In this document: positions 1 through 64,000 of the stretch, piece after piece
Position numbering within the stretch: the first letter of the stretch is position 1
How the letters are laid out: every line of letters starts with the position of its first letter
Origin: a virus
IMG/VR virus record: IMGVR_UViG_3300027906_000003
Coordinates: 59,821 to 123,820 of that record
Length of the DNA: 64,000 nucleotides
Reading direction: 5' to 3' (one strand)
Notes under the pieces: generated by a model
Database searches by the model: none
Told to the model about the DNA's origin: nothing
Seen by the model: only the letters and a program-made list of their open reading frames with translations
Position numbers and translations under genes: made by a program

Positions 1-1059
1 AACGATAGAACTCTAAAAGAGACTAGACCTATTCTTGCGTCTAAAGTCCAACCAGAATGGTGGAAAGGGTTGAAAATTAATGAGATAGTCAGAGGTGATA
101 AACAACAGACTATTAGAGCATGTCCAGCTATGCAAGATTGGTTGACTATGGGGTATTACCTAATTGCAGAAAAGGATATGTATGTTCAAATAGGTAGAGA
201 CAAATATGATGAGAGTGGAAAGGCTTCTGTTGCATGGTCATATGAAGACCCAAAATTAGGTTCGTCATCTCATCCAGACACACAATTTGGAAATGCGTTC
301 GAACCTGAAAAAAGAGCTGGACTTCCAGTGAAAGACGCATTCAAATTTAGGAATGCCTGGAATATAAAAACCCCACCTGGTTATTCTTGTTTATATCTTG
401 ACCCATTTTTACATCAAAACAATTTCTTTAGTGTATGGCCAGGTATAATAGACACTGATAAGTTTAATTTAAATATGGATAATTCACAAGTTATATTTTA
501 TCCTAAAGTAGACCATTCATTTGTCATAAAGAAAGGAACTCCTTTAACTCAAATCATACCATTTAGAAGAGAAGAATGGAATTCTTCTGCTCAGGTTAAA
601 GACCCAAAAACATTTATAGACAATTTATCTGATGTGACATCTGTATATGGACCTGATAAACCAGTCACTTTACATATGGAATATGCAGAATGGCAAGAAA
701 AAGATAGGAAAGAAAAAGAAAAATTCAATGAGAGCAGAATTGCAACAGACGCTCTTATGGAAAATGCAAAAGGTAATAAAATTAGAAAGTCTGTTCAAGG
801 TGCCATAAACGAGGCAAATCTATTAGAAGCAAATGGATTAGGTCCTTATAGAAAAGTTGGAATGCACATGCCTAAAACTAAACTATACAAGAATAAAGGT
901 AATGAATTGGATATAGAGATACCACCAGAATGCCCTATGCACAAGAAAACAGAAGAGTCTCCTGAAATTCAATTAGAAATGGACTTCAATGATAAACAAC
1001 GAGAGTTAACAGATTTAAATTGGGACGGTTCGGAGTCAAAGAAAATAGATAGAGATTAG
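1..1059 (+). CDS. Hypothetical protein, 5' end outside the window
   Basis: The reading frame is open from base 1 to the TAG at 1057-1059, so the gene is truncated by the window edge; a TTG at 70 need not be the start. The visible 352 residues are hydrophilic, with no signal peptide or membrane segment. The centre holds a beta-rich, aromatic segment (GYSCLYLDPFLHQ, then IIPFRREEW) and the C-terminal third is charged. It is loosely reminiscent of the DUF6065-type proteins of T4-like phages, but I cannot assign a function. The next gene begins 3 bases after its stop, so the two are probably co-transcribed. Confidence 0.75.
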   Translation, partial: NDRTLKETRPILASKVQPEWWKGLKINEIVRGDKQQTIRACPAMQDWLTMGYYLIAEKDMYVQIGRDKYDESGKASVAWSYEDPKLGSSSHPDTQFGNAFEPEKRAGLPVKDAFKFRNAWNIKTPPGYSCLYLDPFLHQNNFFSVWPGIIDTDKFNLNMDNSQVIFYPKVDHSFVIKKGTPLTQIIPFRREEWNSSAQVKDPKTFIDNLSDVTSVYGPDKPVTLHMEYAEWQEKDRKEKEKFNESRIATDALMENAKGNKIRKSVQGAINEANLLEANGLGPYRKVGMHMPKTKLYKNKGNELDIEIPPECPMHKKTEESPEIQLEMDFNDKQRELTDLNWDGSESKKIDRD

Positions 1060-1062
1060 ATT

Positions 1063-1779
1063 ATGTCAGTTAAATTTTTTGCACCTCAGATGGTGTTTAT
1101 AAGAGACTTGTTAGACCCAAGTTTAGGTGACATTGGTGTTGATGATAATTATATAAGTCTTCTTAAAAGAACTATAGATGAAATGAGGAGTGATGACCCA
1201 ATAGGAAGAAGAATTTCAAATGCAGATACAGGTTGGCAATCAAATGACGGTTGTGAAGACCATCCAGCCTTTGTAAAATTAATGAGATGTATAAGAGAAT
1301 CTCTTTATGAAGAAGTTTGGCCTTTTTGGGGATTAGATAGAAATAAGGGTCATATGGTTGAAATGCACAACTCATGGGCAAATATAAATGATAAGGGTGC
1401 CTGGAATAAACCACACAAACACAATGGTTGTTGGATGTCTGGTGCCTTTTATATAAATGCACAAGGAGATGAGGGTGATTTCATAGCAATGTCAGATTCA
1501 GATAGAGTAATGGGTGATTTTCCACATTCACAAAGAATGCAAGAGACTGAAAATTTAAGACCTAAAACAGGAATGTTGTATATGTTTCCTAGTGGTTTGT
1601 CTCACATGGTTGCACCAAATACAACTGATAATGATAGATATAGTATATCATTTAATGTAGGATTTAGATACAAAGGAGAAAGACCAACAGGAGATATTCC
1701 AAATTGGCGTTGGGATGAAACTCTTTTTGATATCACACCAGACGGAAAACTTATACAAGTATCTACTGCAGAAGAATAA
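1063..1779 (+). CDS. 2OG-Fe(II) oxygenase-like protein (TIGR02466-type)
   Basis: A 238-residue protein resembling the putative 2-oxoglutarate/Fe(II) oxygenases common in marine T4-like phages. The double-stranded beta-helix signature is visible: a PHKHNGCWMSGAFYI segment with candidate iron ligands, an LYMFPSGLSHMVAPN segment giving the distal His, and RYSISFNVGF, whose Arg would bind 2-oxoglutarate. The substrate is unknown; protein or nucleotide hydroxylation are the usual guesses. ATG at 1063 follows the upstream stop by 3 bases. It is the first of three different oxygenases in this window (the others start at 17801 and 26536). Confidence 0.8.
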   Translation: MSVKFFAPQMVFIRDLLDPSLGDIGVDDNYISLLKRTIDEMRSDDPIGRRISNADTGWQSNDGCEDHPAFVKLMRCIRESLYEEVWPFWGLDRNKGHMVEMHNSWANINDKGAWNKPHKHNGCWMSGAFYINAQGDEGDFIAMSDSDRVMGDFPHSQRMQETENLRPKTGMLYMFPSGLSHMVAPNTTDNDRYSISFNVGFRYKGERPTGDIPNWRWDETLFDITPDGKLIQVSTAEE

Positions 1780-1784
1780 GATTC

Positions 1785-1792
1785 CATAAATA
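1785..1792 (+). promoter_or_regulatory. T4-type late promoter box (CATAAATA)
   Basis: CATAAATA matches the T4 late consensus TATAAATA at 7 of 8 positions. Exactly 5 nt separate it from the ATG at 1798, so the transcript is predicted to start on the A of that codon (leaderless). Confidence 0.7.
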
Positions 1793-1797
1793 GTTGT

Positions 1798-2058
1798 ATG
1801 GAATTAATCATAGACGCTCATGTAATTTGGAATATACTCTTAACGCTGATATTAGCACCGTTAGGATTTCTTGTAAGGTCGGTTTTGTCTGAACAAAAAC
1901 GATTGGACATTCTTGTCAATAAAACAAGAGAAGAAGTTGCTAGAGACTATGTGACTAGACAAGAGATTGAACAAGACTTTGAACGACTAGCAAGACAACT
2001 TCAAAGAATTGATGAGAAAATCGACAGACTTCAAAGTAAAACCTATTTCCAAGATTAG
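1798..2058 (+). CDS. Small membrane-anchored coiled-coil protein
   Basis: An 86-residue protein with one hydrophobic segment (residues about 8-30, ILLTLILAPLGFLV) followed by a charged heptad-like helix (residues 31-82) predicted to be a coiled coil. It resembles the small proteins found near the neck genes of T4-like marine phages. The architecture (N-terminal membrane segment, cytoplasmic coiled coil) recurs in two genes at 35341 and 35637. A holin or assembly role is possible but unproven. A late promoter box ends 5 nt before the ATG and there is no Shine-Dalgarno sequence. Confidence 0.65.
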   Translation: MELIIDAHVIWNILLTLILAPLGFLVRSVLSEQKRLDILVNKTREEVARDYVTRQEIEQDFERLARQLQRIDEKIDRLQSKTYFQD

Positions 2059-2064
2059 GATTCG

Positions 2065-2072
2065 TATAAATA
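2065..2072 (+). promoter_or_regulatory. T4-type late promoter box (TATAAATA)
   Basis: Perfect TATAAATA upstream of the gp13 gene; with a start about 6 nt downstream the leader would be roughly 20-25 nt. Confidence 0.75.
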
Positions 2073-2100
2073 GTAGTAGACCTTAAAATGGAATATTACT

Positions 2101-2916
2101 ATGGCAACACCAAATAGCAAAGCAACTTTCAAAGAATACATCAAAAGAAAACTCGGTGCGCCTGTTCTGGAAATCAATGTCGATGACGACCAATTTGAAG
2201 ATAGAATGGATGAGGCAATACAGTGGTTTCAAGAGTATCACTATGATGGTTCTATAAAAACATACTTAAAACATGAGTTAACCGACTCAGAACTAACACA
2301 AATGAAGACGGATACGAGTATGACATCGTCTCCAGCTGGTTCACACGACTACTCAAACACTGCATTTAAAGAACAACAGAATTATATTGTTCTTCCAGAG
2401 TTCGTTCTTGCAGTTAATAACATATTTCCTTTCAACGATAAACACAATTTAAATATGTTTGACTTACGATATCAATTAAGACTAAATGATATCTATGATT
2501 TAACATCAACAAACATTCTAAACTATTCAATGGTTCAACAACACATTAGTATGTTAGATGATATACTAGTTGGAAAAACACCAATCAGATATAACACACA
2601 TCAAAATAGACTATACTTAGATATGGCTACATCAAATGTATCTGCAGGTGAGTATATCATTATTGAATGTTATAGAAAATTAGACCCCACAGACATGACA
2701 GATATCTATAATGATATGTGGTTGAAAAAATATGCAACTGCATTAGTCAAGTATCAGTGGGCAGAAAACTTATCTAAGTTCTCAGGAGTTGCACTACCAG
2801 GTGGTGTCACACTTGATGCTGAGAGAATGAAAACTGAAGCACAAGAAGAGATTACAAGATTAGAAGAAGAGTCAAGATTAAATCATCAAATGATGCCAAT
2901 CGACTTAATGGGATAA
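2101..2916 (+). CDS. 13: Neck protein gp13
   Basis: A 271-residue homologue of T4 gp13 (309 residues in T4), which with gp14 closes the filled head and forms the neck to which the tail joins. The N-terminus (TFKEYIKRKLGAPVLEINVDDDQFEDRMDEAIQ, given here in parts) is the characteristic helical start of the marine T4-like neck proteins, followed by the FQEYHYDG segment. Position confirms it: first of the 13-14-15-16-17-18-19-20 series. ATG at 2101 is downstream of a perfect late box; no strong Shine-Dalgarno is seen. Confidence 0.93.
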   Translation: MATPNSKATFKEYIKRKLGAPVLEINVDDDQFEDRMDEAIQWFQEYHYDGSIKTYLKHELTDSELTQMKTDTSMTSSPAGSHDYSNTAFKEQQNYIVLPEFVLAVNNIFPFNDKHNLNMFDLRYQLRLNDIYDLTSTNILNYSMVQQHISMLDDILVGKTPIRYNTHQNRLYLDMATSNVSAGEYIIIECYRKLDPTDMTDIYNDMWLKKYATALVKYQWAENLSKFSGVALPGGVTLDAERMKTEAQEEITRLEEESRLNHQMMPIDLMG

Positions 2917-2920
2917 TATT

Positions 2921-3775
2921 ATGCCGACAAATGTATACTTTAACCATGCAGTTAATACTGAACAACACCTCTATGAGGATTTAGTTGTTGAATCACTTAG
3001 ATTCTATGGTCATGAAACATACTATCTACCAAGACAGATAATAGAAGAAGATAGTATTCTTGGTGAAGATGTGCAATCAACATTCGGTGATGCGTATTCT
3101 GTAGAAATGTATTTAGATAATGTTGAGGGGTTTGAAGGAGAGGACCTATTCTCTAAGTTTGGTATTCAAACACAAGAAGAATGCACATTTACACTTGCAC
3201 TTAGAACATGGGAAAGATTCATTTCATTAGACTCCAACTTAGTCACATCACTTAGACCAAATGAGGGAGACTTAGTATACTTCCCTATGTCTGGTTCTAT
3301 GTTTGAAATCAGATATGTCGAAGACCAAAATCCTTTCTTTCAGATAGGAAAACTTTTTGTATTCAAACTTAAATGCACATTATTCGAATACAGTGGAGAA
3401 GACTTCGATACAAACATTGATGCAATTGACATTGTTGAAGACCAACAAGCATATACAATTCAATTAACAATGAATTCAAGTGGTTCAGGTGATTACGCAG
3501 CGAATGAATCAATTAAGATTGGTTCAACAGTAATTGGTGAAGTCACATCTTGGAAAGCGTCTACACATCTACTTACAGTTAAAGATGTCACCACAACGAT
3601 TCAGGTTGGTGATACGATAGAGGGTGCTGTTAACGGTGCATCTTATACAGTTGCAAGTATTAGAGACATTCTAACTATGAATGACGGAACAGGTGCTGAT
3701 AATGCAGATTTAGAAACTACTGCAGACAACTACTTAGACTTCTCAGAAACAAACCCATTTGGTGAGGTTACATAA
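2921..3775 (+). CDS. 14: Neck protein gp14
   Basis: A 284-residue homologue of T4 gp14 (256 residues), the partner of gp13 in the neck. The conserved N-terminal part includes MPTNVYFNHAV, a LYEDLVVESLRFYG stretch and YYLPR. Residues from about 185 onward look like an added beta-rich domain (repeated Ser/Thr/Gly/Val with a SIKIGSTVIGEV-type pattern), not part of the T4 core. The gene follows gp13 by 4 bases and its stop overlaps the ATG of the acyl carrier protein gene, suggesting translational coupling. Confidence 0.93.
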   Translation: MPTNVYFNHAVNTEQHLYEDLVVESLRFYGHETYYLPRQIIEEDSILGEDVQSTFGDAYSVEMYLDNVEGFEGEDLFSKFGIQTQEECTFTLALRTWERFISLDSNLVTSLRPNEGDLVYFPMSGSMFEIRYVEDQNPFFQIGKLFVFKLKCTLFEYSGEDFDTNIDAIDIVEDQQAYTIQLTMNSSGSGDYAANESIKIGSTVIGEVTSWKASTHLLTVKDVTTTIQVGDTIEGAVNGASYTVASIRDILTMNDGTGADNADLETTADNYLDFSETNPFGEVT

Positions 3776-3990
3776 TGATAGAAAAAATAATTGCAGATAC
3801 ACTTAATGTAAAAGAAGATGTTATTAAAGACGATTCAAACTTTGTAGAAGATTTAGGTGCAGACTCACTTAACATTGTTGAACTAGTTATGCAAGTTGAA
3901 GAAAACTACGACATGGAAATTTCTGATGATGATGCAGAAACATTACATACAGTTGCAGACTTGAAACAGTATATAGAGGACTATTCATAA
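3775..3990 (+). CDS. acpP: Acyl carrier protein
   Basis: A 71-residue acidic four-helix protein with the full acyl carrier protein pattern: EDLGADSLNIVELVM, in which Ser31 of DSL is the phosphopantetheine attachment site, and the C-terminal HTVADLKQYIE helix. Length is typical of AcpP (about 77 residues). It would be modified by host holo-ACP synthase and carry acyl chains for lipid synthesis, or act as a protein partner as ACP does with several host enzymes. It sits between neck genes 14 and 15 and overlaps both by one base (TAATG), so it is expressed with structural genes. Why a virion operon carries it is unknown. Confidence 0.93.
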   Translation: MIEKIIADTLNVKEDVIKDDSNFVEDLGADSLNIVELVMQVEENYDMEISDDDAETLHTVADLKQYIEDYS

Positions 3991-5033
3991 TGTTTGGTAC
4001 CTATTTTTATAATGAAACAATCAAAAGGTCTGTTTCTATATTTGGAACTTTGTTTAATAACATAACTCTCAAAAAAATCAAATCAGATGGAACAATTCTT
4101 GGAGAACAGATAGTTCCTATATCATATGGTCCAAAACAAAAATGGTTAGAAAGAATCAATGTTGACCCAAAACAGAGAGATGGCAATATTACAGGCATGA
4201 CATTTCCTCGAATGGCATTCGAGTTATCTGGTATAGAATATGATGCAACTCGTCAACAAAACAAATTAATTAGAAGTCAGAAAAGCACCTTAGAATCAGA
4301 TGGTGTTAAAAGAGCATTTCAATATAATCCTGCACCATATACATTAACCTTTAAGTTAAGTATTATGACTAAGAATATGAATGATGCACTACAAATTGTA
4401 GAACAAATCATACCATATTTTCAACCAGAGTATACAGTCACAATGAAGATGATTGATTCTATGACTGATTATAGAGATGTTCCAATCACTTTAGAATCTG
4501 TTGCATTTGAAGATAACTATGAGAGTGGTTATGAAGAAAGAAGATTTATAGAATATTCTTTAGACTTTAAAATGAAACTATACTTCTTTGGACCTGTTTA
4601 CACTGGTGATGTTATTAAGAGTGTTATCGAAAGAGACTATATTAATACAGATAAGGGTGGATTCACATCAACTCAAATTACTGGTTCAGGTCTTGTAAAA
4701 GAAGTTAAACACTATGAACCTGCATTCGAAGAAGTTGCAAATGCTGTAAGTAATTCAACTACAGTGACCTTTGCAAATGCAATAAATAGTAAGATAAGTG
4801 CAAACGATGAAGTATTCGGAACAAACTTAACTACGAATCCTACAATATCATCAATTGCAAATGATAAAAAATCAATAGTATTGTCGACTGCAGTGACTAT
4901 TGATGCACTTACGAAGTTATTATTCGTTGGTTCAGTAGACCCAGGTGATACATTCGTAGTTGCAGAAACAGTGAATTTTTATGATGATGGAGGTTCTACA
5001 ACATATAGTGAAGACCTCGCAAGTGATGCTTAA
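3990..5033 (+). CDS. 15: Tail sheath terminator/stabilizer gp15
   Basis: A 347-residue homologue of T4 gp15 (272 residues), which caps the tail and stabilises the contracted sheath before joining the neck. The conserved part is residues 1-215: FGTYFYNETIKRSV, FGTLFNNI, VPISYGPKQKW and LPRMAFE-like TFPRMAFEL. The region after about residue 235 is an extra beta-rich C-terminal decoration, as in the neighbouring gp14. Order between gp14/ACP and gp16 agrees with T4. Confidence 0.93.
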   Translation: MFGTYFYNETIKRSVSIFGTLFNNITLKKIKSDGTILGEQIVPISYGPKQKWLERINVDPKQRDGNITGMTFPRMAFELSGIEYDATRQQNKLIRSQKSTLESDGVKRAFQYNPAPYTLTFKLSIMTKNMNDALQIVEQIIPYFQPEYTVTMKMIDSMTDYRDVPITLESVAFEDNYESGYEERRFIEYSLDFKMKLYFFGPVYTGDVIKSVIERDYINTDKGGFTSTQITGSGLVKEVKHYEPAFEEVANAVSNSTTVTFANAINSKISANDEVFGTNLTTNPTISSIANDKKSIVLSTAVTIDALTKLLFVGSVDPGDTFVVAETVNFYDDGGSTTYSEDLASDA

Positions 5034-5035
5034 TT

Positions 5036-5431
5036 ATGCCAAAAGATATAGATAAAAAATTGGATGATGTCCTAGACATTCAACAAACAATCAAAAAAGA
5101 GACAACTGCAGTAGTTGTTCCTAAAGAAAGGTCTCAAAACATTGAGACTGATTACAAATACACTAGAGAAAACTTATATGGTCTTGTCGAAAGAGGACAA
5201 GATGCCATTGAAGGAATCTTAGATGTCTGTAAAGAGACGGAGAATCCTCGTGCATATGAAGTTGCAGGTCAATTAATCAAAACAGTCGGTGAAACTGCAG
5301 AGAAACTCATCGATGTTCAACAAAAACTTAAAAAATTAGAAGATGAAAATGAAAGTATTAAGACACAACACAATCACTTGTATGTCGGAAATACTGCAGA
5401 ACTCCAGAAGTTCTTAAAGAAAAACAAATAG
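5036..5431 (+). CDS. 16: Terminase small subunit gp16
   Basis: A 131-residue, mostly helical protein corresponding to T4 gp16 (164 residues). gp16 regulates the large terminase and recognises DNA for packaging. The central helix pair (YKYTRENLYGLVERGQDAIEG and the following VAGQLIKTVGETAEKL) is the conserved core of marine T4-like gp16 proteins. The C-terminus ends in a basic tail. Its TAG overlaps the GTG of the methyltransferase that separates it from gene 17. Confidence 0.88.
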   Translation: MPKDIDKKLDDVLDIQQTIKKETTAVVVPKERSQNIETDYKYTRENLYGLVERGQDAIEGILDVCKETENPRAYEVAGQLIKTVGETAEKLIDVQQKLKKLEDENESIKTQHNHLYVGNTAELQKFLKKNK

Positions 5432-6225
5432 TGAAGAAATATTTTTATAATTCCACCAGACAGATGGAACCTACAGTTGAAAATTGTTTTTGGGACTTTA
5501 ATAGAACCAATGCCTATGAAAAGTGGATTAAAGAAAATGTTGAAGATAAAGTTGTTTGTGATTTAGGAACAGGAAGTGGTATTCTATGTTATCTTGCATA
5601 CTATTACGGTGCTAAACATGTTTATGGTTGTGAGATAAGAGAAGAGATAGTCGAAGATTTAACTAATAGATTTAAAGATTTTCCAATAACTATAGTTCAT
5701 TGTGATGTATTAGAAGATGAATGGCCAGAAGCAGACATATATCTACAAGAATTTATTGCAAGTCCTTTTATAGGTGAGAATATAGAATTACTATTCAAAG
5801 AAACTGTAAAAAGGGAATTAGAAGATAGATTATATCCAAATATCATATCAATATACAATGGTGAGGGTGATAACGATGGTTTTAAAATATCAACAAACGA
5901 TGACTTTTTAGAGGGGTCAAAACACTTTATAGATTACTTAGATTTTGAAGAAAAATCTCCAAGAGAAGGAAGAAAACTTTGGTCGAATAATGTATCAGAA
6001 ACATCTCTTCATTGGACTGGTCACTTAAAAGATTGGAATAATAAAGTTTTACATGATATGGGTGTAGTTGAAGAGGATGACGGAACAATAACAGGAAAGG
6101 TATTGTGGGAAATGTCGTTTGATGGAAAATATCCTATATCTAATTTTTCTCAATCATACAGTCATTGGGCAATAGATAGAATGGACACTTTAAGATACAG
6201 AAGATTGGAAGCGGGTTTAAGATAA
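5431..6225 (+). CDS. Class I SAM-dependent methyltransferase (PRMT-like)
   Basis: A 264-residue protein with a clear SAM-binding Rossmann motif I (VCDLGTGSGILCYLAYYYGA), followed by VYGCEI, whose acidic residue would bind the ribose, and VHCDVLED as motif II. The YLQEFIASPFIGENI segment resembles the double-E region of protein arginine methyltransferases (SEWMGY-type). Target is unknown. It starts at GTG 5431, overlapping the stop of gp16, and ends overlapping the ATG of gp17 (TAATG), so it is embedded between the two terminase subunits. Confidence 0.8.
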   Translation: MKKYFYNSTRQMEPTVENCFWDFNRTNAYEKWIKENVEDKVVCDLGTGSGILCYLAYYYGAKHVYGCEIREEIVEDLTNRFKDFPITIVHCDVLEDEWPEADIYLQEFIASPFIGENIELLFKETVKRELEDRLYPNIISIYNGEGDNDGFKISTNDDFLEGSKHFIDYLDFEEKSPREGRKLWSNNVSETSLHWTGHLKDWNNKVLHDMGVVEEDDGTITGKVLWEMSFDGKYPISNFSQSYSHWAIDRMDTLRYRRLEAGLR

Positions 6226-7805
6226 TGGTTCAACCAAAAAATGAAGGATACTTAGGTAACACTCTCATTAAAAGAAGTGGTGTTGAGACTAAGTATTCAG
6301 ACAAAGAGATGGCAGAGTATGTGAAATGTTCACAAGACCCTTGTCATTTTATAGAAAACTATACACAAATTATCTCACTAGATGAGGGTATGGTTCCTTT
6401 TAAACTTCGTGGGTACCAAGACAAACTTATAGAACATTATAATGCAAATCGTTTTAATATCGTTCTTGCATCTCGTCAATCAGGTAAATCTATAACATCT
6501 TGTGCATATCTACTATGGTTCTTACTGTTTAATCCAGAAGTCACTGTTGCTGTTTTGGCAAACAAAGGTGCAATTGCAAGAGAGATGATTGCAAGAATGG
6601 TAACCATGTTGGAAAGTGTTCCCTTTTTCCTACAACCTGGTGTAAAAATTCTCAACAAAGGGTCCATAGAATTTGCAAACGATTCAAAAGTAGTCGCCGC
6701 GGCAACTTCCAGTTCTAGTATCCGTGGATTGTCTATTAACCTCTTGTATCTTGACGAGTTTGCATTCGTTGATGATGCAGAGACATTTTATACTGCAACA
6801 TATCCTGTTGTCACATCAGGTAAAGATTCAAAGGTTATCATAACATCTACTGCAAATGGTGTTGGTAATATGTTCTATAAAATATATCAAAGTGCCGTTC
6901 ATGACCAATCAGAGTATAAACACTTTACGATTAGTTGGGACGATGTGCCAGGTCGAGATGACGAATGGAAGAAAGAGACAATTGCAAACACATCAGAGGC
7001 ACAATTTGAACAAGAATATGGTAATAGTTTCTTAGGAACAGGTAATACTCTTATAAATGCAAACACATTATTAGGAATGATGGCAAAAGAACCTGATTGG
7101 AATAAAGATAATGTAAATGTATATGAAAAACCTAAAGAAGGACACTCTTATATTTGCACGGTTGATGTATCTAAAGGTCGTGGAATAGACTATTCTACAT
7201 TTACTATTACTGATATATCAGTCAAACCATTCAGAACAGTATGCACATATAGAGATAATATGATATCTCCTATGTTATTTCCAGACTTAATAGCTAAGTA
7301 TGCAAGACCATATAACGAAGCATTAGTAATAATAGAGAACAATGCAGAGGGTGGAATGGTTGCAACTCAGATGCACTATGACATAGAATATCCAAATGTA
7401 TTTACACAAGGAATGAGTAAAGCAGAAGATATTGGTGTCACTATGACTAAGAAAATTAAAAGAATTGGTTGTTCTACATTAAAAGAACTATTAGAAGAGA
7501 ATAGAATGGAGTTATGTGATAGAAATACCATTACCGAACTTATGACTTTTATAAGTAAAGGTAATAGTTTTGAAGCCGATAGAGGGTTTCACGATGATAT
7601 GGTTATGAACCTAGTCTTATTCTCTTGGTTTGTCACAACAGACCACTTCTTCCACTTAACTGATAGACAAGTTAAAGAACTATTATACGCAGAACAACAA
7701 AAATTAATTGAAGACGATATACTACCACCAGGAATATTCGATACAGGACAGAACAATACAGAGTCCTTTGTCGATGCAGACGGTGATAGATGGTTTTTAG
7801 ATTAA
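6225..7805 (+). CDS. 17: Terminase large subunit gp17
   Basis: A 526-residue DNA-packaging motor homologous to T4 gp17. The ATPase domain shows a Walker A variant SRQSGKS (about residues 85-91), the hydrophobic strand ending in LYLDEFAFV as Walker B plus catalytic Glu, and the coupling motif ITSTANG. The C-terminal RNase H-like nuclease has its first acid in CTVDVSKGRGIDYS, the IIENNAEGG strand and the late acid in FHDDMVMNLVLF. The protein cuts concatemeric DNA and pumps it into the prohead. Confidence 0.96.
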   Translation: MVQPKNEGYLGNTLIKRSGVETKYSDKEMAEYVKCSQDPCHFIENYTQIISLDEGMVPFKLRGYQDKLIEHYNANRFNIVLASRQSGKSITSCAYLLWFLLFNPEVTVAVLANKGAIAREMIARMVTMLESVPFFLQPGVKILNKGSIEFANDSKVVAAATSSSSIRGLSINLLYLDEFAFVDDAETFYTATYPVVTSGKDSKVIITSTANGVGNMFYKIYQSAVHDQSEYKHFTISWDDVPGRDDEWKKETIANTSEAQFEQEYGNSFLGTGNTLINANTLLGMMAKEPDWNKDNVNVYEKPKEGHSYICTVDVSKGRGIDYSTFTITDISVKPFRTVCTYRDNMISPMLFPDLIAKYARPYNEALVIIENNAEGGMVATQMHYDIEYPNVFTQGMSKAEDIGVTMTKKIKRIGCSTLKELLEENRMELCDRNTITELMTFISKGNSFEADRGFHDDMVMNLVLFSWFVTTDHFFHLTDRQVKELLYAEQQKLIEDDILPPGIFDTGQNNTESFVDADGDRWFLD

Positions 7806-7812
7806 CTAAATA
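7806..7812 (+). promoter_or_regulatory. Possible late promoter box (CTAAATA)
   Basis: CTAAATA just after the gp17 stop, 44 nt upstream of a perfect late box; possibly a second promoter for the sheath gene. The same variant lies at leaderless spacing before genes at 49738 and 56781. Confidence 0.4.
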
Positions 7813-7855
7813 CAATATAACCATGTAAAAAGGGTTTCATTGGGTATTATAAACT

Positions 7856-7863
7856 TATAAATA
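7856..7863 (+). promoter_or_regulatory. 18: T4-type late promoter box (TATAAATA)
   Basis: Perfect TATAAATA upstream of the tail sheath gene. The predicted leader is about 34 nt and includes the Shine-Dalgarno ACAGGAG before the ATG at 7903. Confidence 0.8.
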
Positions 7864-7902
7864 ATCTAGTAAACAAACTTTTTACATTAACAGGAGAAAA
7901 GT

Positions 7903-9891
7903 ATGGCATTTCAAGTATCACCAGGAGTTCAAGTCTCAGAGATAGACTTAACAAATGTTGTGCCTGCAGTTTCAAGCACGACTGGTGCTTTTGCAGGTCA
8001 ATTTCAGTGGGGACCTGTTGATGAAGTAAAAACAGTTTCAGATAGTAAGGGTTTGATAGATGAGTTTTCGTCACCTGCAAATACCGATGCTGGAGCTGAA
8101 GACTTTTATTCAGCAGAAGCATTCTTGAAGTATGGGTCATCATTAAGAGTAGTTAGAATTTCCAACGGAGCAAAAAGTGCTAACGCGGCTGGAGCAACAT
8201 CAGCTATTCTTAAAAACGATGCAGAATACACAAGCACCTACAAAGGTGGAACCCAAGCCGGCACAGTCGGTGCGTGGGTAGCAAGATATGCGGGTTCTCT
8301 AGGAAACAATTTAAAAGTTTCCCTTTGTGCGTCAGCGAACGCATATTTTAACGATGCAGTTACCACAGTAAATGGAACTGAAGCGGTTGGTCAGACTACT
8401 ATAACAGTCTCAGCTTCTAATGTGTTTAACATTAGAGACCAGGTTAAATTCCAAGGCGACGATAACTTCTATAGAGTTCTATCAAAACCAAGTTCAACCA
8501 CTATAACAATCGAAGCATTAAATCAACCACAAGGAACTGGACTATTAGTTAACCAGACTGCAGGACAAAATATCGATAGATATTGGGAATTCCACAATTT
8601 GTTTGACAAAACACCAGGAACTTCAGCAGGACAAACCCAAGCGGGTGGAGCTGCAGATGAGGTTCATGTAGTTGTTGTAGACGAAGATGGCGGAATAACA
8701 GGAACAGCACATAGCGTTTTAGAAACACACGCATTTATGTCATTGGCATCAGATGCAAAAGGTCCTGACGGAAAATCTAATTACTACAAAAATGTAATTG
8801 AAAGAGAATCTTCATGGATTTGGTGGTCTGGACACGAATCAACAGTTATTGCAAGTGCTGTAGCAAATACAACACACGCGGCGTCAGTATCAGGAACAGC
8901 ATTCCTAAGACCAGCATTACCACTAAATGCTTCAATTTCAGGTGGTTCAGATGGACTAAGTCCAACTGCAGGTCTAAAATATGGTGCATGGGATACTTTC
9001 TTCTCAGACGGAGATACAGTAGATATCTCTTTCCTAATTTGTGGTTCAACAAGAACTACTACAGGTTCAGCTGACCAAGATATACTTGCAGACCATAACA
9101 CAATAGTAAATCAAGGTATATTACTTGCAGAGTCAAGAAAAGACTGCATGTTTATATGTTCACCAAGAAAAGCATCAATAGTTGATGTTAGTTCAGAATC
9201 AACACAAACAACCAATGTTAAAGCTGATTTTGCAAATGTTTCTTCAAGTTCATATGCAGTGTTAGATTCAGGTTGGGTATATCAATACGACAGATTCAAC
9301 GACAGATATTGCTGGGTTCCAGGAAACGGACACACAGCAGGTATCATGGCAAGGGCAGACTTACTAAGAGACCCTTGGTTCTCACCTGCTGGATTCAGCA
9401 GAGGTCAATACCTAGGTATTACTAAACTTGCTTACAATCCTAAACAAGCAAGTAGAGATGACTTATATCGTGCAAGAATTAACCCAATAGTGACATTCCC
9501 AGGACAGGGAACAGTTCTATTTGGAGACAAAACTGCATTAACAGTACCATCTGCATTTGATAGAATCAATGTAAGAAGACTGTTCATCGTATTAGAAAAG
9601 GCAATTTCACAAGCTGCTCAAGCACAACTCTTTGAATTCAACGATGCGTTCACAAGAGCACAGTTTAGAAGTGCTGTAGAACCTTTCCTAAGAGATGTGA
9701 AAAACAGAAGAGGACTAGTAGACTTCTCAGTATTATGTGATGAAACAAACAACACTGATACAGTTATTGATAGAAATGAATTCGTTTGTTCTATCTTTGT
9801 AAAACCTGCTCGTTCTATTAACTATATAACATTAAACTTTGTAGCTGCTAGAAGTGGTGTAGAGTTTAGTGAAATCTATTCAGCAGTTTAA
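7903..9891 (+). CDS. 18: Tail sheath protein gp18
   Basis: A 662-residue homologue of T4 gp18 (659 residues), the contractile sheath subunit. The N-terminus FQVSPGVQVSEIDLTNVVPAV and the C-terminal domain (INVRRLFIVLEKAISQAAQ, FNDAFTRAQFRS, PFLRDVKNRRGL) are the standard sheath signatures. The middle (roughly residues 80-300) is the variable exposed domain. A good Shine-Dalgarno (ACAGGAG) and a perfect late box precede it, as expected for a high-copy virion protein. Confidence 0.97.
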   Translation: MAFQVSPGVQVSEIDLTNVVPAVSSTTGAFAGQFQWGPVDEVKTVSDSKGLIDEFSSPANTDAGAEDFYSAEAFLKYGSSLRVVRISNGAKSANAAGATSAILKNDAEYTSTYKGGTQAGTVGAWVARYAGSLGNNLKVSLCASANAYFNDAVTTVNGTEAVGQTTITVSASNVFNIRDQVKFQGDDNFYRVLSKPSSTTITIEALNQPQGTGLLVNQTAGQNIDRYWEFHNLFDKTPGTSAGQTQAGGAADEVHVVVVDEDGGITGTAHSVLETHAFMSLASDAKGPDGKSNYYKNVIERESSWIWWSGHESTVIASAVANTTHAASVSGTAFLRPALPLNASISGGSDGLSPTAGLKYGAWDTFFSDGDTVDISFLICGSTRTTTGSADQDILADHNTIVNQGILLAESRKDCMFICSPRKASIVDVSSESTQTTNVKADFANVSSSSYAVLDSGWVYQYDRFNDRYCWVPGNGHTAGIMARADLLRDPWFSPAGFSRGQYLGITKLAYNPKQASRDDLYRARINPIVTFPGQGTVLFGDKTALTVPSAFDRINVRRLFIVLEKAISQAAQAQLFEFNDAFTRAQFRSAVEPFLRDVKNRRGLVDFSVLCDETNNTDTVIDRNEFVCSIFVKPARSINYITLNFVAARSGVEFSEIYSAV

Positions 9892-9905
9892 CAGGAGTAT
9901 AAAGA

Positions 9906-10403
9906 ATGGCAACAATAGACCAATTTAAAGCGAACTTAATCGGAGGTGGACCAAGAGCCAACCGATTCAAAGTTTTTGTTCCTAGAACAGGAAACAAAAT
10001 TGAATTCTTGTGTAAAGCTTCTACTCTACCAGGTTCATCTTTTGGAGAGACGACTGTAAAATATATGGGTAATACTTTAAAATTACCTGGTGACAGAGCC
10101 TTTGAAAATTGGACAACAACAATCATCAATGATGTTAACTTTGAAGTTAGAACAGGTCTTGAATCTTGGATGAATGAGATACAAGGCACTGGAACTGGTG
10201 AAGGCTCAACAAGTCTTGACTACTTAGTAGACAGAGCTTTTGTTGAACAATTAGATAAATCGGATGCAGTGTTAGCTCGATATGAGTTCTTTAACATGTA
10301 TCCACAATCAGTTGCACCAATAACATTAGACTATGATAATGGTGACGCGGTACAGACATTTGATGCAGTATTCTCTTTTTCCCATTGGGAAAGAGTAGTT
10401 TAA
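9906..10403 (+). CDS. 19: Tail tube protein gp19
   Basis: A 165-residue homologue of T4 gp19 (163 residues), the hexameric-ring subunit of the inner tail tube. Conserved features are the N-terminal DQFKANLIGGGPRANRFKV, the CKASTLPGSS turn, the WTTTIINDVNF strand and the C-terminal FSFSHWERV. It follows the sheath gene by 14 bases and is preceded by AGGAG (9894-9898), so it is translated from the same late mRNA as gp18. Confidence 0.96.
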   Translation: MATIDQFKANLIGGGPRANRFKVFVPRTGNKIEFLCKASTLPGSSFGETTVKYMGNTLKLPGDRAFENWTTTIINDVNFEVRTGLESWMNEIQGTGTGEGSTSLDYLVDRAFVEQLDKSDAVLARYEFFNMYPQSVAPITLDYDNGDAVQTFDAVFSFSHWERVV

Positions 10404-10430
10404 TAAGTGAGATAACACCTAAAATGGTGT

Positions 10431-10438
10431 TATAAATA
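10431..10438 (+). promoter_or_regulatory. 20: T4-type late promoter box (TATAAATA)
   Basis: Perfect TATAAATA ending exactly 5 nt before the portal gene ATG at 10444; predicted leaderless late transcript. Confidence 0.8.
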
Positions 10439-10443
10439 ATAGT

Positions 10444-11985
10444 ATGGAATTATTCGGGTTTGAAATCACTCGTAAAAGAGACGAGTTAAGAGCAACAGAG
10501 GTTGATAAAAAAGCAATCTCTTTTGTGCCTCCAGTCGATGATGATGGCACACCAGTTATACAATCACAACCAGGTGGTTTTATTACAGGTGGTGCATATG
10601 GGTCATACATCGATATGGAAGGCGGTATTAAGAATGAGGCAGAACTCATTCGTAGATACCGTGAGATATCCTTAATACCTGAATGTGATTCAGCAATAGA
10701 GGATATCGTTAATGAGTGTATCACATCTGACACTTCGGATAGGATAGTTTCACTCGACCTCAGAGATGTAAAGCTCTCTGATAGCATCAAAGATAAGGTG
10801 CAAGACGAGTTTTATCACATCCTAAACATCATGAGATTCAATCAGAACTCTCATGAATTATTCAGAAAATGGTACATCGATGGTAGAGTCTACTTCCATA
10901 AGGTCGTGGATTCGAAACGACCTAAGGCAGGTATCGTTGACATCAGAAATATTGACCCTATAAAGATTAAGAAAGTTCGTAATATTGAGAAAGACAGAGA
11001 CAATAAGACGAATGTTGAAAAGATTACAAAGATGGAAGAGTTCTATCTTTTCAACGATAGAGGTTTTGATAAGAGTGGTTCTGGAGAAGGAAACACTGTT
11101 AAAATTGCACCAGAGGCAGTATGTTATACAACTTCTGGTCTACTAGACTACACTAAAAATGTTGTAGTTGGTTATCTTCATAAAGCAATGAAGACTGCAA
11201 ATCAACTATCTATGATAGAAGATGCACTTGTTATCTATAGGATATCAAGAGCACCAGAAAGAAGAATCTTCTACATCGATGTTGGTAACTTGCCAAAAGC
11301 AAAGGCAGAACAATACTTATCAGAAGTTATGAACAAGTATAGAAATAAACTTGTTTATAACGCACAGACAGGTGAAATCAAAGATGATAGAAAACACATG
11401 TCTATGATGGAAGATTTTTGGTTACCAAGAAGAGAGGGTGGAAGAGGAACAGAGATATCTACACTCCCAGGTGGTCAGAACTTAGATGATATTGCAGATA
11501 TAGAATACTTCAAAAAGAAACTATATCGTGCATTAAATGTGCCTATATCTCGTATGGAATCAGATAATGGTTTCAATATGGGTAAGTCATCTGAGATTAC
11601 GAGAGATGAATTGAAGTTTAATAAATTTACTAATAGACTTCAAAAGAAATTTGCAAGAGTATTCAACGATGTGTTGAGAACTCAGTTGATTCTGAAAGAG
11701 ATTGTTTCTGCAGAAGAGTTTGATAAAATTAAAGATTTTATTCAATACGATTGGGCAACAGACAACCACTTTACAGAATTAAAAGATGCAGAGATTATAC
11801 GAGAAAGAATGGACACACTTTCACAAGTAAGTGAGTATGTCGGCAAATATTACTCGAATGAGTATATTAGAAAGTATATCCTGAATCAAACGGAAGAGGA
11901 TATCAAAATCATCGATGCTCAGATAGAGCAAGAGGGTGGTTCTGGTGACGATAGTGAAAACGAAGATGACTTCGGAGGATTTTAA
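10444..11985 (+). CDS. 20: Portal protein gp20
   Basis: A 513-residue homologue of T4 gp20 (524 residues), the dodecameric head vertex protein that nucleates prohead assembly and is the DNA entry channel. Conserved segments include LIRRYREISLIPECDSAIEDIVNE, the RKWYIDGRVYFHKV strand, the IDPIKIKKVR turn, GYLHKAMKTANQLSMIEDALVIYR and FWLPRREGGRGTEISTLPGGQNL. Each is quoted in parts only. The C-terminus is acidic. The ATG lies 5 nt after a late box with no room for a Shine-Dalgarno. Confidence 0.97.
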   Translation: MELFGFEITRKRDELRATEVDKKAISFVPPVDDDGTPVIQSQPGGFITGGAYGSYIDMEGGIKNEAELIRRYREISLIPECDSAIEDIVNECITSDTSDRIVSLDLRDVKLSDSIKDKVQDEFYHILNIMRFNQNSHELFRKWYIDGRVYFHKVVDSKRPKAGIVDIRNIDPIKIKKVRNIEKDRDNKTNVEKITKMEEFYLFNDRGFDKSGSGEGNTVKIAPEAVCYTTSGLLDYTKNVVVGYLHKAMKTANQLSMIEDALVIYRISRAPERRIFYIDVGNLPKAKAEQYLSEVMNKYRNKLVYNAQTGEIKDDRKHMSMMEDFWLPRREGGRGTEISTLPGGQNLDDIADIEYFKKKLYRALNVPISRMESDNGFNMGKSSEITRDELKFNKFTNRLQKKFARVFNDVLRTQLILKEIVSAEEFDKIKDFIQYDWATDNHFTELKDAEIIRERMDTLSQVSEYVGKYYSNEYIRKYILNQTEEDIKIIDAQIEQEGGSGDDSENEDDFGGF

Positions 11986-11988
11986 TAA

Positions 11989-12153
11989 ATGAATGATATC
12001 GCAAAAGAAATAGTAGACCAAATAGAAGATGGTAAAATGGATAATGCCAAAGAAACAATCTTTAAAGGTTTACACCAAAAGGCTGCTGAGAACATCGACA
12101 TGAAAAGAGTCGAAACTCAGGTAAATTGGATGGATAAGAAAGAAGAAGAGTAA
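11989..12153 (+). CDS. 67: Small prohead core protein, gp67-like by position
   Basis: A 54-residue acidic/charged protein (MNDIAKEIVDQIEDGK...) starting 3 bases after the portal stop and overlapping the next ATG (TAATG). In T4 the small acidic core protein gp67 lies in exactly this place, between 20 and 68/21. Sequence similarity cannot be judged at this length; the call rests on position, size and charge. The segment GKMDNAKETIFKGLHQKAAENIDMKR is probably one long helix. Confidence 0.65.
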   Translation: MNDIAKEIVDQIEDGKMDNAKETIFKGLHQKAAENIDMKRVETQVNWMDKKEEE

Positions 12154-12452
12154 TGAAATCATTTCAACAGATGACAGAAGAACTAAACGAGGCAAAATCA
12201 ATGTTGCCTGTTGGTCATAGACAACTTAAAAATGAAGTTGTATCTGTTGGTGATAAGACTTTTAACTTATCTTATTCACAAAAGGGTAATGATGTCTTTG
12301 TATTTTTAGAAGGAATGGACACAGGTGATGTATACGAAGACCTCAAAAGTGCTGAAGCACAAATGAAAGACATAAAAGATGTCTTAAAATCTATGGGGGA
12401 ATCATTTTCCATAGAAGAATTTAAGGAGTTATTCAATGAAACTAATATCTGA
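12153..12452 (+). CDS. 68: Prohead core protein, gp68-like, with a capsid-targeting-type N-terminus
   Basis: A 99-residue protein between the gp67-like gene and the prohead protease, the position of T4 gp68. The N-terminus MKSFQQMTEELNEAKSM resembles T4 capsid-targeting peptides (MKTYQEF...-type). LNE followed by Ala at residues 11-14 fits the LxE cleavage rule of the gp21 protease. The same MKSFQQ start recurs in the protein at 24489. The rest is a beta-rich segment and an acidic helical C-terminus. It overlaps the gp21 start by 17 bases. Confidence 0.6.
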   Translation: MKSFQQMTEELNEAKSMLPVGHRQLKNEVVSVGDKTFNLSYSQKGNDVFVFLEGMDTGDVYEDLKSAEAQMKDIKDVLKSMGESFSIEEFKELFNETNI

Positions 12453-13089
12453 ATATAACGATTACGCAATATCACCTGTAATCATCGAACAAAACGAAAA
12501 AGGTGAGAAAGAATACTACATTGAAGGAGTATTCATGCAATCAGAAATTAAAAATAGAAACGGCAGAGTTTATCCAAAGAACATAATGGAGAAAGAAGTA
12601 GGTCGTTATAGAAAAGAATTCATTGAAAAAGACCGAGCATTCGGTGAGTTGGGACATCCAGAGGGACCAACTATTAATTTAGACAGAGTTTCCCATTTAA
12701 TTACATCACTAGAAGAAGATGGTGATAATTATATAGGGAGAGCAAAGATTTTAAGCACTCCAAATGGTCAAATCGTAAGAAGTTTGATTTCAGATGGTGC
12801 TAAATTAGGTGTTTCATCAAGAGGACTAGGTTCACTAGAGTCAAAAGGTGATGCACAATATGTTAAGGGTGACTTTCAGCTGGCAACAGCTGCGGACATC
12901 GTAGCAGACCCAAGTGCTCCAGAGGCCTTCGTTGAAGGAATCTATGAAGGAGTAGAGTGGGTAATGGAGAACGGTTTACTTAAAGCTGTTGAACTTGAAG
13001 CAATGCAGAGAGAAATCCGCACTGTCCAAGCGTCAAAACTAGAGGAAACCAAATTAAATTTATGGAAAAGGTTCGTTGAGAGTCTATAA
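12436..13089 (+). CDS. 21: Prohead protease gp21
   Basis: A 217-residue homologue of T4 gp21 (212 residues), the serine protease inside the prohead that cleaves scaffold and capsid proteins after LxE/IxE sites. Visible elements are GVFMQSEIKNRNGRVYP, the candidate catalytic His in FGELGHPEGP and the candidate Ser in KLGVSSRGLGS. A good Shine-Dalgarno (AAGGAG) precedes the ATG. It overlaps the gp68-like gene. Confidence 0.95.
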   Translation: MKLISEYNDYAISPVIIEQNEKGEKEYYIEGVFMQSEIKNRNGRVYPKNIMEKEVGRYRKEFIEKDRAFGELGHPEGPTINLDRVSHLITSLEEDGDNYIGRAKILSTPNGQIVRSLISDGAKLGVSSRGLGSLESKGDAQYVKGDFQLATAADIVADPSAPEAFVEGIYEGVEWVMENGLLKAVELEAMQREIRTVQASKLEETKLNLWKRFVESL

Positions 13090-13091
13090 CA

Positions 13092-13118
13092 TATAAATAA
13101 AAAAGTAAACTATAAATA
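13092..13118 (+). promoter_or_regulatory. 22: Tandem T4-type late promoter boxes before gene 22
   Basis: Two perfect TATAAATA boxes, 13092-13099 and 13111-13118, lie 19 nt apart upstream of the scaffold gene. This is the only exact tandem in the window and suits the very high expression of scaffold and capsid. A Shine-Dalgarno ACAGGAG sits just before the ATG at 13146. Confidence 0.8.
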
Positions 13119-13145
13119 GTTTAATACTCATAACAGGAGAAAAAA

Positions 13146-14507
13146 ATGGCAGAGTTAGAAAATAACCTAGAATCAACAGAAGAAGAAACTGTTGAAACAG
13201 TTGCGGAGGCAGGTCAACCTGACGCTAAGGCTGAAAAAGGTGACACAAAACCTGTTAAGCAAGGTTCATCCGACGAGGAGAAAATCGAATCGGGTAAGGG
13301 TGAGGTCGTTAAACCTGAAGAAAATCCTGTTGACAAATCAGTAGCATCAGTAAAAAAAGCTGGTGACGAAACTAAACAAGTTAAAGATGCAGTAAACAAA
13401 TCTGCACCTGCTCCTGAGAAATCAGAAAAACTTAAAGAAGATGAAGATTCTGCGAAAGACGAAGTTAAAATGTCTAAAATGGAATCAATCAAGGCGATTG
13501 TCAACAACATGAAGGATATGACCAAAGAGGAACTTCAAAAAACTTTTGGTGAAATGTCAGAAGAAGAAGTTGACGAGACCTTGACTAAAGCAGAAGTCGC
13601 TAGAAAAATCGTTGAAATGCTTAAAGCAATGGATGAAGAAGCAGTTCTTAAAATTGCAGAGAAGTATGAAGACGAAGAAGAAGAAGACGATGATGACGAT
13701 GACAATGACGAAATGGAAGAGTCAGTCGACACATCAGACTTAGAATCTTCATTAGTAGAGATAGAAGTTGAAGACGACCTCAATGCAATCTCAGAAGCAC
13801 TCGACTTATCAGAAGAGAATGCAGAGAAAGCTAGAACAATCTTTAAAGCAGCTGTTCAATCAAAAGTTGCAGAGATTAAAGAGTCTTTAGAATCTCAGTA
13901 TTCAGACGAATTAAAAACCTCAGTAGAAAAAGTCAAAGGTGACCTTGCGGAAGCAGTTGATAAATATCTTACATATTGTGCAGAAGAGTGGACGAAAGAA
14001 AACGAACTTGCAATAGAAAGAGGTTTGAGAGCGGAAATGACTGAAAACTTTATCGAAGGAATGAAAACATTGTTCACTGAACACTATGTTGAAGTACCAG
14101 AAGATAAGTATAATGTCATGGACGAACTCGCAAATAGACTCGATGAAATGGAACAAAAACTCGATTCAGAAGTTTCCAAGAATATGGAAGTTTCAGAAGA
14201 GTTAGATTCATTGAAGAGAGCAAATGTGGTCAGAGAAGCCTGTGAAGACTTAACTGAATCACAAAAAGAGAAAATGGAATCACTTTCAAACGGAGTAGAC
14301 TTCAAAGATACAGCAGATTTCTCAGAGAAAGTTGCTGAAATCAAAGAAGCTTATTTCGGTCAAGTTGAGGGTGACAACATTGCAGAAGAAATGACTGTAG
14401 AAGAAGGAACAGGTTCTTTCGAAGATGATTCATCATCAGAAGAAGTTCTTGACCCAACTATTGCAAGATATTCATCTGCTATAAGTAAACTAAAACCATT
14501 AGGTTAA
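13146..14507 (+). CDS. 22: Prohead scaffolding core protein gp22
   Basis: A 453-residue, strongly acidic, helical protein in the place of T4 gp22 (269 residues), the main scaffold that is degraded by gp21 during maturation. The first 130 residues are a Glu/Lys/Ala/Pro-rich low-complexity extension not found in T4. An acidic run of Asp/Glu lies around residues 175-195. The C-terminal half (from about 200) is a long helical region ending in LDPTIARYSSAISKLKPLG, typical of marine T4-like scaffolds. It lies between the protease and the major capsid gene, with tandem late promoters. Confidence 0.9.
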   Translation: MAELENNLESTEEETVETVAEAGQPDAKAEKGDTKPVKQGSSDEEKIESGKGEVVKPEENPVDKSVASVKKAGDETKQVKDAVNKSAPAPEKSEKLKEDEDSAKDEVKMSKMESIKAIVNNMKDMTKEELQKTFGEMSEEEVDETLTKAEVARKIVEMLKAMDEEAVLKIAEKYEDEEEEDDDDDDNDEMEESVDTSDLESSLVEIEVEDDLNAISEALDLSEENAEKARTIFKAAVQSKVAEIKESLESQYSDELKTSVEKVKGDLAEAVDKYLTYCAEEWTKENELAIERGLRAEMTENFIEGMKTLFTEHYVEVPEDKYNVMDELANRLDEMEQKLDSEVSKNMEVSEELDSLKRANVVREACEDLTESQKEKMESLSNGVDFKDTADFSEKVAEIKEAYFGQVEGDNIAEEMTVEEGTGSFEDDSSSEEVLDPTIARYSSAISKLKPLG

Positions 14508-14527
14508 TTTAAAGGAAAAATGTAAAA

Positions 14528-15832
14528 ATGTTTTTATCAGAAAATTTACAAGAAAAATGGTCTCCTATACTTGAGCACTCAGATTTACCAAAAATCGAAG
14601 ACAACTATAAGAGAGCTGTAACCGCAGTTATCCTTGAAAACCAAGAGAAAGCCCTAAACGAAGATAGAGCAACTCTTGAAGAAGCTGCACCTTTAAATGC
14701 TACTGGTTCTGCAATTAGTAATTGGGACCCAATCCTTATTTCACTAGTTCGTAGAGCTATGCCAAATCTCGTTGCTTACGACATTTGTGGTGTTCAACCA
14801 ATGACAGGTCCAACAGGTCTTATCTTTGCTATGAAAGCAAGATATCATGACGATGTTAACGCGACTAGAGATAATATGTCAGAAGCTTTATTTAATGAAG
14901 CTCGTTCAACATACTCTAATTCGCCTCAAACAACTTCAACTTCTGTAGGTTCTGACCCAATTGGTGACCCATTCGACACATCATCTCCTTCATACGCAGA
15001 CACTACTGGTGCTGGTATGTCAACAGCTAACGCTGAAGCATTAGGTGATGCGGCGGGCAACCATTTTGCAGAAATGGCTTTCACAATCGAGAAAGCAACT
15101 GTGACTGCAAAATCCAGAGCATTAAAAGCTGAGTATACACTCGAATTAGCACAAGACCTCAAAGCAATCCACGGTCTTGATGCAGAATCAGAATTGGCAA
15201 ACATCTTATCATCTGAGATTCTTGCTGAAATCAACCGTGAAGTTATCAGAAATGTTAACATGCAGGCTAAAACAGGTGCGTCAGCAACTGCTTCAGCAGG
15301 TACTTTCAACTTAGATGTTGATGCAAACGGAAGATGGTCAGTTGAGAAATTCAAAGGTTTGATTTTCCAAATCGAAAGAGAAGCTAATGTAATAGCAAAA
15401 GAAACACGAAGAGGTAAAGGTAACTTTATTCTTTGTTCTTCTGATGTTGCATCTGCTCTTTCAATGGCAGGAGTATTAGATTACGCACCTGCTTTATCAA
15501 CTTCTTTAAATGTTGATGACACAGGCAATACATTTGCTGGTGTTCTTAACGGTAAAGTTAAAGTATACATCGACCCTTATGCAGGTGTTGATTATATGAC
15601 AGTTGGTTACAGAGGAAGCAATCCTTATGACGCTGGTCTATTCTATTGCCCATATGTTCCACTTCAAATGGTGAGAGCAGTTGGCGAGAATACTTTCCAA
15701 CCGAAAATTGGTTTCAAAACAAGATACGGAATGGTATCTAATCCTTTTGTTGGTGCTACACCAGCTGACGGAATGGCAACTGCCGGAACAAACCAATACT
15801 ACAGAAAGATGGCTGTTTCAAACATTCTATAA
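14528..15832 (+). CDS. 23: Major capsid protein gp23
   Basis: A 434-residue homologue of T4 gp23 (521 residues before cleavage). It has the classic N-terminal delta domain, which should be removed by gp21 after Glu52 in TLEEAAPLNATG, fitting the LxE rule. Other signatures are ISLVRRAMPNLVAYDICGVQPMTGP (quoted in part), LIFAMKARY and the C-terminal FKTRYGMVSNPF. Codons are richer in C/G-ending synonyms than neighbours, as expected for the most expressed gene. A strong terminator lies 26 bases downstream. Confidence 0.98.
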   Translation: MFLSENLQEKWSPILEHSDLPKIEDNYKRAVTAVILENQEKALNEDRATLEEAAPLNATGSAISNWDPILISLVRRAMPNLVAYDICGVQPMTGPTGLIFAMKARYHDDVNATRDNMSEALFNEARSTYSNSPQTTSTSVGSDPIGDPFDTSSPSYADTTGAGMSTANAEALGDAAGNHFAEMAFTIEKATVTAKSRALKAEYTLELAQDLKAIHGLDAESELANILSSEILAEINREVIRNVNMQAKTGASATASAGTFNLDVDANGRWSVEKFKGLIFQIEREANVIAKETRRGKGNFILCSSDVASALSMAGVLDYAPALSTSLNVDDTGNTFAGVLNGKVKVYIDPYAGVDYMTVGYRGSNPYDAGLFYCPYVPLQMVRAVGENTFQPKIGFKTRYGMVSNPFVGATPADGMATAGTNQYYRKMAVSNIL

Positions 15833-15857
15833 TCTGTATAATCGATTTATCGATATT

Positions 15858-15888
15858 AAAATCCCCTCCTTTCGAGGGGATTTTTTTT
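15858..15888 (+). terminator. Rho-independent terminator after gene 23
   Basis: An 11-bp perfect stem (AAAATCCCCTC / GAGGGGATTTT) with loop CTTTC, followed by an unbroken T run to 15888. It ends the 13-23 late transcription block. Confidence 0.93.
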
Positions 15889-15902
15889 GGTTCAGATAAA
15901 CG

Positions 15903-16031
15903 AAACCCCAATCACTTCTAGCTCTTCAGCAGGTTAATTGGGGTCTCTATTCTAGGAACTTCGCACCTCACTATCGTCATTAGTTCTTGTGCCTGGTTTA
16001 CCAGAGAGGTTGACGATTCCTCGGTTTCCTA
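15903..16031. other. Intergenic segment with nested inverted repeats; possible structured RNA
   Basis: About 130 bases without a gene between the gp23 terminator and the - strand phosphatase. It contains ACCCCAAT (15905-15912)/ATTGGGGT (15937-15944). A nested set follows: TAGGAA (15953-15958)/TTCCTA (16026-16031), ATCGTCA (15973-15979)/TGACGAT (16011-16017) and hairpin CTGG-TTTA-CCAG (15993-16004). ACCTC (15965-15969) can also pair with GAGGT (16006-16010) across the inner stem, a possible pseudoknot. Strand is undetermined: read-through RNA from gene 23, or the 3' region of the - strand gene. Confidence 0.5.
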
Positions 16032-16496
16032 AAAATCTCCGTCTGCAACTTGGACTACATTAAATCCTTTTGCTCTCCACATATCAACGACTTTATTTCT
16101 ATCATCGAAGATTAAATCAATCTTACCACCTAAAGCAAAGAACTTGTCTGCTAAATGTGATTTGAACTCAGCATCATCTGAGAAGTCTCCATCAGGTCTC
16201 AAAAAGACTCCTTGATGGCCATCTCCAATCCATTCAGAGATTTGTTTCTCAGTGATAGCTCTTTCAGATTCATTTCTTGCAGAGAAAAATGCAACATTAT
16301 CTCCTTGTGCAATAAATCTTTTTGCAATATCACACACCCATTGAACAGGTGTATCATTTACTGTTTCTTTTTTGAAAGAATTCCAATCTTTATTACCACC
16401 ATTAACAAAATGTCTTCTATGTTCGACATCTGCAATAGTGCCGTCAACATCAAAAATGACAGTTTTTGGTGGAATTGTGTTGAATCTTTTAGTCAT
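16029..16496 (-). CDS. Polynucleotide kinase 3'-phosphatase-like HAD hydrolase
   Basis: A 155-residue HAD-superfamily phosphatase on the - strand, matching the C-terminal 3'-phosphatase domain of T4 Pnk (PseT). Visible motifs are TVIFDVDGTIAD (nucleophile Asp plus acid Asp), FFSARNES (motif II, Ser), and IDLIFDDRNKVVDMWR (motif IV acids). The kinase P-loop domain of PseT is absent. I chose the ATG at 16494-16496 because a sigma-70-type promoter sits directly upstream (-10 TATAAT, 6 nt gap), predicting a leaderless mRNA; a longer in-frame extension would run through that promoter. It is the only convincing - strand gene here. Confidence 0.85.
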   Translation of the reverse strand: MTKRFNTIPPKTVIFDVDGTIADVEHRRHFVNGGNKDWNSFKKETVNDTPVQWVCDIAKRFIAQGDNVAFFSARNESERAITEKQISEWIGDGHQGVFLRPDGDFSDDAEFKSHLADKFFALGGKIDLIFDDRNKVVDMWRAKGFNVVQVADGDF

Positions 16497-16502
16497 GTAT
16501 AC

Positions 16503-16532
16503 ATTATATAAAAAAAGTGACCGCTTTGTCAA
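16503..16532 (-). promoter_or_regulatory. Sigma-70-type promoter of the - strand phosphatase gene
   Basis: On the - strand: TTGACA (16527-16532), an 18-nt spacer beginning AAGCGGTCAC, TATAAT (16503-16508), then GTATAC and the ATG. The stretch from -10 to start codon is identical to that of gene 55. Confidence 0.85.
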
Positions 16533-16540
16533 CGCATAAA

Positions 16541-16548
16541 TATAAATA
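16541..16548 (+). promoter_or_regulatory. T4-type late promoter box (TATAAATA)
   Basis: Perfect TATAAATA ending 3 nt before the ATG at 16552 on the + strand. It lies back to back with the - strand promoter, so this short gap drives both directions. Confidence 0.7.
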
Positions 16549-16551
16549 GTT

Positions 16552-16791
16552 ATGGAGAATACTATGAAACAATATGAAAAGACTGTTGATGTTTTAGAAG
16601 GACCTTGGGAATCGAAATCATTTCCAAAAGGAAAAGAAACAACTAAAAACATAATCAGCAGAAAGATAACAACAGTGTATAAAAAAGATGGTTATCTATG
16701 TGAAGAAATCAATCTAAGAGAGTATCGAGGTGAAGATTACCATGATACTTCAACAAGCAAGAGGATAATCAAACTTGACAACAACGATTAA
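16552..16791 (+). CDS. Hypothetical protein, 79 residues
   Basis: A small charged protein with no signal peptide or membrane segment (MENTMKQYEKTVDVLEGPWE...). The segment IISRKITTVYKKDGYLCEE suggests paired beta strands. I do not recognise it. It starts just after a late box and its end overlaps the TTG start of gene 3, so the two are probably translated together. Confidence 0.65.
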   Translation: MENTMKQYEKTVDVLEGPWESKSFPKGKETTKNIISRKITTVYKKDGYLCEEINLREYRGEDYHDTSTSKRIIKLDNND

Positions 16792-17314
16792 TAAATCTAT
16801 TCTAAATAAGAATAACTTTAGATTACTTATAGACAAGATACCAACAGTTGAATACTATGTTCAATCTGTTAATATACCTGGTCTTGCATTCACTGAACTC
16901 AGACAAGGTGCTGGTGTTGGGTTAGACGCATATTTTCCAGGTGATAAAATTGAATTTGGTAAACTAAGTGTCAAATTCTTAGTAGATGAAGATTTAGAAA
17001 ACTTCAAAGAAGTTTATGATTGGATGAATGCAATCGTTCCAATAAAAGACCCAGCAGATTATAGTGCCTACACAGCTACTCAAAAAACTTCATCAGGTTT
17101 AATGAGTGGTGTTGATAGTGATTTAAATCAGTATTCTGATATCACATTAGTGACAAATACAAATAAGAACATACCAAACAAGTTCTTTAGATTTCATGAC
17201 TGTTTTCCTACATCATTAGGAGAACTAGAATTGATTTCTGGTTCAGATAGTGAACCAGTGACATGCCAAGTAGATTTTATATTCTCGTATTACGATATAG
17301 ATTCTGGCTCTTAA
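16775..17314 (+). CDS. 3: Tail completion and sheath stabilizer protein gp3
   Basis: A 179-residue protein in the size range of T4 gp3 (176 residues), which terminates the tail tube. The segment NNFRLLIDKIPTVEYYVQSVNIPGL and the C-terminal CQVDFIFSYYDI resemble the tube fold of gp19 (FSFSHWERV end), as expected for the gp19-related gp3. Gene order 23-3-uvsY is that of other marine T4-like phages. The start is TTG at 16775, overlapping the previous gene by 17 bases, with GAGG about 10 nt upstream; no ATG is available nearby. Confidence 0.8.
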   Translation: MTTTINKSILNKNNFRLLIDKIPTVEYYVQSVNIPGLAFTELRQGAGVGLDAYFPGDKIEFGKLSVKFLVDEDLENFKEVYDWMNAIVPIKDPADYSAYTATQKTSSGLMSGVDSDLNQYSDITLVTNTNKNIPNKFFRFHDCFPTSLGELELISGSDSEPVTCQVDFIFSYYDIDSGS

Positions 17315-17321
17315 ATCCCCT

Positions 17322-17329
17322 TATAAATA
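17322..17329 (+). promoter_or_regulatory. uvsY: T4-type late promoter box (TATAAATA)
   Basis: Perfect TATAAATA shortly after gene 3. It is followed by a separate TATAAT (17344-17349) 8 nt before the uvsY ATG, so uvsY may be read from both late and host-type promoters. Confidence 0.6.
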
Positions 17330-17343
17330 CTAGTATATTATGT

Positions 17344-17349
17344 TATAAT
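17344..17349 (+). promoter_or_regulatory. uvsY: -10 element (TATAAT) of a uvsY promoter
   Basis: TATAAT 8 nt before the uvsY ATG; predicted start would leave a leader of only about 2 nt. The -35 region (TTATAA, 17321-17326) is poor and overlaps the late box. Confidence 0.6.
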
Positions 17350-17357
17350 GGTCGTAT

Positions 17358-17801
17358 ATGACTTTAGATGAAATTAAATTGATGTGGAAAGAAGACTGTA
17401 TTGTCGATGATATAGAACTCGACAAATCAAGTCTCGATGTCCCTAAACTACATGCAAAGTATTCAGAACTACTTACTGATACTTTGGTCAAACTCAAACA
17501 ATGCCAGTTTCAATATAACCTTATTCTTAAAGATAAATGGTTGTGGTATAATGGTAAGTTAGATAAAGAGACCATAGAGAAACATGGTTGGAAAGATGAC
17601 CCATTTGATGGCATGAGAGTAATGAAAGCTGATATGCACTACTTCTTTAATTCAGATGAAGACTTAACCAAATTAAAAGCAAGAGAAGATTTACTAAAAA
17701 TACAAATGGACTTTCTCAAAGAGTGTATGCAAAACATCACTTGGAGACACCAAACGATTAAGAATACAATCGATTGGAGAAAGTTTATGGCAGGACAATA
17801 A
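17358..17801 (+). CDS. uvsY: Recombination mediator UvsY
   Basis: A 147-residue homologue of T4 UvsY (137 residues), the mediator that loads UvsX recombinase on gp32-coated single-stranded DNA. The N-terminus LDEIKLMWKEDCIVDDIELDKSS (in part) matches the T4 start, and the end IDWRKFMAGQ parallels the T4 C-terminal MRAFEAGK. The interior is a long helical, Lys-rich region that would bind DNA. It overlaps the next gene (TAATG). Confidence 0.9.
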   Translation: MTLDEIKLMWKEDCIVDDIELDKSSLDVPKLHAKYSELLTDTLVKLKQCQFQYNLILKDKWLWYNGKLDKETIEKHGWKDDPFDGMRVMKADMHYFFNSDEDLTKLKAREDLLKIQMDFLKECMQNITWRHQTIKNTIDWRKFMAGQ

Positions 17802-18466
17802 TGTTATATCATAACTATCTATATGGATTACCAGCATTCTTTACAGATGAAGAATGTGAACTACTTATAGATATTGCAAGTCAAACTGAAATAAAAACAG
17901 GACAAGTAGGAAATCCAACCAATAAAAAAGGAGATAAAGGAACTGAAGATAACCGAATAAGAAGTTCTTCAGTATGTTGGTTTTTAGAAGATATGGTTCC
18001 TGCTCATATAGAACAGAAGATACACGATGCAATGTGTTTAGCAAATGAAGACACAGGTTGGAATTTTGATATTGCATATAGACAATCATATCAATATACA
18101 ATATATAATTCTCCTGAAACAACTAAAAAGGATAAAGGAGATTTTTATACTTGGCATACAGATTCAGGTCCAGAAAGAGACGAACAAAATATGTTAAGAA
18201 AATTAAGTTTCACATTACAGTTATCATCTCCAGATGATTATGAGGGTGGTTATTTTCAATGGATGGAACCACAAAGAGCATTTGATTGCATGGATGATTC
18301 CCCTATTATAGATATGACTGACCACATCAAGACATTACCTTACTCAGTAAAAGATAAAGGTTCAATATTTTTCTTTCCTTCATATATGCACCATAGAGTC
18401 ACACCTGTGACAAGAGGCCAAAGAAAATCCTTTGTCGGCTGGTGTGTAGGTAATAGTTATGTCTAA
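17801..18466 (+). CDS. 2OG-Fe(II) oxygenase (PKHD/prolyl hydroxylase type)
   Basis: A 221-residue protein of the prolyl-4-hydroxylase-like family. Iron ligands are visible as HTD in FYTWHTDSGPE and the distal His in YMHHRVTPVTRGQRKSFVGW, where the Arg/Lys downstream would hold 2-oxoglutarate. The N-terminal part is the usual helical cap (FFTDEECELLIDIA). The ATG at 17801 overlaps the uvsY stop; a longer upstream in-frame start inside uvsY is less likely. Homologues are common in marine T4-like phages beside uvsY/uvsW; substrate unknown. Confidence 0.88.
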   Translation: MLYHNYLYGLPAFFTDEECELLIDIASQTEIKTGQVGNPTNKKGDKGTEDNRIRSSSVCWFLEDMVPAHIEQKIHDAMCLANEDTGWNFDIAYRQSYQYTIYNSPETTKKDKGDFYTWHTDSGPERDEQNMLRKLSFTLQLSSPDDYEGGYFQWMEPQRAFDCMDDSPIIDMTDHIKTLPYSVKDKGSIFFFPSYMHHRVTPVTRGQRKSFVGWCVGNSYV

Positions 18467-19886
18467 TATAGTAAGAGTTTCTAAAATAGATGAGGTCTTT
18501 TTAAAAGTCCATTGTGATGATGGTCTTGCAAGAGACTTATTTGATTTCTTTTCTTTTACAGTTCCAAATGCAAAGTTCATGCCGTCTTATAGAAACAAAT
18601 TTTGGGATGGTAAAGTTAGACTATTCTCTATCAAAACACATAAAATTTACATAGGTCTATTACCTTATATCGATGAATTCTGTAAAGAAAGAGGATTTGA
18701 ATTCGAAGGAGTTGAAGAGGTTTTAGGTATTAAAGAGAGACAGCCTGAATTAGATGAATTTGTCAAGGGGCTTGACTTACCATTTGAACCTCGTGGATAT
18801 CAATTAGAAGCATTAAAATCCAGTGTTCAGTATGGAAGACAACTTCTTTTATCTCCAACTGCATCTGGTAAATCTCTTATCATCTATATGTTGGCAAGAT
18901 ACTACAACAAGAAAACAATTATCATAGTGCCAACTACATCACTTGTAGAACAAATGTCAAAGGACTTTATAGATTATGGTTATAAAGAACCAGTCTGTAA
19001 GATATATCATGGTCAAGAAGTATTCGATGCACCTATAACAGTGACAACATGGCAGAGTTTTGCAAAGGCACCTAAAGAAGTATTACAATCATTTGATGTT
19101 GTAGTAGGAGATGAAGCACATCTATTTAAAGCACAAACACTGAAAGGTATCTTAGAGAAGATGAAGACTACTGCAATTAGAATAGGAACCACAGGAACTT
19201 TAGATGGTACCGAAGTTCATAGATTACAACTAGAGGGTCTTTTTGGTCCTGTTAAGAAAGTTATATCTTCTGCAGAGTTGATTGAAGAGGGTACGATTGC
19301 AAAAATTGACATACAAACCGTCATACTCCGTCATACTAAACAAAAAAAGATGTCATACCAAGATGAAATGAATTATCTAGTATCACATCAAGGTAGAAAT
19401 CAGTTTATAACAAATCTAGTAGGAAGTTTAAGAGGTAATACATTAGTATTGTTTCAGTATGTAGAGAAACATGGTCAAGTCTTGTGGGAGATGTTTAACC
19501 CAATGGTAAGTAGAATGAACGGAACATTACACTATGTTTATGGTGGAACAGATACAGAAGATAGAGAAAATGTAAGAGAGATAGTAGAGAATAGTAAAAA
19601 GAAAAACAATGTTATACTTGCATCATATGGAACATTCTCAACTGGTGTTAATATTAAAAAGATTGATAATGTTGTATTTGCAAGTCCTTCAAAGTCAAGA
19701 ATAAGAAACTTGCAATCGATTGGTAGAGGTCTTCGTAAGGCCGATGGTAAAGATAGTATGAGACTGTTTGACATTGCAGATGATTTACAATGTGAGAATC
19801 ATACACTAAATCACTTGAAAGAAAGGATAAATATCTATAACGAGGAAAGTTTTCCTTATACAATCCAACAATTCGATTTAAAGTAA
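18459..19886 (+). CDS. uvsW: UvsW-type superfamily 2 helicase
   Basis: A 475-residue homologue of T4 UvsW (502 residues), which remodels recombination and replication intermediates. After an N-terminal DNA-binding domain (WDGKVRLFS segment) come helicase motif I LSPTASGKS, Ia VPTTSLVEQM, motif II DEAH in VVGDEAHLF, motif III GTTGTLDG, and motif VI QSIGRGLRK. Gene order uvsY-(oxygenase)-uvsW-55 matches marine T4-like phages. It overlaps the upstream gene by 8 bases and the next ATG by one. Confidence 0.95.
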   Translation: MSNIVRVSKIDEVFLKVHCDDGLARDLFDFFSFTVPNAKFMPSYRNKFWDGKVRLFSIKTHKIYIGLLPYIDEFCKERGFEFEGVEEVLGIKERQPELDEFVKGLDLPFEPRGYQLEALKSSVQYGRQLLLSPTASGKSLIIYMLARYYNKKTIIIVPTTSLVEQMSKDFIDYGYKEPVCKIYHGQEVFDAPITVTTWQSFAKAPKEVLQSFDVVVGDEAHLFKAQTLKGILEKMKTTAIRIGTTGTLDGTEVHRLQLEGLFGPVKKVISSAELIEEGTIAKIDIQTVILRHTKQKKMSYQDEMNYLVSHQGRNQFITNLVGSLRGNTLVLFQYVEKHGQVLWEMFNPMVSRMNGTLHYVYGGTDTEDRENVREIVENSKKKNNVILASYGTFSTGVNIKKIDNVVFASPSKSRIRNLQSIGRGLRKADGKDSMRLFDIADDLQCENHTLNHLKERINIYNEESFPYTIQQFDLK

Positions 19887-20353
19887 TGACAAGACCATCA
19901 GATTTAACACCCAAACAATACGAAGTTTTAAAACTTAGAAATGGGTTAGAAGTAGTTGGTATGACAAGAGATACAGCACAAGGTATTGAAGTCACATTAC
20001 CGATGGTATGCAGACTATCGGCAGGTGCCACACCAGTGGAAACACTTGCAACATTTTATCCTTATGCACCATTATCATCAGATACTACAGTGACAGTTCC
20101 TATAGACCACATTCTACATAGAAATGTAATGAATCAACAATACATTCCGTTTTATGATGAAGCAAGTTCTCAGTGGTTAGATATGTTAGAAAACAATTCT
20201 ATACCTTTGATAAACGGAACTGCAAAAAGAAAATACATAGACAAAATTTTAAACAATTTAATTAATGAAGTATCAGAAGATTATGATTATGAGGACTTTG
20301 ATTTAGAATTCGAAGAATCTCTCCCACCAATAGATAAGAAAAAACTACATTAG
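19886..20353 (+). CDS. LSm/Hfq-like fold protein (inferred)
   Basis: A 155-residue protein whose first 80 residues read as a small beta-barrel: LKLRNGLEVVGMTRDTAQGIEVTLPM, then TFYPYAPLSSDTTVTVPIDHILHRNVM. This is the Sm1/Sm2-like pattern of a 'LxxGxxxxG' strand, a turn and a 'xVxIxxIxxxxxM' strand. A shorter protein at 46156 has the same layout. The C-terminal third is acidic. Similar proteins occur in other T4-like marine phages without a known role; RNA binding is inference only. Confidence 0.55.
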   Translation: MTRPSDLTPKQYEVLKLRNGLEVVGMTRDTAQGIEVTLPMVCRLSAGATPVETLATFYPYAPLSSDTTVTVPIDHILHRNVMNQQYIPFYDEASSQWLDMLENNSIPLINGTAKRKYIDKILNNLINEVSEDYDYEDFDLEFEESLPPIDKKKLH

Positions 20354-20379
20354 GTTTTATTTCCTTCTAAATAAGTGCG

Positions 20380-20387
20380 TATAAATT
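20380..20387 (+). promoter_or_regulatory. Weak late promoter box (TATAAATT)
   Basis: TATAAATT, one mismatch to the late consensus, 52 nt before a run of four tiny membrane genes. Confidence 0.35.
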
Positions 20388-20439
20388 AGGTCTATATACC
20401 ATTATACAAAATTTTTATAACTAAACTTTTAGGAAAACC

Positions 20440-20613
20440 ATGACCACAGCAACTTTGATTGCGAAGAGCATGGTGCGAAAAGCTAGAGAAGTCAATCATA
20501 TCATTCGACCTCAAAAACGAAAATTGATTGAAACTATCGAATTTCTAGTGCTGATGACTCTTCCGTTTGTAATACCATTTGTCGTTATATATTTCTCTCG
20601 TTGGGGAATATAA
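20440..20613 (+). CDS. Tiny membrane protein, 57 residues
   Basis: A basic N-terminal half (ARE, RPQKRK) is followed by one membrane segment (residues about 34-51, EFLVLMTLPFVIPFVVIYF). AGGA precedes the ATG at 20440. It is first of four consecutive small membrane genes that abut or overlap, which argues that they are real and co-translated. No function can be assigned. Confidence 0.6.
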   Translation: MTTATLIAKSMVRKAREVNHIIRPQKRKLIETIEFLVLMTLPFVIPFVVIYFSRWGI

Positions 20614-20614
20614 A

Positions 20615-20716
20615 ATGTCCAAAAAACAAGTTGAAAAACTTAGAGATACTATGGAGATAACCACTCTTGTGGCTATCTTCATGCTCTCTGTTGTTTCAAT
20701 TACAGGAATATCATAA
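20615..20716 (+). CDS. Tiny membrane protein, 33 residues
   Basis: MSKKQVEKLRDTMEITTLVA followed by a hydrophobic C-terminal half (IFMLSVVSITGIS). It begins 1 base after the previous stop and its TAA overlaps the next ATG (TAATG). It could be a holin-like or membrane-disrupting peptide, but this is only a size-and-topology guess. Confidence 0.5.
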   Translation: MSKKQVEKLRDTMEITTLVAIFMLSVVSITGIS

Positions 20717-20886
20717 TGAAAGAAGAAAAAGTATTGCAAATAGTGAACCTTTCTCCTAGTGAATCAGTAATAGAACGAATTGTTGAAGTTCACCCAATGA
20801 AACAAATTGCAGTCATGTCAGTAGTGCAAGTTCTTGTATTCGCTTTTATGATGTTATCCTTTTGGTCAATAAACCTATTCTTATGA
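20716..20886 (+). CDS. Tiny membrane protein, 56 residues
   Basis: An acidic N-terminal half and one C-terminal membrane segment (residues about 30-53, IAVMSVVQVLVFAFMMLSFW). It overlaps the previous gene by one base and the next one by four (ATGA), a classic coupled arrangement. Confidence 0.55.
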   Translation: MKEEKVLQIVNLSPSESVIERIVEVHPMKQIAVMSVVQVLVFAFMMLSFWSINLFL

Positions 20887-21017
20887 AACACTATATAATA
20901 TACACAATGATGAGTTTATGTATGTTTTACCTTGCAATTGGTGAAATGGATAGAATGAGTCGTGCTACCGAGTTCATAACTACTAGTTATAGAGTTAAAG
21001 ATGTTATCTCTTCCTAA
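20883..21017 (+). CDS. Tiny membrane protein, 44 residues
   Basis: Starts with a hydrophobic segment (MKHYIIYTMMSLCMFYLAIG) followed by a polar tail. It overlaps the preceding gene by ATGA. About 130 bases without a gene follow, ending in the gene 55 promoter. Confidence 0.5.
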   Translation: MKHYIIYTMMSLCMFYLAIGEMDRMSRATEFITTSYRVKDVISS

Positions 21018-21070
21018 TGGTTCCCTAACCGGCAACATATTCATTTTATCATAAATTCCTCCTTTGTATA

Positions 21071-21115
21071 GTGGTTTTTTAATAAAAACTTAAAAAAAAT
21101 AAATATAAAAACCAC
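21071..21115 (+). repeat. 9-bp inverted repeat upstream of the gene 55 promoter
   Basis: GTGGTTTTT (21071-21079) and AAAAACCAC (21107-21115) enclose 27 A/T bases. It may be a weak terminator for the small membrane genes. Its right arm also forms the A-tract abutting the -35 of gene 55. Confidence 0.4.
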
Positions 21116-21144
21116 CTTACAGGACACAGGAAATTGTGTATAAT
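21116..21144 (+). promoter_or_regulatory. 55: Sigma-70-type promoter of gene 55 (A-tract class)
   Basis: CTTACA (21116-21121), 17-nt spacer, TATAAT (21139-21144), then GTATAC and ATG at 21151. An AAAAACCAC block precedes the -35, as in the promoters at 43484 and 50376. Confidence 0.85.
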
Positions 21145-21150
21145 GTATAC

Positions 21151-21699
21151 ATGACTACGAAAAAAGTAAACGAACACTATGTAAACAACAAAGAGTTCAC
21201 TGCGGCTGTTGCTGAATACTCAGCAGGAATCAAAGAAGCCAAGGCCAATGACACTGAACTCCCTAAAATGTCTGAATACATAGGTGAATGTATCTACAAA
21301 ATTGCTACTCGACTATCGACTAGACCCAATTTTATCAATTATACCTACAGAGACGAAATGATATGTGATGCAATCGAAAATTGTATTCAGTATATCGGAA
21401 ACTTCAATGTAGAAAAGTCAAACAACGCATTTGCGTATATCACTCAGATATGCTATTATGCTTTCCTAAGAAGGATTCAAAAAGAAAAGAAACAAGTCTA
21501 TATTAAACAGAAGACCATTGAAGAAAGTGGTATCACTATGGATGCTTTTGAAACTATCGATGGCCAACACGACCCAAGTTTATCGAACACGAATGTTGAA
21601 TGGATGCAGGAGAACATGAATCGTGTTGAATATGAACCACGCAAGTCTAAAAGAAAGACTGCGGTAAAAAAGAAAAACTTAGAAAACTTTACTGAATGA
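21151..21699 (+). CDS. 55: Late-transcription sigma factor gp55
   Basis: A 182-residue homologue of T4 gp55 (185 residues), the small sigma subunit that directs host RNA polymerase to TATAAATA late promoters. Conserved features are YKIATRLSTRPNFINYTYRDEMICDAIENC (quoted in part), FAYITQICYYAFLRRIQKEKKQ, similar to sigma region 2, and the basic C-terminus. ATG at 21151 is preferred over GTG 21136, because the latter overlaps the -10 element. The mRNA is predicted to be leaderless. The many late boxes in this window are its presumed targets. Confidence 0.95.
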   Translation: MTTKKVNEHYVNNKEFTAAVAEYSAGIKEAKANDTELPKMSEYIGECIYKIATRLSTRPNFINYTYRDEMICDAIENCIQYIGNFNVEKSNNAFAYITQICYYAFLRRIQKEKKQVYIKQKTIEESGITMDAFETIDGQHDPSLSNTNVEWMQENMNRVEYEPRKSKRKTAVKKKNLENFTE

Positions 21700-22763
21700 A
21701 AATAGCATTGCTGAATGACACACACGCAGGTGTCCGAGGTGATATGGAGGCAATGGCCAAATACCAAGGTCGTTTCTATGAAGAAATATTCTTCCCATAT
21801 CTAAAAGAAAACAATATAGACCATATCATTCATTTGGGTGATTACTTCGATAGAAGGAAGTATGTAAACTTTGCAACTCTAAAAGCCAATAGAGAACACT
21901 TTATAGAACCCTTAATAAAAAATGATATCTCTATGGACTTAATCATAGGGAATCATGACACTTATTATAAGTCTACAAATGATGTCAATGCACCACAACT
22001 ATTGTTATTCAATGAGGCAAACATAAATGTAATTACAGAACCTTGTGTAAATGAATACGATGGTTTTAATATTGCAATGGTACCTTGGATTAATCCTGAA
22101 AACTATGCTGAGACTGTAGAATTTTTAAGAGCTGCAGAGGCAAGTTGGTGTATGGGTCATTTTGAGTTCGAAGGAGCTTTGATGATGCCAGGCATGACAT
22201 GTCAACATGGATTTGACCACTCTTATGTAAAGAGATTTGAAAAAGTTTTATCAGGTCATTTTCATCAGAAATCAGAGTTTGCAAATATCAGATATCTAGG
22301 AAGTCAAATGCAATTTACTTGGTCAGATTATGGAGACCAAAAGTATTTTCATATCTTTGATACTGATACACAAGAACTAACACCAGTTTTAAACCCATTA
22401 ACATTATTTGAGAAAGCCTTTTATGATGATTCTAAAGAATCATTTGAGACTATTGCAAATGCAGACTACAGTAATTATGCAGGAAAGTTTACAAAAGTTA
22501 TTGTAGTTAATAAAGACAACCCTTATTGGTTTGATACTTTCTTAGATAAGATACACGCAGAAGGACCTCTTCATGTTTCTGTTGTTGATGATAATAAACA
22601 TATGGACTTCTTCGAAGATGATGAGATAGAAGATGTTGAAGATACTCTTACTATACTTTCAAAGTATGTTGATTCACTAGACATACAAGGAAAGAAAAAA
22701 CCCCTTAACGATATTATGCAAGGGTTATATAATGAAGCACTTGATGAACACTCTTACTTATGA
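21696..22763 (+). CDS. 47: Recombination nuclease subunit gp47 (SbcD/Mre11-like)
   Basis: A 355-residue metallophosphoesterase homologous to T4 gp47 (339 residues). Motifs: LNDTHAG (D-x-H), HLGDYFDRR (GDxxD), IIGNHDTYY (GNHD), MGHFEFEG and LSGHFHQKS (GHxH). It pairs with gp46, encoded directly downstream with a 4-base overlap, to resect DNA ends for recombination-dependent replication and host DNA degradation. It overlaps gene 55 by 4 bases (ATGA). Confidence 0.96.
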   Translation: MKIALLNDTHAGVRGDMEAMAKYQGRFYEEIFFPYLKENNIDHIIHLGDYFDRRKYVNFATLKANREHFIEPLIKNDISMDLIIGNHDTYYKSTNDVNAPQLLLFNEANINVITEPCVNEYDGFNIAMVPWINPENYAETVEFLRAAEASWCMGHFEFEGALMMPGMTCQHGFDHSYVKRFEKVLSGHFHQKSEFANIRYLGSQMQFTWSDYGDQKYFHIFDTDTQELTPVLNPLTLFEKAFYDDSKESFETIANADYSNYAGKFTKVIVVNKDNPYWFDTFLDKIHAEGPLHVSVVDDNKHMDFFEDDEIEDVEDTLTILSKYVDSLDIQGKKKPLNDIMQGLYNEALDEHSYL

Positions 22764-24475
22764 TAACATTTAGGAATATTAAATACAAAAATTTACTATC
22801 GTCTGGTAATACCTTTACCGAAATATCTTTAGATTCTAATGATACTACACTTATTCTTGGTGAGAATGGTGCAGGTAAATCTACCTTACTTGATGCACTA
22901 TGTTTTGCATTATATGGTAAAGGGTTTAGAAATCTTAAAAAAGACTTATTAGTTAACTCACTTAATCAAAGAGATTTATTAGTAGAGTTAGAATTTTCAA
23001 TTGGCAAAAGAGATTACAAAGTAATTCGTGGTGCCAAACCAAACAAGTTTGAATTGTATCTTAATGACACTTTCATTAATCAAGATGCAACCGTCAAAGA
23101 CTACCAAGAACACTTAGAGAAGAACATACTCAAAATGAGTTATCGTTCTTTTACACAGGTGGCAATATTAGGTTCTGCCAACTTTACTCCTTTTATGCAG
23201 TTAAAAGCATTACATAGAAGAAAGTTAGTTGAAGACCTACTTGATATATCAATCTTTTCAACCATGATGGAGATTCTTCGTAAGAAGATTGCAAGTCATA
23301 AAGTTGAATTGAAAGATACTGAACATGAGATTGACTTATTAGAAGAGAGAGTCTCAGGACTCAATGAACAACTCAATGCACTCCGTGAAAATCGTAATGA
23401 AAAACTTGAAAAGTTTCAACACAATGTTGATGAAACAGAAACAAACATTACAAAACTTTTAGGAGACATAGATGAAAAGACGCAAGATGTGGTGGAGAAA
23501 AAATCCTCAATCGATAATAAAGACACGACTGAGACTAGACTCAAACAAGTTGTTGACATGGAGGCTAAACTTGAAGACGCTAGAAGAAAAGCAATTAAAG
23601 ACATTAAATTCTATGAAGACAATGACAATTGTCCAACATGCAAACAAGGTTTAGAACATGAACACAAAGAGAAATGTATACAGGAAAAACAAACTAAGAT
23701 TGCAGAAATCAAGGAGGCGGTGTCAACACTCGAAGAGCAAGTCACAGAAATCAATGGTGAACTACAACGAATCAACGGAGTCCAAGACGACATAAACACT
23801 ATTCAAAAAGAAATTGGTTTATTACAGGCAGAAATAACATCTAATCAAAAATATACTCAGAAGATTAACAAAGAGATTGATGAGTTAAAGAATGAAGTAA
23901 ATGCAAATGATGATGTTCAGGATAAGATTGATGATGTTGAAGAGAAGTTAAACATACTACATTCTAAAAAAGAATCTATGGTTGAGAAAGAACATTACTA
24001 TGATATTGCATCAATGTTATTAAGAGACCAAGGTGTTAAACAAAAGATTATTAAACAGTATGTTCCTATTATGAATAAACTTATTAATAAGTATCTTGCA
24101 CAATTAGAATTCTATGTGGGGTTTGAATTGAATGAGGCATTCGAAGAGACTATTAAGTCCAGATTTAGAGACGAATTCAAATACGATAACTTTTCACAAG
24201 GAGAAAAGATGAGAATTGACCTTGCATTACTATTCACATGGAGAAGTGTTGCAAGAATGAAGAACTCGGTTAACACTAACTTGTTGATATTAGATGAAGT
24301 TTTTGATTCTTCACTTGATGCACAAGGTACCGATGACTTCTTTAAGTTGTTGCATACACTTACAGAGAAAACCAATTGTTTTATTATCTCACATAAAGGT
24401 GATGCACTATATGATAAGTTTGAAAATGTTTTAAGATTTGAAAAACATAAGAACTTCTCCAGACTCGCAAGTTAA
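22760..24475 (+). CDS. 46: Recombination nuclease ATPase subunit gp46 (SbcC/Rad50-like)
   Basis: A 571-residue SMC-like ATPase homologous to T4 gp46 (560 residues). Walker A is GENGAGKSTLL (about residues 35-45). A coiled-coil region (about 170-410) contains the zinc hook CPTCKQG near residue 295. The C-terminal half holds the FSQGEKMRIDLALLF signature and LLILDEVFDSSLD as Walker B/D-loop. It acts with gp47. Confidence 0.96.
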   Translation: MITFRNIKYKNLLSSGNTFTEISLDSNDTTLILGENGAGKSTLLDALCFALYGKGFRNLKKDLLVNSLNQRDLLVELEFSIGKRDYKVIRGAKPNKFELYLNDTFINQDATVKDYQEHLEKNILKMSYRSFTQVAILGSANFTPFMQLKALHRRKLVEDLLDISIFSTMMEILRKKIASHKVELKDTEHEIDLLEERVSGLNEQLNALRENRNEKLEKFQHNVDETETNITKLLGDIDEKTQDVVEKKSSIDNKDTTETRLKQVVDMEAKLEDARRKAIKDIKFYEDNDNCPTCKQGLEHEHKEKCIQEKQTKIAEIKEAVSTLEEQVTEINGELQRINGVQDDINTIQKEIGLLQAEITSNQKYTQKINKEIDELKNEVNANDDVQDKIDDVEEKLNILHSKKESMVEKEHYYDIASMLLRDQGVKQKIIKQYVPIMNKLINKYLAQLEFYVGFELNEAFEETIKSRFRDEFKYDNFSQGEKMRIDLALLFTWRSVARMKNSVNTNLLILDEVFDSSLDAQGTDDFFKLLHTLTEKTNCFIISHKGDALYDKFENVLRFEKHKNFSRLAS

Positions 24476-24483
24476 TATAAATA
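24476..24483 (+). promoter_or_regulatory. T4-type late promoter box (TATAAATA)
   Basis: Perfect box ending exactly 5 nt before the ATG at 24489; it starts on the gp46 stop codon. Predicted leaderless transcript. Confidence 0.8.
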
Positions 24484-24488
24484 GTATT

Positions 24489-25973
24489 ATGAAATCTTTT
24501 CAACAATACACCACACCAAAACTAGAAGAAACTAGATTAGACTTACCTAAGCCTAAACTTATGGAAGCTTCTATTCTTAAACCTGATTATGTTATAGGTC
24601 ATAAGTTCTTATATAAAGGTGGAATATCTGAAATGGATAAAGAAGGATTCGTATACGGAGATATCTTTACTGCAGTAAAACCAAACAACAATAACATCTT
24701 TATAGGAAAAGAAGATGGTGAATTTGAGAAATGGTTAGAATGCAACGGTAAGACCTTTCATATTAAAGGTTCTAAATCATACAAATCAGGTGATTTCAAT
24801 CATGTAAAAGAAAGTGGTGATACACCAAGTGGTGCTCAGTGGGAAGAACTTATCATCTTTGAATACAATAAACTTAACAGACAGAAAAACGAAAAGGAAA
24901 TAATACAAACTGCAGAAAGATTTGCATTACATTTACCACAGGCAAAAGAAATTGCAAAGAACTTTAATAAGAATCTATCAGAAAAAAGATTAGTTTCAAC
25001 AGGTAAGGGTGGAATATCGGTAAGTCTATCTAACATTTATACTAGTGCGGGTGCTTCAAACAAAACACCGAAAACAGATATTGCAGGTTCATCCTTTAAA
25101 GAAAAGATATCACTTAAAAAAGAGGGTGGTTCTCAGTTAATGTCAGGTTCAAAAGGTGAGGCAATTGCAACTGTAAACGCTGCCTTATCACAAATGGGTG
25201 AACATAAACCTTTTGCAAAGGGGTTAACTAAGGCAATGGAAGAAGGAATGTCTTCTTTAATAACCAGAGAAACAGTCACATCATTAAACAAAAGGATAAA
25301 AGATGGTGAGTCAGACGAGGCAATCGTTGACTTCCAAAAGAAAGATACAGACAATAGAGAGTTAACTAATCTATTAGGTTCATACATTAACAATGATAGT
25401 GCCGCGAACAAATTATTCTCACTCAATATTATATTAGAGGCCTCAACAGGCAATGTTAAATTTGATGGTGGACAGGCCTCAGCAAATCTACTAGGTAAGT
25501 TTTCAGTTAAAGACTCATCAGTTCAAGTAGAACCAATAACATCTATCAACGATAGTATAATTAAAAAGTATGCAGGTTCAGTAAGACCTTATGTTGCATT
25601 CAAAAAGGGTGGTGGCAATTCAGCAGCTTATTCTGCTATGAGATTATCACTTAGAGAACAAGGTATAGAAAATTTACAGACATTGGTATTAAATGAGATA
25701 AATGGTATTGACGAATTCAATACTCTTCTTACAGAAGACTTCTTAGAAGAAGGAGCATTAGATATGATTAAGAGAGCAGGCAGTTGGGCAAAAGATTTAG
25801 GTCCTAAGGTTTGGAACAAGTTTCAGAATATGATTAAGAAAGTAATGCAGTCTATTACTAAAGCACTAAATAAAATTGCAAGTATGGGCAAAAGGATGTT
25901 CGAATCATTAATGAATTTTTTAGGACTAGAAATTAGTCATGTTAATAATGTTCCAGTGAATGTAAGTTTATAA
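24489..25973 (+). CDS. Putative virion-packaged protein with a restriction-nuclease-like core
   Basis: A 494-residue protein; I place the start at 24489 because a late box ends 5 nt upstream. The N-terminus MKSFQQYTTPKLEETRL resembles capsid-targeting peptides, with LEE (12-14) and LME followed by Ala (24-27) as candidate gp21 sites. Residues about 115-225 contain WEELIIFEYNKL and later KTDIAGSSFKEKISLKKEGG, an E...D...(S)xK layout like PD-(D/E)XK nucleases. The C-terminus (about 425-480) is a long amphipathic, basic helical stretch (WAKDLGPKVWNKFQNMIKKV) that could act on membranes or DNA. Function is inferred, not established. Confidence 0.6.
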   Translation: MKSFQQYTTPKLEETRLDLPKPKLMEASILKPDYVIGHKFLYKGGISEMDKEGFVYGDIFTAVKPNNNNIFIGKEDGEFEKWLECNGKTFHIKGSKSYKSGDFNHVKESGDTPSGAQWEELIIFEYNKLNRQKNEKEIIQTAERFALHLPQAKEIAKNFNKNLSEKRLVSTGKGGISVSLSNIYTSAGASNKTPKTDIAGSSFKEKISLKKEGGSQLMSGSKGEAIATVNAALSQMGEHKPFAKGLTKAMEEGMSSLITRETVTSLNKRIKDGESDEAIVDFQKKDTDNRELTNLLGSYINNDSAANKLFSLNIILEASTGNVKFDGGQASANLLGKFSVKDSSVQVEPITSINDSIIKKYAGSVRPYVAFKKGGGNSAAYSAMRLSLREQGIENLQTLVLNEINGIDEFNTLLTEDFLEEGALDMIKRAGSWAKDLGPKVWNKFQNMIKKVMQSITKALNKIASMGKRMFESLMNFLGLEISHVNNVPVNVSL

Positions 25974-25976
25974 AAT

Positions 25977-26579
25977 ATGTATCAATTAGTAGAAGAAGCC
26001 AGTAAAGTATTAAGACAACCACCAGAGATTTTCGATTTTGAAAATCCACCAGAAGACCCAAAAGAAATTGAAAAGAATATGGCAGAAGCCATGGATAAAT
26101 TTGGTGGTCTTGGTTTATCTGCAAATCAGGTTGGACTTCCATACAGAATGTTCGTAATGAGAACACAAGACGGAACTCAGGCATTCTTCAATCCAGAACT
26201 AACAAAAGTATCACAAGAAACAGACCTACTTAAAGAGGGTTGTTTATCATTTCCAGATATTTACTTAATGATTAAAAGAAGTAAAGTAGTTGAAATGAAA
26301 TATTATGATGCCGAAGGAGAGGAACATATAACTACACTTGACGGAATAGGTTCAAGATGTGTTCAACATGAGATAGACCATTTAAATGGTATACTCTTCT
26401 TACAAAGAGCTTCTAAATTGAAGTTAGAAAGAGCATTAAAAGTAAGACCAAAAGAGAGAAGAAAAAGAATAGATTTCGAAAGACGACAAGCCTTTGCTCG
26501 TGCCTTACAAGAAGCACAACAGGAAAAAGAAAATAATGAATCAAGTGAATCCACAGGAGAAAAAGCAGTATCAGCCTGA
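25977..26579 (+). CDS. def: Peptide deformylase
   Basis: A 200-residue type I peptide deformylase, which removes formyl from N-terminal methionine. All three metal/active-site motifs are present: GLGLSANQVG (motif 1, Gln51), EGCLSFP with Cys89 (motif 2) and HEIDHLNG with His131, Glu132, His135 (motif 3). The C-terminal 50 residues form a charged helical tail. The gene begins 3 bases after the previous stop and the next gene starts inside its 3' end. Phage deformylases are known from marine cyanophages; here it may speed maturation of phage proteins. Confidence 0.95.
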   Translation: MYQLVEEASKVLRQPPEIFDFENPPEDPKEIEKNMAEAMDKFGGLGLSANQVGLPYRMFVMRTQDGTQAFFNPELTKVSQETDLLKEGCLSFPDIYLMIKRSKVVEMKYYDAEGEEHITTLDGIGSRCVQHEIDHLNGILFLQRASKLKLERALKVRPKERRKRIDFERRQAFARALQEAQQEKENNESSESTGEKAVSA

Positions 26580-27225
26580 GATTTATCTTGTAGATAGTTT
26601 TACACAAGACGAATGTTGGTTTCTGATAGACTGGTTCAAACACAATAGAGACCTATGTTCTGTAGGTTCATCTTTTGATTATAGTGCAATCACAAAACAC
26701 ACAATCTTAGATAATCGTGTAAGAAAACTTTTTAATCGTATGACATTCGATAACATATCATTTCTTAACGAACTCTTACATAAAAACTATTATCCTGAAA
26801 TGTCACTATTGGCAGAATGGCCTATCGGAGGTCAACAACACCCACATGTAGATACATATTCCACATATGAAGTTGATAAACCAGATGAGGAATTACAAGG
26901 TCATTTAGCTAATAATACTGCAAGTTTCGTAAAAAAAGAAGACCCAAATCGTGAATGGACTAGTATAACCTATCTGAATACCAACTATAATGGTGGGGAA
27001 ACATGGTTTCCAGAGTTCGCACAGTCGTTTTATGGTGATTCCTACAGACACAAACCAATACAAGGTCAATCGGTCATCTTCCGTGGTGTCTCCACGCTAC
27101 ATGGAGTCTCTCCAGTGAGACGGAACAGTCGATATACTATTGCACAATGGTATACTAGCAAACAAGAGAATATACTCACCGACCTTACTACCGAAGACAT
27201 TCGTCTAACTCAATTCGACCTTTAA
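26536..27225 (+). CDS. 2OG-Fe(II) oxygenase-like protein
   Basis: A 229-residue protein with the oxygenase iron-binding pattern: H-x-D in QQHPHVDTYSTYE, and the distal His in RGVSTLHGVSPVRRNSRYTIAQWY, where Arg would bind 2-oxoglutarate. The N-terminus (IYLVDSFTQDECWFLIDWF) is the usual cap helix. Start at ATG 26536 is chosen because AGGA lies upstream; it overlaps the deformylase gene by 44 bases. It differs clearly from the oxygenases at 1063 and 17801. An early-type promoter follows. Confidence 0.82.
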   Translation: MNQVNPQEKKQYQPEIYLVDSFTQDECWFLIDWFKHNRDLCSVGSSFDYSAITKHTILDNRVRKLFNRMTFDNISFLNELLHKNYYPEMSLLAEWPIGGQQHPHVDTYSTYEVDKPDEELQGHLANNTASFVKKEDPNREWTSITYLNTNYNGGETWFPEFAQSFYGDSYRHKPIQGQSVIFRGVSTLHGVSPVRRNSRYTIAQWYTSKQENILTDLTTEDIRLTQFDL

Positions 27226-27233
27226 TCTAGGCG

Positions 27234-27263
27234 TTGCCAATGCGTATCATCTTTTGATACCAT
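27234..27263 (+). promoter_or_regulatory. Sigma-70-type promoter with palindromic spacer
   Basis: TTGCCA (27234-27239), 18-nt spacer, TACCAT (27258-27263). The spacer/-10 holds GTATCA-TCTTT-TGATAC, a perfect 6-bp palindrome with a 5-nt centre. Confidence 0.75.
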
Positions 27264-27291
27264 GGTTGCATAGATTGAAAAAGGAGACGAA

Positions 27292-27486
27292 ATGAGTAAT
27301 ACAGTAAATGACAACATTAAAGAAGGAATCGCAGACGATGTGTGTGCAATGGCCGCTGATGATATATGGAATGTGATTTTTGCAATCGCAAATGATTATG
27401 GAATAGACAAACTTCCATATACCAAAGATAATGATACTTTCATTGATACATTAATTGCACTGAAAGTTGCAGACTTAGGTATATAA
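27292..27486 (+). CDS. Hypothetical protein, 64 residues
   Basis: An acidic helical protein (MSNTVNDNIKEGIADDVCAM...) with a strong Shine-Dalgarno (AAGGAG) and its own early-type promoter. A second promoter of the same class follows its stop. I do not recognise it; early expression and size would fit a host-takeover protein. Confidence 0.6.
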   Translation: MSNTVNDNIKEGIADDVCAMAADDIWNVIFAIANDYGIDKLPYTKDNDTFIDTLIALKVADLGI

Positions 27487-27494
27487 TCTAGGCG

Positions 27495-27524
27495 TTGACA
27501 AAGCATATCACTTTTTGATACCAT
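27495..27524 (+). promoter_or_regulatory. Sigma-70-type promoter with palindromic spacer
   Basis: TTGACA (27495-27500), 18-nt spacer, TACCAT (27519-27524), then 6 nt and ATG at 27531. TATCA-CTTTTT-GATA forms the shared palindrome. Predicted leaderless. Confidence 0.82.
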
Positions 27525-27530
27525 ATACAC

Positions 27531-29900
27531 ATGACTGAGAGATTAAAAACCCAAAAAGACAACCTTGCAAAATTACTTGCAAAGGAAAACTTAACAATTG
27601 TGCATAGGAAAGTTCCTACTGCATACTTTGATTTGAAGAATAGACTATTATGTTGTCCTATTCTTAAAGAAGATATATCTTCTGAACTTTATGACTTGTT
27701 TATGGGTCACGAAGTTTCTCATGCACTGAATACTCCTTATGAGGGTGTTCATTCTGCAGTCTCAAAAAACAGAACACTTAAAGGATATCTTAATGTTGTA
27801 GAAGATGTCAGAATTGAGAGAATGATTAAAGACACATATCCTGGTCTTAGAAAATCATTCTTCAAAGCATATAACGAATTAATGGATATCGATTTCTTCG
27901 GTATTAAAGAAAAGAATTTACAAGAACTTTCACTGATTGATAAAATTAATCTGATTACAAAATGTGGTTCAAGGATTCAAATAAAACTTTCTAAAGTTGA
28001 ACAAGAATTTTTAGATTGGGCAATTAGATGTGAGACATGGGAAGAAGTTGAAGAATGTGCAACTGCAATCTATGAATGGTCAAAAGAAAATGAGACAAGA
28101 ACTTCTGATGATGAGAAGTTAATTCCTCAAATGTTCGATATTGGTGATGATGAAGAGTCAGATGAAGATGAAGAAGAAAACATGGAAGACTTCGGTGAAG
28201 ATTCAGATTCTTATGAAGACCCTTATGAAGATTCAAATGAAGAAGATGATGATAATCTTCCAGATATAGATGATGGTGATTCTGAGGGTGATGAAGAAGC
28301 TGAAGAAGAAGAAGTAGAAGAGAGAAAAGCTACTGGTAAAAAAGGTGGTGAGGGTTTCGGTCCAGAAAATTACGATGATGAAGATGGTGCTAGAGAGTCT
28401 ATTACAGAACACAATGCACATAACAATGAAGGCCAATTTATTTCAGAAGATAATGTGGTTGTTAGTCACATCAACATGAAAGAAATCATGAATAGTGAGA
28501 ACATCAAAGACATTGTTTATCCTTACAAAAAAGTTAGACAAGATTGGAAATGGTTCTTCGAAGGAAAAGACAAGTATGGAAAAGAGGTTGATTATCAGAC
28601 TGATAAAGACCTTGCAAAGATTAAAACAATGGCAGAGAGAAGTGCCAAGAAATTAGTTGATAAGAATAAAAAAGTTGTAATGCACATGGCAAAAGAGTTC
28701 GAAATGAAAGCAGCTGCCTATGCTCAAGCACACGCATTCACTGGTAAGACTGGTAAGTTAGATATGAATAGACTTGCTAAGTATCAAATCGTTGATGATG
28801 TTTTCAAAAGAATGACATATCTTCCAGAAGGAAAGAATCATGGTGTTCAAGTTCTACTTGACTGGTCTGGTTCTATTTCAAATGAAGTTATGGACTTATT
28901 AGAGCAATCATTAGTTCTTGCAATGTTCTGTAAAAAGGTTGATATACCTTTCAGAGTTTATTTGTTCTCAGACCAAATTGGTTATAATGAGCAGTATGGT
29001 TGGGATACTGATAGAAGTAAAGTTGGTCTTGTAGAAATGTTATCAAATGAAATGAAGTCAAAAGAATACTTAGACGCACTTACAATTATGGGTGGTCTTT
29101 ATAATGAGTTCTATTGTTCAAACATTGGTAGTTATCATAGCAGACACTTTGAAAAAAAGGCTACAGCATACAATGAGTGGTTTCATGGTGTTGACTGGAT
29201 TGACCCCGATGGATATTTCTGGAACACAAGATACAATCACCCAAATGGATATGGATTGGGTGGAACTCCTCTTGACCAGTGTTTAGTTGGCCTAAGAAGA
29301 TTGATTCCAGAATTCAACAAGCAGTATGGTATTGAGAAATCAATTTTAACAATCATTACAGATGGTTACAGTCATAGAGCAGATTGTCTTTATCAAAGTC
29401 AAGAAGAGTCAGAACAAATCAAAGAACAATTAGATGGTGCTGACCATTGGGATGTGACAAAGATTAGAAAAATTGTTGACCCATATTCTGGTAGAGTCCA
29501 TGACTATGAACAAACAAGATATTATGGAAGTGATTTCATGAGAACTACAAATCTTTTAGAGTGGTTGAAATCAGAAACAGGAGTCACAACAACAGGATAC
29601 TTTGTTTGTGGCAGAAAATCCGACTTTCAAGATTTATTGTCTGCCATAGGAAAACTTGATGCTGATAATCAAGCCAAATGGTTAGAGACTAGAAGAACTG
29701 GTACCGTTTGGGAAACCAAAGGATACGGAAAACTATTCACAACTGCAGCGACAACTTTAGTTGTTGGTGGTGAAGACGAACTTGACGATGAATTAGTCGG
29801 TGCGAAGAAAGGTAAATTAACAACTGCCTTTAAGAAAAACCAAAAGACTAAAACAACATCAAGATTTTTAACTAACGAATTTATCAAGGAGATAGCATAA
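27531..29900 (+). CDS. CobT-like VWA protein with an N-terminal HExxH domain
   Basis: A 789-residue protein of the CobT-like/VWA type found beside CobS-like ATPases in marine T4-like phages. The N-terminal domain has a zincin-like motif FMGHEVSHALNT (His60-Glu61-x-x-His64). Residues about 190-270 are an Asp/Glu-rich linker. The C-terminal von Willebrand A domain starts near residue 440 with the MIDAS DWSGS and continues through TIITDGYSHRAD. In MoxR/VWA systems the AAA+ partner remodels targets chosen by the VWA protein. True cobalt chelation is unlikely because CobN is absent. The mRNA is predicted to be leaderless. Confidence 0.85.
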   Translation: MTERLKTQKDNLAKLLAKENLTIVHRKVPTAYFDLKNRLLCCPILKEDISSELYDLFMGHEVSHALNTPYEGVHSAVSKNRTLKGYLNVVEDVRIERMIKDTYPGLRKSFFKAYNELMDIDFFGIKEKNLQELSLIDKINLITKCGSRIQIKLSKVEQEFLDWAIRCETWEEVEECATAIYEWSKENETRTSDDEKLIPQMFDIGDDEESDEDEEENMEDFGEDSDSYEDPYEDSNEEDDDNLPDIDDGDSEGDEEAEEEEVEERKATGKKGGEGFGPENYDDEDGARESITEHNAHNNEGQFISEDNVVVSHINMKEIMNSENIKDIVYPYKKVRQDWKWFFEGKDKYGKEVDYQTDKDLAKIKTMAERSAKKLVDKNKKVVMHMAKEFEMKAAAYAQAHAFTGKTGKLDMNRLAKYQIVDDVFKRMTYLPEGKNHGVQVLLDWSGSISNEVMDLLEQSLVLAMFCKKVDIPFRVYLFSDQIGYNEQYGWDTDRSKVGLVEMLSNEMKSKEYLDALTIMGGLYNEFYCSNIGSYHSRHFEKKATAYNEWFHGVDWIDPDGYFWNTRYNHPNGYGLGGTPLDQCLVGLRRLIPEFNKQYGIEKSILTIITDGYSHRADCLYQSQEESEQIKEQLDGADHWDVTKIRKIVDPYSGRVHDYEQTRYYGSDFMRTTNLLEWLKSETGVTTTGYFVCGRKSDFQDLLSAIGKLDADNQAKWLETRRTGTVWETKGYGKLFTTAATTLVVGGEDELDDELVGAKKGKLTTAFKKNQKTKTTSRFLTNEFIKEIA

Positions 29901-30076
29901 TGGAAGTTATATTAAACGAAGACGATTATAGAGAATTTACTCAGAGAGTAGATATCGCATCATCAAAAGGTGTTGATGTTCCTCACATGGTCGAAACAAT
30001 AGGTGACAAATTTAAAATCACTTTATTGGAAAAGATTGATGTGGATTTATTAGACGAAATTACAGAGGTTCAGTAA
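29900..30076 (+). CDS. Hypothetical protein, 58 residues
   Basis: A small acidic protein (MEVILNEDDYREFTQRVDIA...) fitted between the CobT-like gene and the Cys-containing protein, overlapping both by one base (TAATG on each side). No membrane segment. No recognisable family. Confidence 0.6.
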   Translation: MEVILNEDDYREFTQRVDIASSKGVDVPHMVETIGDKFKITLLEKIDVDLLDEITEVQ

Positions 30077-30345
30077 TGAGAGACCCATTAAAGGTAGATG
30101 AAGCCTATTATCATAATTTCGATAGTTCATATTCTAAATTTGCCGATGCGGTTATGGATGTTGGAGATAGCCCTTGTGTTAAATTCGAATGTCCAAGATT
30201 TAAGCAATGTGCTGAAGAAAAAGTAGAATGTAAAGCATTCAGATTTTGGGTTAACAATGGAGAAATGGAAACCTATTCTAAAAAAACTAAAGGTATGGTA
30301 TCAATTGAAAAAGACTTAGAGAGGATTTTAAGAATCTGTGAATAA
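30076..30345 (+). CDS. Hypothetical Cys-motif protein, 89 residues
   Basis: Contains four cysteines in SPCVKFECPRFKQCAEEKVECK, a C-x4-C-x5-C-x6-C spacing suggesting a zinc or Fe-S site. The rest is charged and helical. It lies in the CobT-CobS interval, and small Cys proteins of this kind occur beside cobS in related phages. No function can be assigned. Confidence 0.65.
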   Translation: MRDPLKVDEAYYHNFDSSYSKFADAVMDVGDSPCVKFECPRFKQCAEEKVECKAFRFWVNNGEMETYSKKTKGMVSIEKDLERILRICE

Positions 30346-30350
30346 GAGCG

Positions 30351-30380
30351 TTGACAATGCGTATCACTTTTTGTTACCAT
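30351..30380 (+). promoter_or_regulatory. Sigma-70-type promoter of the CobS-like gene
   Basis: TTGACA (30351-30356), 18-nt spacer GCGTATC-type, TACCAT (30375-30380), then 6 nt and an ATG at 30387 that opens a 10-codon leader ORF. Confidence 0.82.
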
Positions 30381-30386
30381 ATCCAA

Positions 30387-30419
30387 ATGATGAGAAATAA
30401 CGAAATGGAGGCTATATGA
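30387..30419 (+). CDS. Possible 10-residue leader peptide before the CobS-like gene
   Basis: MMRNNEMEAI, beginning exactly 6 nt after the -10 element and ending in a TGA that overlaps the ATG at 30416 (ATATGAG). The geometry suggests a leaderless upstream ORF coupled to the ATPase gene. GGAG (30407-30410) inside it serves as Shine-Dalgarno for the main ORF. Confidence 0.4.
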   Translation: MMRNNEMEAI

Positions 30420-31651
30420 GTTATTCAACAATGACGGAATCTGTATCAGTAAATGGTAAAGATTTCAGAATGAGTCCAGACAGACAAGAATTTGTCGCGA
30501 CTCTACAATCGGTCTATCCAGACCAAACTTCGTTCTCTAAAGAAGACTTAGAGAATGTTGGTGCAATACCCTATTGGGTTAAATCAACCAAATATCCATT
30601 CAGGAATTCTGATGCAACGATATTTGATTTATCTGCATTAATGACCAATGTCATTCCAATGCCAGTTAAACCTGCACCAGTTATGCCGACTTCACCAGCA
30701 ATACCGTCTCAAATGCCGGTAGCTGCTCAAACTGAGTCGGTCAATATCTTAGAAGACAATGTTAAAATTGTTCCTGAGAAAATGTCTAATTATGTTCCTT
30801 TTGGTCATTTCAAAGATGTCAAAAACATAATCAAATCTGGAATATTCTTTCCAGTGTTTGTGACTGGTCTTTCAGGTAATGGTAAAACTCTTATGATTGA
30901 ACAAGTATGTGCGTCATTAAAGAGGGAACTTTTCAGAGTCAATGTCACTATTGAGACTGATGAAGATGATTTAATGGGTGGTCACACACTTGTTAATGGT
31001 AATATTACTTTCAGAGAGGGTCCTGTTATCAAAGCAATGAGAAAAGGTGCCGTTTTACTTCTTGATGAAGTAGATTTAGGTTCTAATAAACTCATGTGTT
31101 TACAATCAGTTCTTGAAGGAAAAGGTTATCTAATTAAGAAAACTGGAGAGTGGGTGACACCAAAACCAGGTTTCACAATTCTTGCAACTGCAAATACTAA
31201 AGGTCAAGGTTCAGAAGATGGCAAGTTCATAGGAACTCAAATCATGAATGAGGCGATGTTAGAAAGATTTGCAATCACTATGCAACAAGAATATCCTCCA
31301 GTGACTACTGAGAGAAAAATTCTTGAAAAAGAAATGGCCTTAACAGGTGAAGTTGATTCAGAGTTCACAACCAAGTTGGTTGATTGGGCAGACATTATCA
31401 GAAAAACATTCTACGAGGGTGCTATCGATGATGTGATTACTACAAGAAGACTTGTTCACATAGTCAATGCGTTCAGAATGTTTAACGACAGAATGAAGTC
31501 CATTGAAATGTGTATTTCAAGGTTTGATGAAGAGACAAGAAACAGTATTCTTGACCTCTACACCAAAGTCGATGAGGGTGTTTCCTTAACAGAGGAAGAA
31601 AACCCCATTGACGAAACTGAGTCAGACGAGTATAATGGTTATGATGAGTAA
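30416..31651 (+). CDS. cobS: CobS-like MoxR-family AAA+ ATPase
   Basis: A 411-residue AAA+ ATPase of the type annotated CobS in marine T4-like phages. Walker A is GLSGNGKT (about residue 145), Walker B is VLLLDEVDLGS, sensor 1 is LATANTKG and the arginine finger region is EAMLERFAI. The N-terminus carries a small DNA- or protein-binding domain (SPDRQEFVATLQSVYPD) and a Pro-rich linker. It is the natural partner of the VWA protein at 27531. Acidic C-terminus. Confidence 0.9.
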   Translation: MSYSTMTESVSVNGKDFRMSPDRQEFVATLQSVYPDQTSFSKEDLENVGAIPYWVKSTKYPFRNSDATIFDLSALMTNVIPMPVKPAPVMPTSPAIPSQMPVAAQTESVNILEDNVKIVPEKMSNYVPFGHFKDVKNIIKSGIFFPVFVTGLSGNGKTLMIEQVCASLKRELFRVNVTIETDEDDLMGGHTLVNGNITFREGPVIKAMRKGAVLLLDEVDLGSNKLMCLQSVLEGKGYLIKKTGEWVTPKPGFTILATANTKGQGSEDGKFIGTQIMNEAMLERFAITMQQEYPPVTTERKILEKEMALTGEVDSEFTTKLVDWADIIRKTFYEGAIDDVITTRRLVHIVNAFRMFNDRMKSIEMCISRFDEETRNSILDLYTKVDEGVSLTEEENPIDETESDEYNGYDE

Positions 31652-31943
31652 TATTGATTACAAGTATAATGAGGACAACTTGATTAAAGAGTTGTCTTCA
31701 TATATTGATAACACTTATGACCAACATTACTCACTCAACAAATACCAATCAACTGAGTTTATTATTGACTCAGGTCATGGTGAGGGTTTCTGTATCGGAA
31801 ACATAATGAAATATGCACAACGATATGGTAAAAAAGGTGGGAAGAATAGGGCAGACTTACTTAAAGTAATTCATTATGCAATATTCATGCTACATGTTCA
31901 CGACAAAGCGATGAAGGAGGCTAACAGTGATGAAAATAAGTAA
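31635..31943 (+). CDS. DUF3310 (SaV-like) protein
   Basis: A 102-residue protein with the DUF3310 pattern: YQSTEFIIDSGHGEGFCIGNIMKYAQRYGKKGGKNRADLLKVIHYAIFML (key parts: GEGFCIGNIMKY, RYGKKGGKN, DLLK..HY). The family is widespread in phages; roles reported elsewhere are varied and unproven here. Several in-frame ATGs (31635, 31641, 31644) are possible starts inside the end of the ATPase gene. Confidence 0.8.
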   Translation: MVMMSNIDYKYNEDNLIKELSSYIDNTYDQHYSLNKYQSTEFIIDSGHGEGFCIGNIMKYAQRYGKKGGKNRADLLKVIHYAIFMLHVHDKAMKEANSDENK

Positions 31944-32595
31944 TGATACGAGGAATGTCTTAAAGAATTTCTCAACAATAAACTCTGGTATTAAAGTTAC
32001 CAGTGGTAAACAACTACAGACAATTTCAAATATGAAAAATATTCTGGCAGTTGCAACCGTAGATGAAGAGTTTCCACAGGATTTCTCAATCTACAATCTA
32101 CCTGAATTCTTAGGTGCAACTTCTCTATTAGAAGATGCAGACTTTCAATTCGGAGACGCAAGTGTGACCATATCAGATAGTAATTCTGCATTGGCATACT
32201 TTTATGCAAGTGAAGGAATGGTGACATCACCAGAAAAAATGATAACTATGCCAGACGCAGAGGTATCTTTTGATGTATCATCAACACTTCTATCAGATTT
32301 AAACAAAGCTGCTAGTGTTCTAGGAGTGAATGATTTGATTCTTAAATCAGACGGAACTACCATGACATTGGAAGTGACAGACAAAAAGAATGCAACATCT
32401 AATTCATTTAGTAGAACTGTAGGCACAGGTGACGGAACACCATTTACTTTTAATTTCAAGATTGATAATCTAAAAGTATTAGACGGAAACTATTCAGTTT
32501 CAGTATCGTCTAAAGGTATTTCTCACTTCAATAATAAAGATATAGAGTTAGAATACTTTATTGCACTTGAGCCAGACTCAAAGTATGGTCAGTAG
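31930..32595 (+). CDS. 45: Sliding clamp gp45
   Basis: A 221-residue homologue of T4 gp45 (228 residues), the trimeric processivity clamp of the DNA polymerase and, in T4, the mobile enhancer of late transcription. The N-terminus (SNDTRNVLKNFSTINSGIKV) and DFSIYNLPEFLGA match the clamp fold. The start is the ATG at 31930, with a strong AAGGAGG about 9 nt upstream; a GTG just before it is less likely. It overlaps the DUF3310 gene. Confidence 0.93.
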   Translation: MKISNDTRNVLKNFSTINSGIKVTSGKQLQTISNMKNILAVATVDEEFPQDFSIYNLPEFLGATSLLEDADFQFGDASVTISDSNSALAYFYASEGMVTSPEKMITMPDAEVSFDVSSTLLSDLNKAASVLGVNDLILKSDGTTMTLEVTDKKNATSNSFSRTVGTGDGTPFTFNFKIDNLKVLDGNYSVSVSSKGISHFNNKDIELEYFIALEPDSKYGQ

Positions 32596-32647
32596 ACATA
32601 TATATAATAGTGTGAATAGGGTTATAGTCTCAGCTCTATACTCGGGA

Positions 32648-32683
32648 TGTAAGAAATCTCATCAATCTTCAAGGGTTCTTACA
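32648..32683 (+). promoter_or_regulatory. 44: Hairpin in the leader of gene 44
   Basis: TGTAAGAA (32648-32655) and TTCTTACA (32676-32683) form an 8-bp perfect stem with a 20-nt loop in the 121-bp gap before gene 44. A weaker TATAG/CTATA pair lies just upstream. It could be a translational control element near the GGAGGGG Shine-Dalgarno. Confidence 0.5.
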
Positions 32684-32716
32684 ACAGTTAATTCGGAGGG
32701 GTTTTAACATCTTATT

Positions 32717-33658
32717 ATGAATACAGAATTTTTATTTGTTGAAAAGTATCGTCCTCAAAATATTGAGGACACGATACTACCTGATTCAATCAAAGCTACT
32801 TTTAAAGAGTTCGTTAAACAAGAACAAATACCAAATCTCATGTTATGTGGTTCTGCAGGTTGTGGTAAAACAACCATTGCAAAGGCATTATGTAATGAAC
32901 TTGGTGCAGACTTCATTGTTATAAACGGTTCAGATGAAGGAAGATTGATTGATACACTCAGAACTAAAATCAAAAACTTTGCATCAACAGTATCACTTTC
33001 AGGTGGACCTAAAGTTGTGATACTAGATGAGGCAGATTACATATCTGCTGATTCAGTGCAACCTGCATTGAGAAACTTTATAGAAGAGTTCTCATCTAAT
33101 TGCAGATTTATCTTTACTTGTAATTACAAGAACAGGATTATTCCACCTTTACATTCAAGAACAACAGTAATTGATTTTCTAATCAAACCATCAGACAAAC
33201 CAGCTCTTGCAAAACAGATGATGAAAAGATGCAGAGAGATTTGTGAAACTGAGGGTATAGAAGCAGACAGCCAAGTCCTTGCAGAACTTATTATGAAGTT
33301 CTTTCCAGATTTCAGAAGATGTCTAAATGAGATTCAAAGATATGGTGCAAGTGGTGTTATTGATAGTGGATTATTATCCACATTATCAGAAGAGAAACTT
33401 ACGCCTCTTATAAATATGATAAAAGACAAGAAATGGTCCGACATGAGAAAATGGGTCGGACAGAATTCAGATAATGACTTCAATACACTTTATAGAAAGG
33501 TGTTTAATTCACTTGAATCTAAATTAGAACCAAGTTCCATACCAGCAGCTGTATTAATCATTGCAGACTATCAATACAAATCTGCATTTTCAATGGATAG
33601 TGAAATCAATTTCGTTGCATGTCTTACAGAGATTATGTCGGAGTGTAAATTCAAATAA
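32717..33658 (+). CDS. 44: Clamp loader ATPase gp44
   Basis: A 313-residue homologue of T4 gp44 (319 residues), the AAA+ subunit that loads gp45. The start LFVEKYRPQNIEDTILP is diagnostic of clamp loaders. Walker A is GSAGCGKTT, Walker B VVILDEADYI (DEAD box) and sensor 1 FTCNYKNRI; the SRC motif is represented by HSRT. The neighbours gp45, gp62 and RegA complete the T4 order 45-44-62-regA. Confidence 0.96.
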   Translation: MNTEFLFVEKYRPQNIEDTILPDSIKATFKEFVKQEQIPNLMLCGSAGCGKTTIAKALCNELGADFIVINGSDEGRLIDTLRTKIKNFASTVSLSGGPKVVILDEADYISADSVQPALRNFIEEFSSNCRFIFTCNYKNRIIPPLHSRTTVIDFLIKPSDKPALAKQMMKRCREICETEGIEADSQVLAELIMKFFPDFRRCLNEIQRYGASGVIDSGLLSTLSEEKLTPLINMIKDKKWSDMRKWVGQNSDNDFNTLYRKVFNSLESKLEPSSIPAAVLIIADYQYKSAFSMDSEINFVACLTEIMSECKFK

Positions 33659-33668
33659 TGGAGAAAAA

Positions 33669-33944
33669 ATGACACAATATGATGATAGAGTTCAATTTCA
33701 AAGAGACTTATTAGCCGCTGAGGAGTGGGCATGGGGTTTTAAGTCTTTGCAAGTTCACGCATTACAGAGCATGTGGTATGACGATAGACCAGAAGATACA
33801 GAAGATGGAACTAGTGTCACTGATGTTCAATACAATAACGGTGTGATTGTCAGGTCAAAGCAAGGTGAAGAGATTCATAGATTCGGTAAAGCACTGAAAG
33901 GTGAAGAATTAGTCCGTTCATATTTAAGACATCAACAAAGATAA
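33669..33944 (+). CDS. Hypothetical protein between genes 44 and 62
   Basis: A 91-residue protein starting at ATG 33669 with GGAG upstream, separated from gene 44 by 10 bases and from gene 62 by 1. Trp/Gln-rich N-terminal half (WAWGFKSLQVHALQSMWYDD). No recognised family. T4 has no gene here. Confidence 0.65.
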   Translation: MTQYDDRVQFQRDLLAAEEWAWGFKSLQVHALQSMWYDDRPEDTEDGTSVTDVQYNNGVIVRSKQGEEIHRFGKALKGEELVRSYLRHQQR

Positions 33945-33945
33945 G

Positions 33946-34338
33946 ATGTCTAAACGAAATCCATTTGATTTTGTCAAGTCGGTCTCTTACGACAAAAAAG
34001 ATATCATGGTTGATGATATCGAAGAGAAAGCATATCAACCATTCCTAGTAAATAAATCATTATCTTATCACGAAGATTGTATCTTCTTGACCAACGAAAT
34101 GAATACACGACACTCTACCGAGAGTCGTCTTCAATATGTATTTTTTCTAAATACCCTTAGAAGACGACAAAGGTTCTCCAAATGGAGTAAACCATATGTC
34201 TCAAAGAAACTCGATGTAATCAAACAGTATTATCAGGTATCCACAAGAGAGGCAAAAGAGTATGTTTCACTTTTATCTGATAAACAGTATCGTGAGTTGA
34301 AGAATAGAATGCACCTTGGTGGTAGAAATAATGAATGA
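33946..34338 (+). CDS. 62: Clamp loader small subunit gp62
   Basis: A 130-residue homologue of T4 gp62 (187 residues). It shows the marine T4-like pattern NPFDFVKSVSYDKKD, then YQPFLVNKSLSYHEDCIFLTNEMN, with a positively charged helix (TLRRRQRFSKW). It forms the clamp-loader complex with four gp44 subunits. The regA ATG lies inside its last codons. Confidence 0.92.
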   Translation: MSKRNPFDFVKSVSYDKKDIMVDDIEEKAYQPFLVNKSLSYHEDCIFLTNEMNTRHSTESRLQYVFFLNTLRRRQRFSKWSKPYVSKKLDVIKQYYQVSTREAKEYVSLLSDKQYRELKNRMHLGGRNNE

Positions 34339-34741
34339 AATAGACCCTATAGTAGAAACACTAGTAGAAATATCCTTTGAACAAGAGGATGACTTCCTAA
34401 AAATAAGAGAAACCCTATCCAGAATAGGCGTTGCCTCTCGCAAAGAACAAGAACTTTTTCAATCATGCCATATCTTACACAAAAGAGGTAAGTATTATAT
34501 CGTGCATTTTAAAGAACTATTTGCACTTGATGGTAAACCAACCAACCTAGATGAGAATGATATTGGTAGGAGAAACACTATCTGTAATCTACTTCAACAA
34601 TGGAATCTTATCAAAGTCTTAAATCCTGACATGATAAAAGAACCAGAAGCACCACTTTCACAAGTCAAAATCATACCTTATAAAGAAAAAGGTAATTGGA
34701 AATTGACAACAAAATACTCAATCGGCAGTAATAAAACCTAA
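34331..34741 (+). CDS. regA: Translational repressor RegA
   Basis: A 136-residue homologue of T4 RegA (122 residues), an RNA-binding protein that blocks the start regions of early mRNAs. Conserved segments include FLKIRETLSRIGVASRKEQELFQSCHILHKRGKYYIVHFKELF (parts) and DIGRRNTICNLLQQW. The ATG at 34331 overlaps the gp62 stop by 8 bases. Order 62-regA is as in T4. With many predicted leaderless mRNAs, its target choice could be unusual. Confidence 0.93.
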   Translation: MNEIDPIVETLVEISFEQEDDFLKIRETLSRIGVASRKEQELFQSCHILHKRGKYYIVHFKELFALDGKPTNLDENDIGRRNTICNLLQQWNLIKVLNPDMIKEPEAPLSQVKIIPYKEKGNWKLTTKYSIGSNKT

Positions 34742-34744
34742 ATA
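34738..34744 (+). promoter_or_regulatory. Possible late promoter box (CTAAATA)
   Basis: CTAAATA on the regA stop codon, upstream of the small membrane gene at 34777, which has its own strong AAGGAGG. Confidence 0.4.
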
Positions 34745-34776
34745 AACCAGATATTAATCAAATAAAGGAGGCGCAT

Positions 34777-34983
34777 ATGCTAACAGCAATCGCAGAATTT
34801 ATTATGGGAATTTGGAATATATTAATGGTAATACCAGTTGTTATCTCTATTTGTAGTGTTATAGTTGCTTTAACTCCAACACCAGCAGACGATAAGATTT
34901 GGGCTAAAGTGTATAAATACTTAGAAGTTCTTGCACTAGCAATTGGTAAGGCAAAGGATAAGAATCCTTTGTTGGATAAATAA
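34777..34983 (+). CDS. Small membrane protein, 68 residues
   Basis: One hydrophobic segment (residues about 8-33, FIMGIWNILMVIPVVISICSVIVA) followed by a polar Lys-rich tail. A very strong Shine-Dalgarno (AAAGGAGG) precedes the ATG. No family recognised. It starts the membrane-rich stretch that leads into the curli cassette. Confidence 0.65.
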   Translation: MLTAIAEFIMGIWNILMVIPVVISICSVIVALTPTPADDKIWAKVYKYLEVLALAIGKAKDKNPLLDK

Positions 34984-35006
34984 GTATATAAATTAGAGGA
35001 AAAATT

Positions 35007-35261
35007 ATGGAATATGTAATTCTTGTAGTCGTTGGCCTTGCAGCGGTCTATTATTTCTTAGAGAAATCTATGAAAAATGATAAACCTGTTGTTAAGAAAC
35101 CAGCATCTAAGAAGCCTGTAAAAAAAGGTCCTTCACAAGCAGAATTGAAAAAACTAACTAAGGTTCAGTTGATTCAACTTGCAGAGAAGAACAAACTTAA
35201 AGTTAAAGTTTCAGGTTCAAAAGCAGAAGTGATTAAATCAATCCATTCTCAAATGAAATAA
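35007..35261 (+). CDS. Membrane-anchored SAP/Rho-N-like protein
   Basis: An 84-residue protein: one N-terminal membrane segment (YVILVVVGLAAVYYFLEKS), a Lys/Pro-rich linker, then LKKLTKVQLIQLAEKNKLKV...GSKAEVIKSI. The last part is the helix-extended-helix pattern of SAP/Rho-N nucleic-acid-binding domains. This would tether nucleic acid to the membrane. It is closed by a strong terminator. Confidence 0.7.
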   Translation: MEYVILVVVGLAAVYYFLEKSMKNDKPVVKKPASKKPVKKGPSQAELKKLTKVQLIQLAEKNKLKVKVSGSKAEVIKSIHSQMK

Positions 35262-35277
35262 CTTAGACTACCTAGTC

Positions 35278-35306
35278 AAAAAAGGGTGCTTATGTGCCCT
35301 TTTTTT
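35278..35306 (+). terminator. Rho-independent terminator
   Basis: AAAAAAGGGTGC / GTGCCCTTTTTT stem (two G-T pairs near the loop TTAT) followed by T's. It separates the replication/regA block from the late curli cassette. Confidence 0.88.
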
Positions 35307-35327
35307 ATGGGATTAGAAAGCCAAAAG

Positions 35328-35335
35328 TATAAATA
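35328..35335 (+). promoter_or_regulatory. T4-type late promoter box (TATAAATA) of the curli cassette
   Basis: Perfect TATAAATA ending 5 nt before the ATG at 35341. It is the only strong late box seen before the whole 35.3-42.8 kb cassette. Confidence 0.8.
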
Positions 35336-35340
35336 ATGGC

Positions 35341-35637
35341 ATGGAAGATATCTTTGGATTAATAAGTGAAGTCGGAGCCCCTATTGCTGGAAGTCTAGTT
35401 ATGGGGTTTTTTATCTTTACAGTAATCAAACAGATATTAGAAGGCGTAGTAGACGATATAAAAACTCTTACTATGTTCTGTAAGTCACTGGAAAACCGTG
35501 CAAGAACCATGTCTAACGAAATGATTAAGATAGATATGTTAGTAAGTTCAGCGTTAGAACTTAGGCCTGATATAGAGCGAGTCGCAAGGGCAGAGAACTT
35601 TATAGAAGACGGCAAAGTAGACGCTAGGAGAGACTAG
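35341..35637 (+). CDS. Membrane/coiled-coil protein (paralogue A)
   Basis: A 98-residue protein with a membrane segment (residues about 8-32, SEVGAPIAGSLVMGFFIFTVI) and a helical tail. The start DIFGLISEVGAPI closely parallels LAQLISEYGFPI of the next gene, so the two look like tandem paralogues. Topology resembles the protein at 1798. Possible holin or membrane adaptor; unproven. Its stop overlaps the GTG of the next gene. Confidence 0.65.
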   Translation: MEDIFGLISEVGAPIAGSLVMGFFIFTVIKQILEGVVDDIKTLTMFCKSLENRARTMSNEMIKIDMLVSSALELRPDIERVARAENFIEDGKVDARRD

Positions 35638-35891
35638 TGGAAAACCTGGCACAACTTATATCCGAATACGGATTTCCAATCGTTATGATGGTTGGCTTGG
35701 GGTATTTTGTATACTACATCTGGTGGTTTGTCGGAGAAAAACTAGAACCAGAAATCGAAGAGCAACATATGGCATTAATAAGATTGATTGACCAAGTTCG
35801 TATGTTAGACCAAGACCTTATTCGACTGCAACAAAAGGTTGATGTAGTTTTAGAATATAGGGAAAATGAAAAGAAGAAGGAGATAAAATGA
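35637..35891 (+). CDS. Membrane/coiled-coil protein (paralogue B)
   Basis: An 84-residue protein starting at GTG 35637 on the previous stop. Membrane segment at residues 12-33 (FPIVMMVGLGYFVYYIWWFV), then a heptad-patterned helix (MALIRLIDQVRMLDQDLIRLQQKV). It overlaps the CsgF-like gene by 4 bases (ATGA). Confidence 0.65.
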   Translation: MENLAQLISEYGFPIVMMVGLGYFVYYIWWFVGEKLEPEIEEQHMALIRLIDQVRMLDQDLIRLQQKVDVVLEYRENEKKKEIK

Positions 35892-36457
35892 AGAACACAG
35901 AAGGAAGCTTTACAGGTAAGAAACTTGCTTTAATCAAAATGGCAAAATCACCTATAGTTTTTATGTTTGTATGTCTCTTCCTATTACTTGTATCACTTCC
36001 ATTATCTTCAACAGAGATAGTTCACAAGTTTAAAAATCCAAGTTTCAGTGGAATAGGAACAGCATCACATTATTTAACCGTGGAGAACCAAGAGTTTTCG
36101 CGTAAGAAAGCAATCGAAGAGGCCTTAGAGGCTGCGAGAAAAGCGGCTGAGAGAGAAGAGAATAACACAACCTTAGCAAAATTTATTAGAAATTTAGAAT
36201 CGAGAATTTATGCCCAAATGGCAAAACAGTTAGTTGAAAATATGTTCAACAACGATAATCCAGTTAGATTTGGGTCATTCGTATTAGAGGGTTCAACAGT
36301 CACCTATGAAGTTATAACAAATGTAGACGGAACAGAATTCATAAGAATGACTATTATATCAGAAGACGGAACAGAAACAATATTAGAAATACCAATTGGA
36401 AGTGGAAACTTCGGGAGTGACGATGGCTCAGGTGACGGCTCGACTGACGGCGGTTAG
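35888..36457 (+). CDS. csgF: CsgF-like curli assembly protein
   Basis: A 189-residue protein with one N-terminal hydrophobic signal/anchor (residues about 20-41) followed by a CsgF-like mature part: STEIVHKFKNPSFSGIG... (the 'F.NPSFGG' region that inserts in the CsgG pore), a helical middle (IRNLESRIYAQMAKQLVENMF) and FGSFVLEGSTVTYEVITNVDGTEFIRMTI. In curli systems CsgF couples fibre nucleation to the secretion pore. The Gly/Ser/Asp-rich tail is shaped by its 35-base overlap with csgG. Confidence 0.85.
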   Translation: MKNTEGSFTGKKLALIKMAKSPIVFMFVCLFLLLVSLPLSSTEIVHKFKNPSFSGIGTASHYLTVENQEFSRKKAIEEALEAARKAAEREENNTTLAKFIRNLESRIYAQMAKQLVENMFNNDNPVRFGSFVLEGSTVTYEVITNVDGTEFIRMTIISEDGTETILEIPIGSGNFGSDDGSGDGSTDGG

Positions 36458-37346
36458 TCTATCAATACTTATACTTGCATCTTGCGCGTCCGTTCCTAGA
36501 TTTTCAAACGACCCACAAGAATGTAATCCAGAAACATGGGGTGAAGAATACAACCATGATTTGTGGAACTATGCTAAGGCAGCGGGTAGAACTTTTGAAA
36601 GAGCAATGCCTTTCATTTGTGTTGATGAACCACAACCAGTTAAACTTCCAAGTTTTATACAGTTATTAGATTTACCACCAGCAGAATCATCACCTGTTGT
36701 TGCAGTATATAAGTTTCAAGATTTAACAGGTCAAAGAAAAGCACAAGACAATATAGCCTCTTTCTCTACTGCTGTGACACAAGGTGGAACTGAGATGCTC
36801 ATTGATGCACTCAAAACTGCAGGTTCTGGAACTTGGTTCAGAGTGGTAGAGAGACAAGGTTTAGACCACCTTGTTAGAGAAAGGCAAATTATTCGTTCTG
36901 CCAGAGACGATATTGCAAAGAAAAAGGGAGAGGAATCTCCAGGTGTTGCACCACTTTTATTTGCAGGAATGATTATCGAGGGTGGAATTATTGGTTACGA
37001 TACCAATCTTGAAAGTGGTGGCCGAGGTGCCAGAACATTAGGGATTGGTATGAGTAGAATGTATAGAAAGGATGCTGTGACAGTTTCATTAAGAGCAGTA
37101 TCAGTTCTAACAGGTGAAGTATTATTAAATGTCCAAACAAGAAAGACTATCCTTTCTTATGGCGGAGGAGGCGATGTGTTTCGATTCATTGAAGAAGGAA
37201 CACAACTAGTCGAGTTCGAGGACGGAGTGGGAAATAATGAGTCAGTGACTTATGCAACACGGTCAGCTATTGAAGCTGCTGTGTTCGAATTAATACACCA
37301 AGGCCATGATAGAGGGTATTGGGAAATAAAAGGAAAAGAAAAATGA
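36423..37346 (+). CDS. csgG: CsgG-like outer-membrane secretion channel lipoprotein
   Basis: A 307-residue lipoprotein: short signal with lipobox LASC (Cys21) and then the CsgG domain: PVVAVYKFQDLTGQRK, TQGGTEMLIDALKTAG, WFRVVERQGLDHLVRERQIIRS, LFAGMIIEGGIIGYDTNLESGGRGAR, DAVTVSLRAVSVLTGEVLLNV. CsgG forms a nonameric outer-membrane pore for export of unfolded curli subunits. ATG 36423 is chosen because it gives a proper lipoprotein signal. Unusual for a phage; see findings. Confidence 0.93.
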   Translation: MAQVTARLTAVSLSILILASCASVPRFSNDPQECNPETWGEEYNHDLWNYAKAAGRTFERAMPFICVDEPQPVKLPSFIQLLDLPPAESSPVVAVYKFQDLTGQRKAQDNIASFSTAVTQGGTEMLIDALKTAGSGTWFRVVERQGLDHLVRERQIIRSARDDIAKKKGEESPGVAPLLFAGMIIEGGIIGYDTNLESGGRGARTLGIGMSRMYRKDAVTVSLRAVSVLTGEVLLNVQTRKTILSYGGGGDVFRFIEEGTQLVEFEDGVGNNESVTYATRSAIEAAVFELIHQGHDRGYWEIKGKEK

Positions 37347-38071
37347 AAAAATATCTATTAGCGCTAAGTATATTTCTTTCTACACCTTTTCTGTTTGCCG
37401 CTGCGGACGATGATAACGAAATTAACATAACACAAACTGGTGATACTTTAACATTATATATTGACCAGATTGGTTATGGAAACAAAATGGGATTGGATAA
37501 CTTTGATAGTAGTTCAAGTGCCATGCCTATCACAGGTACTTCGTTGACTTTTAACATCGACCAGCTGGGTAACGAGAACTTACTCTATGGTAAGGTCACA
37601 GCAGATTCTTCATCTTACACTTTAGAGTGGAATGGTGATAGTAATGTTTGGGACTGGATGATAGGTGAAACAGGTTCATCAGATACTACAAATATGTTAG
37701 TAGACATAACTGGTGACTCTAATACAATGGACTTTGACCAAGGTTCAGTTGCTCAAGCAGAGAGGTTAGATTTCGATTTAATAGTAATTGGTAGCTCCAA
37801 TGTTTTTGATGTAGATGTTGAATCAGATGATGCAACCTGGGATTTTGATATAACAGGTGCTTCAAACAACATCAACACATTGCAAAAAGATGGTGCTTAT
37901 CATAACATCACTTTTGAATTGACTGGTGATTCTGCAGATGTAGACATCAATCAGTTAAGTGGAACATGCCCACAAGGTGTTTCTACTTGCAAAGGTCAGA
38001 TTACATTGGACATTACAAGTGATAACTCAACTATCCAAATCAATCAGAAAGACACATCTAACGATTCTTAG
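37343..38071 (+). CDS. Curlin-like (CsgA/CsgB-type) secreted protein
   Basis: A 242-residue protein with a clean signal peptide (MKKYLLALSIFLSTPFLFA) and a repetitive beta-rich mature part rich in Asn, Gln, Asp and Thr. Repeats carry the curlin-like spacing of N-x-I-x-Q-x-G-x (EINITQTG, LYIDQIGYGN, FNIDQLGNEN, VDINQLSG, IQINQKD). Two Cys lie near the C-terminus. It overlaps csgG by 4 bases (ATGA), so the pore and its likely cargo are coupled. Confidence 0.8.
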   Translation: MKKYLLALSIFLSTPFLFAAADDDNEINITQTGDTLTLYIDQIGYGNKMGLDNFDSSSSAMPITGTSLTFNIDQLGNENLLYGKVTADSSSYTLEWNGDSNVWDWMIGETGSSDTTNMLVDITGDSNTMDFDQGSVAQAERLDFDLIVIGSSNVFDVDVESDDATWDFDITGASNNINTLQKDGAYHNITFELTGDSADVDINQLSGTCPQGVSTCKGQITLDITSDNSTIQINQKDTSNDS

Positions 38072-39188
38072 TATCTTACTCTTCATGGGGTCTGTTCAGG
38101 CAGACTCCATCGGAGATATAGTTGAATCAACAGGTATTGGTTCTGTTCTTAGAAACAATACCGAAATAGGCAACGATGTTGGAACAGGAATTGTTCTCTA
38201 TGATGAGGCAATAACAGGAAACGGCAGAATGCTTATTGAGTTCCTTGATGAAGAGGAACTTGCACTTACAGAACACACACAAGTATACATAGACGAAGTA
38301 TACTACGACCCAAATCCAAGTTTATCCAAGATGTCTTTAAGAATGGTTCAAGGCACCGCAAGATTTGCTTCTGGAAATGGACAAAGAATTAAAAAGTCTA
38401 ACATAGACATACGAACACCTACGGCACAAATAGCAATCCGTGGAACAGATTTCACAACAACCATTGACGAACTCGGAAGGAGTTTGATAGTTTTACTTCC
38501 TGATAGATTCGGAGATTCATCAGGAGAGATAACAGTTATAAATGATGGTGGAGAAATAGTCTTAGATAAGGCATTTCAAGCAACAATGGTTACAAGTTTA
38601 GATAGTCCTCCAACTCCACCAGTCACAATAACAAATTTAACAGTTAATCAAATAGATAATATGTTCATCGTTGCACCACCACCTGCAGTAGAACAAGCAG
38701 TTGAGGAACAGGCAAGAGATGATAACAACGAAGACCAAGGAATACTAGATGTAGATTTCTTAGAGTTCAATGAACTAGAAAAGGACTATGATGATTATGC
38801 AAATGACCCAGACTATGATGCAAGATATAGTTCTATTGATATTGATTTCTTAGATGCAGACTTTCTAGTGGACATGTTAGATGTCGTTGAAGAATTAATT
38901 AAAACTACAAAAGATTTAGGAGATAGACAAGCATCATCAGGTGGTGGTGCTGGAAGTTCAGATTTTAATATAAAAGGTGCCTCTTTTGGTAAGAATACAG
39001 ACTCACAATACAACATTTTTGTTGAAGATGGTGGTCTTGTATTCTATAGAGAGGTTGAAGGAAAGATAAGATTGGTATTTCAAGCAGGTGCCTCAGTAAG
39101 ATTAGACACTAGAGTTCCAACTTATGAGGGTGTTATAACAGTAAATGGTGGTGATGAAATCTTCATTTACATCAACCAATCTAACTAA
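38019..39188 (+). CDS. FecR-domain protein with signal peptide
   Basis: About 389 residues. A FecR domain occupies roughly residues 30-160: GIVLYDEAITGNGRMLIEFLDEEELALTEHTQVYID..., LRMVQGTARFASGN, IDIRTPTAQIAIRGTDFTT (parts quoted). An acidic linker and a Gly-rich C-terminal domain follow. I favour GTG 38019, which gives a signal sequence (KSIRKTH, then LTILSILLFMGSVQA); an ATG at 37959 is the alternative. It overlaps the curlin-like gene. FecR proteins transmit periplasmic signals, and FecR genes often neighbour CHASE2 cyclases in bacteria. Confidence 0.8.
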   Translation: MITQLSKSIRKTHLTILSILLFMGSVQADSIGDIVESTGIGSVLRNNTEIGNDVGTGIVLYDEAITGNGRMLIEFLDEEELALTEHTQVYIDEVYYDPNPSLSKMSLRMVQGTARFASGNGQRIKKSNIDIRTPTAQIAIRGTDFTTTIDELGRSLIVLLPDRFGDSSGEITVINDGGEIVLDKAFQATMVTSLDSPPTPPVTITNLTVNQIDNMFIVAPPPAVEQAVEEQARDDNNEDQGILDVDFLEFNELEKDYDDYANDPDYDARYSSIDIDFLDADFLVDMLDVVEELIKTTKDLGDRQASSGGGAGSSDFNIKGASFGKNTDSQYNIFVEDGGLVFYREVEGKIRLVFQAGASVRLDTRVPTYEGVITVNGGDEIFIYINQSN

Positions 39189-39191
39189 ATA
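39185..39191 (+). promoter_or_regulatory. Possible late promoter box (CTAAATA)
   Basis: CTAAATA on the stop of the FecR gene, upstream of a strong GAGGAGG and the 49-residue ORF at 39224. Confidence 0.35.
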
Positions 39192-39223
39192 CCACTACGA
39201 CAACATAAAAAAGAGGAGGTCGT

Positions 39224-39373
39224 ATGATAAATATGTTATCACAACTCCGTTCATGGCATGAAGACCAACTATTTGGATTTCAAAAAGCAATGAGACTAGA
39301 TGACTACCATATGTTATGGATTGCATTTAGTAAAGGGGTTCTATTAACGATGATATTACTATGGATTATATAA
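39224..39373 (+). CDS. Small membrane protein, 49 residues
   Basis: MINMLSQLRSWHEDQLFGFQ followed by a C-terminal hydrophobic helix (FSKGVLLTMILLWII). A strong GAGGAGG precedes the ATG at 39224. Its end overlaps the second curlin-like gene by 13 bases. No family recognised. Confidence 0.6.
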   Translation: MINMLSQLRSWHEDQLFGFQKAMRLDDYHMLWIAFSKGVLLTMILLWII

Positions 39374-40167
39374 CTAAATCATTATTGACATTAATTATAG
39401 GGGTATTTTTTACCCCTATAGTTTCAGCAGGTGACAACCATGTTCATGTTGAACAAGTTGCCGGCGGAGATAATTTTGAATTAAATATCACTCAAATCGG
39501 ATTTGAACAAATGATTCGATTCTCTTTTGACCATGCCAACAACGATGTAAATCTAATACAAAAAGGAAACAACATGTATATCGGATATACTGATGCGTGG
39601 GGTTCAGGTAAAGCATGGGGTGGAGATTTAGATGGTATAGATAATGAAGTCGATATAAGGCAAAGATGTTCTTTTGCAACTTGTAATGAAACTGATTTCC
39701 AATTTCACATTTGGGGAGACGACAATGAAGTTGTCTTTGGTCAAGGATATGAAAACAATAACAGCACTACACCAAACTGGAATTACGATGGTACCGAACC
39801 TGGTGGAAACTTTGTGAGATTAGATATACATGGTGATGATAACAAATTTAAAGGAAGTCAAAAACAAGATTCAAGTTCAATTAATCATTCTATTACTGCA
39901 AACATATACGGAGATAATAATGATGTATGGGTTAAACAGATGCAGAATGGTGATAAGACTTTAAATCTAACAATCAATAGTGATTGGAATGAAGTTGCAA
40001 TCCAACAAAAGAACAATGGAGCTCATACAGCAACAATTAGTTTAACTGGAACAGAGGCAATTACTATGTTCTTAAATCAAGTGGGAAATACAACTCAATC
40101 ATATTCACTAACACAAAATTGTGTTACCGTTGGTGGTTGCACTGTTAGCGTCACACAAGGTAACTAA
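39361..40167 (+). CDS. Second curlin-like secreted protein
   Basis: A 268-residue protein with a signal peptide (residues 1-23, ending VSA-GD) and a repetitive mature region of N/Q/G-rich beta repeats (FELNITQIG, VNLIQKGNN, VWVKQMQNG, VAIQQKNNG, MFLNQVGN, VSVTQGN). Repeats such as GDDNEVVFGQG and GDNNDVWVKQ fit the curlin S/N-x5-Q pattern. With the gene at 37343 it may form a major/minor (CsgA/CsgB-like) pair. Confidence 0.8.
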   Translation: MDYITKSLLTLIIGVFFTPIVSAGDNHVHVEQVAGGDNFELNITQIGFEQMIRFSFDHANNDVNLIQKGNNMYIGYTDAWGSGKAWGGDLDGIDNEVDIRQRCSFATCNETDFQFHIWGDDNEVVFGQGYENNNSTTPNWNYDGTEPGGNFVRLDIHGDDNKFKGSQKQDSSSINHSITANIYGDNNDVWVKQMQNGDKTLNLTINSDWNEVAIQQKNNGAHTATISLTGTEAITMFLNQVGNTTQSYSLTQNCVTVGGCTVSVTQGN

Positions 40168-40168
40168 C

Positions 40169-40237
40169 ATGTCAATCAAAGCAAAAGCAATACGATTCCT
40201 TGAATGGTGTCTAACCAAGGTAGTATCATGGAAGTAG
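40169..40237 (+). CDS. Possible 22-residue amphipathic peptide
   Basis: MSIKAKAIRFLEWCLTKVVS followed by WK: a short cationic amphipathic helix candidate. It starts 2 bases after the curlin stop and overlaps the next gene. No clear Shine-Dalgarno apart from AAGG. Reality is uncertain. Confidence 0.3.
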   Translation: MSIKAKAIRFLEWCLTKVVSWK

Positions 40238-40488
40238 AATGTCCAGAAGAATATTACGAATGTCTCACATATGAAGAGTTTGATGAGATAGTAGACATAT
40301 TAGAAGAGAATGATATTCCAATGCCAGAAGCAATGGGTGATGCAGAAGCAGCCGCAAATTTTGTTTGGCAAGTTCTCTTTCTAACACCAGTCGAACTAAT
40401 CTACATTGGTATTACTATGACAGTTCTTGCTACATATGGACTCTCTATATACTACATGTATAAAAGAATACAAAAGAAATTTTCATGA
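40228..40488 (+). CDS. Small membrane protein, 86 residues
   Basis: An acidic N-terminal half (MEVECPEEYYECLTYEEFDE) with two Cys and a C-terminal membrane region (residues about 50-78, FLTPVELIYIGITMTVLATYGLSIYYM) ending in a basic tail. Start at ATG 40228 is preferred over GTG 40204. Its TGA overlaps the ATG of the following small gene (ATGA). Confidence 0.6.
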   Translation: MEVECPEEYYECLTYEEFDEIVDILEENDIPMPEAMGDAEAAANFVWQVLFLTPVELIYIGITMTVLATYGLSIYYMYKRIQKKFS

Positions 40489-40625
40489 GTTATCCCCAAA
40501 GAGTCGTTGATATGGTCAACGAATACAGAAGAAATGAACGAAAGAAATTTTGGTCAAAAACTTGGTCAATATTTTTAGCCTGTGTTTTAATAGGTGGTGC
40601 TTTATATCTCTTCTTCTATGTTTAG
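40485..40625 (+). CDS. Small membrane protein, 46 residues
   Basis: MSYPQRVVDMVNEYRRNERK, then a membrane segment (residues about 28-45, SIFLACVLIGGALYLFFYV). It overlaps the previous gene by 4 bases and the cyclase ATG by 8. Co-translation is likely. Confidence 0.6.
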   Translation: MSYPQRVVDMVNEYRRNERKKFWSKTWSIFLACVLIGGALYLFFYV

Positions 40626-42465
40626 TTGGAAATCAGTTTTAATATCCATATCTTTACTTGTTGGTTTGAAGATATGGTCACCATACCTTGTAGAAAATAT
40701 ACAATGGTCATGGTTCGATGTATTACACCAACAGAAAGGAGAATATTATGTCAATGACATCGTTCTTGTCGACATTGATGAGAAAACTTTGGAAGTTCTT
40801 GGTCAGTATCCATTACCTCGCAGTGATTATAGTAAACTCATGCTTGATAGTCATTATAGCAATACTCATGTTTTTAGTATGGTCTTTAGTGAACCTGACC
40901 GAACCCCTAACGAAGACTTATTATTCGCAGAAGGACTTGTAAATAGACTTTCGATACTAAGCAGCGCGCCTAGCCCACAAAAAGATTCAGGAGTTGCACC
41001 TTTTGTTGGAACTTCCACACTAGGAGGTGCAGAGGCAAAAGACTTTATATGGAATTATTCGGGGATAGTATCACCCATTCCCATACTTAGAGATAATACT
41101 TACGGTGTTGGGGTAACCTCCTCAACTCCACCGATTACGGGAACACCAAACTTTGACGGAACAGTTCGTTCTGCACCACTATTAGTCTATGCAAATGACC
41201 AAGTATATCCTTCAGTTGCACTAGAAACTCTTCGTGCATTCTTAGACCAGAAATCATATCAGTTAAAAGTCACACCTGAAATGGGTGTAGAGTGGGTCAG
41301 AATGGGTAGAAATCCACCCATATCTACAACACCTACAGGTGATGTTATGATATCATATTGGAATACATTTCAAAGAATATCTGCAGTTGATTTACCTGAA
41401 TCAAACTTAGAGGGTAAGATTCTTATATGGGGTCTTACTGCAGAGGGTCTTAATAATCCAGTTTCAACCCCAATGGGTGTAATGTATCCTCACGAAGTTC
41501 AAGCAAACCTAATCCAAACCGTCTTGCAAGACATTCGAATACAACAATCCTACTATCTTGAACAGCTCGAGATTGTTCTTCTGGTGTCAGTTCTCTTATT
41601 GATACTTCTGATGGTTTATAAACTTCCCACAGTTCTTGCGGGGATAATGAGTCTAAGTATTGTTGCACTTCAGCTGGGTGGGGGTTTCTATTTCTGGACT
41701 TCTCAACTCGTTCTTTTCGATACCTTTTTTTCATCGGTTAGCTCCTTGTTGATATTCGGACATGCTTCGTTTAACAAATACTATATCACATACCAAGAGA
41801 AACAACAAATCAAAAAGCAGTTCCAAAAATATTTATCTCCTGATATGATTGAAGAACTACAAAAAGACCCATCAAAATTGAGACTTGGTGGAGATAGAAG
41901 AGAGATGTCCTTCATGTTTATGGACATAATCGGATTTACCCCCATAAGCGAACACTATATGAAAGAAGATAATCCTGAGGGATTAGTAGAACTGATAAAC
42001 AAGTTCTTGGACATGCAAACCAAAATAATACTAAATAATAAAGGAACCATAGATAAGTATATGGGCGATTGTATCATGAGCTTTTGGAATGCGCCTCTTG
42101 AATGTAAAGACCACGCCGACCTTGCTGTAAAATCTGCCCTTGAAGTGCTTGAAGCAACGGAGAAATTAAATGAAGAACTTGAACCTCTTAACCTGCCTCC
42201 TATTAATGTGGGCATCGGCATCAGCACAGGCGAATGTATTGTCGGAAACATGGGTTCCGAACTTAGATTTGACTATTCCGTCATCGGAGATGCAGTCAAC
42301 CTCGGTGCTAGACTCGAAGGCCAAACAAGAAATTATCCTGGGGTTAACTTGTTGTTATCGGAAGGAACTTATAGACAATGTAAGAAAGGAGCATTCTCAG
42401 AAGTTGATAGAATCAAGGTTAAGGGAAAGGAAATACCAGTCACTATCTACACTCCGATTACATGA
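40618..42465 (+). CDS. CHASE2-domain class III adenylate/guanylate cyclase
   Basis: A 615-residue membrane receptor cyclase. An N-terminal membrane segment is followed by a periplasmic CHASE2 region (YYVNDIVLVDIDEKTLEVLGQYPLPRSDYSKL, in parts; later DGTVRSAPLL, YPSVALETLR). About three membrane segments follow (near residues 315-380), then the catalytic domain: FMFMDIIGFT (metal Asp436), KYMGDCIMSFWNAP (metal Asp484), RFDYSVIGDAVNLGARLEG (with the transition-state Asn/Arg). All catalytic residues are present, so activity is expected. The substrate is probably ATP, from family patterns; this is not certain. Confidence 0.92.
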   Translation: MFSWKSVLISISLLVGLKIWSPYLVENIQWSWFDVLHQQKGEYYVNDIVLVDIDEKTLEVLGQYPLPRSDYSKLMLDSHYSNTHVFSMVFSEPDRTPNEDLLFAEGLVNRLSILSSAPSPQKDSGVAPFVGTSTLGGAEAKDFIWNYSGIVSPIPILRDNTYGVGVTSSTPPITGTPNFDGTVRSAPLLVYANDQVYPSVALETLRAFLDQKSYQLKVTPEMGVEWVRMGRNPPISTTPTGDVMISYWNTFQRISAVDLPESNLEGKILIWGLTAEGLNNPVSTPMGVMYPHEVQANLIQTVLQDIRIQQSYYLEQLEIVLLVSVLLLILLMVYKLPTVLAGIMSLSIVALQLGGGFYFWTSQLVLFDTFFSSVSSLLIFGHASFNKYYITYQEKQQIKKQFQKYLSPDMIEELQKDPSKLRLGGDRREMSFMFMDIIGFTPISEHYMKEDNPEGLVELINKFLDMQTKIILNNKGTIDKYMGDCIMSFWNAPLECKDHADLAVKSALEVLEATEKLNEELEPLNLPPINVGIGISTGECIVGNMGSELRFDYSVIGDAVNLGARLEGQTRNYPGVNLLLSEGTYRQCKKGAFSEVDRIKVKGKEIPVTIYTPIT

Positions 42466-42769
42466 ACCCATAAGTGATGTTCAATGGGGTATATTCTATA
42501 CTCTTCAAGTTTTAGATGTCTTTACTACCTATAAAGGTCTTCAATACGATTGTGTTGTAGAAATTAATCCTATTATTGGAGAAAGACCTAGTCTCAACAA
42601 AATGATTTTCACCAAGGTGGCTATTCTAACACCTGCAATTAGAGCTGACATGAAAAAAGGCACTGTAGACAGACACATTATGTCAGAAATAAATTTTTTA
42701 ATGTCTGTTGTAATCATGAATAACTATGAAATTTGGCAAGATTCCACCAAAAAGTGCAATAAAATTTAA
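42170..42769 (+). CDS. Unknown protein overlapping the cyclase gene
   Basis: The frame is open from 42170 and the last 304 bases lie beyond the cyclase stop. That unique part (LHEPISDVQWGIFYTLQVLDVFTTYKGLQYDCVVEINPIIGE, in parts) looks like a real membrane-associated protein, loosely like DUF5658. The part inside the cyclase, in another frame, reads as a signal peptide (NLLTCLLLMWASASAQA). Either the gene overlaps the cyclase by 296 bases or it starts later; I cannot decide from sequence alone. Confidence 0.5.
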   Translation: MKNLNLLTCLLLMWASASAQANVLSETWVPNLDLTIPSSEMQSTSVLDSKAKQEIILGLTCCYRKELIDNVRKEHSQKLIESRLRERKYQSLSTLRLHEPISDVQWGIFYTLQVLDVFTTYKGLQYDCVVEINPIIGERPSLNKMIFTKVAILTPAIRADMKKGTVDRHIMSEINFLMSVVIMNNYEIWQDSTKKCNKI

Positions 42770-42777
42770 AAAACCGC

Positions 42778-42807
42778 TTGATTAAACCATAAAGAACACT
42801 ATATACT
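42778..42807 (+). promoter_or_regulatory. Sigma-70-type promoter of a long leader RNA
   Basis: TTGATT (42778-42783), 18-nt spacer, TATACT (42802-42807). An A-tract and ACCGC precede the -35 as in the other A-tract promoters. The predicted start is 42814, the first base of a 7-bp closing stem. Confidence 0.75.
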
Positions 42808-42813
42808 ATAGTA

Positions 42814-43007
42814 AGAGAACTTAAAAAGAGCTCGGAATCTGGGTTGAAATCGTAAATGGAACCAATTGGCCAATAACCGATAGATACAAGGGGACTTAAA
42901 AAGAGCTCGGTTCTCTAACACAGTGGAGAGTTCTAGGTAGAGGCAATCTATAAAGACTAATTGACTGGTCAAAGTGTAGCCACATTAAATCCTAGACACT
43001 TCCACAC
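42814..43007 (+). ncRNA. Candidate structured RNA upstream of hsp20
   Basis: About 250 bases without a gene between the promoter and the Hsp20 ATG. The first domain (42814-42916) is closed by AGAGAAC (42814-42820)/GTTCTCT (42910-42916). It contains two copies of ACTTAAAAAGAGCTCGG (42819-42835 and 42894-42910) and the palindrome ATTGGCCAAT. A second domain (about 42922-43007) pairs GTGGA with TCCAC and TCTAGG (42932-42937) with CCTAGA (42991-42996), and has the hairpin TTGA-CTGG-TCAA. No similarity to a riboswitch or tRNA that I know was seen. It could be a riboswitch, thermosensor or stand-alone RNA. Confidence 0.6.
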
Positions 43008-43064
43008 CCTAATGCTCAATTGAGGTTAGGTAATTTTAAACTTGCTAAATTTAGGAGAAATAAA

Positions 43065-43475
43065 ATGACGCATTTAGATATATTTGGTCAATTCAGACCG
43101 TTCGCAATTGGATTTGATAGATACTTCGAAGACCTCGAAAGAATGTCAACTCACACTCAAACTAATTATCCACCTTACAACATCGTAAAGGAAGATGATG
43201 AAAACTTTTGCATAGAACTTGCAGTTGCAGGTTTCAGCAAAGAGGACATTGAAGTCTCTAGGGAGAAAAATGTTCTTACTATTGAAGGAAAAGTAGATGA
43301 AGATTCTAAGGACTTTGTTCATAGAGGACTTGCATCAAGAGCCTTCAAAAGAAGTTTCAATCTTGCTGACTTAGTTGAAGTCACAGGTGCAGACATGAAA
43401 GATGGTATTCTACATGTCAAACTGGTTAAAGTTATTCCTGATGAAGACAAACCAGTAGTTATTGAAATTAGTTAA
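43065..43475 (+). CDS. hsp20: Hsp20/IbpA-type small heat shock protein
   Basis: A 136-residue alpha-crystallin-domain chaperone. The N-terminal FGQFRPFAIGFDRYFEDLE is typical of IbpA-like proteins. The core domain runs from YPPYNIVKEDDENFCIELAVAGFSKEDIEV (in parts) to LASRAFKRSFNL and GADMKDGILHVKL, and IEIS ends the protein. sHsps are common in T4-like cyanophages and may hold folding of capsid proteins. A good AGGAG precedes ATG 43065; an in-frame start at 43020 without a ribosome site is rejected. Confidence 0.95.
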   Translation: MTHLDIFGQFRPFAIGFDRYFEDLERMSTHTQTNYPPYNIVKEDDENFCIELAVAGFSKEDIEVSREKNVLTIEGKVDEDSKDFVHRGLASRAFKRSFNLADLVEVTGADMKDGILHVKLVKVIPDEDKPVVIEIS

Positions 43476-43483
43476 AAACTACC

Positions 43484-43512
43484 TTTACAGATACACTCAT
43501 TTGTAATATAAT
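43484..43512 (+). promoter_or_regulatory. Sigma-70-type promoter of the peroxiredoxin gene (A-tract class)
   Basis: TTTACA (43484-43489), 17-nt spacer, TATAAT (43507-43512), preceded by AAAAACTACC. The leader is about 24 nt and has GGAG before the ATG at 43543. Confidence 0.85.
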
Positions 43513-43542
43513 GGGTGTATCTTTATATATTATGGAGTAATT

Positions 43543-44061
43543 ATGAATAAGATTGGATTAGAAATAGTCGAAGGAACAACTCAGATACCTGCAGTGGTTA
43601 TGCCTGTAAGAGTCGATGGTGATTTTGAATACTTAAACACTAGAGAACAATTTGCTGGTAAAAGAGTGGTTATATTTGCACTACCAGGTGCATTTACACC
43701 TACATGTTCATCTTTCCAATTGCCTGGTTTTGAGACAATGTTTTCTCAATTCCAAGAAAAAGGTATAGATGAAATCTATTGTCTATCTGTAAACGATACA
43801 TTCGTTATGAATGCGTGGTTTGAAGGACAAGGCATAGAGAATGTGAGACCATTACCAGACGGAAATGGTGAATTCACAGAAATGATAGGTGCCTCAGTTC
43901 AAAAAGCAAATCTAGGTTTCGGTATTAGAAGTTGGAGATATGCAATGGTAGTTAACGATGGTATTATCGAAAGAATGTTTGCAGAAGCAGGATACGGTGA
44001 CAACATTTCAACAGACCCATATGAGGTATCAACGCCTGAGAATGTATTGGCAAACTTATAA
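43543..44061 (+). CDS. Prx5-type peroxiredoxin
   Basis: A 172-residue thiol peroxidase of the Prx5 family (AhpC/TSA superfamily). The active site PGAFTPTCSSFQLPGF carries the peroxidatic Cys55 with the conserved Pro and Thr; Arg in GIRSWRYAMVV completes the site. It would reduce hydrogen peroxide or alkyl peroxides using host thiols. It has its own early-type promoter and the next ATG overlaps its stop. With the adjacent Hsp20 this forms a stress-protection pair. Confidence 0.93.
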   Translation: MNKIGLEIVEGTTQIPAVVMPVRVDGDFEYLNTREQFAGKRVVIFALPGAFTPTCSSFQLPGFETMFSQFQEKGIDEIYCLSVNDTFVMNAWFEGQGIENVRPLPDGNGEFTEMIGASVQKANLGFGIRSWRYAMVVNDGIIERMFAEAGYGDNISTDPYEVSTPENVLANL

Positions 44062-45191
44062 TGCCAGAGTTCAAATGTGATTTAGTCCTAGCTGAAGAAG
44101 ACGCCTTGTTTGCTTCAGGTAGAATCACAGAGTATTACCAAAACTTTGGTAATATGGCAGACTATCTTAGAAAAATCAAATTAGAGAGAGTTGCAGAAAT
44201 GCCAACTCCTCTTTTTGGTTTTAATCTATCAGATGATTTCTTTTCAGACTTCACTATGCACCCACAAGATATGGACTTTAGAGTTGGTATTGCAGACCAC
44301 GAAATTTTCCATAATTACTTAGAGGTTATTACCTCACATGCAATTGAAGCCTCAAATCCTGGTAGAAAAATTATTTTAATGGTCTATGAAAACAATACAA
44401 ATAAGATTGTAGGTTTCATAAGATTAGGTTCACCAATGATGAACATTGCACCTAGAAATAGGTATTTTGGTGAAGTGTTGGGTGCAGAACAAATGCCTGT
44501 ATTCAACAAACATGCAATTATGGGTATGATTATTGTGCCTACTCAACCATTTGGATTTAACTATCTTGGTGGTAAATTACTTGCATTGATGTGTTGTTCA
44601 CATGAAGTTAAAAAGATTATAGATGAAAAGTATGATATGAATTTATGTCACTTTGAAACTACATCACTATATGGTTCAACTAAGAGTATGTCTCAGTATG
44701 ATGGTTTAAAACCCTTTATAAAAGGACAAGGTCTTACTGATAGTAATTTTGCACCACTTATGAACGATAGTTATTTTAAAGACTTAGAAAAGTTCTTTGT
44801 TGAAAAGAATGGTGGTCCGATTGTATGGGAAGAAGCTTCAAGTAGAAAGATGAAAGTTCAAGCAAAGATGATTTCTATTATAAAAAAATCTCTCAATGAA
44901 ACTGATAGAAAAAAATTCGAACAAGTGGTGGACGATGCAAGAAGACTAAATGAGAGAAAAAGATTTTATGTATCTGATTTAGGTTATGAGAATAGTAAAG
45001 ATGTTATTACAGGTAAAACTGATACATTGATACCAAAATCTAACTATGATAGATACTCAATAGAAAATTTAACAGAATGGTGGAGAAAGAAAGCATCTAA
45101 TAGATTCGATACTCTCCGTTCTGATGGTAGACTTCGAACAAAACTCGAAGTATGGAATGAGAATCCTGATGAAATCGACATTATTCGGTAA
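44061..45191 (+). CDS. DUF4338/DruA-like protein (copy 1)
   Basis: A 376-residue protein with the pattern of DUF4338 (the domain of DruA in Druantia defence): IVGFIRLGSPMMNIAPRNRYFG, HAIMGMIIVPTQPFGFNYLGGKLLALMCCSHEV (in parts), then TTSLYGSTKSMSQYDGLKPF. The fold is thought to be GNAT-like. A second copy, with the same PLGFNYTGGKLLALL and TTSLYG blocks, begins at 52827. Its molecular role in phages is unknown; anti-defence, DNA modification or a ssDNA-related role are possible. Confidence 0.75.
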   Translation: MPEFKCDLVLAEEDALFASGRITEYYQNFGNMADYLRKIKLERVAEMPTPLFGFNLSDDFFSDFTMHPQDMDFRVGIADHEIFHNYLEVITSHAIEASNPGRKIILMVYENNTNKIVGFIRLGSPMMNIAPRNRYFGEVLGAEQMPVFNKHAIMGMIIVPTQPFGFNYLGGKLLALMCCSHEVKKIIDEKYDMNLCHFETTSLYGSTKSMSQYDGLKPFIKGQGLTDSNFAPLMNDSYFKDLEKFFVEKNGGPIVWEEASSRKMKVQAKMISIIKKSLNETDRKKFEQVVDDARRLNERKRFYVSDLGYENSKDVITGKTDTLIPKSNYDRYSIENLTEWWRKKASNRFDTLRSDGRLRTKLEVWNENPDEIDIIR

Positions 45192-45492
45192 TACATATAG
45201 AGTAGTAGAGAATCCTCACGAACAGGACGCTGCTATAGAAATCATAGACGGAGAATTTAAAGGTCTTGTCTATCAGTATGGTAAAGTAGGATTTGAAGAG
45301 GGAAAACCTAACATAAACTTTGAGAGAACCATAAGAAGATTACCAGAAAGTGGTGAAGAGTTAGATAATCTACTAAATAATAACGACCTAAATAAAATTA
45401 TGGGTGATATTCTTGTAGAGATAATGCAAGAACAAATTCGAAAAGAGGAACAAAATGGCAATAACAAAATCATATCCGATAGTCAAGACTGA
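45169..45492 (+). CDS. Hypothetical protein, 107 residues
   Basis: Beta-rich N-terminal half (KSTLFGNTYRVVENPHEQDA, GLVYQYGKVGF) and an acidic, helical C-terminus. I place the start at ATG 45169 (alternatives 45124, 45157), which gives a 23-base overlap with the upstream gene. The next gene begins inside its 3' end. Family not recognised. Confidence 0.6.
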   Translation: MKSTLFGNTYRVVENPHEQDAAIEIIDGEFKGLVYQYGKVGFEEGKPNINFERTIRRLPESGEELDNLLNNNDLNKIMGDILVEIMQEQIRKEEQNGNNKIISDSQD

Positions 45493-45715
45493 TGGTGAGA
45501 CTATCTTTCTATTAGGAAGAGACTACGAAGCTGGAACACCAGAGAACGAAGCAGAACAAGCTAGACTTCAAAAAAACTACAGAAAATGGGAGTCTGAAAA
45601 TACAGAACATATAGTGCCTCCAGGCACACCAATGGGTGAAGACGGTGAGGGTGCAAGATTGCCAATGGTTGACTTAAACACAAACTACAACGGAGATTTT
45701 GATTACAATGGATAG
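45455..45715 (+). CDS. Hypothetical protein, 86 residues
   Basis: A polar, low-hydrophobicity protein (MAITKSYPIVKTDGETIF...) with GAGG before the ATG; it overlaps the preceding gene by 38 bases and the lysozyme start by 8. Tail NTNYNGDFDYNG is Asn/Gly-rich. No family recognised. Confidence 0.6.
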   Translation: MAITKSYPIVKTDGETIFLLGRDYEAGTPENEAEQARLQKNYRKWESENTEHIVPPGTPMGEDGEGARLPMVDLNTNYNGDFDYNG

Positions 45716-46163
45716 ACAAAGATTAATGGATGAGATTAAGAGACATGAAGGAGAAGTCCTTGAAATCTACGAAGATTCACTAGGATACTTAACTTTTGGT
45801 GTAGGACACTTAATCAAAGATAGTGATGATGAACATGGTTTACCAGTTGGCACACCAGTTTCACAAGAAAGAGTAGATGATGTCTACGACTATGACTTTG
45901 ATAAACATTTAGAAGAAACTATTCATCTATTTGAATCAAAAGGTGGTGAAGACTTCTATTCATTACCAGAAAACATACAACATGTATTAGTTAACATGAC
46001 ATTCAACTTAGGTGGAACAAGATTCGGTAAGTTTAATAACATGTGGAAAGGTGTTGTTTCAGGTGATTGGGAAAAAGTTGCTGTTGAAATGGAAGATTCT
46101 AAGTGGTTCAGACAAGTTGGAAGACGAAGTGTTGAACTTCAAGAAATGGTGAGAAGTGCGTAA
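45708..46163 (+). CDS. e: T4-type lysozyme (endolysin, GH24)
   Basis: A 151-residue homologue of T4 lysozyme (164 residues). The catalytic block is LMDEIKRHEGEVLEIYEDSLGYLTFGVGHLI (parts): Glu of RHEG, Asp of the YEDSLG turn and Thr of LTFGVGH correspond to T4 Glu11, Asp20 and Thr26. LVNMTFNLGGTRFGKFNNMW matches the T4 C-lobe. There is no signal peptide, so a holin or other pore is required for release; the nearby small membrane proteins are candidates. Start ATG 45708. Confidence 0.95.
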   Translation: MDRQRLMDEIKRHEGEVLEIYEDSLGYLTFGVGHLIKDSDDEHGLPVGTPVSQERVDDVYDYDFDKHLEETIHLFESKGGEDFYSLPENIQHVLVNMTFNLGGTRFGKFNNMWKGVVSGDWEKVAVEMEDSKWFRQVGRRSVELQEMVRSA

Positions 46164-46461
46164 TATCAGAGACGATGTAAGATGTCTAAGATTAGATACA
46201 GGAGAAATCTTAATTGGTTTCTTTAAGAATCTATGGTGGAAAGGAAAATACGAACTAGTAGATGCACAACAGTGTTTAGTATCTTTAGAAAATAATAGAA
46301 TGGAAGTTCAACTAGCACCTTATATACCATTTGCAAAAGAATATATCTTTGAAGTAAGACACGACAAAGTTCAATCAGTATTTCAACCAAAACCACAATT
46401 AGAACAGAATTATAAAGTAGAGACTGGTAATAGAGTAGTCAGTCAAAGAGGTAATAAGTAA
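46156..46461 (+). CDS. LSm-like fold protein (inferred), 101 residues
   Basis: Starts at GTG 46156 overlapping the lysozyme stop. The core CLRLDTGEILIGFFKN...YELVDAQQCLVSL and LAPYIPFAKEYIFEVRHDKVQSVFQPKPQLEQNY follows an Sm1/Sm2-like strand pattern and parallels the first domain of the protein at 19886 (LKLRNGLEVVGM...FYPYAPLSSDTTVTVPIDHI). Similar small proteins are known in T4-like marine phages. RNA-binding is inference. Confidence 0.6.
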   Translation: MRNIRDDVRCLRLDTGEILIGFFKNLWWKGKYELVDAQQCLVSLENNRMEVQLAPYIPFAKEYIFEVRHDKVQSVFQPKPQLEQNYKVETGNRVVSQRGNK

Positions 46462-46697
46462 TGGTTGATATGATGAATAGAGTCATGAATGCTCAGGTTA
46501 AACAAGCTGAAGCAATGATTGAAAAACACAGAATAAATATAGAAGTTTTAACAAAGAATGCAGTTGGTGTAGCAGAACATCCAGACACAATGAAAACTGT
46601 TGAAGATGAGTTAGCCCAAATTGCACATTGGACAGACATCAAATCAGCTGCTTTAAATAATTTCGATTTCGAATCTAAAAGAACCTTGACAGAATAG
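46461..46697 (+). CDS. Hypothetical protein, 78 residues
   Basis: A mostly helical protein (NRVMNAQVKQAEAMIEKHRI...) without membrane segment, overlapping the LSm-like gene by one base (TAATG). It ends on the -35 element of the gene 43 promoter. No family recognised. Confidence 0.6.
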   Translation: MVDMMNRVMNAQVKQAEAMIEKHRINIEVLTKNAVGVAEHPDTMKTVEDELAQIAHWTDIKSAALNNFDFESKRTLTE

Positions 46698-46715
46698 ACC
46701 AAGCTGTAGTATAAT
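46686..46715 (+). promoter_or_regulatory. 43: Sigma-70-type promoter of gene 43
   Basis: TTGACA (46686-46691), 18-nt spacer, TATAAT (46710-46715), then exactly 6 nt and the ATG at 46722: predicted leaderless. Confidence 0.87.
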
Positions 46716-46721
46716 TACAGT

Positions 46722-49238
46722 ATGGATTTTTATACAAATGTATGTAGAACTCGTGACAAAATTCTAGTCACAGGTTACCAATCAAATAAGAAAGTCAAAA
46801 TGAAAGTCGATTATCGACCTAAGCATTTTGTTCCCTCCAGAAAAGGTGATACACCTTACAAATCACTAGACGGCAGACCACTTGAAGTTGTAGAACTCAA
46901 CTCAATGGGTGGTGCAAGAAAGTTTAGAGAGAAGTATCATCAAACACAAGGTTTTGAAATACATGGTTATGATAGATATGTCTACACATATATTTCAGAT
47001 AAGTTTCCAACAGACTTCGAATACGACACAAAGAAAGTAAGAATTGCCACACTTGATATTGAGTGTGAATGTGAAGATGGTTTTCCAGAACCAATGAGAG
47101 CAGATGAGAAAGTAAATGCAATTGCAATTAAACCTTTCGGTCATAATACACATGTTTTTGGTTTAGGTCCTTGGGATGATAAACCGGCTAATTGTGTTTA
47201 TTATGATTGTGTAGATGAAGCACAACTTCTAACAGAGTTCATTAAGTTCTGGAGAAAGGCTTCTTTTGATATTGTCACAGGTTGGAATGTAGACTCATTT
47301 GATATCACATATCTTTGTAATAGAATTGATAAAGTTTTCGGTGAAGGAGAACATAAGAAATTATCTCCTTGGAATATGTCAGATGTTAGAGAATACACAT
47401 CTAACTTTGGTCAGAAACAACAAACATTTAATCTTTATGGTATTAGTATTGTCGATTACTTAGATTTATATCGTAAACATACACCACAAACACAAGAGTC
47501 ATACAAACTAGAACATATTGCACAAGTAGAACTTAATAAAGGTAAGATTGATTACTCAGAGTATGGTAATCTACACACACTTTATAAACAAGACTACTCT
47601 AAGTTCCTTGCATATAATGTTAAAGACGCCGTTCTTGTTGAAGAACTAGAAGAGAAACTTGGTTTCTTAGAACTCACAATTGTGATGGCTTATTCTGCCA
47701 AGTGTAATTACAATGACACTTTCGGTATGGTTAAGTATTGGGAAACAATCATCTATAATCATCTAAAGAAACAGGGAATTCAAACACCACCTCAGGCATT
47801 AAAGAGAGACCAAAAGAACTATCGTATTGAGGGTGCATATGTAAAAGAACCAATCGTTGGTGGTCATAATTGGGTGATGTCTTTTGATTTGAACTCACTT
47901 TATCCTCATTTGATTATGCAGTTTAATATTTCACCTGAGAAGATGATAAAGGGTGGTCTTATGGACACAAAGATTACATCTATGTTAGATAAGAAGAATG
48001 ACTTATCTGAACTTAAAAAACAAAATGCAACTGTCACACCAAATGGTGTTAAGTTCAAAAGAGACAAACAAGGTTTTCTTCCTGAACTCATGGAAACATT
48101 ATACGATGAGAGAAGAGAATACAAACAGAAGATGATTTCACATCAAAAAGAACTACAAGTTTGTGATGACCCTATTGAAAGAAAAAGACTTGAAGTTAAA
48201 ATCAAAAGGGCATACAACAATCAACAGGTTAGAAAGATATCTTTGAACAGTGCATATGGTGTTCTTGCAAATCAGTGGTTTGCTTTCTTTGACCCACAAC
48301 TTGCAGAGTCAGTCACTACTGCAGGCCAGTTAGTAATCAAATGGTCAGAGAAGACTGCAAATGATTATCTAAACAAAGTTCTAAAAACAAACAAAGATTA
48401 CATTGTTGCAATGGATACTGATTCAATCTATATCACACTTGATGATTTAGTGAATCAAATCTTTACACCAGAACAACAGAAAGATAAGAGTCGAGTTGTA
48501 GATTTCTTATGTAAGATTGAAGAAGAAATTGAGAATGCTTTGAGAGAAGGATTTGACGACCTTAAAGATTATACAAATGCGTTTCAACAGAAAATGGAAA
48601 TGGGTAGAGAAGTTATTGCAGACCGTGGTATTTGGACTGCAAAGAAAAGATATATTCTAAATGTATATGATAATGAGGGTGTAAGACTCAGAACTCCAAA
48701 ACTAAAAATGATGGGTATTGAAACTGCAAAGTCTTCTACTCCTCAATGGGTCAGAAAGAAACTTACTGAAGCATTGAATATTGTAATGACAAAGACTGAA
48801 CAAGAGTTGTGGGAATTTGTTGAGACAACAAGAAAAGAATTTAGAAATCTTCCTGCAGAAGAGATTGCATCACCAAGAGGGTGTAATAACATTAAACAAT
48901 ATGCAGATAACTCAGACATCTACTCAAAGGGAACACCCATACATGTCCGTGGTGCTTTACTTTATAATCATCACTTAGAGAAACTAAACTTAGATAAAAG
49001 ATATGAGTTGATAAAGAACGGAGATAAACTACACTTTACATATCTTACAACACCAAATCCAATCAAAGAGAATGTTATCTCATTCTTATCGGTTCTGCCT
49101 CGTGAGTTTGACATACACAAATATGTTGATTATGACTTACAGTTTGATAAGGCATTCATTGAACCACTGAAAGGAATTATTAGTCTTATTGACTGGAATG
49201 TAGAACCAGTTGCAAGTCTGGATAGTTTTTTTGCATAA
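46722..49238 (+). CDS. 43: Family B DNA polymerase gp43
   Basis: An 838-residue replicative polymerase homologous to T4 gp43 (898 residues). The 3'-5' exonuclease has ATLDIECECEDGFP (Exo I) and VTGWNVDSFDITYL (Exo II), with the Exo III YNVKDAVLVEELE. Polymerase motif A is MSFDLNSLYPHLIM, motif B KISLNSAYGVLANQ and motif C VAMDTDSIYIT. The C-terminal IISLIDWNVEPVASLDSFF resembles the clamp-binding tail. There is no sign of the intein or split known from some related phages. Confidence 0.97.
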   Translation: MDFYTNVCRTRDKILVTGYQSNKKVKMKVDYRPKHFVPSRKGDTPYKSLDGRPLEVVELNSMGGARKFREKYHQTQGFEIHGYDRYVYTYISDKFPTDFEYDTKKVRIATLDIECECEDGFPEPMRADEKVNAIAIKPFGHNTHVFGLGPWDDKPANCVYYDCVDEAQLLTEFIKFWRKASFDIVTGWNVDSFDITYLCNRIDKVFGEGEHKKLSPWNMSDVREYTSNFGQKQQTFNLYGISIVDYLDLYRKHTPQTQESYKLEHIAQVELNKGKIDYSEYGNLHTLYKQDYSKFLAYNVKDAVLVEELEEKLGFLELTIVMAYSAKCNYNDTFGMVKYWETIIYNHLKKQGIQTPPQALKRDQKNYRIEGAYVKEPIVGGHNWVMSFDLNSLYPHLIMQFNISPEKMIKGGLMDTKITSMLDKKNDLSELKKQNATVTPNGVKFKRDKQGFLPELMETLYDERREYKQKMISHQKELQVCDDPIERKRLEVKIKRAYNNQQVRKISLNSAYGVLANQWFAFFDPQLAESVTTAGQLVIKWSEKTANDYLNKVLKTNKDYIVAMDTDSIYITLDDLVNQIFTPEQQKDKSRVVDFLCKIEEEIENALREGFDDLKDYTNAFQQKMEMGREVIADRGIWTAKKRYILNVYDNEGVRLRTPKLKMMGIETAKSSTPQWVRKKLTEALNIVMTKTEQELWEFVETTRKEFRNLPAEEIASPRGCNNIKQYADNSDIYSKGTPIHVRGALLYNHHLEKLNLDKRYELIKNGDKLHFTYLTTPNPIKENVISFLSVLPREFDIHKYVDYDLQFDKAFIEPLKGIISLIDWNVEPVASLDSFFA

Positions 49239-49241
49239 ATA
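49234..49241 (+). promoter_or_regulatory. T4-type late promoter box (CATAAATA)
   Basis: CATAAATA on the gp43 stop, ending exactly 5 nt before the ATG of a 20-codon ORF at 49247. Confidence 0.6.
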
Positions 49242-49246
49242 ATTCC

Positions 49247-49309
49247 ATGGAAGTAGAACAAATCCTAGTGTTATTAGTTGTTATAATAACATTTTGGGCA
49301 TTAAAATAA
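49247..49309 (+). CDS. Possible 20-residue membrane micropeptide
   Basis: MEVEQILVLLVVIITFWALK: a single hydrophobic helix. A late box ends exactly 5 nt before the ATG, the spacing that marks predicted leaderless genes, and the IscU gene follows 1 base after its stop. Reality rests on that geometry. Confidence 0.45.
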   Translation: MEVEQILVLLVVIITFWALK

Positions 49310-49310
49310 T

Positions 49311-49733
49311 ATGGCATATAGTAAAAAAGTAGTAGATAGATTCGAAGATGTATTAAACAATCCTGCAGAACATTCAGTTGGCAGATTTGACCCAAATGAC
49401 CCAATGGTCGCAACAGGCATGACAGGAGCACCTGCATGTGGTGATGTAATGAAACTTCAATTAAAACTAGACGATGATGATAGAATCGTTGATGTTAAGT
49501 TTAAGACTTATGGTTGTGGAAGTGCAATTGCAAGTAGTTCATTATTTGTTGACTTACTTACAGGCAAAACAATTACTGAGGCAAAGGAGATAAAGGATAA
49601 AGATATTGCAGAAGTTTTAGAATTACCACCAATCAAATTACATTGTTCTGTTCTTGCAGAAGATTCCATAAAAAGAGCAATATTAGATTGGGAAGAGAAA
49701 ACTCAGAACCGAAGACACAATTATCCTAAATAA
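49311..49733 (+). CDS. iscU: IscU/NifU-type Fe-S cluster scaffold
   Basis: A 140-residue scaffold protein with all cluster ligands: GAPACGDV (Cys43, Asp45), YGCGSAIASSS (Cys69) and KLHCSVLAED (Cys112). The LPPIKLHCS block is the site recognised by the HscA chaperone in IscU proteins. Length is that of IscU (about 128). No IscS, IscA or HscB gene is seen nearby, so it would work with host partners. It follows a 20-codon ORF and precedes the nuclease gene. Confidence 0.95.
   Translation: MAYSKKVVDRFEDVLNNPAEHSVGRFDPNDPMVATGMTGAPACGDVMKLQLKLDDDDRIVDVKFKTYGCGSAIASSSLFVDLLTGKTITEAKEIKDKDIAEVLELPPIKLHCSVLAEDSIKRAILDWEEKTQNRRHNYPK
49726..49732 (+). promoter_or_regulatory. Late promoter box variant (CTAAATA)
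   Basis: CTAAATA overlapping the iscU stop, ending exactly 5 nt before the nuclease ATG at 49738. Confidence 0.6.
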
Positions 49734-49737
49734 TCGT

Positions 49738-50193
49738 ATGAAAAATACATATGAATACAATGTGACCGTTTCAAAGGTCGTGGACGGAGATACAGTAGAT
49801 GTAGATATCGACCTTGGTTTTGGAATGGTTTATAAAAAACAAAGAGTAAGGATGTTAGGCATCGATACTCCTGAATCCAGAACAAGAGACTTAGTTGAAA
49901 AGAAATTCGGTAAGGCATCTAAGAAACATCTAAAGAAATTATTAGAAGAAGCCGAGTCAATCACATTAATATCACATGACAAAGGAAAGTTTGGAAGAAT
50001 TCTAGGTGAATTGTTTGCACATCACATTGAAGGACATCCAGTGTTTGGTCATAGAGTTAATGTTAATGAACAAATGATTGCAGACCATCATGCAGTTCCA
50101 TATACAGGTGAAAATAAAGACTTAGTAGAGGGACAACACATGGCAAATAGAGAAGTTCTACTTGCAAATGGAACAGTTGTATTAGACGACTAA
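49738..50193 (+). CDS. Staphylococcal-nuclease-like protein
   Basis: A 151-residue SNase-fold (OB-fold) protein. KVVDGDTVDVDIDLGFG and RVRMLGIDTPESRT are the family hallmarks, carrying the calcium/active-site Asp and Arg; LISHDKGKFGRILGEL contributes the second Arg region. No signal peptide, so it is cytoplasmic or virion-carried. It could help degrade host DNA or RNA. A late box places its ATG at the leaderless spacing; its stop overlaps the next ATG (TAATG). Confidence 0.88.
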   Translation: MKNTYEYNVTVSKVVDGDTVDVDIDLGFGMVYKKQRVRMLGIDTPESRTRDLVEKKFGKASKKHLKKLLEEAESITLISHDKGKFGRILGELFAHHIEGHPVFGHRVNVNEQMIADHHAVPYTGENKDLVEGQHMANREVLLANGTVVLDD

Positions 50194-50366
50194 TGGCTTT
50201 CGAAACTATCGACCTAGTTTACATGTTTTTAATAGGTGGTCTATATGCCGGATTTATATTCATGGAAGTTCAAATATCCCAAATCAAGGCAATGATGGAA
50301 GAACATGTCAAATGTGATGAGTCCATCAAAGAAATGGCTCAAAGATATCACACCCAAAAAGACTAA
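50193..50366 (+). CDS. Small membrane protein, 57 residues
   Basis: MAFETIDLVYMFLIGGLYAG followed by FIFMEVQIS gives one N-terminal membrane helix (residues about 7-25), then a charged helical tail. It overlaps the nuclease gene by one base. No family recognised. Confidence 0.6.
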   Translation: MAFETIDLVYMFLIGGLYAGFIFMEVQISQIKAMMEEHVKCDESIKEMAQRYHTQKD

Positions 50367-50375
50367 AAAAACCAC

Positions 50376-50404
50376 TTTACAAATTACACTTCTACCTCTA
50401 TAAT
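50376..50404 (+). promoter_or_regulatory. uvsX: Sigma-70-type promoter of uvsX (A-tract class)
   Basis: TTTACA (50376-50381), 17-nt spacer, TATAAT (50399-50404), preceded by AAAAAAACCAC. Six nt after the -10 an ATG (50411) opens a 15-codon leader ORF. Confidence 0.87.
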
Positions 50405-50410
50405 AGAGTT

Positions 50411-50458
50411 ATGATTAAAAACATTATGAGAGGTGTGAAATTATGGCAAGATTCTTAG
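50411..50458 (+). CDS. Possible 15-residue leader peptide overlapping the uvsX start
   Basis: [15 protein letters not shown], starting exactly 6 nt after TATAAT and ending 16 bases inside uvsX in another frame. The same arrangement occurs before the CobS-like gene. GAGAGG within it is the uvsX ribosome-binding site. Confidence 0.35.
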
Positions 50459-51501
50459 ACGAATTAATTAAATCAACAGGTAATGAATACGCAGGTATTG
50501 TTGCCGACGGAGTTCAAGCAGGAGATGTAGACTCGTTTGTAGATACAGGCAGTTATATCTTTAATGGTCTCCTTTCTGGTTCACTACACGGTGGACTTCC
50601 CAAAAACAAAATTACTGCCATTGCAGGTGAATCTGCAACAGGTAAAACTTTCTTCGCATTAGGAATGGTAAAACAATTCTTAGAAGATAATCCTGAGGCA
50701 GCCGTAATTTATTTTGAATCTGAATCTGCAATCACAAAAGAAATGATTGAAGATAGAGGAATAGATTCAAACAGAATTGTTATTGTGCCAGTTGTGACTG
50801 TTCAACAGTTTAGAACTCAATCAATAAACATCTTAGACAAATACTTGGAGTCAGATGAATCTGATAGACCTCCAATGATGTTTGTCTTAGACTCACTTGG
50901 CATGTTATCTACTACAAAAGAGATAGAAGATACTGCAGACGGAAAAGAGACTAGAGATATGACTCGTGCCCAAATTGTAAAGGGTGCTTTCAGAGTATTA
51001 ACTTTGAAATTAGGTCGTGCAAAAGTCCCTATGATTGTGACTAATCACACTTATGATGTAATCGGTTCTATGTTCCCACAAAAAGAAATGGGTGGTGGTA
51101 GTGGTCTTAAATACGCTGCTTCATCAATCATTTATCTTTCTAAAAGAAAAGAGAAAGAAGGAACAGAGATTATCGGTAATATTATTCATTGTAAGAATGC
51201 AAAGTCGAGACTTACTGTTGAGAACAAAGTTGTTGATGTCAGATTGACATACGATAAAGGCCTCGATAGATATTATGGTCTTTTAGACCTTGCACTTGCA
51301 CATGGTATATTTGAGAAATCATCTACAAGAGTTAAGTTGCCAAATGGTAAAACAGAATTTGGTAAAACAATCAATAATAATCCAGAGAAATACTTCACTG
51401 ATGAAGTAATGGAGAGATTAGAGTTAGCAGTTAATACAGAGTTTAAATATGGAACAAGCGAGATTAGAACAGACGATACTAAAGAATCTGATTCAGAATG
51501 A
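50443..51501 (+). CDS. uvsX: RecA-like recombinase UvsX
   Basis: A 352-residue homologue of T4 UvsX (391 residues), the strand-exchange protein. Walker A is [10 protein letters not shown] (about residue 65), Walker [12 protein letters not shown], and the DNA-binding loop region contains [16 protein letters not shown]. It works with UvsY (17358). Its C-terminus is acidic (DDTKESDSE) and overlaps the gp41 start by 53 bases. Confidence 0.96.
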
Positions 51502-52834
51502 ACCTTTCACAAGAAAGGTTCTACCTTTCTTAAAGTCAGAGTATTTCACCGAGAGTGACGAGAAGATAGTATTCAAAGAAATACAAGATTATTTCTTAAA
51601 GTATACTAAACCACCTACTACGGAAGCACTTCTCATAAACCTAGACAACAATACTTCTATTAATGAGAATGAATTGAAAATGTCTAAAACCGTAGTAGGT
51701 CAATTCGACAAAGAATCAACTCCAATGGATTGGTTAGTCGAAGAGACCGAAAAGTGGTGCAAAGATAGAGCAATCTATATTGCAGTCATGGATTCTATTG
51801 AGGTTATCGATAAGAAATCTCAAAGGTCAACTGGTGAAATACCTGAACTTTTAAAAGATGCTTTGTCAGTCTCATTTGACACAAATATTGGTCATGACCA
51901 GATTGAAGATGCAGATGATAGATTTGAATTCTATCATACGGAAGAAGAGAAGATTCCGTTTGACTTAGAATACTTCAACAAGATTACAAAGGGTGGTTTA
52001 CCAAACAAAACACTTAATATCTGCCTTGCAGGAACAGGTGTTGGTAAATCATTATTCATGTGTCATATGGCAGCTGCTGGTTTGATGATGAATAAGAATA
52101 TATTATACATCACACTTGAAATGTCAGAAGAAAGAATTGCAGAAAGAATCGATGCAAATGTTCTAAACATTCCAATGAAAGAACTTCCTGATTTATCCAA
52201 GAAGATGTTTTCTAAAAAGGTTGAGAAGATTAGTGCAAAGACAAAAGGTAAATTAATCATTAAAGAATATCCAACTGCATCAGCTCATGTTGGACATTTC
52301 AGACATCTTTTACAAGAACTAGAAATCAAAAAAGATTTCAGACCTGATTTGATATTCATTGATTATCTAAACATATGTGCATCACATAGAATCAGACCTG
52401 GTTCTGGTGCAAACTCTTATACATTAGTTAAGAGTATTGCAGAAGAACTTCGTGGTCTTGCAGTAGAATTTGATGTGCCTATTATGAGTGCAACTCAAAC
52501 GACCAGAAGTGGTTATGGTTCCACAGATATTGGACTCGAAGACACTTCTGAATCTTTTGGTTTGCCTGCAACTGCAGATATGATGTTTGCACTGATTACA
52601 TCCGAAGAACTTGAAGAGTTAGACCAAATGGTCGTAAAACAATTGAAGAATAGATACAACGACCCTACAGTATTTAAAAGATTTGTAATTGGTGTTGATA
52701 GAAGTCGTATGAAGTTATACGATTGTGAACAAGAGGCACAAGAAGAACTGGTTGATAGTGCCATAGAGGGTGATGATACACCAGTATTTGATAGAAACCG
52801 AGGTGCAGAGAAATTCCAAGACTTTAATGTTTGA
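51449..52834 (+). CDS. 41: Replicative DNA helicase gp41
   Basis: A 461-residue DnaB-type hexameric helicase homologous to T4 gp41 (475 residues). N-terminal helical domain [22 protein letters not shown]; RecA-like core with Walker [13 protein letters not shown], the [20 protein letters not shown] block, Walker [13 protein letters not shown] and [11 protein letters not shown] as motif H3. The gene overlaps uvsX by 53 bases and the next gene starts inside its last codons. Confidence 0.96.
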
Positions 52835-54113
52835 TGATAAATTAATACAAAAACAATACGAAGAGTATAAAGAAAACTATGTAGAACCTGATGCAATGGG
52901 TAGGTCTTTGATGAGAGATAGAATTACAGAAGATTTATCTTTTGTATCTCAAATGTCAGTAGAAGAATACACTTTATATCTAAAGTATCAGGAGATACAT
53001 CGTAAATATCCTACACATGAGATTGGAACTTTGTTTGGTTCTGAAAAACAATTTGTAGATGAGAAACATATCAAACTGATTGATGAAGTTAAGAACAACA
53101 TATGGATTCCTAATTCATATGAAGACTATGAGAAATTAGAACCAGAATTAATTTACACATCTATGACATCTGATGATAGAGAATCAGCAGGTTCATGGTC
53201 AGAAATCTGGAATTGTATCAGAACATTTACATCTACTATGAAGAACTCTTCTAATATTGGTAGAAATTTACATTATGTTGTCAGAGATAAAGTCACAGGT
53301 AAATATCTTGGAGTTATTTGTATTACAGGTGATTTCATCGACTTAACTCCTCGTGATAATTGGATTGGTTGGGATAGAGAATACAAAACTAATAGTGGTA
53401 TTCTAAATCACTCATGTATTGGTTCTACGATTGTGCCATTGCAACCACTAGGATTTAACTATACAGGTGGAAAACTACTTGCACTTTTATGTCTATCAGA
53501 TGATATACAGAAACAGTGGGAAGAAAACTATGGTAATAAATTAGTGAGTGTGACTACTACATCATTATATGGTAAATCCAAAACAGGTGGTTTATCACAA
53601 TATGATAGACTCAAACATTGGAAGAAATGTGGATACTCAAATGGTTCTATGACATATGAATTGACCAAAGATACTGAACGAGAAATGTTGAAATATGGTG
53701 AGAAGAATTACAACGATAGATACTTCTCATTATATGTTGCAACAAGAGAAAATGGTCAACCTTGGAAAAGAGACCATAGAAATAGATTTAGAAGCTTTTT
53801 ATTCCCCAAACTAGAGATACCTAAGAACATAATTCGTTCAGACCATCAAAGAGGTATCTATTGGTCTGCCTTATACGATAACTCCAGAGAGTTTCTAAGA
53901 GGTGAGATTACAGAAGACCAACTAGTTCGTTCACAAGACTTCTCTACAGAGGCACTTTCCACACTATGGAAAGAAAAGTATGCAGGTAAGAGAATCAATA
54001 ACCTTATGAATGCAGAGAGACAAAGACTCGATGATACTCTCTTTTATGACGATATTGCATTCATGTCATGGGATGAAACTAAGGCAAAATACCTTACACA
54101 AGTAGGCAGATAA
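52827..54113 (+). CDS. DUF4338/DruA-like protein (copy 2)
   Basis: A 428-residue paralogue of the protein at 44061. Shared blocks are YLGVICITGDFIDLTPRDNWIGWDRE (part), STIVPLQPLGFNYTGGKLLALLCLSDDI (part) and TTTSLYGKSKTGGLSQYDRLKHW. The C-terminal part (from about 290) differs. Start ATG 52827 lies inside the gp41 end. Its placement directly after gp41 hints at a link to DNA replication or modification. A palindrome-class early promoter follows its stop. Confidence 0.75.
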   Translation: MFDDKLIQKQYEEYKENYVEPDAMGRSLMRDRITEDLSFVSQMSVEEYTLYLKYQEIHRKYPTHEIGTLFGSEKQFVDEKHIKLIDEVKNNIWIPNSYEDYEKLEPELIYTSMTSDDRESAGSWSEIWNCIRTFTSTMKNSSNIGRNLHYVVRDKVTGKYLGVICITGDFIDLTPRDNWIGWDREYKTNSGILNHSCIGSTIVPLQPLGFNYTGGKLLALLCLSDDIQKQWEENYGNKLVSVTTTSLYGKSKTGGLSQYDRLKHWKKCGYSNGSMTYELTKDTEREMLKYGEKNYNDRYFSLYVATRENGQPWKRDHRNRFRSFLFPKLEIPKNIIRSDHQRGIYWSALYDNSREFLRGEITEDQLVRSQDFSTEALSTLWKEKYAGKRINNLMNAERQRLDDTLFYDDIAFMSWDETKAKYLTQVGR

Positions 54114-54116
54114 AGC

Positions 54117-54146
54117 TTGACAATGCGGTCACTTTTTTGTTATTAT
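54117..54146 (+). promoter_or_regulatory. Sigma-70-type promoter (palindrome-class relative)
   Basis: TTGACA (54117-54122), 18-nt spacer starting ATGCGGTCAC, TATTAT (54141-54146). Close to the promoter of the - strand phosphatase gene. It has a normal leader and AAGGAG before the ATG at 54175. Confidence 0.82.
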
Positions 54147-54174
54147 ATAACAGTAATAAAGAAAAGGAGATTAC

Positions 54175-54567
54175 ATGGAAAGAAAGGCTTACATAATAAC
54201 TACTCAAAACCTTGAAGAATATGGTGATAATTACCATAAATTTAAAGGTGGTTCAGACTATGTTGTCTACTTTGATGTAGAACTTTGTGTCTATGAAGAA
54301 GACGCATATGGTCCTGGAGAACATTCTTACTACGAATGCCCTTTAGTTAACGAAGCTTCAGCAGCTGCTGAGGTCATGAAACATGTTAACAGATTCAATA
54401 GTCTTAGAGGTTCATTCGATTATATTACTAACATAGAAACAGTTCCTGCCATTGATTGTATTGGTCAATATGACGATGCAGAATTCAAAGGTGATTTTGA
54501 CAGTCTTTGTATGTTGACTAGTAAGATAAAACATTCAGTTAATAAATTTATGGGAGAAGCAGCGTAA
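54175..54567 (+). CDS. Hypothetical protein, 130 residues
   Basis: A soluble acidic protein starting from its own early-type promoter with a strong AAGGAG. Contains CVYEEDAYGPGEHSYYECPL and a helix AAAEVMKHVNRFN. No recognised domain. The following two genes overlap head to tail (TAATG), forming a probable three-gene early unit. Confidence 0.65.
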   Translation: MERKAYIITTQNLEEYGDNYHKFKGGSDYVVYFDVELCVYEEDAYGPGEHSYYECPLVNEASAAAEVMKHVNRFNSLRGSFDYITNIETVPAIDCIGQYDDAEFKGDFDSLCMLTSKIKHSVNKFMGEAA

Positions 54568-54905
54568 TGAAATTCAGAGAATATCCAAAAAAATTCAAAG
54601 ACACTGTAAATGTTGCAGGTAGGTCTTATAAAAGGTGGGGTGTGACAGGCACTTTCGCAACAACTGAGGATTCAGTTAATTGGTGTAAAGGCAAATACTA
54701 TATTGCACCAGGAGATATCGTAAGATGGCATTCTAACAATCAAATACCTTTTGGTGATATGTTGTTAGATTTATGTGAGGCACTATTGATTACACCTAAA
54801 CAATTAAGAGTTTCATCTGAACTTAGAGAAAAAGAAACAGATGAATTTTGGGCAAATTTTTATAATGAAGACAATGCAAAAGAAGCTCTTCTGGAGACAA
54901 AGTAA
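54567..54905 (+). CDS. Hypothetical protein, 112 residues
   Basis: A basic N-terminal half (KFREYPKKFKDTVNVAGRSYKRW, in part) and an acidic C-terminus. A short helical part (FGDMLLDLCEALLITPKQL) looks like a helix-turn-helix-like stretch, but this is weak. Overlaps both neighbours by one base. Confidence 0.6.
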   Translation: MKFREYPKKFKDTVNVAGRSYKRWGVTGTFATTEDSVNWCKGKYYIAPGDIVRWHSNNQIPFGDMLLDLCEALLITPKQLRVSSELREKETDEFWANFYNEDNAKEALLETK

Positions 54906-56020
54906 TGTTATATCAAGACGAAAGATACAATAAAGAATTTACAGGTCAAACTTCTACACAATTTAAGGATATAATTCCTCGTGCAAAAGGAATGAACTTC
55001 TTATACTTTATTGAATTAGATATCAATGATATCGACTATGATGGTTCTGATGAAGACTTAGCAAGGAAAGAGGGTGCAATCGTTCAGAATGCTGAAGGAT
55101 TTGCAGACATGTTAAGAAAAGGAAAGTATAAACCTCTTAACTATGAACCACCAGTTGTTTACTATGTTGAAGAAACAGGTAAGTATATTTGTGATAACGG
55201 AAGAACAAGATACAATGGTCACAGAATTGCAAAGAAAGGTAAGATATTTGTTGCAGTTGTTGAGTTTGTAGAGTATGACAATTTACCAGGAAGTTATTGG
55301 GCAGGTGTTTATGCGTCTACTTCAAATGCAGAAGAGACAGAAGATTATATAAAAGCACCAAGAACTACAGCAGATATTTCTTTTTCTGCTTCAAAGTTGA
55401 TTGAAGAGAACAATTTATTAGTTGACTTAACTCCAACAGGAAAAGCACAAAAGACTGATGAAAATACTGCAATTATCTGGAGAGTTTTACAAGATTTAAA
55501 AGTAAGAGATAAAAAGAGTTATTGGGTTGAATCTGTTTATGCAGAGATTGGTAAAGGAGAAACTATTAAAGTTTATCAGAAACATGAATTGGCTGATACT
55601 CCTCAAAAAATATTACCAAGTATCGTTTTATCTACACCATCAAAGATTCAAGCAGTTGATAATACTATCTACTATGTTGCAAAGTTTAACGGTGTTGGTG
55701 GTGATAGTGTGGGTTCTGATAGAGATTATGACCCGCGTGTATACAACATCATTATGAAAATGAGAAAGAGTAATCCTACTACAAATGTTTGTTTGATATG
55801 TCACTATGATAAAGTATCAACAACACAATTAGATGTATTGAGAGAGTTTAAAACCAATCACATGATGGTTGAACAAGCAAACAATGGTATTGATAACTTA
55901 AACATACTGAAAGGTGAGAACAATGAACATGTTGATAATGAATATTTTGAATGGTTAGACATTGTTCACTTACCACAAAAAACTAAATCGGAGAGTAAAA
56001 ATGAATTTGTCAGAATATAG
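54905..56020 (+). CDS. ParB/Srx-fold-like protein (inferred)
   Basis: A 371-residue protein. Residues about 60-115 (YKPLNYEPPVVYYVEETGKYICDNGRTRYNGHRIAKKGKIFVAVV, in parts) resemble the ParB/sulfiredoxin-like nuclease core, with the NGRTRYNGH segment in place of the usual DGxxRxxAH. The middle third is helical and the C-terminal third contains a Rossmann-like VCLICHYDKVSTTQLDVL. ParB-like proteins of phages may be nucleases or regulators; assignment is tentative. Confidence 0.5.
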   Translation: MLYQDERYNKEFTGQTSTQFKDIIPRAKGMNFLYFIELDINDIDYDGSDEDLARKEGAIVQNAEGFADMLRKGKYKPLNYEPPVVYYVEETGKYICDNGRTRYNGHRIAKKGKIFVAVVEFVEYDNLPGSYWAGVYASTSNAEETEDYIKAPRTTADISFSASKLIEENNLLVDLTPTGKAQKTDENTAIIWRVLQDLKVRDKKSYWVESVYAEIGKGETIKVYQKHELADTPQKILPSIVLSTPSKIQAVDNTIYYVAKFNGVGGDSVGSDRDYDPRVYNIIMKMRKSNPTTNVCLICHYDKVSTTQLDVLREFKTNHMMVEQANNGIDNLNILKGENNEHVDNEYFEWLDIVHLPQKTKSESKNEFVRI

Positions 56021-56570
56021 AAGATACGAAATAACAGATGCACAATGGTCAAGAATTCAACCATGGGCATTATCACTTTGGCATGGAATCAATGCTCAAA
56101 TGGAATTATGGAAGAGTAATCAACCAGTGTATCAACCAATCTGGAGAAATACTATGTATCAATCAATATGTAAGTCAATGTGTATTGAATTACCATACAG
56201 ATTAGATACTGCAGATAAGTCAAAGAAAGCAACTTTTGACCATGTATACTCACCAGGTCCACACTCAGATATAATTGTTGAATACTCAGATGAGTTCTTA
56301 TCAGGAGAGTTCAATAGAGATTGCCTCTTTGTTGCATGGTTTCATTTTATGTGTCATGGTATTAAAGTATCAGATAAGATTAATACTCAATTAAGAGGCA
56401 TGAACGGTAAAGTCTTACAGAAAGATAAGTATAATCAAATTTTATCAGAGAATCCAGATTGGTCTTTCAATGAGAAATTTGAAAATGCTGGTATGGATAT
56501 ACATAATTCAGACCCTATTTTCTATACAGAAACTTACACGGAGTATGAGTCAAGGACAATAAAAGCATAA
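56001..56570 (+). CDS. Hypothetical protein, 189 residues
   Basis: An aromatic-rich soluble protein (AQWSRIQPWALSLWHGINAQ), beginning at ATG 56001 within the end of the preceding gene, with GGAG upstream. It has four Cys and several His (FVAWFHFMCHGIKV), but no metal motif that I can name. Family not recognised. A late box overlaps its stop. Confidence 0.65.
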   Translation: MNLSEYRRYEITDAQWSRIQPWALSLWHGINAQMELWKSNQPVYQPIWRNTMYQSICKSMCIELPYRLDTADKSKKATFDHVYSPGPHSDIIVEYSDEFLSGEFNRDCLFVAWFHFMCHGIKVSDKINTQLRGMNGKVLQKDKYNQILSENPDWSFNEKFENAGMDIHNSDPIFYTETYTEYESRTIKA

Positions 56571-56573
56571 ATA
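56566..56573 (+). promoter_or_regulatory. T4-type late promoter box (CATAAATA)
   Basis: CATAAATA on the stop of the upstream gene, 22 nt before the ATG of a 58-residue ORF. Confidence 0.55.
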
Positions 56574-56595
56574 GATATATACAACATGTAGTATT

Positions 56596-56772
56596 ATGAC
56601 TAAGAATTTAAAAAGTGAAGAGGTAATTGATATGATTTCAAAGAAGATAGCTTTGAAAAAAGAATTACGCATGGCTAAAAAAGATTCTGACGATAAACAA
56701 ATTAGTAATATCACCAAAAAAATCTCTAAAATAGAGACTAAATTACATTCCACTCCGCTCTCAAAAACCTAA
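56596..56772 (+). CDS. Small basic helical protein, 58 residues
   Basis: MTKNLKSEEVIDMISKKIAL, continuing as a Lys-rich helix (KKELRMAKKDSDDKQISN) to 58 residues. Heptad spacing of Ile/Leu suggests a coiled coil; the excess of Lys could favour nucleic-acid binding. A late box lies upstream. Family not recognised. Confidence 0.55.
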   Translation: MTKNLKSEEVIDMISKKIALKKELRMAKKDSDDKQISNITKKISKIETKLHSTPLSKT

Positions 56773-56775
56773 ATA
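56769..56775 (+). promoter_or_regulatory. Late promoter box variant (CTAAATA)
   Basis: CTAAATA overlapping the stop of the preceding ORF and ending exactly 5 nt before the ATG at 56781. Confidence 0.55.
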
Positions 56776-56780
56776 CTAAC

Positions 56781-56834
56781 ATGGAAACCAATTCATGTAA
56801 ATGTTGTAAGTGCTGTAGTTGCACTTGCTGTTAG
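56781..56834 (+). CDS. Cys-rich micropeptide, 17 residues
   Basis: METNSCKCCKCCSCTCC: eight of seventeen residues are Cys, in CxCC, CxxCC and CxC arrangements like metallothionein clusters. A late box variant ends exactly 5 nt before the ATG, the leaderless spacing used by eight other genes here. Its TAG overlaps the AGGAG that serves the next gene. It would bind Cu(I), Zn(II) or other thiophilic metals, or a metal cluster; this is inference from composition. Confidence 0.55.
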   Translation: METNSCKCCKCCSCTCC

Positions 56835-56844
56835 GAGATTAACA

Positions 56845-57297
56845 ATGGGCGTATACCAAGACGAAATTACAAACAATATTCAACCTTTAATAGATAAATT
56901 AACAGGTGATATTGCAAATCTTAATACTATATTAACCTTTTTACAGGCACAGGCATCTGATATAACAACTGCAGACTTTAAAACTGCATGTGCAAATCAC
57001 TCTTCTGATTTAGTTAAATCATATGGAACTGCAACTGACGATGCAGCTACAAACGCAAATGTTCAAGCCGATATAGAACTAGAGATTGATAGAATTCAAG
57101 TTATGTTAGGAACACATTCTTCTTTGACTGCATATCAGGACTTCAAGGTTAAAGGAGATGCTTCATCAAATTCTTGGAGAACAGGTAGTTTACAAGGTGA
57201 TTTAGATGCACTAAACGCCAAGAAAACTGCATGGACAGCTAAAGAATCAAATCCACATGATACAACTTCTTACACAGGCATAGTTCAACCTGCTTAA
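56845..57297 (+). CDS. Putative virion structural protein, 150 residues
   Basis: A low-charge protein rich in Ala, Thr, Asp and Ser, with a long helix (NIQPLIDKLTGDIANLNTILTFLQ) and a repeat-like Ala/Thr region. This composition resembles small virion decoration proteins. AGGAG (56833-56837) precedes ATG 56845. Family not recognised. Confidence 0.55.
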   Translation: MGVYQDEITNNIQPLIDKLTGDIANLNTILTFLQAQASDITTADFKTACANHSSDLVKSYGTATDDAATNANVQADIELEIDRIQVMLGTHSSLTAYQDFKVKGDASSNSWRTGSLQGDLDALNAKKTAWTAKESNPHDTTSYTGIVQPA

Positions 57298-57314
57298 ATA
57301 GAACTTCCAAAACA

Positions 57315-57322
57315 CATAAATA
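57315..57322 (+). promoter_or_regulatory. T4-type late promoter box (CATAAATA)
   Basis: CATAAATA just upstream of, and adjoining, a sigma-70-type promoter for the same gene. Confidence 0.5.
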
Positions 57323-57323
57323 G

Positions 57324-57352
57324 TAGACAAACACATTAAAAAGGTGTATAAT
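57324..57352 (+). promoter_or_regulatory. Sigma-70-type promoter
   Basis: TAGACA (57324-57329), 17-nt spacer, TATAAT (57347-57352), then 8 nt and ATG at 57361; predicted leader of about 2 nt. Confidence 0.7.
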
Positions 57353-57360
57353 CTACTATT

Positions 57361-58566
57361 ATGGGCGCAAAAAACCTACACTTAGAACATTTAGAAGACG
57401 AAATCATTAATCAAGGGATTGATGGAGGTCGTGGTGCAATTAACTTTCTTCAAGGTCTAAGAGATATGTTGAAAGGTAATTCAAACAGTTCTGTTAACAT
57501 GACTGTTAAATGGGATGGAGCTCCTGCAATCTTTTGTGGAAAACATCCAGAAACAAATCAATTCTTTGTTGCAAAGAAATCACTGTTCAATAAAACAGGT
57601 CCTATGTTCTATACCTCAGAACAAGAAATCAAAGAGGCCTCTGAACTCTCAGGTCAATTACAAGAGAAGTTTCTAACATCATTTAAATATCTATCTAAAT
57701 TATCTTGGAATACAATCATGCAAGGTGACTTAATGTATACTAATGATAAGAAAATGCAAAAGATAGATGGTAAATCTTATGTGACCTTTCAACCAAATAC
57801 AATTCTATATGCAGTTGATGTTAAATCAGACTTAGGTAAACAAATTGCAAACTCTAAAATGGGAATAGTTTTCCATACCACATATTCAGGTGGAACTATA
57901 GAAGATTTATCTGCAAGTTTTGGTGCCAAAACATCGAGTCTTGGAAGTTCATCAGATGTATGGGTTGATGATGCAACATATAAAGATGTATCTGGAAACT
58001 CCACAATGACTGCTAAAGAAACACTTAAACTTACACAAGTATTGTCTGCAACAGGTAAAGCATTTCATGGAATCACACGAAAAGATTTACAGAAGTTTAT
58101 GCAACTACAGGCAACGATACAACAGAAAGGTGCAGGTGCATCATATAAGACATATTGTAATTCACAAATCAGAGGTGGTTCTTACAAACCAACATATGCA
58201 GGTTATATGAAACACTTTGAGAACTATTGGAGAGATAAAGTTGTTGGTGCAGTTAAAATGGAAAAGACAAAGGCCATCAAACGAGAGATTGGTGAACAGT
58301 TATATGCAGAACTTCGTGCATTAAACAAGTTCATAACCAATCTAACAAAGTTCATGGAGAATCTAGTCATTGCAAAACAGATTATCATCGTTGCACTAAA
58401 TAGAGTAAAGAGTATAGGAACATTTAAGAAGACTGCAACAGGTTTTGAAGTGGTAAATCCAGAAGGATATGTTGCAATCGACAAAACAGGAAGTGCCGTC
58501 AAATTAGTAGATAGAATGGAGTTTGCATTCAATAACTTCACAGCACAAAAGAATTGGGATAAGTAA
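57361..58566 (+). CDS. Ligase-type covalent nucleotidyltransferase-like protein
   Basis: A 401-residue protein with the motifs of the DNA/RNA ligase superfamily: motif I VKWDGAPAIFCG (KxDG, Lys50), an acidic strand IMQGDLMYTNDK (motif III-like), and NPEGYVAIDKTGSAVKLVDRMEF, which has the EGxV of motif IV and KLV of motif V. It lacks an obvious OB domain. The conserved LEHLEDEIINQG start is typical of homologues in T4-like marine phages (DUF6267-like). Whether it seals nucleic acids or adenylylates another target is unknown. It overlaps the next start by one base. Confidence 0.75.
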   Translation: MGAKNLHLEHLEDEIINQGIDGGRGAINFLQGLRDMLKGNSNSSVNMTVKWDGAPAIFCGKHPETNQFFVAKKSLFNKTGPMFYTSEQEIKEASELSGQLQEKFLTSFKYLSKLSWNTIMQGDLMYTNDKKMQKIDGKSYVTFQPNTILYAVDVKSDLGKQIANSKMGIVFHTTYSGGTIEDLSASFGAKTSSLGSSSDVWVDDATYKDVSGNSTMTAKETLKLTQVLSATGKAFHGITRKDLQKFMQLQATIQQKGAGASYKTYCNSQIRGGSYKPTYAGYMKHFENYWRDKVVGAVKMEKTKAIKREIGEQLYAELRALNKFITNLTKFMENLVIAKQIIIVALNRVKSIGTFKKTATGFEVVNPEGYVAIDKTGSAVKLVDRMEFAFNNFTAQKNWDK

Positions 58567-59849
58567 TGAAAAAATTAAGTTCATTTTTGAGAGAAGGAAA
58601 AGATAAAGGTGTAGTATTCACTTTTGGTCGTTTCAATCCACCTACTACAGGTCATGCCAAGTTAGTCGAAAAACTTAAAAAGGCATCAAGTGGTGGATAC
58701 AAACCACTATTATTCACATCACATTCAAACGATAAGAAAAAGAATCCACTTTCACACAAACAAAAGATAACATATCTAAGAAAATTCTTTGGTAGAATTA
58801 TAGTAGATGCAGACGCAAGAACTGTATTTGATATCTGTAATGAACTACAGAGACAGAAATTTAACAGAGTTAGAATGGTTGTTGGTTCAGATAGAGTTAA
58901 AGAGTTTGATTTTCTATTAAAGAAATACAATGGTGTAAAAGCAAGACATGGATTCTATAAGTTTGACGAAATAGAAATTATATCTGCAGGTGAGAGAGAC
59001 CCCGATGCAGATGATGTTTCAGGAATGTCTGCAAGTAAACTTCGTGCCTTGGCAGAACAAGGAGATTTTAAAGCATTCTCTAAAGGAGTTCCAACAAAGA
59101 ACAAAAAGGATATAGAGAATCTATATAAAGATATTAGAAAAGGTATGGGTATTGTAGAAGAAACTATGCCTGATTATATGGTTGAAGACATGATTAAGGA
59201 AGGAGTCTATGACCCAGGAACATTTAAAGCAGTCTTTTTAATGGGAGGTCCAGGTTCAGGTAAATCTACAGTTGTTAAGAAACTTGGTCTAAAAGCCTTA
59301 GGGTTAAAACTTGTTAATACAGATAATGCTTTTGAAAGGGGTTTAAAGAAAGCAGGATTATCCCTAGATTTAAGAAACATTGATGCAAATGTCAGAGATG
59401 GTATTCGTGCCAAGGCAAAAAAGATTACAGGTAAAAACTTAGACGCATATATCGAAGGAAGACTAGGTCTTATCTTTGATACAACAAGTGCCAAGTCAGG
59501 TAAGATTCAAGGATATAAGAAGATGTTAGACGCATTAGGATATGAATACAAAATGGTATATGTTAATGCAAGTCTTGAAAATGCACAAAAAAGAAATGAA
59601 CTTCGTGCAAGAAAACTTCCTAAAGAAATTGTAAAATCTGATTGGGATAAAGCACAAAAGAATTTAGATACATTTAAATCAATGTTCAAAAAGGATTTCA
59701 TTGAAGTTAGAAATGATGATGATATAAAATCATTGGATAATAAGGCATCTAAACTATATGGAAAACTTATGACTTGGTCATCACAATTCCCTGGTAATAA
59801 ACTTGCAACTGCATGGAAAGAACAGGAGTTAATCGCTAAAAAACGATAA
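58566..59849 (+). CDS. Nucleotidyltransferase plus P-loop kinase two-domain protein (NadR-like layout)
   Basis: A 427-residue protein. N-terminal domain: HIGH-type nucleotidyltransferase motif GRFNPPTTGH (residues 21-30) and the later MSASKLRA, like the ISSTxxR of NMN adenylyltransferases. C-terminal domain: Walker A GGPGSGKST (about residues 227-235) with zeta-toxin/kinase-like downstream segments (LVNTDNAFERGL, FDTTSAKSG). This order matches NadR (NMN adenylyltransferase plus nicotinamide riboside kinase), but the sequence is divergent. The N-terminus MKKLSSFLREGK, with LRE at 8-10, resembles a capsid-targeting peptide. It follows the ligase-like gene. Confidence 0.75.
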   Translation: MKKLSSFLREGKDKGVVFTFGRFNPPTTGHAKLVEKLKKASSGGYKPLLFTSHSNDKKKNPLSHKQKITYLRKFFGRIIVDADARTVFDICNELQRQKFNRVRMVVGSDRVKEFDFLLKKYNGVKARHGFYKFDEIEIISAGERDPDADDVSGMSASKLRALAEQGDFKAFSKGVPTKNKKDIENLYKDIRKGMGIVEETMPDYMVEDMIKEGVYDPGTFKAVFLMGGPGSGKSTVVKKLGLKALGLKLVNTDNAFERGLKKAGLSLDLRNIDANVRDGIRAKAKKITGKNLDAYIEGRLGLIFDTTSAKSGKIQGYKKMLDALGYEYKMVYVNASLENAQKRNELRARKLPKEIVKSDWDKAQKNLDTFKSMFKKDFIEVRNDDDIKSLDNKASKLYGKLMTWSSQFPGNKLATAWKEQELIAKKR

Positions 59850-59852
59850 ATA
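59845..59852 (+). promoter_or_regulatory. Late promoter box (GATAAATA)
   Basis: GATAAATA over the preceding stop, ending exactly 5 nt before the ATG at 59858. Confidence 0.65.
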
Positions 59853-59857
59853 GTATT

Positions 59858-60802
59858 ATGGATATATTAGACAATAACATTCAACAAACAAAGAAATTCA
59901 GAGACGAATATAGTAAAGTCAATGAAGACAATGTTGCAGTTCAAACTGCTCTTGCAAAGGCAAAACAAGTTGACGAGATGGAGAAGTTGAAAGCACAACA
60001 CATCAAAGAAATTGAGGCATTGCAAGCCGAACATGAAAGAGAAAACGAAAGACTTGCAGGTGCAAAAGAGAAAGAAGTCATTGATACTCAAATTAAGAAA
60101 CAAAGAGAAGCAGAAAGAAAAGCAGCTGAAAAGTCAAACACTTCTGAATCAGTTGAATTAGATGAAGAAAGAATGTCTATAGCAACAAAGTTATTTAAAT
60201 CTTATGAAAAAGATATAGAAAAACTTATGAAAAAACATGATGCGTATGTATCAGATACAGGTCTTAAATTTACATTTATATCATCTCCAAAACCAATGAA
60301 AAGGGGATTCATGAAAGACTTACTTAAATTATTAGGTATGTCTGAATCAGTTGAAGAAGGAAAACTTGTTGCTGATACACATACAATAATAGACACCATG
60401 ATTAAAAAGATTCAATTAAAACTTGAAAAAGAGATTAAGAGGAACAAAGAAAAGGGTTTAGCATTAGTCAATGAACTTGGTAAAGTAATAGGACATAAAG
60501 TGACTGATAAGAAACAAGAGAAAGGTAAACTATTTCTAAAGTTCGAAACAGAGTTAGATGAAGAAACAATGCCAGGTAAAGGTAATGCCTCAGATGATGG
60601 TGTTTGTGAAATAGGAACAGATGATATAAGACAAAAGTATCAAGCTGACACACCAGGTCAAGCAGAAGAAGGATATGTCAAAGAACAGGAAAAGGCTTTT
60701 CATGAACAGAAGTCAAAGGTAAAGAAAAACTTTAAAGATGTATTCCAGAATCCTTTAAAGGGATATCCTGCCAACGAAGATTTTGAAGTAAAAAAACTAT
60801 AA
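59858..60802 (+). CDS. Coiled-coil protein, possibly virion-associated
   Basis: A 314-residue highly charged protein. Residues about 30-95 form a strong coiled coil (MEKLKAQHIKEIEALQAEHE). The middle (130-170) has a mixed hydrophobic stretch FTFISSPKPMKRG. It continues as Lys-rich helices and ends with FKDVFQNPLKGYP. It lies in a late-expressed block of proteins that look structural. Function unknown. Confidence 0.6.
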   Translation: MDILDNNIQQTKKFRDEYSKVNEDNVAVQTALAKAKQVDEMEKLKAQHIKEIEALQAEHERENERLAGAKEKEVIDTQIKKQREAERKAAEKSNTSESVELDEERMSIATKLFKSYEKDIEKLMKKHDAYVSDTGLKFTFISSPKPMKRGFMKDLLKLLGMSESVEEGKLVADTHTIIDTMIKKIQLKLEKEIKRNKEKGLALVNELGKVIGHKVTDKKQEKGKLFLKFETELDEETMPGKGNASDDGVCEIGTDDIRQKYQADTPGQAEEGYVKEQEKAFHEQKSKVKKNFKDVFQNPLKGYPANEDFEVKKL

Positions 60803-60809
60803 GATAATT

Positions 60810-61343
60810 ATGAAAACATTGAAAGAGGTTGCAATCGAGGAAACCCTTGAAGCAATGCAAACTAAGGGAATCAATCTCTTAGACAATCCATTTAGACTAG
60901 GTTCTACACTGTATTTTGAATGTATACATCAAGCAAGAACACTAGTATCAGAAAACAAATATACACTAACGGAAGTCGACAAAAACATATTAGAGACTGA
61001 TATAGGGTCATTTGAGACATATAACGGTGAATTAGTGCCTTTAGACTGCCCTATGTATGAGATATCCGAAGAAGAAGAACCGGAACTCAACAAACCTAAA
61101 AGAGGTGGTCCTAAAAAATACTATGTTTATGTAAAAGACGGTGATAAGGTTAAGAAAATCACATGGGGAGATACAACAGGCCTCAAAGTTAAGTTAAACA
61201 ATCCAAAAGCACGAGAATCATTCGCTGCTCGTCACAAATGTGACCAACAAAACGACAAAACAACAGCATCATATTGGGCATGTAGATTGCCTTATTATGC
61301 AAAACAACTCGGTTTATCAGGTGGAGGAGACTTTTACTGGTAG
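60810..61343 (+). CDS. DUF5872-like protein
   Basis: A 177-residue protein ending in the DUF5872-type motif: PKARESFAARHKCDQQNDKTTASYWACRLPYYA (in parts: ARHKC...DKTTASYWACRLP), followed by Gly-rich GLSGGGDFYW. The paired Cys and His in that motif suggest a small metal-binding or structural element. N-terminus MKTLKEVAIEETLEAM resembles capsid-targeting peptides. It begins 7 bases after the preceding stop. Confidence 0.7.
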   Translation: MKTLKEVAIEETLEAMQTKGINLLDNPFRLGSTLYFECIHQARTLVSENKYTLTEVDKNILETDIGSFETYNGELVPLDCPMYEISEEEEPELNKPKRGGPKKYYVYVKDGDKVKKITWGDTTGLKVKLNNPKARESFAARHKCDQQNDKTTASYWACRLPYYAKQLGLSGGGDFYW

Positions 61344-61344
61344 C

Positions 61345-61351
61345 CTAAATA
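61345..61351 (+). promoter_or_regulatory. Possible late promoter box (CTAAATA)
   Basis: CTAAATA just after the upstream stop, 10 nt before the ATG at 61362. Confidence 0.4.
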
Positions 61352-61361
61352 TTTGTATATC

Positions 61362-61568
61362 ATGGAAGAAAGAACATTATATCACAACTATGCACAAGGC
61401 AATAGAATTGCAGAAATTTATAGGTCTTCAAAGGGTTGGGAAGTCGACTTATTAGAAGATGAAATGTTTGTAGAGTGTAGAAAAGTTCACAATCATTCAG
61501 AAAATTATGCAGAAGATGTTGCAGAAAATTGGTGTCAAGGTTTAATTAAACATGACAAAACCGTATAA
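61362..61568 (+). CDS. Hypothetical protein, 68 residues
   Basis: MEERTLYHNYAQGNRIAEIY, then KGWEVDLLEDEMFVECRKVH: a small mixed alpha/beta protein of a type seen in T4-like marine phages near lysis/tail genes, without assigned role. Start ATG 61362 rather than TTG 61353. Overlaps the next gene by 17 bases. Confidence 0.65.
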   Translation: MEERTLYHNYAQGNRIAEIYRSSKGWEVDLLEDEMFVECRKVHNHSENYAEDVAENWCQGLIKHDKTV

Positions 61569-61833
61569 AGAAGAGATAATTGAACAACACGGAACAGGCA
61601 GGTTTTTTAAAGTTAGAACCTTTGACCAGTCTGTTGAAGAAAAAGAACTAGTTTGGCATAGGGACAAGAAGAATAGAACAGTTCATGTGTTAAGTGGAAA
61701 TGGGTGGAAACTACAGAATGATGATGAATTACCAAGAGAATTAGTAATTGGTAAAGATTATTTCATTGTTAAGAATAGTTACCATAGATTAATCAAGGGA
61801 GAAAATAACCTAGTTATTCGAATAGAAGAGTAG
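61552..61833 (+). CDS. Cupin-like small protein (inferred)
   Basis: A 93-residue protein whose core, LVWHRDKKNRTVHVLSGNGWKLQNDDELPRELVIGKDYFIVKNSYHRLIKG (in parts), has cupin-like spacing: H-x-D, N-R-T-V-H-V-L-S-G-x-G, then G-x(4)-F-x(5)-YHR. The His/Asp residues could bind a metal. Homologues are common in T4-like marine phages. No substrate is known. Confidence 0.6.
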   Translation: MTKPYKEEIIEQHGTGRFFKVRTFDQSVEEKELVWHRDKKNRTVHVLSGNGWKLQNDDELPRELVIGKDYFIVKNSYHRLIKGENNLVIRIEE

Positions 61834-61852
61834 GTTTCGAACTAAAATATAT

Positions 61853-61860
61853 TATAAATA
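61853..61860 (+). promoter_or_regulatory. T4-type late promoter box (TATAAATA)
   Basis: Perfect box ending exactly 5 nt before the ATG at 61866; predicted leaderless. Confidence 0.8.
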
Positions 61861-61865
61861 ATACT

Positions 61866-62453
61866 ATGAGTTATAAGTCAGAAAACTGGAAAGAAAAATT
61901 AGACGAAGTCCGTTCACATGTTGCTTTAAAACCTGGCAGTTTGGAAAAGAGTGCCGAAGAAATTATAAGTGACCAAATTGATGAGGAACTTGCGTCATTT
62001 TTTGAAGACCAAGACACAACAGAGATTGTTGAGAGGATTGAAGCTTCAACAGGTGATATGATTAAGAAATTATTCAATACTGATAGTGAAAATGAATCAC
62101 TAGGTATAGCAAAACTTCTTTCAATGACTGATGTTAAAGTTGCACTTCAAATGCAGAAACAAAATCCAAAAGGATTTAAGAAAACTACATTTGCTATGGG
62201 TGCAGACAACAGCAACAAGTCACTACCTACTGATAAAGACATTCAAAAAATGTTCAAAAAGGCAGGTGTCAAACCTTTACCAGAAGAAGAGACTGTAGAA
62301 GAAGTCAAAGAGGAAAAACTTTCCGTTGAAAGAACTATAGAAAAACTCACCGAAAAAAACATGTTAGGTCGTTTATCTAAGTCCCTAAGACTAGATGAAG
62401 AGGGCAAAGAAAAATTATTCAATTATTTCGATAAAGGGGAATTAGAACAATGA
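61866..62453 (+). CDS. Hypothetical late protein, 195 residues
   Basis: An acidic helical protein (MSYKSENWKEKLDEVRSHVAL...). Low-complexity Glu/Lys segment at residues 135-155 and helical ends. Overlaps the next gene by 4 bases (ATGA). Likely virion-associated from its expression signals; no family recognised. Confidence 0.6.
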   Translation: MSYKSENWKEKLDEVRSHVALKPGSLEKSAEEIISDQIDEELASFFEDQDTTEIVERIEASTGDMIKKLFNTDSENESLGIAKLLSMTDVKVALQMQKQNPKGFKKTTFAMGADNSNKSLPTDKDIQKMFKKAGVKPLPEEETVEEVKEEKLSVERTIEKLTEKNMLGRLSKSLRLDEEGKEKLFNYFDKGELEQ

Positions 62454-63091
62454 AATTTACATCACTAGGGTTATCAGACGACCTTTTAGAAGCATCTAAA
62501 CAAGTCTTACAAAATTCAAAGGAATATGAAGATTTCTTTAAAGCGTCTTTAAAGAAATTTAATGTTGACTCACCTGCTGATTTTAAATCAGATGAAGAAA
62601 AGAAGAAGTTCTTCGATTACATAGAAAAGAACTACAAAGGTGAGAAGTCAGAAGAAACAGAAGTAAAAGAAAAATCTAAACCTGCAAAAAAGTTTATTAA
62701 ACTTGGCGACGAAGCTGAAAAAAAAAATCTAAAGACGGAAGCTACTAGAAGTTATTTTAAAACAGTAGATGACCTTGCCGACAAACATGGTCATGAAGAG
62801 GCATTCATTTACAAATCACCTAAACTATCTAACATGATAAATGACCTTAAAAAGGTTATCAAAAGTGAAGTAAAAGCAGGATTTAAAGATTCTAAAAAAT
62901 ATGGTGATAAAGTCATCAAACACTTGCAAAAGATGGAAGTAATGGTCTATAATGACAATGTGGTTATGACAAACAACATGCACGGTAAGTTTAGTAAAGA
63001 TTGGGAAGGCGATACATCATTTAGAGAAGATATGGCCTCAGTTATCATTAAACATGACGATATACTAGCACACGCAATATTTGGAGTGTAA
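62450..63091 (+). CDS. Hypothetical late protein, 213 residues
   Basis: A Lys/Glu-rich protein with N-terminal helices (LSDDLLEASKQVLQNSKEYE), a charged linker around residue 70-90 (EKSEETEVKEKSKPAKK) and a C-terminal mixed domain containing KLSNMINDLKKVIKSEVKAG. Coupled to the preceding gene. No family recognised. Confidence 0.6.
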   Translation: MKFTSLGLSDDLLEASKQVLQNSKEYEDFFKASLKKFNVDSPADFKSDEEKKKFFDYIEKNYKGEKSEETEVKEKSKPAKKFIKLGDEAEKKNLKTEATRSYFKTVDDLADKHGHEEAFIYKSPKLSNMINDLKKVIKSEVKAGFKDSKKYGDKVIKHLQKMEVMVYNDNVVMTNNMHGKFSKDWEGDTSFREDMASVIIKHDDILAHAIFGV

Positions 63092-63092
63092 T

Positions 63093-64000
63093 ATGAATTT
63101 ATTTCATGAATCAAAGAAGATACTCGACAAAGATGGTAAAGTAAATCCATTAGGACCTTATGGTAAGTCAAAACTTACAGGTCAAGAAGTCGCAACTTAT
63201 TTTCGAAAAAACAAAGTATCAGATGCCAAAGTTAAAAGAGCAGTAGAAGTTGCACTTGACTTAGGTGGTGCGTTTGATGTTGCACAAAAAGAAATCAAAA
63301 AGTTCTTTGGTAGTTCTATACTAAAGAAGAAAGAAGTTCAACATGCACTAAAGTATGCAAACGAAGAAAAAATAACAGAAATAACTGATAAAGAAATTAA
63401 TGCAGTTAAAAAACTTTCTAAAGACCAACAAGCGGTATTGAAAGATTATCAAAAAATCACTAAACTAGGTGATAAAGAACTCAAAGACACAAAACATAAC
63501 CCTACTTACAAAGCAATCTTAGATGCAAGAGATAAAGTTCTTACACTTATCGGAACACTTCAAACAGACAAATTACTTAAAGGTGAAGACCTCGAAGAGT
63601 CTATAAGAGATGTTGAAAAAGAATATATGGACAGAGAATGGGTGCAGATAGTCAGAAAACACAAAAATGCAATCAAAAAGTTTTGGAGAACTGGTCAATT
63701 AGATGATAAAGCAGAAGAAGATTTAGTTGGTTACGCAATGGACAATGCTGAAATCAGAACTGATGATGTAGACGAAACAGATGCTTGGTTAGAAGATATA
63801 ATTCTTTCTAATGAAGAAACAAATGTCATGAACACATATCGTAAGATGTGGGAAGATGGTCAGAAGTATGCACCTATAGAAGAATCAAAAAAGATGACTT
63901 CTGCTCAAAAGAAAGAGTTCGATAAACTATACAAAAAAATGGATGGTGGTAAAGAACATCAAGCAATCAAACAAAAGATTAAAAATCCAATAAAGGCAGA
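63093..64000 (+). CDS. Hypothetical protein, 3' end outside the window
   Basis: Begins at ATG 63093 (MNLFHESKKILDKDGKVNPL), 1 base after the previous stop, and is open to the end of the window (about 302 codons). The visible part is helical and Lys/Asp-rich. The segment KKMTSAQKKEFDKLYKKMDG is a recurrent motif near the ends of structural proteins in marine T4-like phages. Function unknown. Confidence 0.7.
   Translation, partial: MNLFHESKKILDKDGKVNPLGPYGKSKLTGQEVATYFRKNKVSDAKVKRAVEVALDLGGAFDVAQKEIKKFFGSSILKKKEVQHALKYANEEKITEITDKEINAVKKLSKDQQAVLKDYQKITKLGDKELKDTKHNPTYKAILDARDKVLTLIGTLQTDKLLKGEDLEESIRDVEKEYMDREWVQIVRKHKNAIKKFWRTGQLDDKAEEDLVGYAMDNAEIRTDDVDETDAWLEDIILSNEETNVMNTYRKMWEDGQKYAPIEESKKMTSAQKKEFDKLYKKMDGGKEHQAIKQKIKNPIKA

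Follow-up and report, generated by a model that had tools for sequence, protein, structure and literature searches.

A curli-type secretion operon in a phage, with two probable further genes overprinted on its cyclase gene

What does a phage operon that joins a curli secretion pore to an envelope sensor and a nucleotide cyclase make, and how many proteins does it encode? The operon comes from a marine phage and lies in a 64,000-nucleotide stretch of IMG/VR record IMGVR_UViG_3300027906_000003 (positions 59,821 to 123,820; hereafter the window), at window positions 35341-42769, behind a T4-type late promoter (Table 1). A sequence-only reading of the window had described it as a phage operon for curli-type (type VIII) secretion that also holds genes for a FecR-domain protein and a CHASE2 cyclase. 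Domain matches and linkage agreed with this description, all the genes it named were found in their places by Pfam, PHROGs and alignments, and the module is almost certainly a type VIII secretion system (T8SS) by identity.

Table 1. Features of the curli module and its cyclase gene, in window coordinates
Feature	Position	Strand	Basis and remarks
Intrinsic-terminator-like hairpin	35284..35306	+	GGGTGC-TTAT-GTGCCC + T7; upstream of module; read from sequence, not in scan tool's list
T4-type late promoter TATAAATA	35328..35335	+	exactly 5 nt to first gene's ATG
Small membrane/coiled-coil protein 1, 98 aa	35341..35637	+	phrog_18771, PHROGs 6.4e-24; no Pfam match
Small membrane/coiled-coil protein 2, 84 aa	35637..35891	+	paralogue of protein 1; phrog_18771 6.2e-25
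CsgF, 189 aa	35888..36457	+	PF10614 3.6e-13
CsgG outer-membrane pore lipoprotein, 307 aa	36423..37346	+	PF03783 1.9e-54; lipobox LASC
Curlin-like secreted protein A, 242 aa	37343..38071	+	PF07012 0.0019; aligns with HTVC008M and Melnitz curlins
FecR-domain exported protein, 389 aa	38019..39188	+	PF04773 8.7e-9; signal peptide
Small ORF, 49 aa	39224..39373	+	ORF call; one predicted transmembrane segment
Curlin-like secreted protein B, 268 aa	39361..40167	+	aligns with HTVC008M and Melnitz curlins; homologues in 55 loci
Small membrane protein, 86 aa	40228..40488	+	ATG 40228; homologues in 6 loci
Small membrane ORF, 46 aa	40485..40625	+	ORF call
CHASE2 receptor class III nucleotide cyclase, 615 aa	40618..42465	+	PF05226 2.8e-31, PF00211 3.4e-17
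ANTI, probable antisense overprinted gene, 94 aa	41450..41734	-	within cyclase codons 286-380; synonymous constraint, Shine-Dalgarno (SD) and start, nested copies
ANTI SD, AAGGAG	41742..41747	-	embedded in cyclase codons; conserved only with ANTI present
ORF2, 199 aa	42170..42769	+	PF18902 2.1e-6; +1 frame; signal-peptide-like N-terminus, C-terminal DUF5658

CsgF, CsgG, FecR and CHASE2 matched their profiles. Curlin-like A scored slightly under the curated cut-off of PF07012 and curlin-like B had no Pfam match, but the alignments to phage curlins support both; each keeps curlin-type repeats, and the profiles of both families match ORFs adjoining CsgG in bacteria. Taken singly, the curlin-like proteins are weaker matches than CsgF and CsgG. 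The gene order is common to 80 IMG/VR loci and, therefore, the linkage is not due to chance; the genes are not scattered in relatives, and the reading withstands the refuting conditions that it had set for itself. The terminator that the reading placed before the unit can be read as a hairpin, and its claim of one late unit is consistent with the late promoter, which suggests late expression. Of 79 loci, 51 have this motif no more than 45 nt 5' of the first gene, with -13 as its commonest position, and the window contains 12 copies, all of them on the plus strand. The starts chosen for CsgG (ATG 36423, followed by the lipobox), FecR (GTG 38019) and the cyclase (ATG 40618) probably correct earlier gene calls; cyclase residue numbers given here count from GTG 40594.

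The module had already been published. The reading regarded the combination of sensor and cyclase as uncharacterised, which was wrong: Wittmers et al. 2022 (PMC9599517) described CsgF-CsgG-curlin-FecR-curlin-adenylate cyclase in pelagiphages of the Podoviridae and Myoviridae, and Zaragoza-Solas et al. 2020 (PMC7029224) and Buchholz et al. 2022 (PMC9004378) described the CsgF/CsgG part. The present module is another member, with genes and order (small membrane proteins, CsgF, CsgG, curlin, FecR, curlin, cyclase) matching the pelagiphage module of podo- and myophages. The three roles that the reading proposed, namely fibres, phage exclusion and a lysis pore, are also in these papers, and the present data do not decide among them. 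Pelagibacter phage HTVC008M and Methylophilales phage Melnitz share the core gene order, with identities of 47% and 43% for CsgG, 40% and 34% for FecR, and 41% and 35% for the cyclase, respectively. Bacterial curli operons (E. coli csgBAC/csgDEFG and the alphaproteobacterial forms) have CsgF, CsgG and curlin repeats in common with the phage module, which differs in lacking recognised CsgE, CsgD and CsgC and in having FecR and the cyclase added. CsgE was absent from the Pfam matches of the module proteins, as was noted before (PMC9599517), and is dispensable in E. coli (PMC7029224). A Hyphomonas chromosome (L090) carries CsgF-CsgG-curlin-FecR-CHASE2 cyclase. An origin of the module in the Hyphomonadaceae was rejected because the L090 FecR was found in 1 of 105 genomes of that family; L090 may thus be donor or recipient.

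The two membrane/coiled-coil proteins at the start of the unit are paralogues, as the reading had seen, and both belong to phrog_18771. The literature names these first genes histidine kinases (PMC9599517). This was rejected, since the proteins are only 98 and 84 aa long and Pfam found no kinase ATPase or dimerisation domain in them. The FecR protein has a signal peptide and no further transmembrane segment, and no sigma factor was found among the module proteins scanned against Pfam. A FecIR-type anti-sigma regulator, which would need a cognate FecI and an inner-membrane anchor, was therefore also rejected; the protein shares just the FecR domain with that type. The cyclase keeps the metal Asp, the adenine-binding Lys and the transition-state Asn/Arg. 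A search of the 123.8-kb record for cyclic-nucleotide-binding domains found none and, thus, any cAMP effector would have to come from the host.

The most likely product of the operon is a curli-like fibre on the envelope, made in the late phase of infection. Transcribed late from its T4-type promoter, the operon would supply curlin-like A and B, which host Sec would export and the CsgG pore would then pass across the outer membrane; CsgF would be the surface adaptor, and the infected cell would come to bear a curli-like fibre. The exported FecR protein and the CHASE2 cyclase, with its sensor domain in the periplasm, may form an accessory sensor pair that would turn the state of the envelope into cytoplasmic cAMP. 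In the present phage clade, the cyclase gene would be a triple-coding locus for the cyclase, ORF2 and ANTI. ORF2 would be an exported DUF5658 protein with its first ~100 residues encoded over the catalytic domain. ANTI would be a helical protein of ~94-110 aa encoded on the opposite strand over the cyclase membrane region. We consider this combination of late fibre, sensor pair and triple-coding cyclase gene the best overall explanation and a reasonably probable one.

Another possible explanation is that CsgG and CsgF only permeabilise the outer membrane as a lysis timer, a gated pore or pinholin substitute, with the curlins as relics or plugs. This was proposed for Melnitz (PMC9004378), and it fits the missing CsgE gate (PMC9599517) and the short holin-family match (1.3e-4, 20 residues) of membrane/coiled-coil protein 2. 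Melnitz-infected cells did not clump (PMC9004378), which counts against a fibre, and the absence of CsgE was likewise counted against it. However, two curlin-like genes are present in nearly all intact loci and a curlin occupies the corresponding position in a related bacterial operon, suggesting that cargo is maintained; keeping two such genes with the pore argues for cargo. The premise that Melnitz lacks curlins also conflicts with the Melnitz record, where two curlin-repeat proteins are annotated. A fibre is moderately favored over a pore-only function, which we regard as unlikely.

The reading overlooked the probable antisense gene within the cyclase gene. Across related cyclases, fourfold synonymous differences fall to 0.22 in the ANTI region compared to 0.53-0.57 in the flanks, and this dip (from ~0.55) occurs only where ANTI exists. 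Under ANTI, position 3 of the cyclase codon, which pairs with the middle ANTI codon base, is the only one suppressed (0.263 vs 0.47-0.57); positions 1 and 2 are not. Suppression of position 3 alone fits selection at the protein level and not general nucleotide selection. The SD and start of ANTI were found in 36 of 38 loci and in none of 20 controls. ANTI had 247 matches in IMG/VR; among the 80 fetched loci it was nested in the cyclase in all 80, and no free-standing copy was found. On the cyclase tree, ANTI shows one gain and one loss. An AlphaFold model predicts a helical protein with confidence (pLDDT 80), and this predicted fold had no match in the PDB or BFVD. The sequence had none in Pfam, PHROGs, 50,697 phage records or the PDB sequences. 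In a single genome the open frame is unexceptional, since 3 of 300 permutations in the window were as long. A scan found no consensus sigma-70 promoter for ANTI; the visible TTGTTG-17-TATAGT scores 8 of 12.

The ORF ending at 42769 is more than a downstream gene: its first 296 nt are overprinted on the 3' end of the cyclase, an overlap that the reading did not recognise. The +1 frame of ORF2 is open for 96-137 codons there, compared to permuted means of 5-23 (0 of 1000 permutations in each of 17 loci), and it is closed in 11 controls. Synonymous differences fall to 0.33-0.40 from 0.55, again only where ORF2 exists. Apart from DUF5658, ORF2 had no match in Pfam or PHROGs, none in the 50,697 phage records and, for its predicted fold, none in the PDB.

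The two constraints were separated by a four-way fourfold synonymous test on 58 non-redundant cyclases, whose loci are related so that the counts are not independent events. With both genes present (n=31), the values were 0.221 in the ANTI region, 0.399 in the ORF2 region and 0.53-0.57 elsewhere. They were 0.231 and 0.557 with ANTI only (n=7), 0.453 and 0.332 with ORF2 only (n=7), and 0.638 and 0.696 with neither (n=13). ANTI and ORF2 are under selection at the protein level, and on this comparative evidence both are very probably real protein-coding genes.

The constraint on the cyclase could instead reflect RNA structure, a regulatory antisense RNA or codon usage. Antisense frames over membrane segments do tend to be long because of their composition (in permutations, the longest open run averaged 49-75 codons). 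Such causes are nevertheless highly improbable, given that the constraint is limited to one codon position, starts and stops with each ORF and is normal again in the clade that lost ANTI. The conserved start and SD, and the continuation of ORF2 into DUF5658 with no start codon between the cyclase stop and that domain in the window, also point to proteins. ORF2 might also be made without its own start, by a +1 frameshift near the end of the cyclase that yields a cyclase-DUF5658 fusion, as every locus with ORF2 has an unbroken +1 frame across the end of the cyclase. This is very unlikely: in many loci the open frame is bounded by a stop just before the MKN start, the N-terminus is signal-peptide-like in most loci, GGAG precedes the ATG in the window, and a search, which was not systematic, identified no shared slippery site. 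It is possible, if doubtful, that both proteins serve the curli module, with ORF2 acting in the envelope and ANTI being a built-in regulator, probably expressed early, that controls either the operon or cAMP signalling. If so, this regulator could not be inherited without the cyclase.

Both overprinted proteins appear to be new. Wittmers et al. (PMC9599517) make no mention of ANTI or of the ORF2 overlap, and HTVC008M, Melnitz and the Hyphomonas chromosome lack both genes. In the available text of their reports, the bacterial genes pop, antisense to ompA (PMC7103648), and laoB (PMC5810103) resemble ANTI as protein genes nested antisense in an older gene through overprinting, and rest mainly on expression in a single species or strain. 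In contrast, ANTI is in a phage, is conserved over dozens of divergent genomes and places a direct synonymous constraint on its host gene. It clearly exemplifies a protein that arose antisense within a phage gene, with one origin, one loss and hundreds of relatives, and combines this direct evidence of constraint with a confidently predicted fold that has no known match. The disputed reality of long antisense ORFs in prokaryotic systems thereby becomes directly testable. In phage lambda, Rz1 of the Rz/Rz1 pair is likewise a secreted protein whose gene lies in the +1 frame of a second gene. The present proteins are unrelated to that pair; here, the host gene encodes a signalling enzyme and one partner is antisense.

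Annotation pipelines skip these two conserved proteins because they lie inside another gene, and deleting the phage cyclase would take out up to three proteins together. A simple synonymous-constraint scan of viral metagenomes can reveal such overprinted genes. Elsewhere in the operon, synonymous differences along CsgF, CsgG, curlin A, FecR and curlin B gave no sign of hidden genes, with dips only at short gene junctions; the curlin B scan, with only 7 sequences, showed a shallow dip.

Three studies (Wittmers et al. 2022, PMC9599517; Zaragoza-Solas et al. 2020, PMC7029224; Buchholz et al. 2022, PMC9004378) already cover the curli-type module in whole or in part and, therefore, it is known and not new as a combination. 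The new part is two conserved overprinted genes inside its CHASE2 cyclase gene: ANTI, a predicted 94-aa antisense gene, and ORF2, which encodes a predicted 199-aa DUF5658 protein. Neither is found in these three papers or in annotated phage records. The sequence-only reading had the gene content right, as all the genes it named were recovered. Its suggestion that the combination with a sensor and cyclase was uncharacterised is contradicted by Wittmers et al. (PMC9599517), who described the module, FecR and adenylate cyclase included, in podophages and myophages alike and discussed superinfection defence, sibling capture and pore import as possible roles. For CsgF/CsgG, together with the idea of lysis, the sources are Zaragoza-Solas et al. 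(PMC7029224) and Buchholz et al. (PMC9004378).

The full virus record is 123,820 bases long. Its major capsid protein shares 66-67% identity with the Melnitz and HTVC008M counterparts, which makes the phage a T4-like marine myophage that has no close isolated relative. Between the hairpin and the heat-shock-like gene lie TM1 and TM2 (small membrane/coiled-coil paralogues), CsgF, CsgG, curlin-like A, FecR, curlin-like B, small membrane ORFs, the cyclase and the DUF5658 ORF. The order TM1-TM2-CsgF-CsgG-curlin-FecR-curlin-cyclase was kept, with few exceptions, in the best 80 CsgG relatives from IMG/VR wherever the contig was long enough, and HTVC008M and Melnitz share the core order. The "histidine kinases" of earlier literature are 98 and 84 aa in the window with no kinase domain, and judging by sequence this name needs correcting for the window proteins. 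The Melnitz record (MZ577097.1, 52015-54809) annotates two curlin-repeat proteins, which is at odds with the accompanying paper, where csgA and csgB are stated to be missing and the pore-only lysis model rests on that (PMC9004378).

Features in and around the module (window coordinates)
Feature	Position	Strand	Remark
Hairpin + T-run	35284-35306		read from sequence; upstream of module
Late promoter motif TATAAATA	35328	+	exactly 13 nt upstream of A of module's first ATG
Module	35341-42769		
Small ORFs in gaps	39224-39373, 40228-40488, 40485-40625		one predicted transmembrane segment in each
CHASE2 cyclase	40618-42465	+	
ANTI	41734-41450	-	antisense to cyclase codons 286-380
ORF2	42170-42769	+	starts 296 nt ahead of cyclase stop, +1 frame; C-terminal continuation is DUF5658 domain
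17-base direct repeat ACTTAAAAAGAGCTCGG	42819-42908		two copies; non-coding, between module and heat-shock-like gene
Small heat-shock-like gene	~43020		downstream of module

Composition makes antisense frames across membrane segments long, so the openness of the ANTI frame in any single genome is weak evidence, and the case for ANTI as a gene rests on comparison among loci. Homologues sit at the same cyclase position in 22 loci of the first set. An alignment-based search found 247 related stretches in IMG/VR, and all 80 that were retrieved are antisense-nested in a cyclase (69 with ORF2 as well). Mean identity over shared DNA in the core set was 63% for ANTI and 72% for the cyclase; control cyclase stretches read in ANTI's antisense frame gave 32-49%. 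A GGAG-type Shine-Dalgarno and start were kept in 36/38 loci, and none of 20 controls had these with a frame of ANTI length.

Four-fold synonymous differences were then compared by region in 58 non-redundant cyclases, grouped by whether they carry ANTI, ORF2, both or neither.

Four-fold synonymous differences per cyclase region
Group	n	Upstream	Under ANTI	Between	Under ORF2
ANTI and ORF2	31	0.565	0.221	0.534	0.399
ANTI only	7	0.569	0.231	0.480	0.557
ORF2 only	7	0.456	0.453	0.511	0.332
Neither	13	0.595	0.638	0.622	0.696

Bootstrap intervals over codons did not overlap (0.161-0.287 under ANTI vs 0.488-0.607 in the flanks). RNA structure or another nucleotide-level constraint could also lower synonymous change, but change under ANTI was suppressed only at cyclase codon position 3, the middle base of the ANTI codon, and proceeded at a normal rate at position 2, the ANTI wobble base. 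A nucleotide-level constraint would not give such a pattern. On a cyclase tree built with the overlap columns left out, two changes suffice for the antisense gene. It was gained once, at the root of a clade of 42 rows (SH-aLRT 98), and lost once, in a clade of four rows where synonymous change was back to normal. For ORF2, seven changes were needed.

The AlphaFold model of ANTI (mean pLDDT 80, pTM 0.63) has helices and a small hairpin, with no fold match at E < 0.001 by Foldseek against PDB and BFVD. Apart from ANTI, no gene in this stretch is likely to lie on the minus strand, and all TATAAATA sites in the window are plus-strand, so ANTI is probably transcribed separately from the late genes; the promoter scan established no promoter for it. 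In three other loci (L046, L076, L081) an antisense frame is open for 116-120 codons at cyclase codons ~247-367, nearly ANTI's place, a length reached in 0/200 codon permutations. These frames lack similarity to ANTI and may represent an antisense gene of separate origin or one that has diverged completely.

The first set included 35 long cyclases, and ORF2 accompanied 23 of them. In loci with ORF2, the open +1 frame extends over 96-137 codons ahead of the cyclase stop. When synonymous codons were shuffled within each gene (17 non-redundant loci, 1000 permutations each), the mean open run was 8-23 codons and the observed length was never reached in any locus; 11 cyclases without ORF2 had no excess openness. 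The N-terminus is signal-peptide-like in most loci, weakly so in some, and cysteines are conserved in the overprinted part (61 and 62) and the DUF5658 part (128 and 196), a pattern that would suit a periplasmic protein. The predicted structure is helical, with low confidence for the first 40 residues, and had no match in PDB. In two loci (L026, L030), a DUF5658 ORF without the ORF2-type N-terminus sits after curlin B and before the cyclase; this suggests that the gene gained its overprinted part once it lay behind the cyclase.

In a set of 80 genome contigs with CsgG relatives, most of the bacterial contigs carry CsgF and CsgG, some with curlins, and lack FecR or cyclase of the module kind. 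The 705-kb contig L090, from Hyphomonas, carries CsgF-CsgG-curlin-FecR-CHASE2 cyclase at 9363-15386 with chromosomal genes on both sides and, thus, the FecR-cyclase pair can belong to a cellular curli operon. This operon is possibly a cellular relative or a recipient of the phage module. Such a pair occurred in 1 of 105 genomes of the same family, so L090 may have donated the module or received it.

Curlin-like fibres would most likely be secreted late through CsgG-CsgF, and FecR and the CHASE2 cyclase would most likely sense the envelope, with the cyclase making cAMP. The cyclase retains the metal-binding Asp, Lys and Asn/Arg of active class III enzymes; a search of the 123,820-base record found no cyclic-nucleotide receptor. 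In 51/79 loci, TATAAATA occurs no more than 45 nt ahead of the first module gene, most commonly at the 13-nt spacing of the window; other loci instead have a Shine-Dalgarno and the motif at -27 or -29. The window holds 12 sites, all on the plus strand, and four (10431, 24476, 35328, 61853) have exactly 5 nt between motif and ATG, a gap that recurs at the first curli-module gene in many related phages. In T4 late-promoter geometry, such spacing would place the transcript start at or beside the ATG, and by this analogy late mRNAs from these sites would be leaderless.

Follow-up and report, generated by a model that had tools for sequence, protein, structure and literature searches.

Hairpins of the LicT/SacY type, which act as ribonucleic antiterminators, are pseudo-symmetric RNAs with two similar asymmetric loops and are read by a protein dimer. 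In leaders of the ompA type, a 5'-terminal stem-loop whose stem lies at the very 5' end acts as an mRNA stabiliser. Among marine phages, manA and wcaG RNAs have been described (PMC2864571), and glutamine riboswitches are also carried (PMC9004378). The manA motif occurs in T4-like cyanophages in potential 5' UTRs of genes that include the ibpA chaperones, which are relatives of hsp20 (PMC2864571).

The leader described here precedes an hsp20 gene in the virus record G000 (123.8 kb), which belongs to a marine virus of bacteria; the window, i.e. the whole stretch of DNA that was analysed, is a 64-kb part of this record. The preceding ORF stops at 42769, the leader region before hsp20 measures 295 nt, and a T4-type DNA polymerase gene (46722-49238) lies beyond hsp20. 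Elsewhere in the window, ORFs at 37319-40167 contain Asn/Gln-rich motifs in repeated form and resemble curli subunits; a curli operon was reported for related marine myophages (Melnitz, PMC9004378). What is new here is a double-bulge fold, predicted by sequence comparison, previously unclassified and shared by dozens of phages that have not been cultured. The locus comprises the following features:

42778-42807, plus strand: sigma-70-type promoter as read in the sequence, with -35 TTGATT (42778-42783), an 18-nt spacer and -10 TATACT (42802-42807)
42814-42916, plus strand: twofold-symmetric double-bulge RNA element (domain A), matched by a CM from 28 relatives with 48.8 bits, E 6.5e-13
42814-42821, plus strand: 5' strand of stem P1, AGAGAAC (42814-42820) plus U42821, the latter in a U.G wobble with G42909; P1 covaries in relatives
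42822-42827, plus strand: first 6-nt bulge, UAAAAA (family consensus UNAAAA)
42828-42833, plus strand: strand 1 of the central helix, GAGCUC, pairing with 42903-42908
42834-42896, plus strand: P2 region, with a G42834...U42896 wobble, a G-C closing pair and an insert of the CUGGGU...ACAAGGGGAC type
42897-42902, plus strand: second 6-nt bulge, UAAAAA, symmetric with the first
42903-42908, plus strand: strand 2 of the central helix, GAGCUC, pairing with strand 1
42909-42916, plus strand: 3' strand of P1, the wobble base G42909 plus GUUCUCU (42910-42916)
42922-43008, plus strand: optional middle block (domain B), in which GUGGA could pair with UCCAC and UCUAGG with CCUAGA
43006-43070, plus strand: ROSE-type RNA thermometer (domain C), Rfam RF02523 ROSE_3, full model 1-69, 40.6 bits, E 4.5e-7
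43008-43030, plus strand: thermometer hairpin 1, CCUAAU(G)CUC-AAUU-GAGGUUAGG, with a bulged G
43041-43057, plus strand: Shine-Dalgarno hairpin, CUUGCU (43041-43046) against AGGAG (43053-43057) with a bulged G, from the ROSE_3 alignment and the MFE fold
43065-43475, plus strand: hsp20, start codon ATG at 43065, a small heat-shock protein of 136 aa (PHROG 432 Hsp20, E 3.1e-45)

The predicted transcription start, 42814, coincides with the first base of P1, as a first-pass annotation of this DNA had proposed, and the promoter hexamers and spacer can be read in the sequence. In many relatives the -10 hexamer likewise ends 6 nt ahead of the first P1 base; in other relatives a T4-late-like TATAAATA stands before the element in place of the sigma-70-type hexamer. 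The same annotation had described a 103-nt domain closed by a 7-bp stem and holding two exact 17-nt repeats with GAGCTC, and this description is borne out. It can be amended in one respect: the repeats (ACTTAAAAAGAGCTCGG, at 42819-42835 and 42894-42910) form opposite strands of a single RNA element, partners whose GAGCUC cores pair mutually, as covariation in relatives shows. Within the 64-kb window, AAAGAGCTCGG was found at just these two repeat sites.

Comparison among relatives shows 42814-42916 as a predicted unbroken rod in which P1, a GNGCNC helix of 6 bp and P2 follow one another; each strand has one UNAAAA bulge, and a twofold axis runs through the central helix. The general shape can be written P1 - C U[UNAAAA]GNGCNC G - P2 - C U[UNAAAA]GNGCNC G - P1'. 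P2 is of several types among relatives. It is a simple hairpin in L061, L017 and L180; elsewhere it has a larger insert (GGAACUWGGAUUGGGCAACGCCGACAUCWAGUGACCCCA) or is of the type of the window, CUGGGU...ACAAGGGG, which is the same in L019, L020, L009 and L016 and whose comparative support extends to the closing pairs only. Folding energy alone (z = -1.9 for 42814-42916) would not reveal the domain; it is the comparative evidence that places the element beyond chance.

This evidence comes from a 17-mer scan of IMG/VR, which returned 43 stretches, and from gapped and degenerate pattern scans together with relatives of the hsp20 protein, which brought the collection to 62 distinct elements. The central helix is fully paired in all 62 copies, and its strands vary between phages yet match mutually: GAGCUC/GAGCUC, GAGCAC/GUGCUC, GUGCUC/GAGCAC, GCGCUC/GAGCGC, GAGCGC/GCGCUC, GCGCGC/GCGCGC and GGGCAC/GUGCCC were all seen. 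Since the search pattern left the two variable positions open, this matching was not imposed by the search. Covariation was scored over 20 pairs in a set of 28 distinct minimal versions (set A1). There, 93.0% of cells were paired versus 74.3% after shuffling, and 122 cells were changed on both sides versus 46. The covariation score was 0.515 against 0.167 for shuffled alignments (reached in 0 of 500, a count that is not a probability because the sequences are related) and dropped to 0.04-0.08 (maximum 0.083) when the pairing was slid. Pairs 2 and 5 of the central helix show two-sided changes with 100% pairing in this set, P1 and P2 strongly covary too, and covariation is thus seen in all three stems; the compensatory changes that the first-pass annotation had put forward as decisive for its stems are present in the 103-nt domain. 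The bulges are invariant in A1 except at position N, an invariance of UUNAAAA, like that of GNGCNC, that the search patterns partly imposed; the variants L057, L066 and L079 were reached through hsp20 and not through the motif search. The U.G wobble U42821/G42909 is kept in 28 of 28 members of A1, the two bulge-adjacent U.G wobbles being invariant, and G.U pairs are frequent elsewhere in the element. Invariant and common G.U pairs, together with copies on the coding strand only, argue for selection acting on RNA and not on DNA.

The element occurs in two settings only, always on the coding strand: within the 5' leader that precedes hsp20, and where the mRNA of gene 32, the single-strand DNA-binding protein according to PHROG 224, ends. 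In a census of loci, which includes repeat fetches of some contigs, the element is followed by hsp20 in 153 loci and preceded by gene 32 in 14, the gene lying on the same strand in either case; the nine unclassified loci are contig ends that belong to these two kinds as well. An apparent second gene family ('context b') was rejected, as it is the hsp20 leader again, merely longer. In most short hsp20 leaders P1 lies at or near the predicted start. The element is not always 5'-terminal, however, because in the longer hsp20 leaders of some phages (L173, L181, L082) it is internal. In the gene 32 setting the element often lies within the terminator (e.g. CGTAGATCTTC...GGTCTACGACCCTTTTTT), and downstream of it a gene on the same strand is absent.

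When whole records were searched with the model, 25 of 29 virus records matched with one confident copy each, and the sole second match was weak (17.4 bits, in G027). Large phage records thus carry one copy, either at the 5' end of hsp20 or at the 3' end of gene 32. The element was not found by this search in four hsp20 phages (G005, G006, G008, G013), and blastn against 50,697 annotated phage records returned no copy of it. A CM search of nine whole phage records (including HTVC008M, Mosig, Melnitz-3, P-TIM40, S-CRM01 and P-SSM4) gave nothing convincing, the best match being in Mosig with E 0.004. In cellular genomes the short-P2 pattern gave two matches, both rejected: L164 is a phage contig inside a MAG and L163 a coding coincidence.

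Other conserved blocks were observed around the two settings. Several long leaders (L176, L177, L181, L082, L173) extend over several hundred nt with repeated GTAAGGGA...TCGTAAGTGAA...CCTAC units around the element. Two leaders of the longer hsp20 type (L197, L218) hold a conserved block of about 150 nt (CCAACAAAGGACTGAGAATGGCAACA...) located 60-250 nt downstream of the element and before the thermometer. Right after the stop codon of gene 32, a block of about 180 nt (L253, in G000:C1 from about 18.2 kb and thus outside the window, L254, L255, L256) is common to G000, G001, G003 and G005 and resembles another structured RNA: its stems differ in sequence with the same pairing, and GTAAGGGAAAG and GAGCGGG..TGCTGTAA..GGGGYGA are conserved. 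This block had no Rfam match at the gathering cut-off.

An Rfam search, which the first-pass annotation had suggested, was run on the leader against Rfam 15 with gathering and permissive settings. Domain A matched no family, in agreement with the earlier statement that the leader resembles no known RNA; that statement fails for 43006-43070, the last 65 nt, where ROSE_3 was the only family found in the leader. The snoR07 and freshwater-2 matches were at chance level and rejected, and the other Rfam matches across the searched sequences were tRNAs. No manA or wcaG match was obtained by CM up to E 5 over 42700-43120. Likewise, neither CM nor ARAGORN searches matched the leader to glnA or glutamine riboswitches, tRNA or tmRNA, and the reported lack of a tRNA or glnA-type core is confirmed. 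As domain A matches neither known families nor annotated phages, the leader is therefore described as a phage leader of modular build, which has a ROSE-type thermometer and holds an unclassified RNA family.

The assignment of 43006-43070 as a ROSE-type element is made from shape and position, its score of 40.6 bits in the permissive search falling just short of the ROSE_3 gathering cut-off of 43 bits. A UYGCU-type strand with a bulged G pairs with the Shine-Dalgarno sequence, a conserved hairpin stands upstream and hsp20 adjoins. The small hairpin that had been placed in a second domain does exist; it is the first hairpin of this thermometer, which reaches the start codon. In 26 phage hsp20 leaders, including those of Prochlorococcus, Synechococcus and Pelagibacter phages, hairpin 1 has 92% of cells paired and a covariation of 0.702 against 0.223 when shuffled (0 of 500), while the hairpin pairing with the Shine-Dalgarno sequence is too conserved for a covariation signal. 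The fold z of the last 65 nt is -1.1. In the model the Shine-Dalgarno site becomes smoothly more exposed on warming, from 0.09 at 4 C to 0.39 at 45 C. The thermometer probably lets hsp20 be translated only when warm. The earlier suggestion of a thermosensor for the heat-shock gene accordingly applies to the leader through these 65 nt and not to the 103-nt domain, which leaves the modelled accessibility of the site unchanged. Weaker ROSE_3 matches were found in L083 and in the Methylophilales phage Melnitz-3. Freshwater phage leaders (L113-L117, about 50-250 nt upstream of hsp20) carry another conserved block, CACCTTAGGGCCGTTTGATGCTACGG...GGTAAGCTGG, followed by a ROSE-like end; for L113, L117, L114 and L115 this block had no Rfam match. 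A search of the literature, in which subscription journals are sparsely covered, found no paper on phage hsp20 RNA thermometers or on the domain A motif.

The composition of the leader varies even among near relatives of the gene. In L045-L051, whose hsp20 proteins are 95-96% identical to that of the window, the thermometer stands alone directly at the promoter; L052, with the same identity, has the thermometer and an element with another P2 type. In the window, and likewise in L044, domains A, B and C are all present. Close hsp20 relatives thus keep the thermometer and may lack the element, which makes domain A the accessory and the thermometer the constant part. Whole leader modules were swapped between hsp20 alleles (L009, L014, L052). 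Domain B is found in the same form in L009, ahead of a different hsp20 allele, and its 20-nt core occurs in two viral contigs only in the viral collection searched, identical in both; it looks like a recently exchanged block. The complementarity that had been noted there, GTGGA (42923-42927) with TCCAC (43001-43005) and TCTAGG (42932-42937) with CCTAGA (42991-42996), is confirmed; at a fold z of -0.3, the corresponding stems are possible pairings read from the sequence.

The explanation favoured here, tentatively, is twofold: that independent RNA modules together make up the leader of a single short hsp20 transcript, and that the element is an mRNA-end module, a role suggested by its position, which would shield the transcript from end-dependent decay. 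In the cold, the ROSE hairpin would block ribosome binding; warming would melt it and Hsp20 would be made. The double-bulge element would fold once transcription begins, placing the mRNA 5' end in a stem, and would leave the ribosome site ungated; deleting it in the model left exposure of the Shine-Dalgarno site unchanged. Shielding would probably be mediated by a symmetric (dimeric) RNA-binding protein from the host or the phage. An end-module role would explain why the element is otherwise seen only where the gene 32 mRNA terminates, in or beside the terminator. A single copy per large phage record is odd for a general stabiliser, and the longer leaders that hold the element internally likewise count against a simple stabilising role. 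One of the two main rivals, a rather doubtful one, makes the element a site bound by a dimeric regulatory protein that controls translation, termination or processing of the linked transcript and not its general stability; LicT/SacY-type dimers offer a possible parallel. The twofold symmetry, the two equal bulges and the invariant flanking pairs fit a homodimer, and gene 32 copies sit in the terminator; no common pathway is obvious, however, between hsp20 and gene 32 or between 5' and 3' positions. Nor did a phage partner gene emerge when the gene content of records with the element (G000, G001, G003) was compared with that of records without it (G005, G006): in these incomplete records, none of six candidates is evidently RNA-binding.

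The single copy, in one of two places, together with a self-contained fold closed by P1 and a terminator at or directly behind the element in the gene 32 setting, would suit an RNA that acts in trans or as a decoy, freed from the hsp20 leader or from the end of gene 32 and titrating a host protein or defence factor; an independent RNA had been among the possibilities listed by the first-pass annotation. This other main rival is improbable. In the window, the hsp20 setting has no terminator in its sequence between the element and the gene. A riboswitch or second thermosensor acting on hsp20, for which the 5' leader location ahead of a stress gene would speak, is very unlikely: the fold is modelled as constant from 4 to 37 C with no effect on exposure of the ribosome site, and the riboswitch that had been listed among the possibilities finds no support because the same element, at the ends of gene 32 transcripts, controls no downstream gene. 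Scarcely credible is a DNA feature such as a recombination site, a replication origin or a mobile insert; the exchange of whole leader modules among hsp20 alleles would agree with it, but it is contradicted by the invariant U.G and G.U pairs, the frequent G.U pairs elsewhere and the strict coding-strand orientation. Returning to the mRNA-end module, a bolder version would make the element a new phage RNA class, present once per phage, in which a twofold-symmetric pair of A-rich bulges captures a host or phage protein, serving as mRNA-end cap or decoy and exchanged between uncultured marine phages; this is possible, if doubtful.

Phage hsp20 leaders are modular, with a constant ROSE-type thermometer and interchangeable RNA modules in front, and phage thermometers are relevant to the response of phage replication to ocean temperature. 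Few structured RNAs are known from marine phages; domain A joins them as an unclassified RNA fold that comparison strongly supports. Its link between the 5' end of hsp20 and the 3' end of gene 32 poses a specific question, namely what reads the element RNA, for which a 62-nt molecule would suffice in vitro.

Domain C resembles known ROSE thermometers in having a bulged-G hairpin, then a UYGCU box paired with the Shine-Dalgarno sequence, before a small heat-shock gene; it differs in serving a phage rather than a cellular gene, in scoring below the family cut-off and in making up only the last 65 nt of its leader. Domain A may be likened to the LicT/SacY antiterminator hairpins, whereas sequences and loop sizes differ and no such protein was seen. 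Unlike the ompA-type stabilisers, it has conserved bulge sequences and serves at a 3' end as well. Like the manA motif, domain A is a structured RNA in a 5' UTR position before hsp20-type genes of marine phages; in contrast to that motif, it gives no CM match to it and also ends gene 32 transcripts.

Follow-up and report, generated by a model that had tools for sequence, protein, structure and literature searches.

A candidate metallothionein-like micro-gene of 13-17 codons in marine phages and SAR86 bacteria

The 64,000-nucleotide stretch of viral DNA analysed here (the window) belongs to a virus record of 123.8 kb, and its translations read as those of a T4-like myovirus, with terminase, sheath, portal, capsid and replication proteins. 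The window also encodes a protein with CHASE2 (3e-31) and adenylate/guanylate cyclase (3e-17) matches at 40594-42465, unexpected in a T4-like phage, and a FecR-domain protein at 37959-39188. The product of 44061-45191 matches DruA of Druantia (6e-12), so that a name known from a defence system is met here inside a phage genome; similar motifs were seen by eye at 52770-54113.

The subject of this report is a micro-ORF squeezed between two ordinary phage genes (Table 1), whose translation, METNSCKCCKCCSCTCC, read directly from the window sequence, contains 8 cysteines in 17 residues. The first-pass annotation had placed such a cysteine-rich micropeptide at 56769-56834; the peptide and its stop codon are found exactly as described, at 56781-56834, inside a range that also covers most of the late promoter box. 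Its further observations on the architecture of the locus are borne out as well, as the micro-ORF is overlapped by nothing more than short antisense ORFs of 28 and 27 aa, and its stop codon runs into the ribosome-binding site of the following gene. The cysteine density, which had been judged very unlikely by chance, is indeed exceptional: the 8 Cys codons make up the best 12-codon stretch of the window, where 60 Markov shuffles of the 64 kb reached only 3-5. The Cys core is found once in the whole virus record.

Table 1. Features of the micro-ORF locus in window coordinates
Feature	Position	Strand	Remarks
Preceding gene, 58 aa	56596..56772	+	its stop codon falls inside the late box
Late promoter box CCTAAATA	56768..56775	+	5-nt spacer to ATG, leaderless spacing
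Micro-ORF METNSCKCCKCCSCTCC with stop	56781..56834	+	ATG at 56781, stop TAG 56832-56834
Codons ETNS	56784..56795	+	mostly read from the old leader (AAAACC in relatives L002-L015, aligned with GAAACC here)
36-nt Cys core CKCCKCCSCTCC	56796..56831	+	common to other phages and SAR86; absent from relatives
RNA hairpin GTAAGTGC-N7-GCACTTGC	56806..56828	+	within the core; fold z = -2.35
Shine-Dalgarno AGGAG of 56845 gene	56833..56837	+	overlaps micro-ORF stop TAG
Next gene, 150 aa	56845..57297	+	no PHROG match; anchor used for the homologous locus

The late box stands at the leaderless spacing that the first-pass annotation had attributed to it. Among the 52 plus-strand NNTAAATA boxes of the window, 10 are followed by an ATG after a spacer of 5 nt, and every other spacer occurs no more than 3 times, so that the micro-ORF uses the dominant arrangement and shares it with nine other box-ATG pairs, in the manner of a T4-type late leaderless gene. 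Two further boxes of the sequence CCTAAATA have the identical spacing, and the starts preceded in this way include those of long ORFs (513, 494, 314 and 195 codons; long-ORF starts at 10444, 24489, 59858 and 61866 are among them). The other NNTAAATA boxes with an ATG 5 nt on lie at 1785, 10431, 24476, 35328, 45387, 49234, 49725, 59845 and 61853. This phage seems to make general use of leaderless late genes.

The homologous locus, defined by the presence of the protein encoded at 56845, was available in 15 contigs (L001-L015). One of these (L001) matches the window almost perfectly, with 1 mismatch in 5738 bases. The other 14 retain the late box CCTAAATA and the homologue of the 56845 gene, together with the preceding gene where the contig extends that far, and in none of them is there a micro-ORF or a run of Cys codons at this place; the distance from the box to the start of the gene is about 30 nt, against 69 nt in the window, with about 39 nt missing. 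The closest empty-site relatives (L002 and L003) are about 91% identical to the window on both flanks. Because the relatives' leader CTAGTATTAAAACC aligns with CTAACATGGAAACC of the window, the 36-nt Cys core is the extra piece, and the first residues of the peptide are read from the old leader. In L002 the empty-site leader carries a small inverted repeat, GTATTA-AAACC-TAATAC, directly after the late box. The conserved cysteine-rich micro-ORF that had been proposed ahead of homologues of the 56845 gene is therefore not found, 14 of 15 loci being empty. The pattern named as refuting the proposal, frameshifts or loss of cysteines between intact flanks, is not seen either: the relatives are without the whole ORF, and no broken copy exists among the 15 loci. 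Judged by these alignments, the locus shows a gain or a clean loss of the micro-ORF and not its decay. Since 14 of the 15 relatives do without it at the window's own locus, the micro-ORF is dispensable.

Elsewhere the core is far from unique. The pattern CKCCKCC-x-CTCC occurs in eight viral contigs, at varied places and with synonymous differences, and in all eight the core forms its own tiny ORF straight after an ATG. A polar-spacer pattern with a nearby ATG and stop, M-x(0-4)-C[KNRS]CC[KERS]CC[NSTDKHA]C[TSED]CC-x(0-2)-stop, finds genes of 13-17 codons in at least 48 viral contigs and at least 10 neighbourhoods, counts that are lower bounds, as members with TCN serine spacers exist and are missed by it; it was used in place of the loosest CxCC pattern, which, among the matches listed, returned mostly antisense or repeat noise. 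The family core can be written CxCCxCCxCxCC. Among 34 distinct viral cores, TGT and TGC are mixed at all 8 Cys positions, and the residues at the four spacers differ but are polar (with one Ala exception). With 8 Cys in 13-17 residues and polar spacers, the peptides have the small size, very high Cys content and scarcity of hydrophobic residues of metallothioneins; every member keeps its ATG, stop and frame. Many viral members have their own Shine-Dalgarno sequence and are separated from their neighbours by a few bases (often 3-15 nt to the next start), and most lie inside operons and not at the operon head. The neighbouring genes, with functions assigned by eye, include DUF6267/phrog_455-like, cytidyltransferase, exonuclease-like and HesB/IscA-like proteins, small basic proteins of other phages, and a GTDEVRVSY protein resembling the C-terminus of window gene 59858; apart from the HesB/IscA-like neighbours in two contigs, no obvious metal gene was recognised by eye in the phage neighbourhoods. 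The genes downstream of the micro-gene in L018 and L023, and the window gene at 58566, start with MRNFKEFRED, MISFRDFQEG and MKKLSSFLREG, which by eye resemble T4 capsid-targeting N-termini, and the micro-gene may often lie among internal proteins packaged in the head. In isolate phages, blastn gave short matches only, the two best marine ones inside long genes.

As the search patterns themselves demand cysteines, Cys conservation was examined separately through two neighbouring genes used as anchors. The exonuclease anchor yielded six loci with an intact micro-ORF and two (L278 and L279) that are empty even though their anchor proteins are 95% and 93% identical; empty and filled sites read gaaataaaataaggtaggttATG and gaaataaaataagg[aggcacataacATG...TAGataaa]ttATG, respectively. 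At the cytidyltransferase anchor, 22 loci comprise nine with an 8-Cys ORF, three with MCKCESCKCDPCTCSN, ten that are empty and none that is broken. The 8 distinct 8-Cys cores at these anchors were extracted with the Cys pattern, and the full upstream sequences at both anchors were read and contain no degraded copies. Across these cores the Cys codons are polymorphic at the third position in 6 of 8 columns and at the first or second position in 0 of 16 (Fisher p=2e-4), while all four spacers are variable. Read from their sequences, the anchored loci are all-or-none cassettes in which change at Cys codons is synonymous only. T4-type phages have mobile promoter and stem-loop cassettes between genes, and the present segments resemble these in being very small and inserted between genes; they differ in that what moves is coding sequence, a micro-gene whose peptide is conserved.

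The sequence MCKCESCKCDPCTCSN, which replaces the 8-Cys ORF at the cytidyltransferase locus in L383-L385, is a 6-Cys micro-ORF of CxC type with its own Shine-Dalgarno sequence. This second type, M-CKC[KEN]xCKC[NDK]PCxC with a short tail, occurs in about 50 viral contigs (L452-L505, e.g. L476, L493 and L504), was not found in SAR86, and is possibly a second family of phage micro-metallothioneins. The swap of a 6-Cys CxC peptide into the same locus supports a chemical role over one specific to codons or RNA.

The 8-Cys family is also present in bacteria. A first search of bacterial genome contigs gave four matches, two in SAR86 and two in Porticoccaceae. Across the SAR86 order the motif is carried by 70 of 203 genomes (69 in single copy, one with two) and absent from the other 133, with no match to the reversed control; it occurs in 5 of 112 Porticoccaceae genomes and in none of 397 genomes of other Pseudomonadota, which gave one reversed-control match. 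The SAR86 form is M-C[DEK]CC[DSK]CC[ENQTK]C[TSDA]CC with a short tail, often SK. In a simple scan of 32 SAR86 copies, 22 carry a TATAAT-like hexamer ending 6 nt upstream of the ATG, and most of the remainder have TATATT or TATAGT at that place, so that the SAR86 copies, too, look leaderless.

It is in SAR86, and not in the phages or the Porticoccaceae, that a genomic link to metal homeostasis is seen; no clear metal context was apparent at the Porticoccaceae loci. MerC (PF03203) is encoded by 165 of the 203 SAR86 genomes, including some that lack the motif. By comparison of coordinates, it lies on the same strand and within 3.5 kb of the micro-gene in at least 34 of the 70 motif-bearing genomes, where chance would give about 1% (one locus in about 1.1 Mb), the genomes being related and non-independent and the arrangements differing among them. 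The micro-gene stands directly before MerC, directly after it, or 1.0, 1.5 or 2.2 kb away. In twenty MerC regions of motif-less SAR86 genomes, no Cys-rich micro-ORF of this kind is present; the one ORF listed there, with scattered cysteines, is unrelated and of antisense type. At one SAR86 locus (L146) the micro-gene is found between the MerC gene and a divergent block encoding an HMA protein (8e-7), a MerT-like protein (0.0055, below the cut-off), a Trns_repr_metal repressor (6e-27) and a 215-aa protein without a Pfam match. The repressor, whose best NCBIfam match is RicR (1.6e-20, below the model cut-off), carries C-x24-H-x3-C, the copper triad of CsoR, and an operator-like palindrome, ATACCC-ATA-AGGGGTAT, precedes the micro-gene's ATG by about 90 nt. 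At three other SAR86 loci (L257, L258 and L259) the genes immediately after the micro-gene encode a beta-helix protein that matches NosD (1e-8), a periplasmic copper-binding family, and a cytochrome-like protein.

Because the family moves between marine phages and adjoins metal-handling genes in SAR86, its product is probably a metal-binding, metallothionein-like peptide. We consider it likely that the micro-ORF of the window is a functional, horizontally mobile micro-gene for such a peptide, directed at soft metals and probably at Cu(I). The Cys core stands behind a late promoter in a lineage whose relatives have the site empty, and the 17-codon ORF that results begins at the canonical leaderless position; a leaderless mRNA would give rise to the peptide late in infection. 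Its eight thiolates, a number that in metallothioneins could accommodate about four Cu(I) or two to three divalent ions, are predicted to bind soft metal as a small cluster, most likely Cu(I), perhaps Zn(II) or Cd(II). In this way the phage peptide would buffer metal in the infected cell, and the homologous SAR86 peptide would do likewise within its MerC/CsoR/HMA neighbourhood. The gene call, the leaderless late promoter and the metallothionein-like character first suggested for the micropeptide are strongly and independently supported by the conserved family, by the synonymous-only change at Cys codons and by the SAR86 neighbours.

The main rival, to which we assign a small probability, is a regulatory leader peptide, in which the reading of Cys codons senses charged tRNA-Cys, redox state or copper and tunes the downstream gene. 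The window ORF has the look of one, being Cys-rich, leaderless, first in its transcript and overlapping the next ribosome site with its stop, and mycobacteria offer a precedent in leaderless Cys-rich uORFs, for which such a role has been proposed and which precede genes of cysteine metabolism or hypothetical genes at fixed loci (PMC4633059); for CruR, a copper-responsive uORF, it has been shown (PMC9426467). The phage and SAR86 micro-genes share with the mycobacterial uORFs the leaderless start, the very short length and the clustered Cys codons, but they occur next to changing neighbours and preserve the peptide pattern as a whole. A Cys-codon attenuator, which would be expected ahead of Cys or sulfur genes, is difficult to reconcile with unrelated downstream genes that differ across at least 10 neighbourhoods, with gaps of 3-15 nt that leave no room for it in many phages, and with the position of most phage copies within operons; moreover, the spacers remain polar, a 6-Cys CxC peptide substitutes at one locus, and the empty-site relatives retain both downstream gene and promoter. 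Similarly improbable, in our estimation, is a Cys-rich peptide with another job, be it the buffering of thiol redox state or the binding of a host or phage protein, or the removal of metal from one. A peptide of 17 residues with eight thiols would suit redox buffering too, and the differing neighbours would fit a general chemical role, but the strict CxCCxCCxCxCC geometry, the polar spacers and the MerC/CsoR/HMA neighbours in SAR86 point to metal.

There are two further explanations. Selection might act on an RNA hairpin formed by the 5' leader of the 56845 message, with the Cys reading as its by-product: an 8-pair stem stands directly before the Shine-Dalgarno sequence, and the whole leader folds better than shuffled versions (z = -2.35). 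However, other cores of the family take up differing shapes with energies of 0 to -9.3 kcal/mol, where the window has -11.5, and Cys codons change synonymously while ATG, stop and frame are kept everywhere. With a fold unshared by the other family cores, this very unlikely explanation is largely refuted, and the window hairpin is probably a by-product of the codons. A chance ORF would account for the absence from 14 of 15 relatives, but is rejected, with hardly any probability left to it, by shuffles that never exceed 5 Cys codons in 12 and by a conserved family with clean reversed-pattern controls.

Among the known systems close to the metallothionein-like reading is MymT, a mycobacterial copper metallothionein of about 50 residues under the CsoR-like repressor RicR. 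In the SAR86 locus L146, too, a copper repressor of the CsoR family is encoded close to a Cys-rich peptide, a likeness of gene neighbourhood; the micro-genes differ from MymT in encoding 13-17 residues, in having no sequence relation to it and, in phages, in a promoter that is a late phage box. The copper metallothionein of the Neurospora crassa type, at 26 residues, was once considered the shortest (PMC4755600). The family is like it in being very short and Cys-dense, with polar spacers (K/S/N/G-type) and no other domain, and unlike it in having half its length (13-17), CC instead of CxC pairs, prokaryotic and viral carriers and no detectable sequence relation. The copper-responsive CruR (DUF2946) uORF, also a small Cys-bearing ORF linked to copper genes, needs a CXXC and a C-terminal RAPP arrest motif (PMC9426467); the window peptide and the tabulated viral and SAR86 peptides have no Pro, no RAPP and no CXXC with two non-Cys residues.

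Pfam and PDB, searched up to E = 10, contain no metallothionein model or other family that the peptide matches, a comparison of little power at such length; NCBIfam gave nothing for a query lengthened by five lysines, an uninformative result. No paper on such peptides was found in a literature search that covered few subscription papers; within the same coverage, CKCCKCC appeared in a sturgeon skin paper only, and SAR86 and metallothionein were never paired. The Cys-rich micro-gene family has thus apparently not been described before. To our knowledge, 13-17 codons is shorter than any known metallothionein gene.

With somewhat better than even chances, we see in these genes a mobile cassette of 13-17 codons common to marine phages and SAR86 metal homeostasis, which the phages would express late to keep soft metal, namely copper, under control as the host dies, and of which other phages would have an independently spaced 6-Cys version. 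If this is true, the window encodes a virus-borne metal buffer, a metallothionein-like gene far too small for gene callers to see, that has spread through marine phages and SAR86, an abundant bacterial group of surface seawater. The search class it defines, Cys-dense micro-ORFs between phage genes, is missed by annotation pipelines. Selection would then maintain and move genes of 13 codons, whose peptides are small enough for synthesis and direct testing, and phage infection would be tied to the handling of copper or zinc in the ocean.
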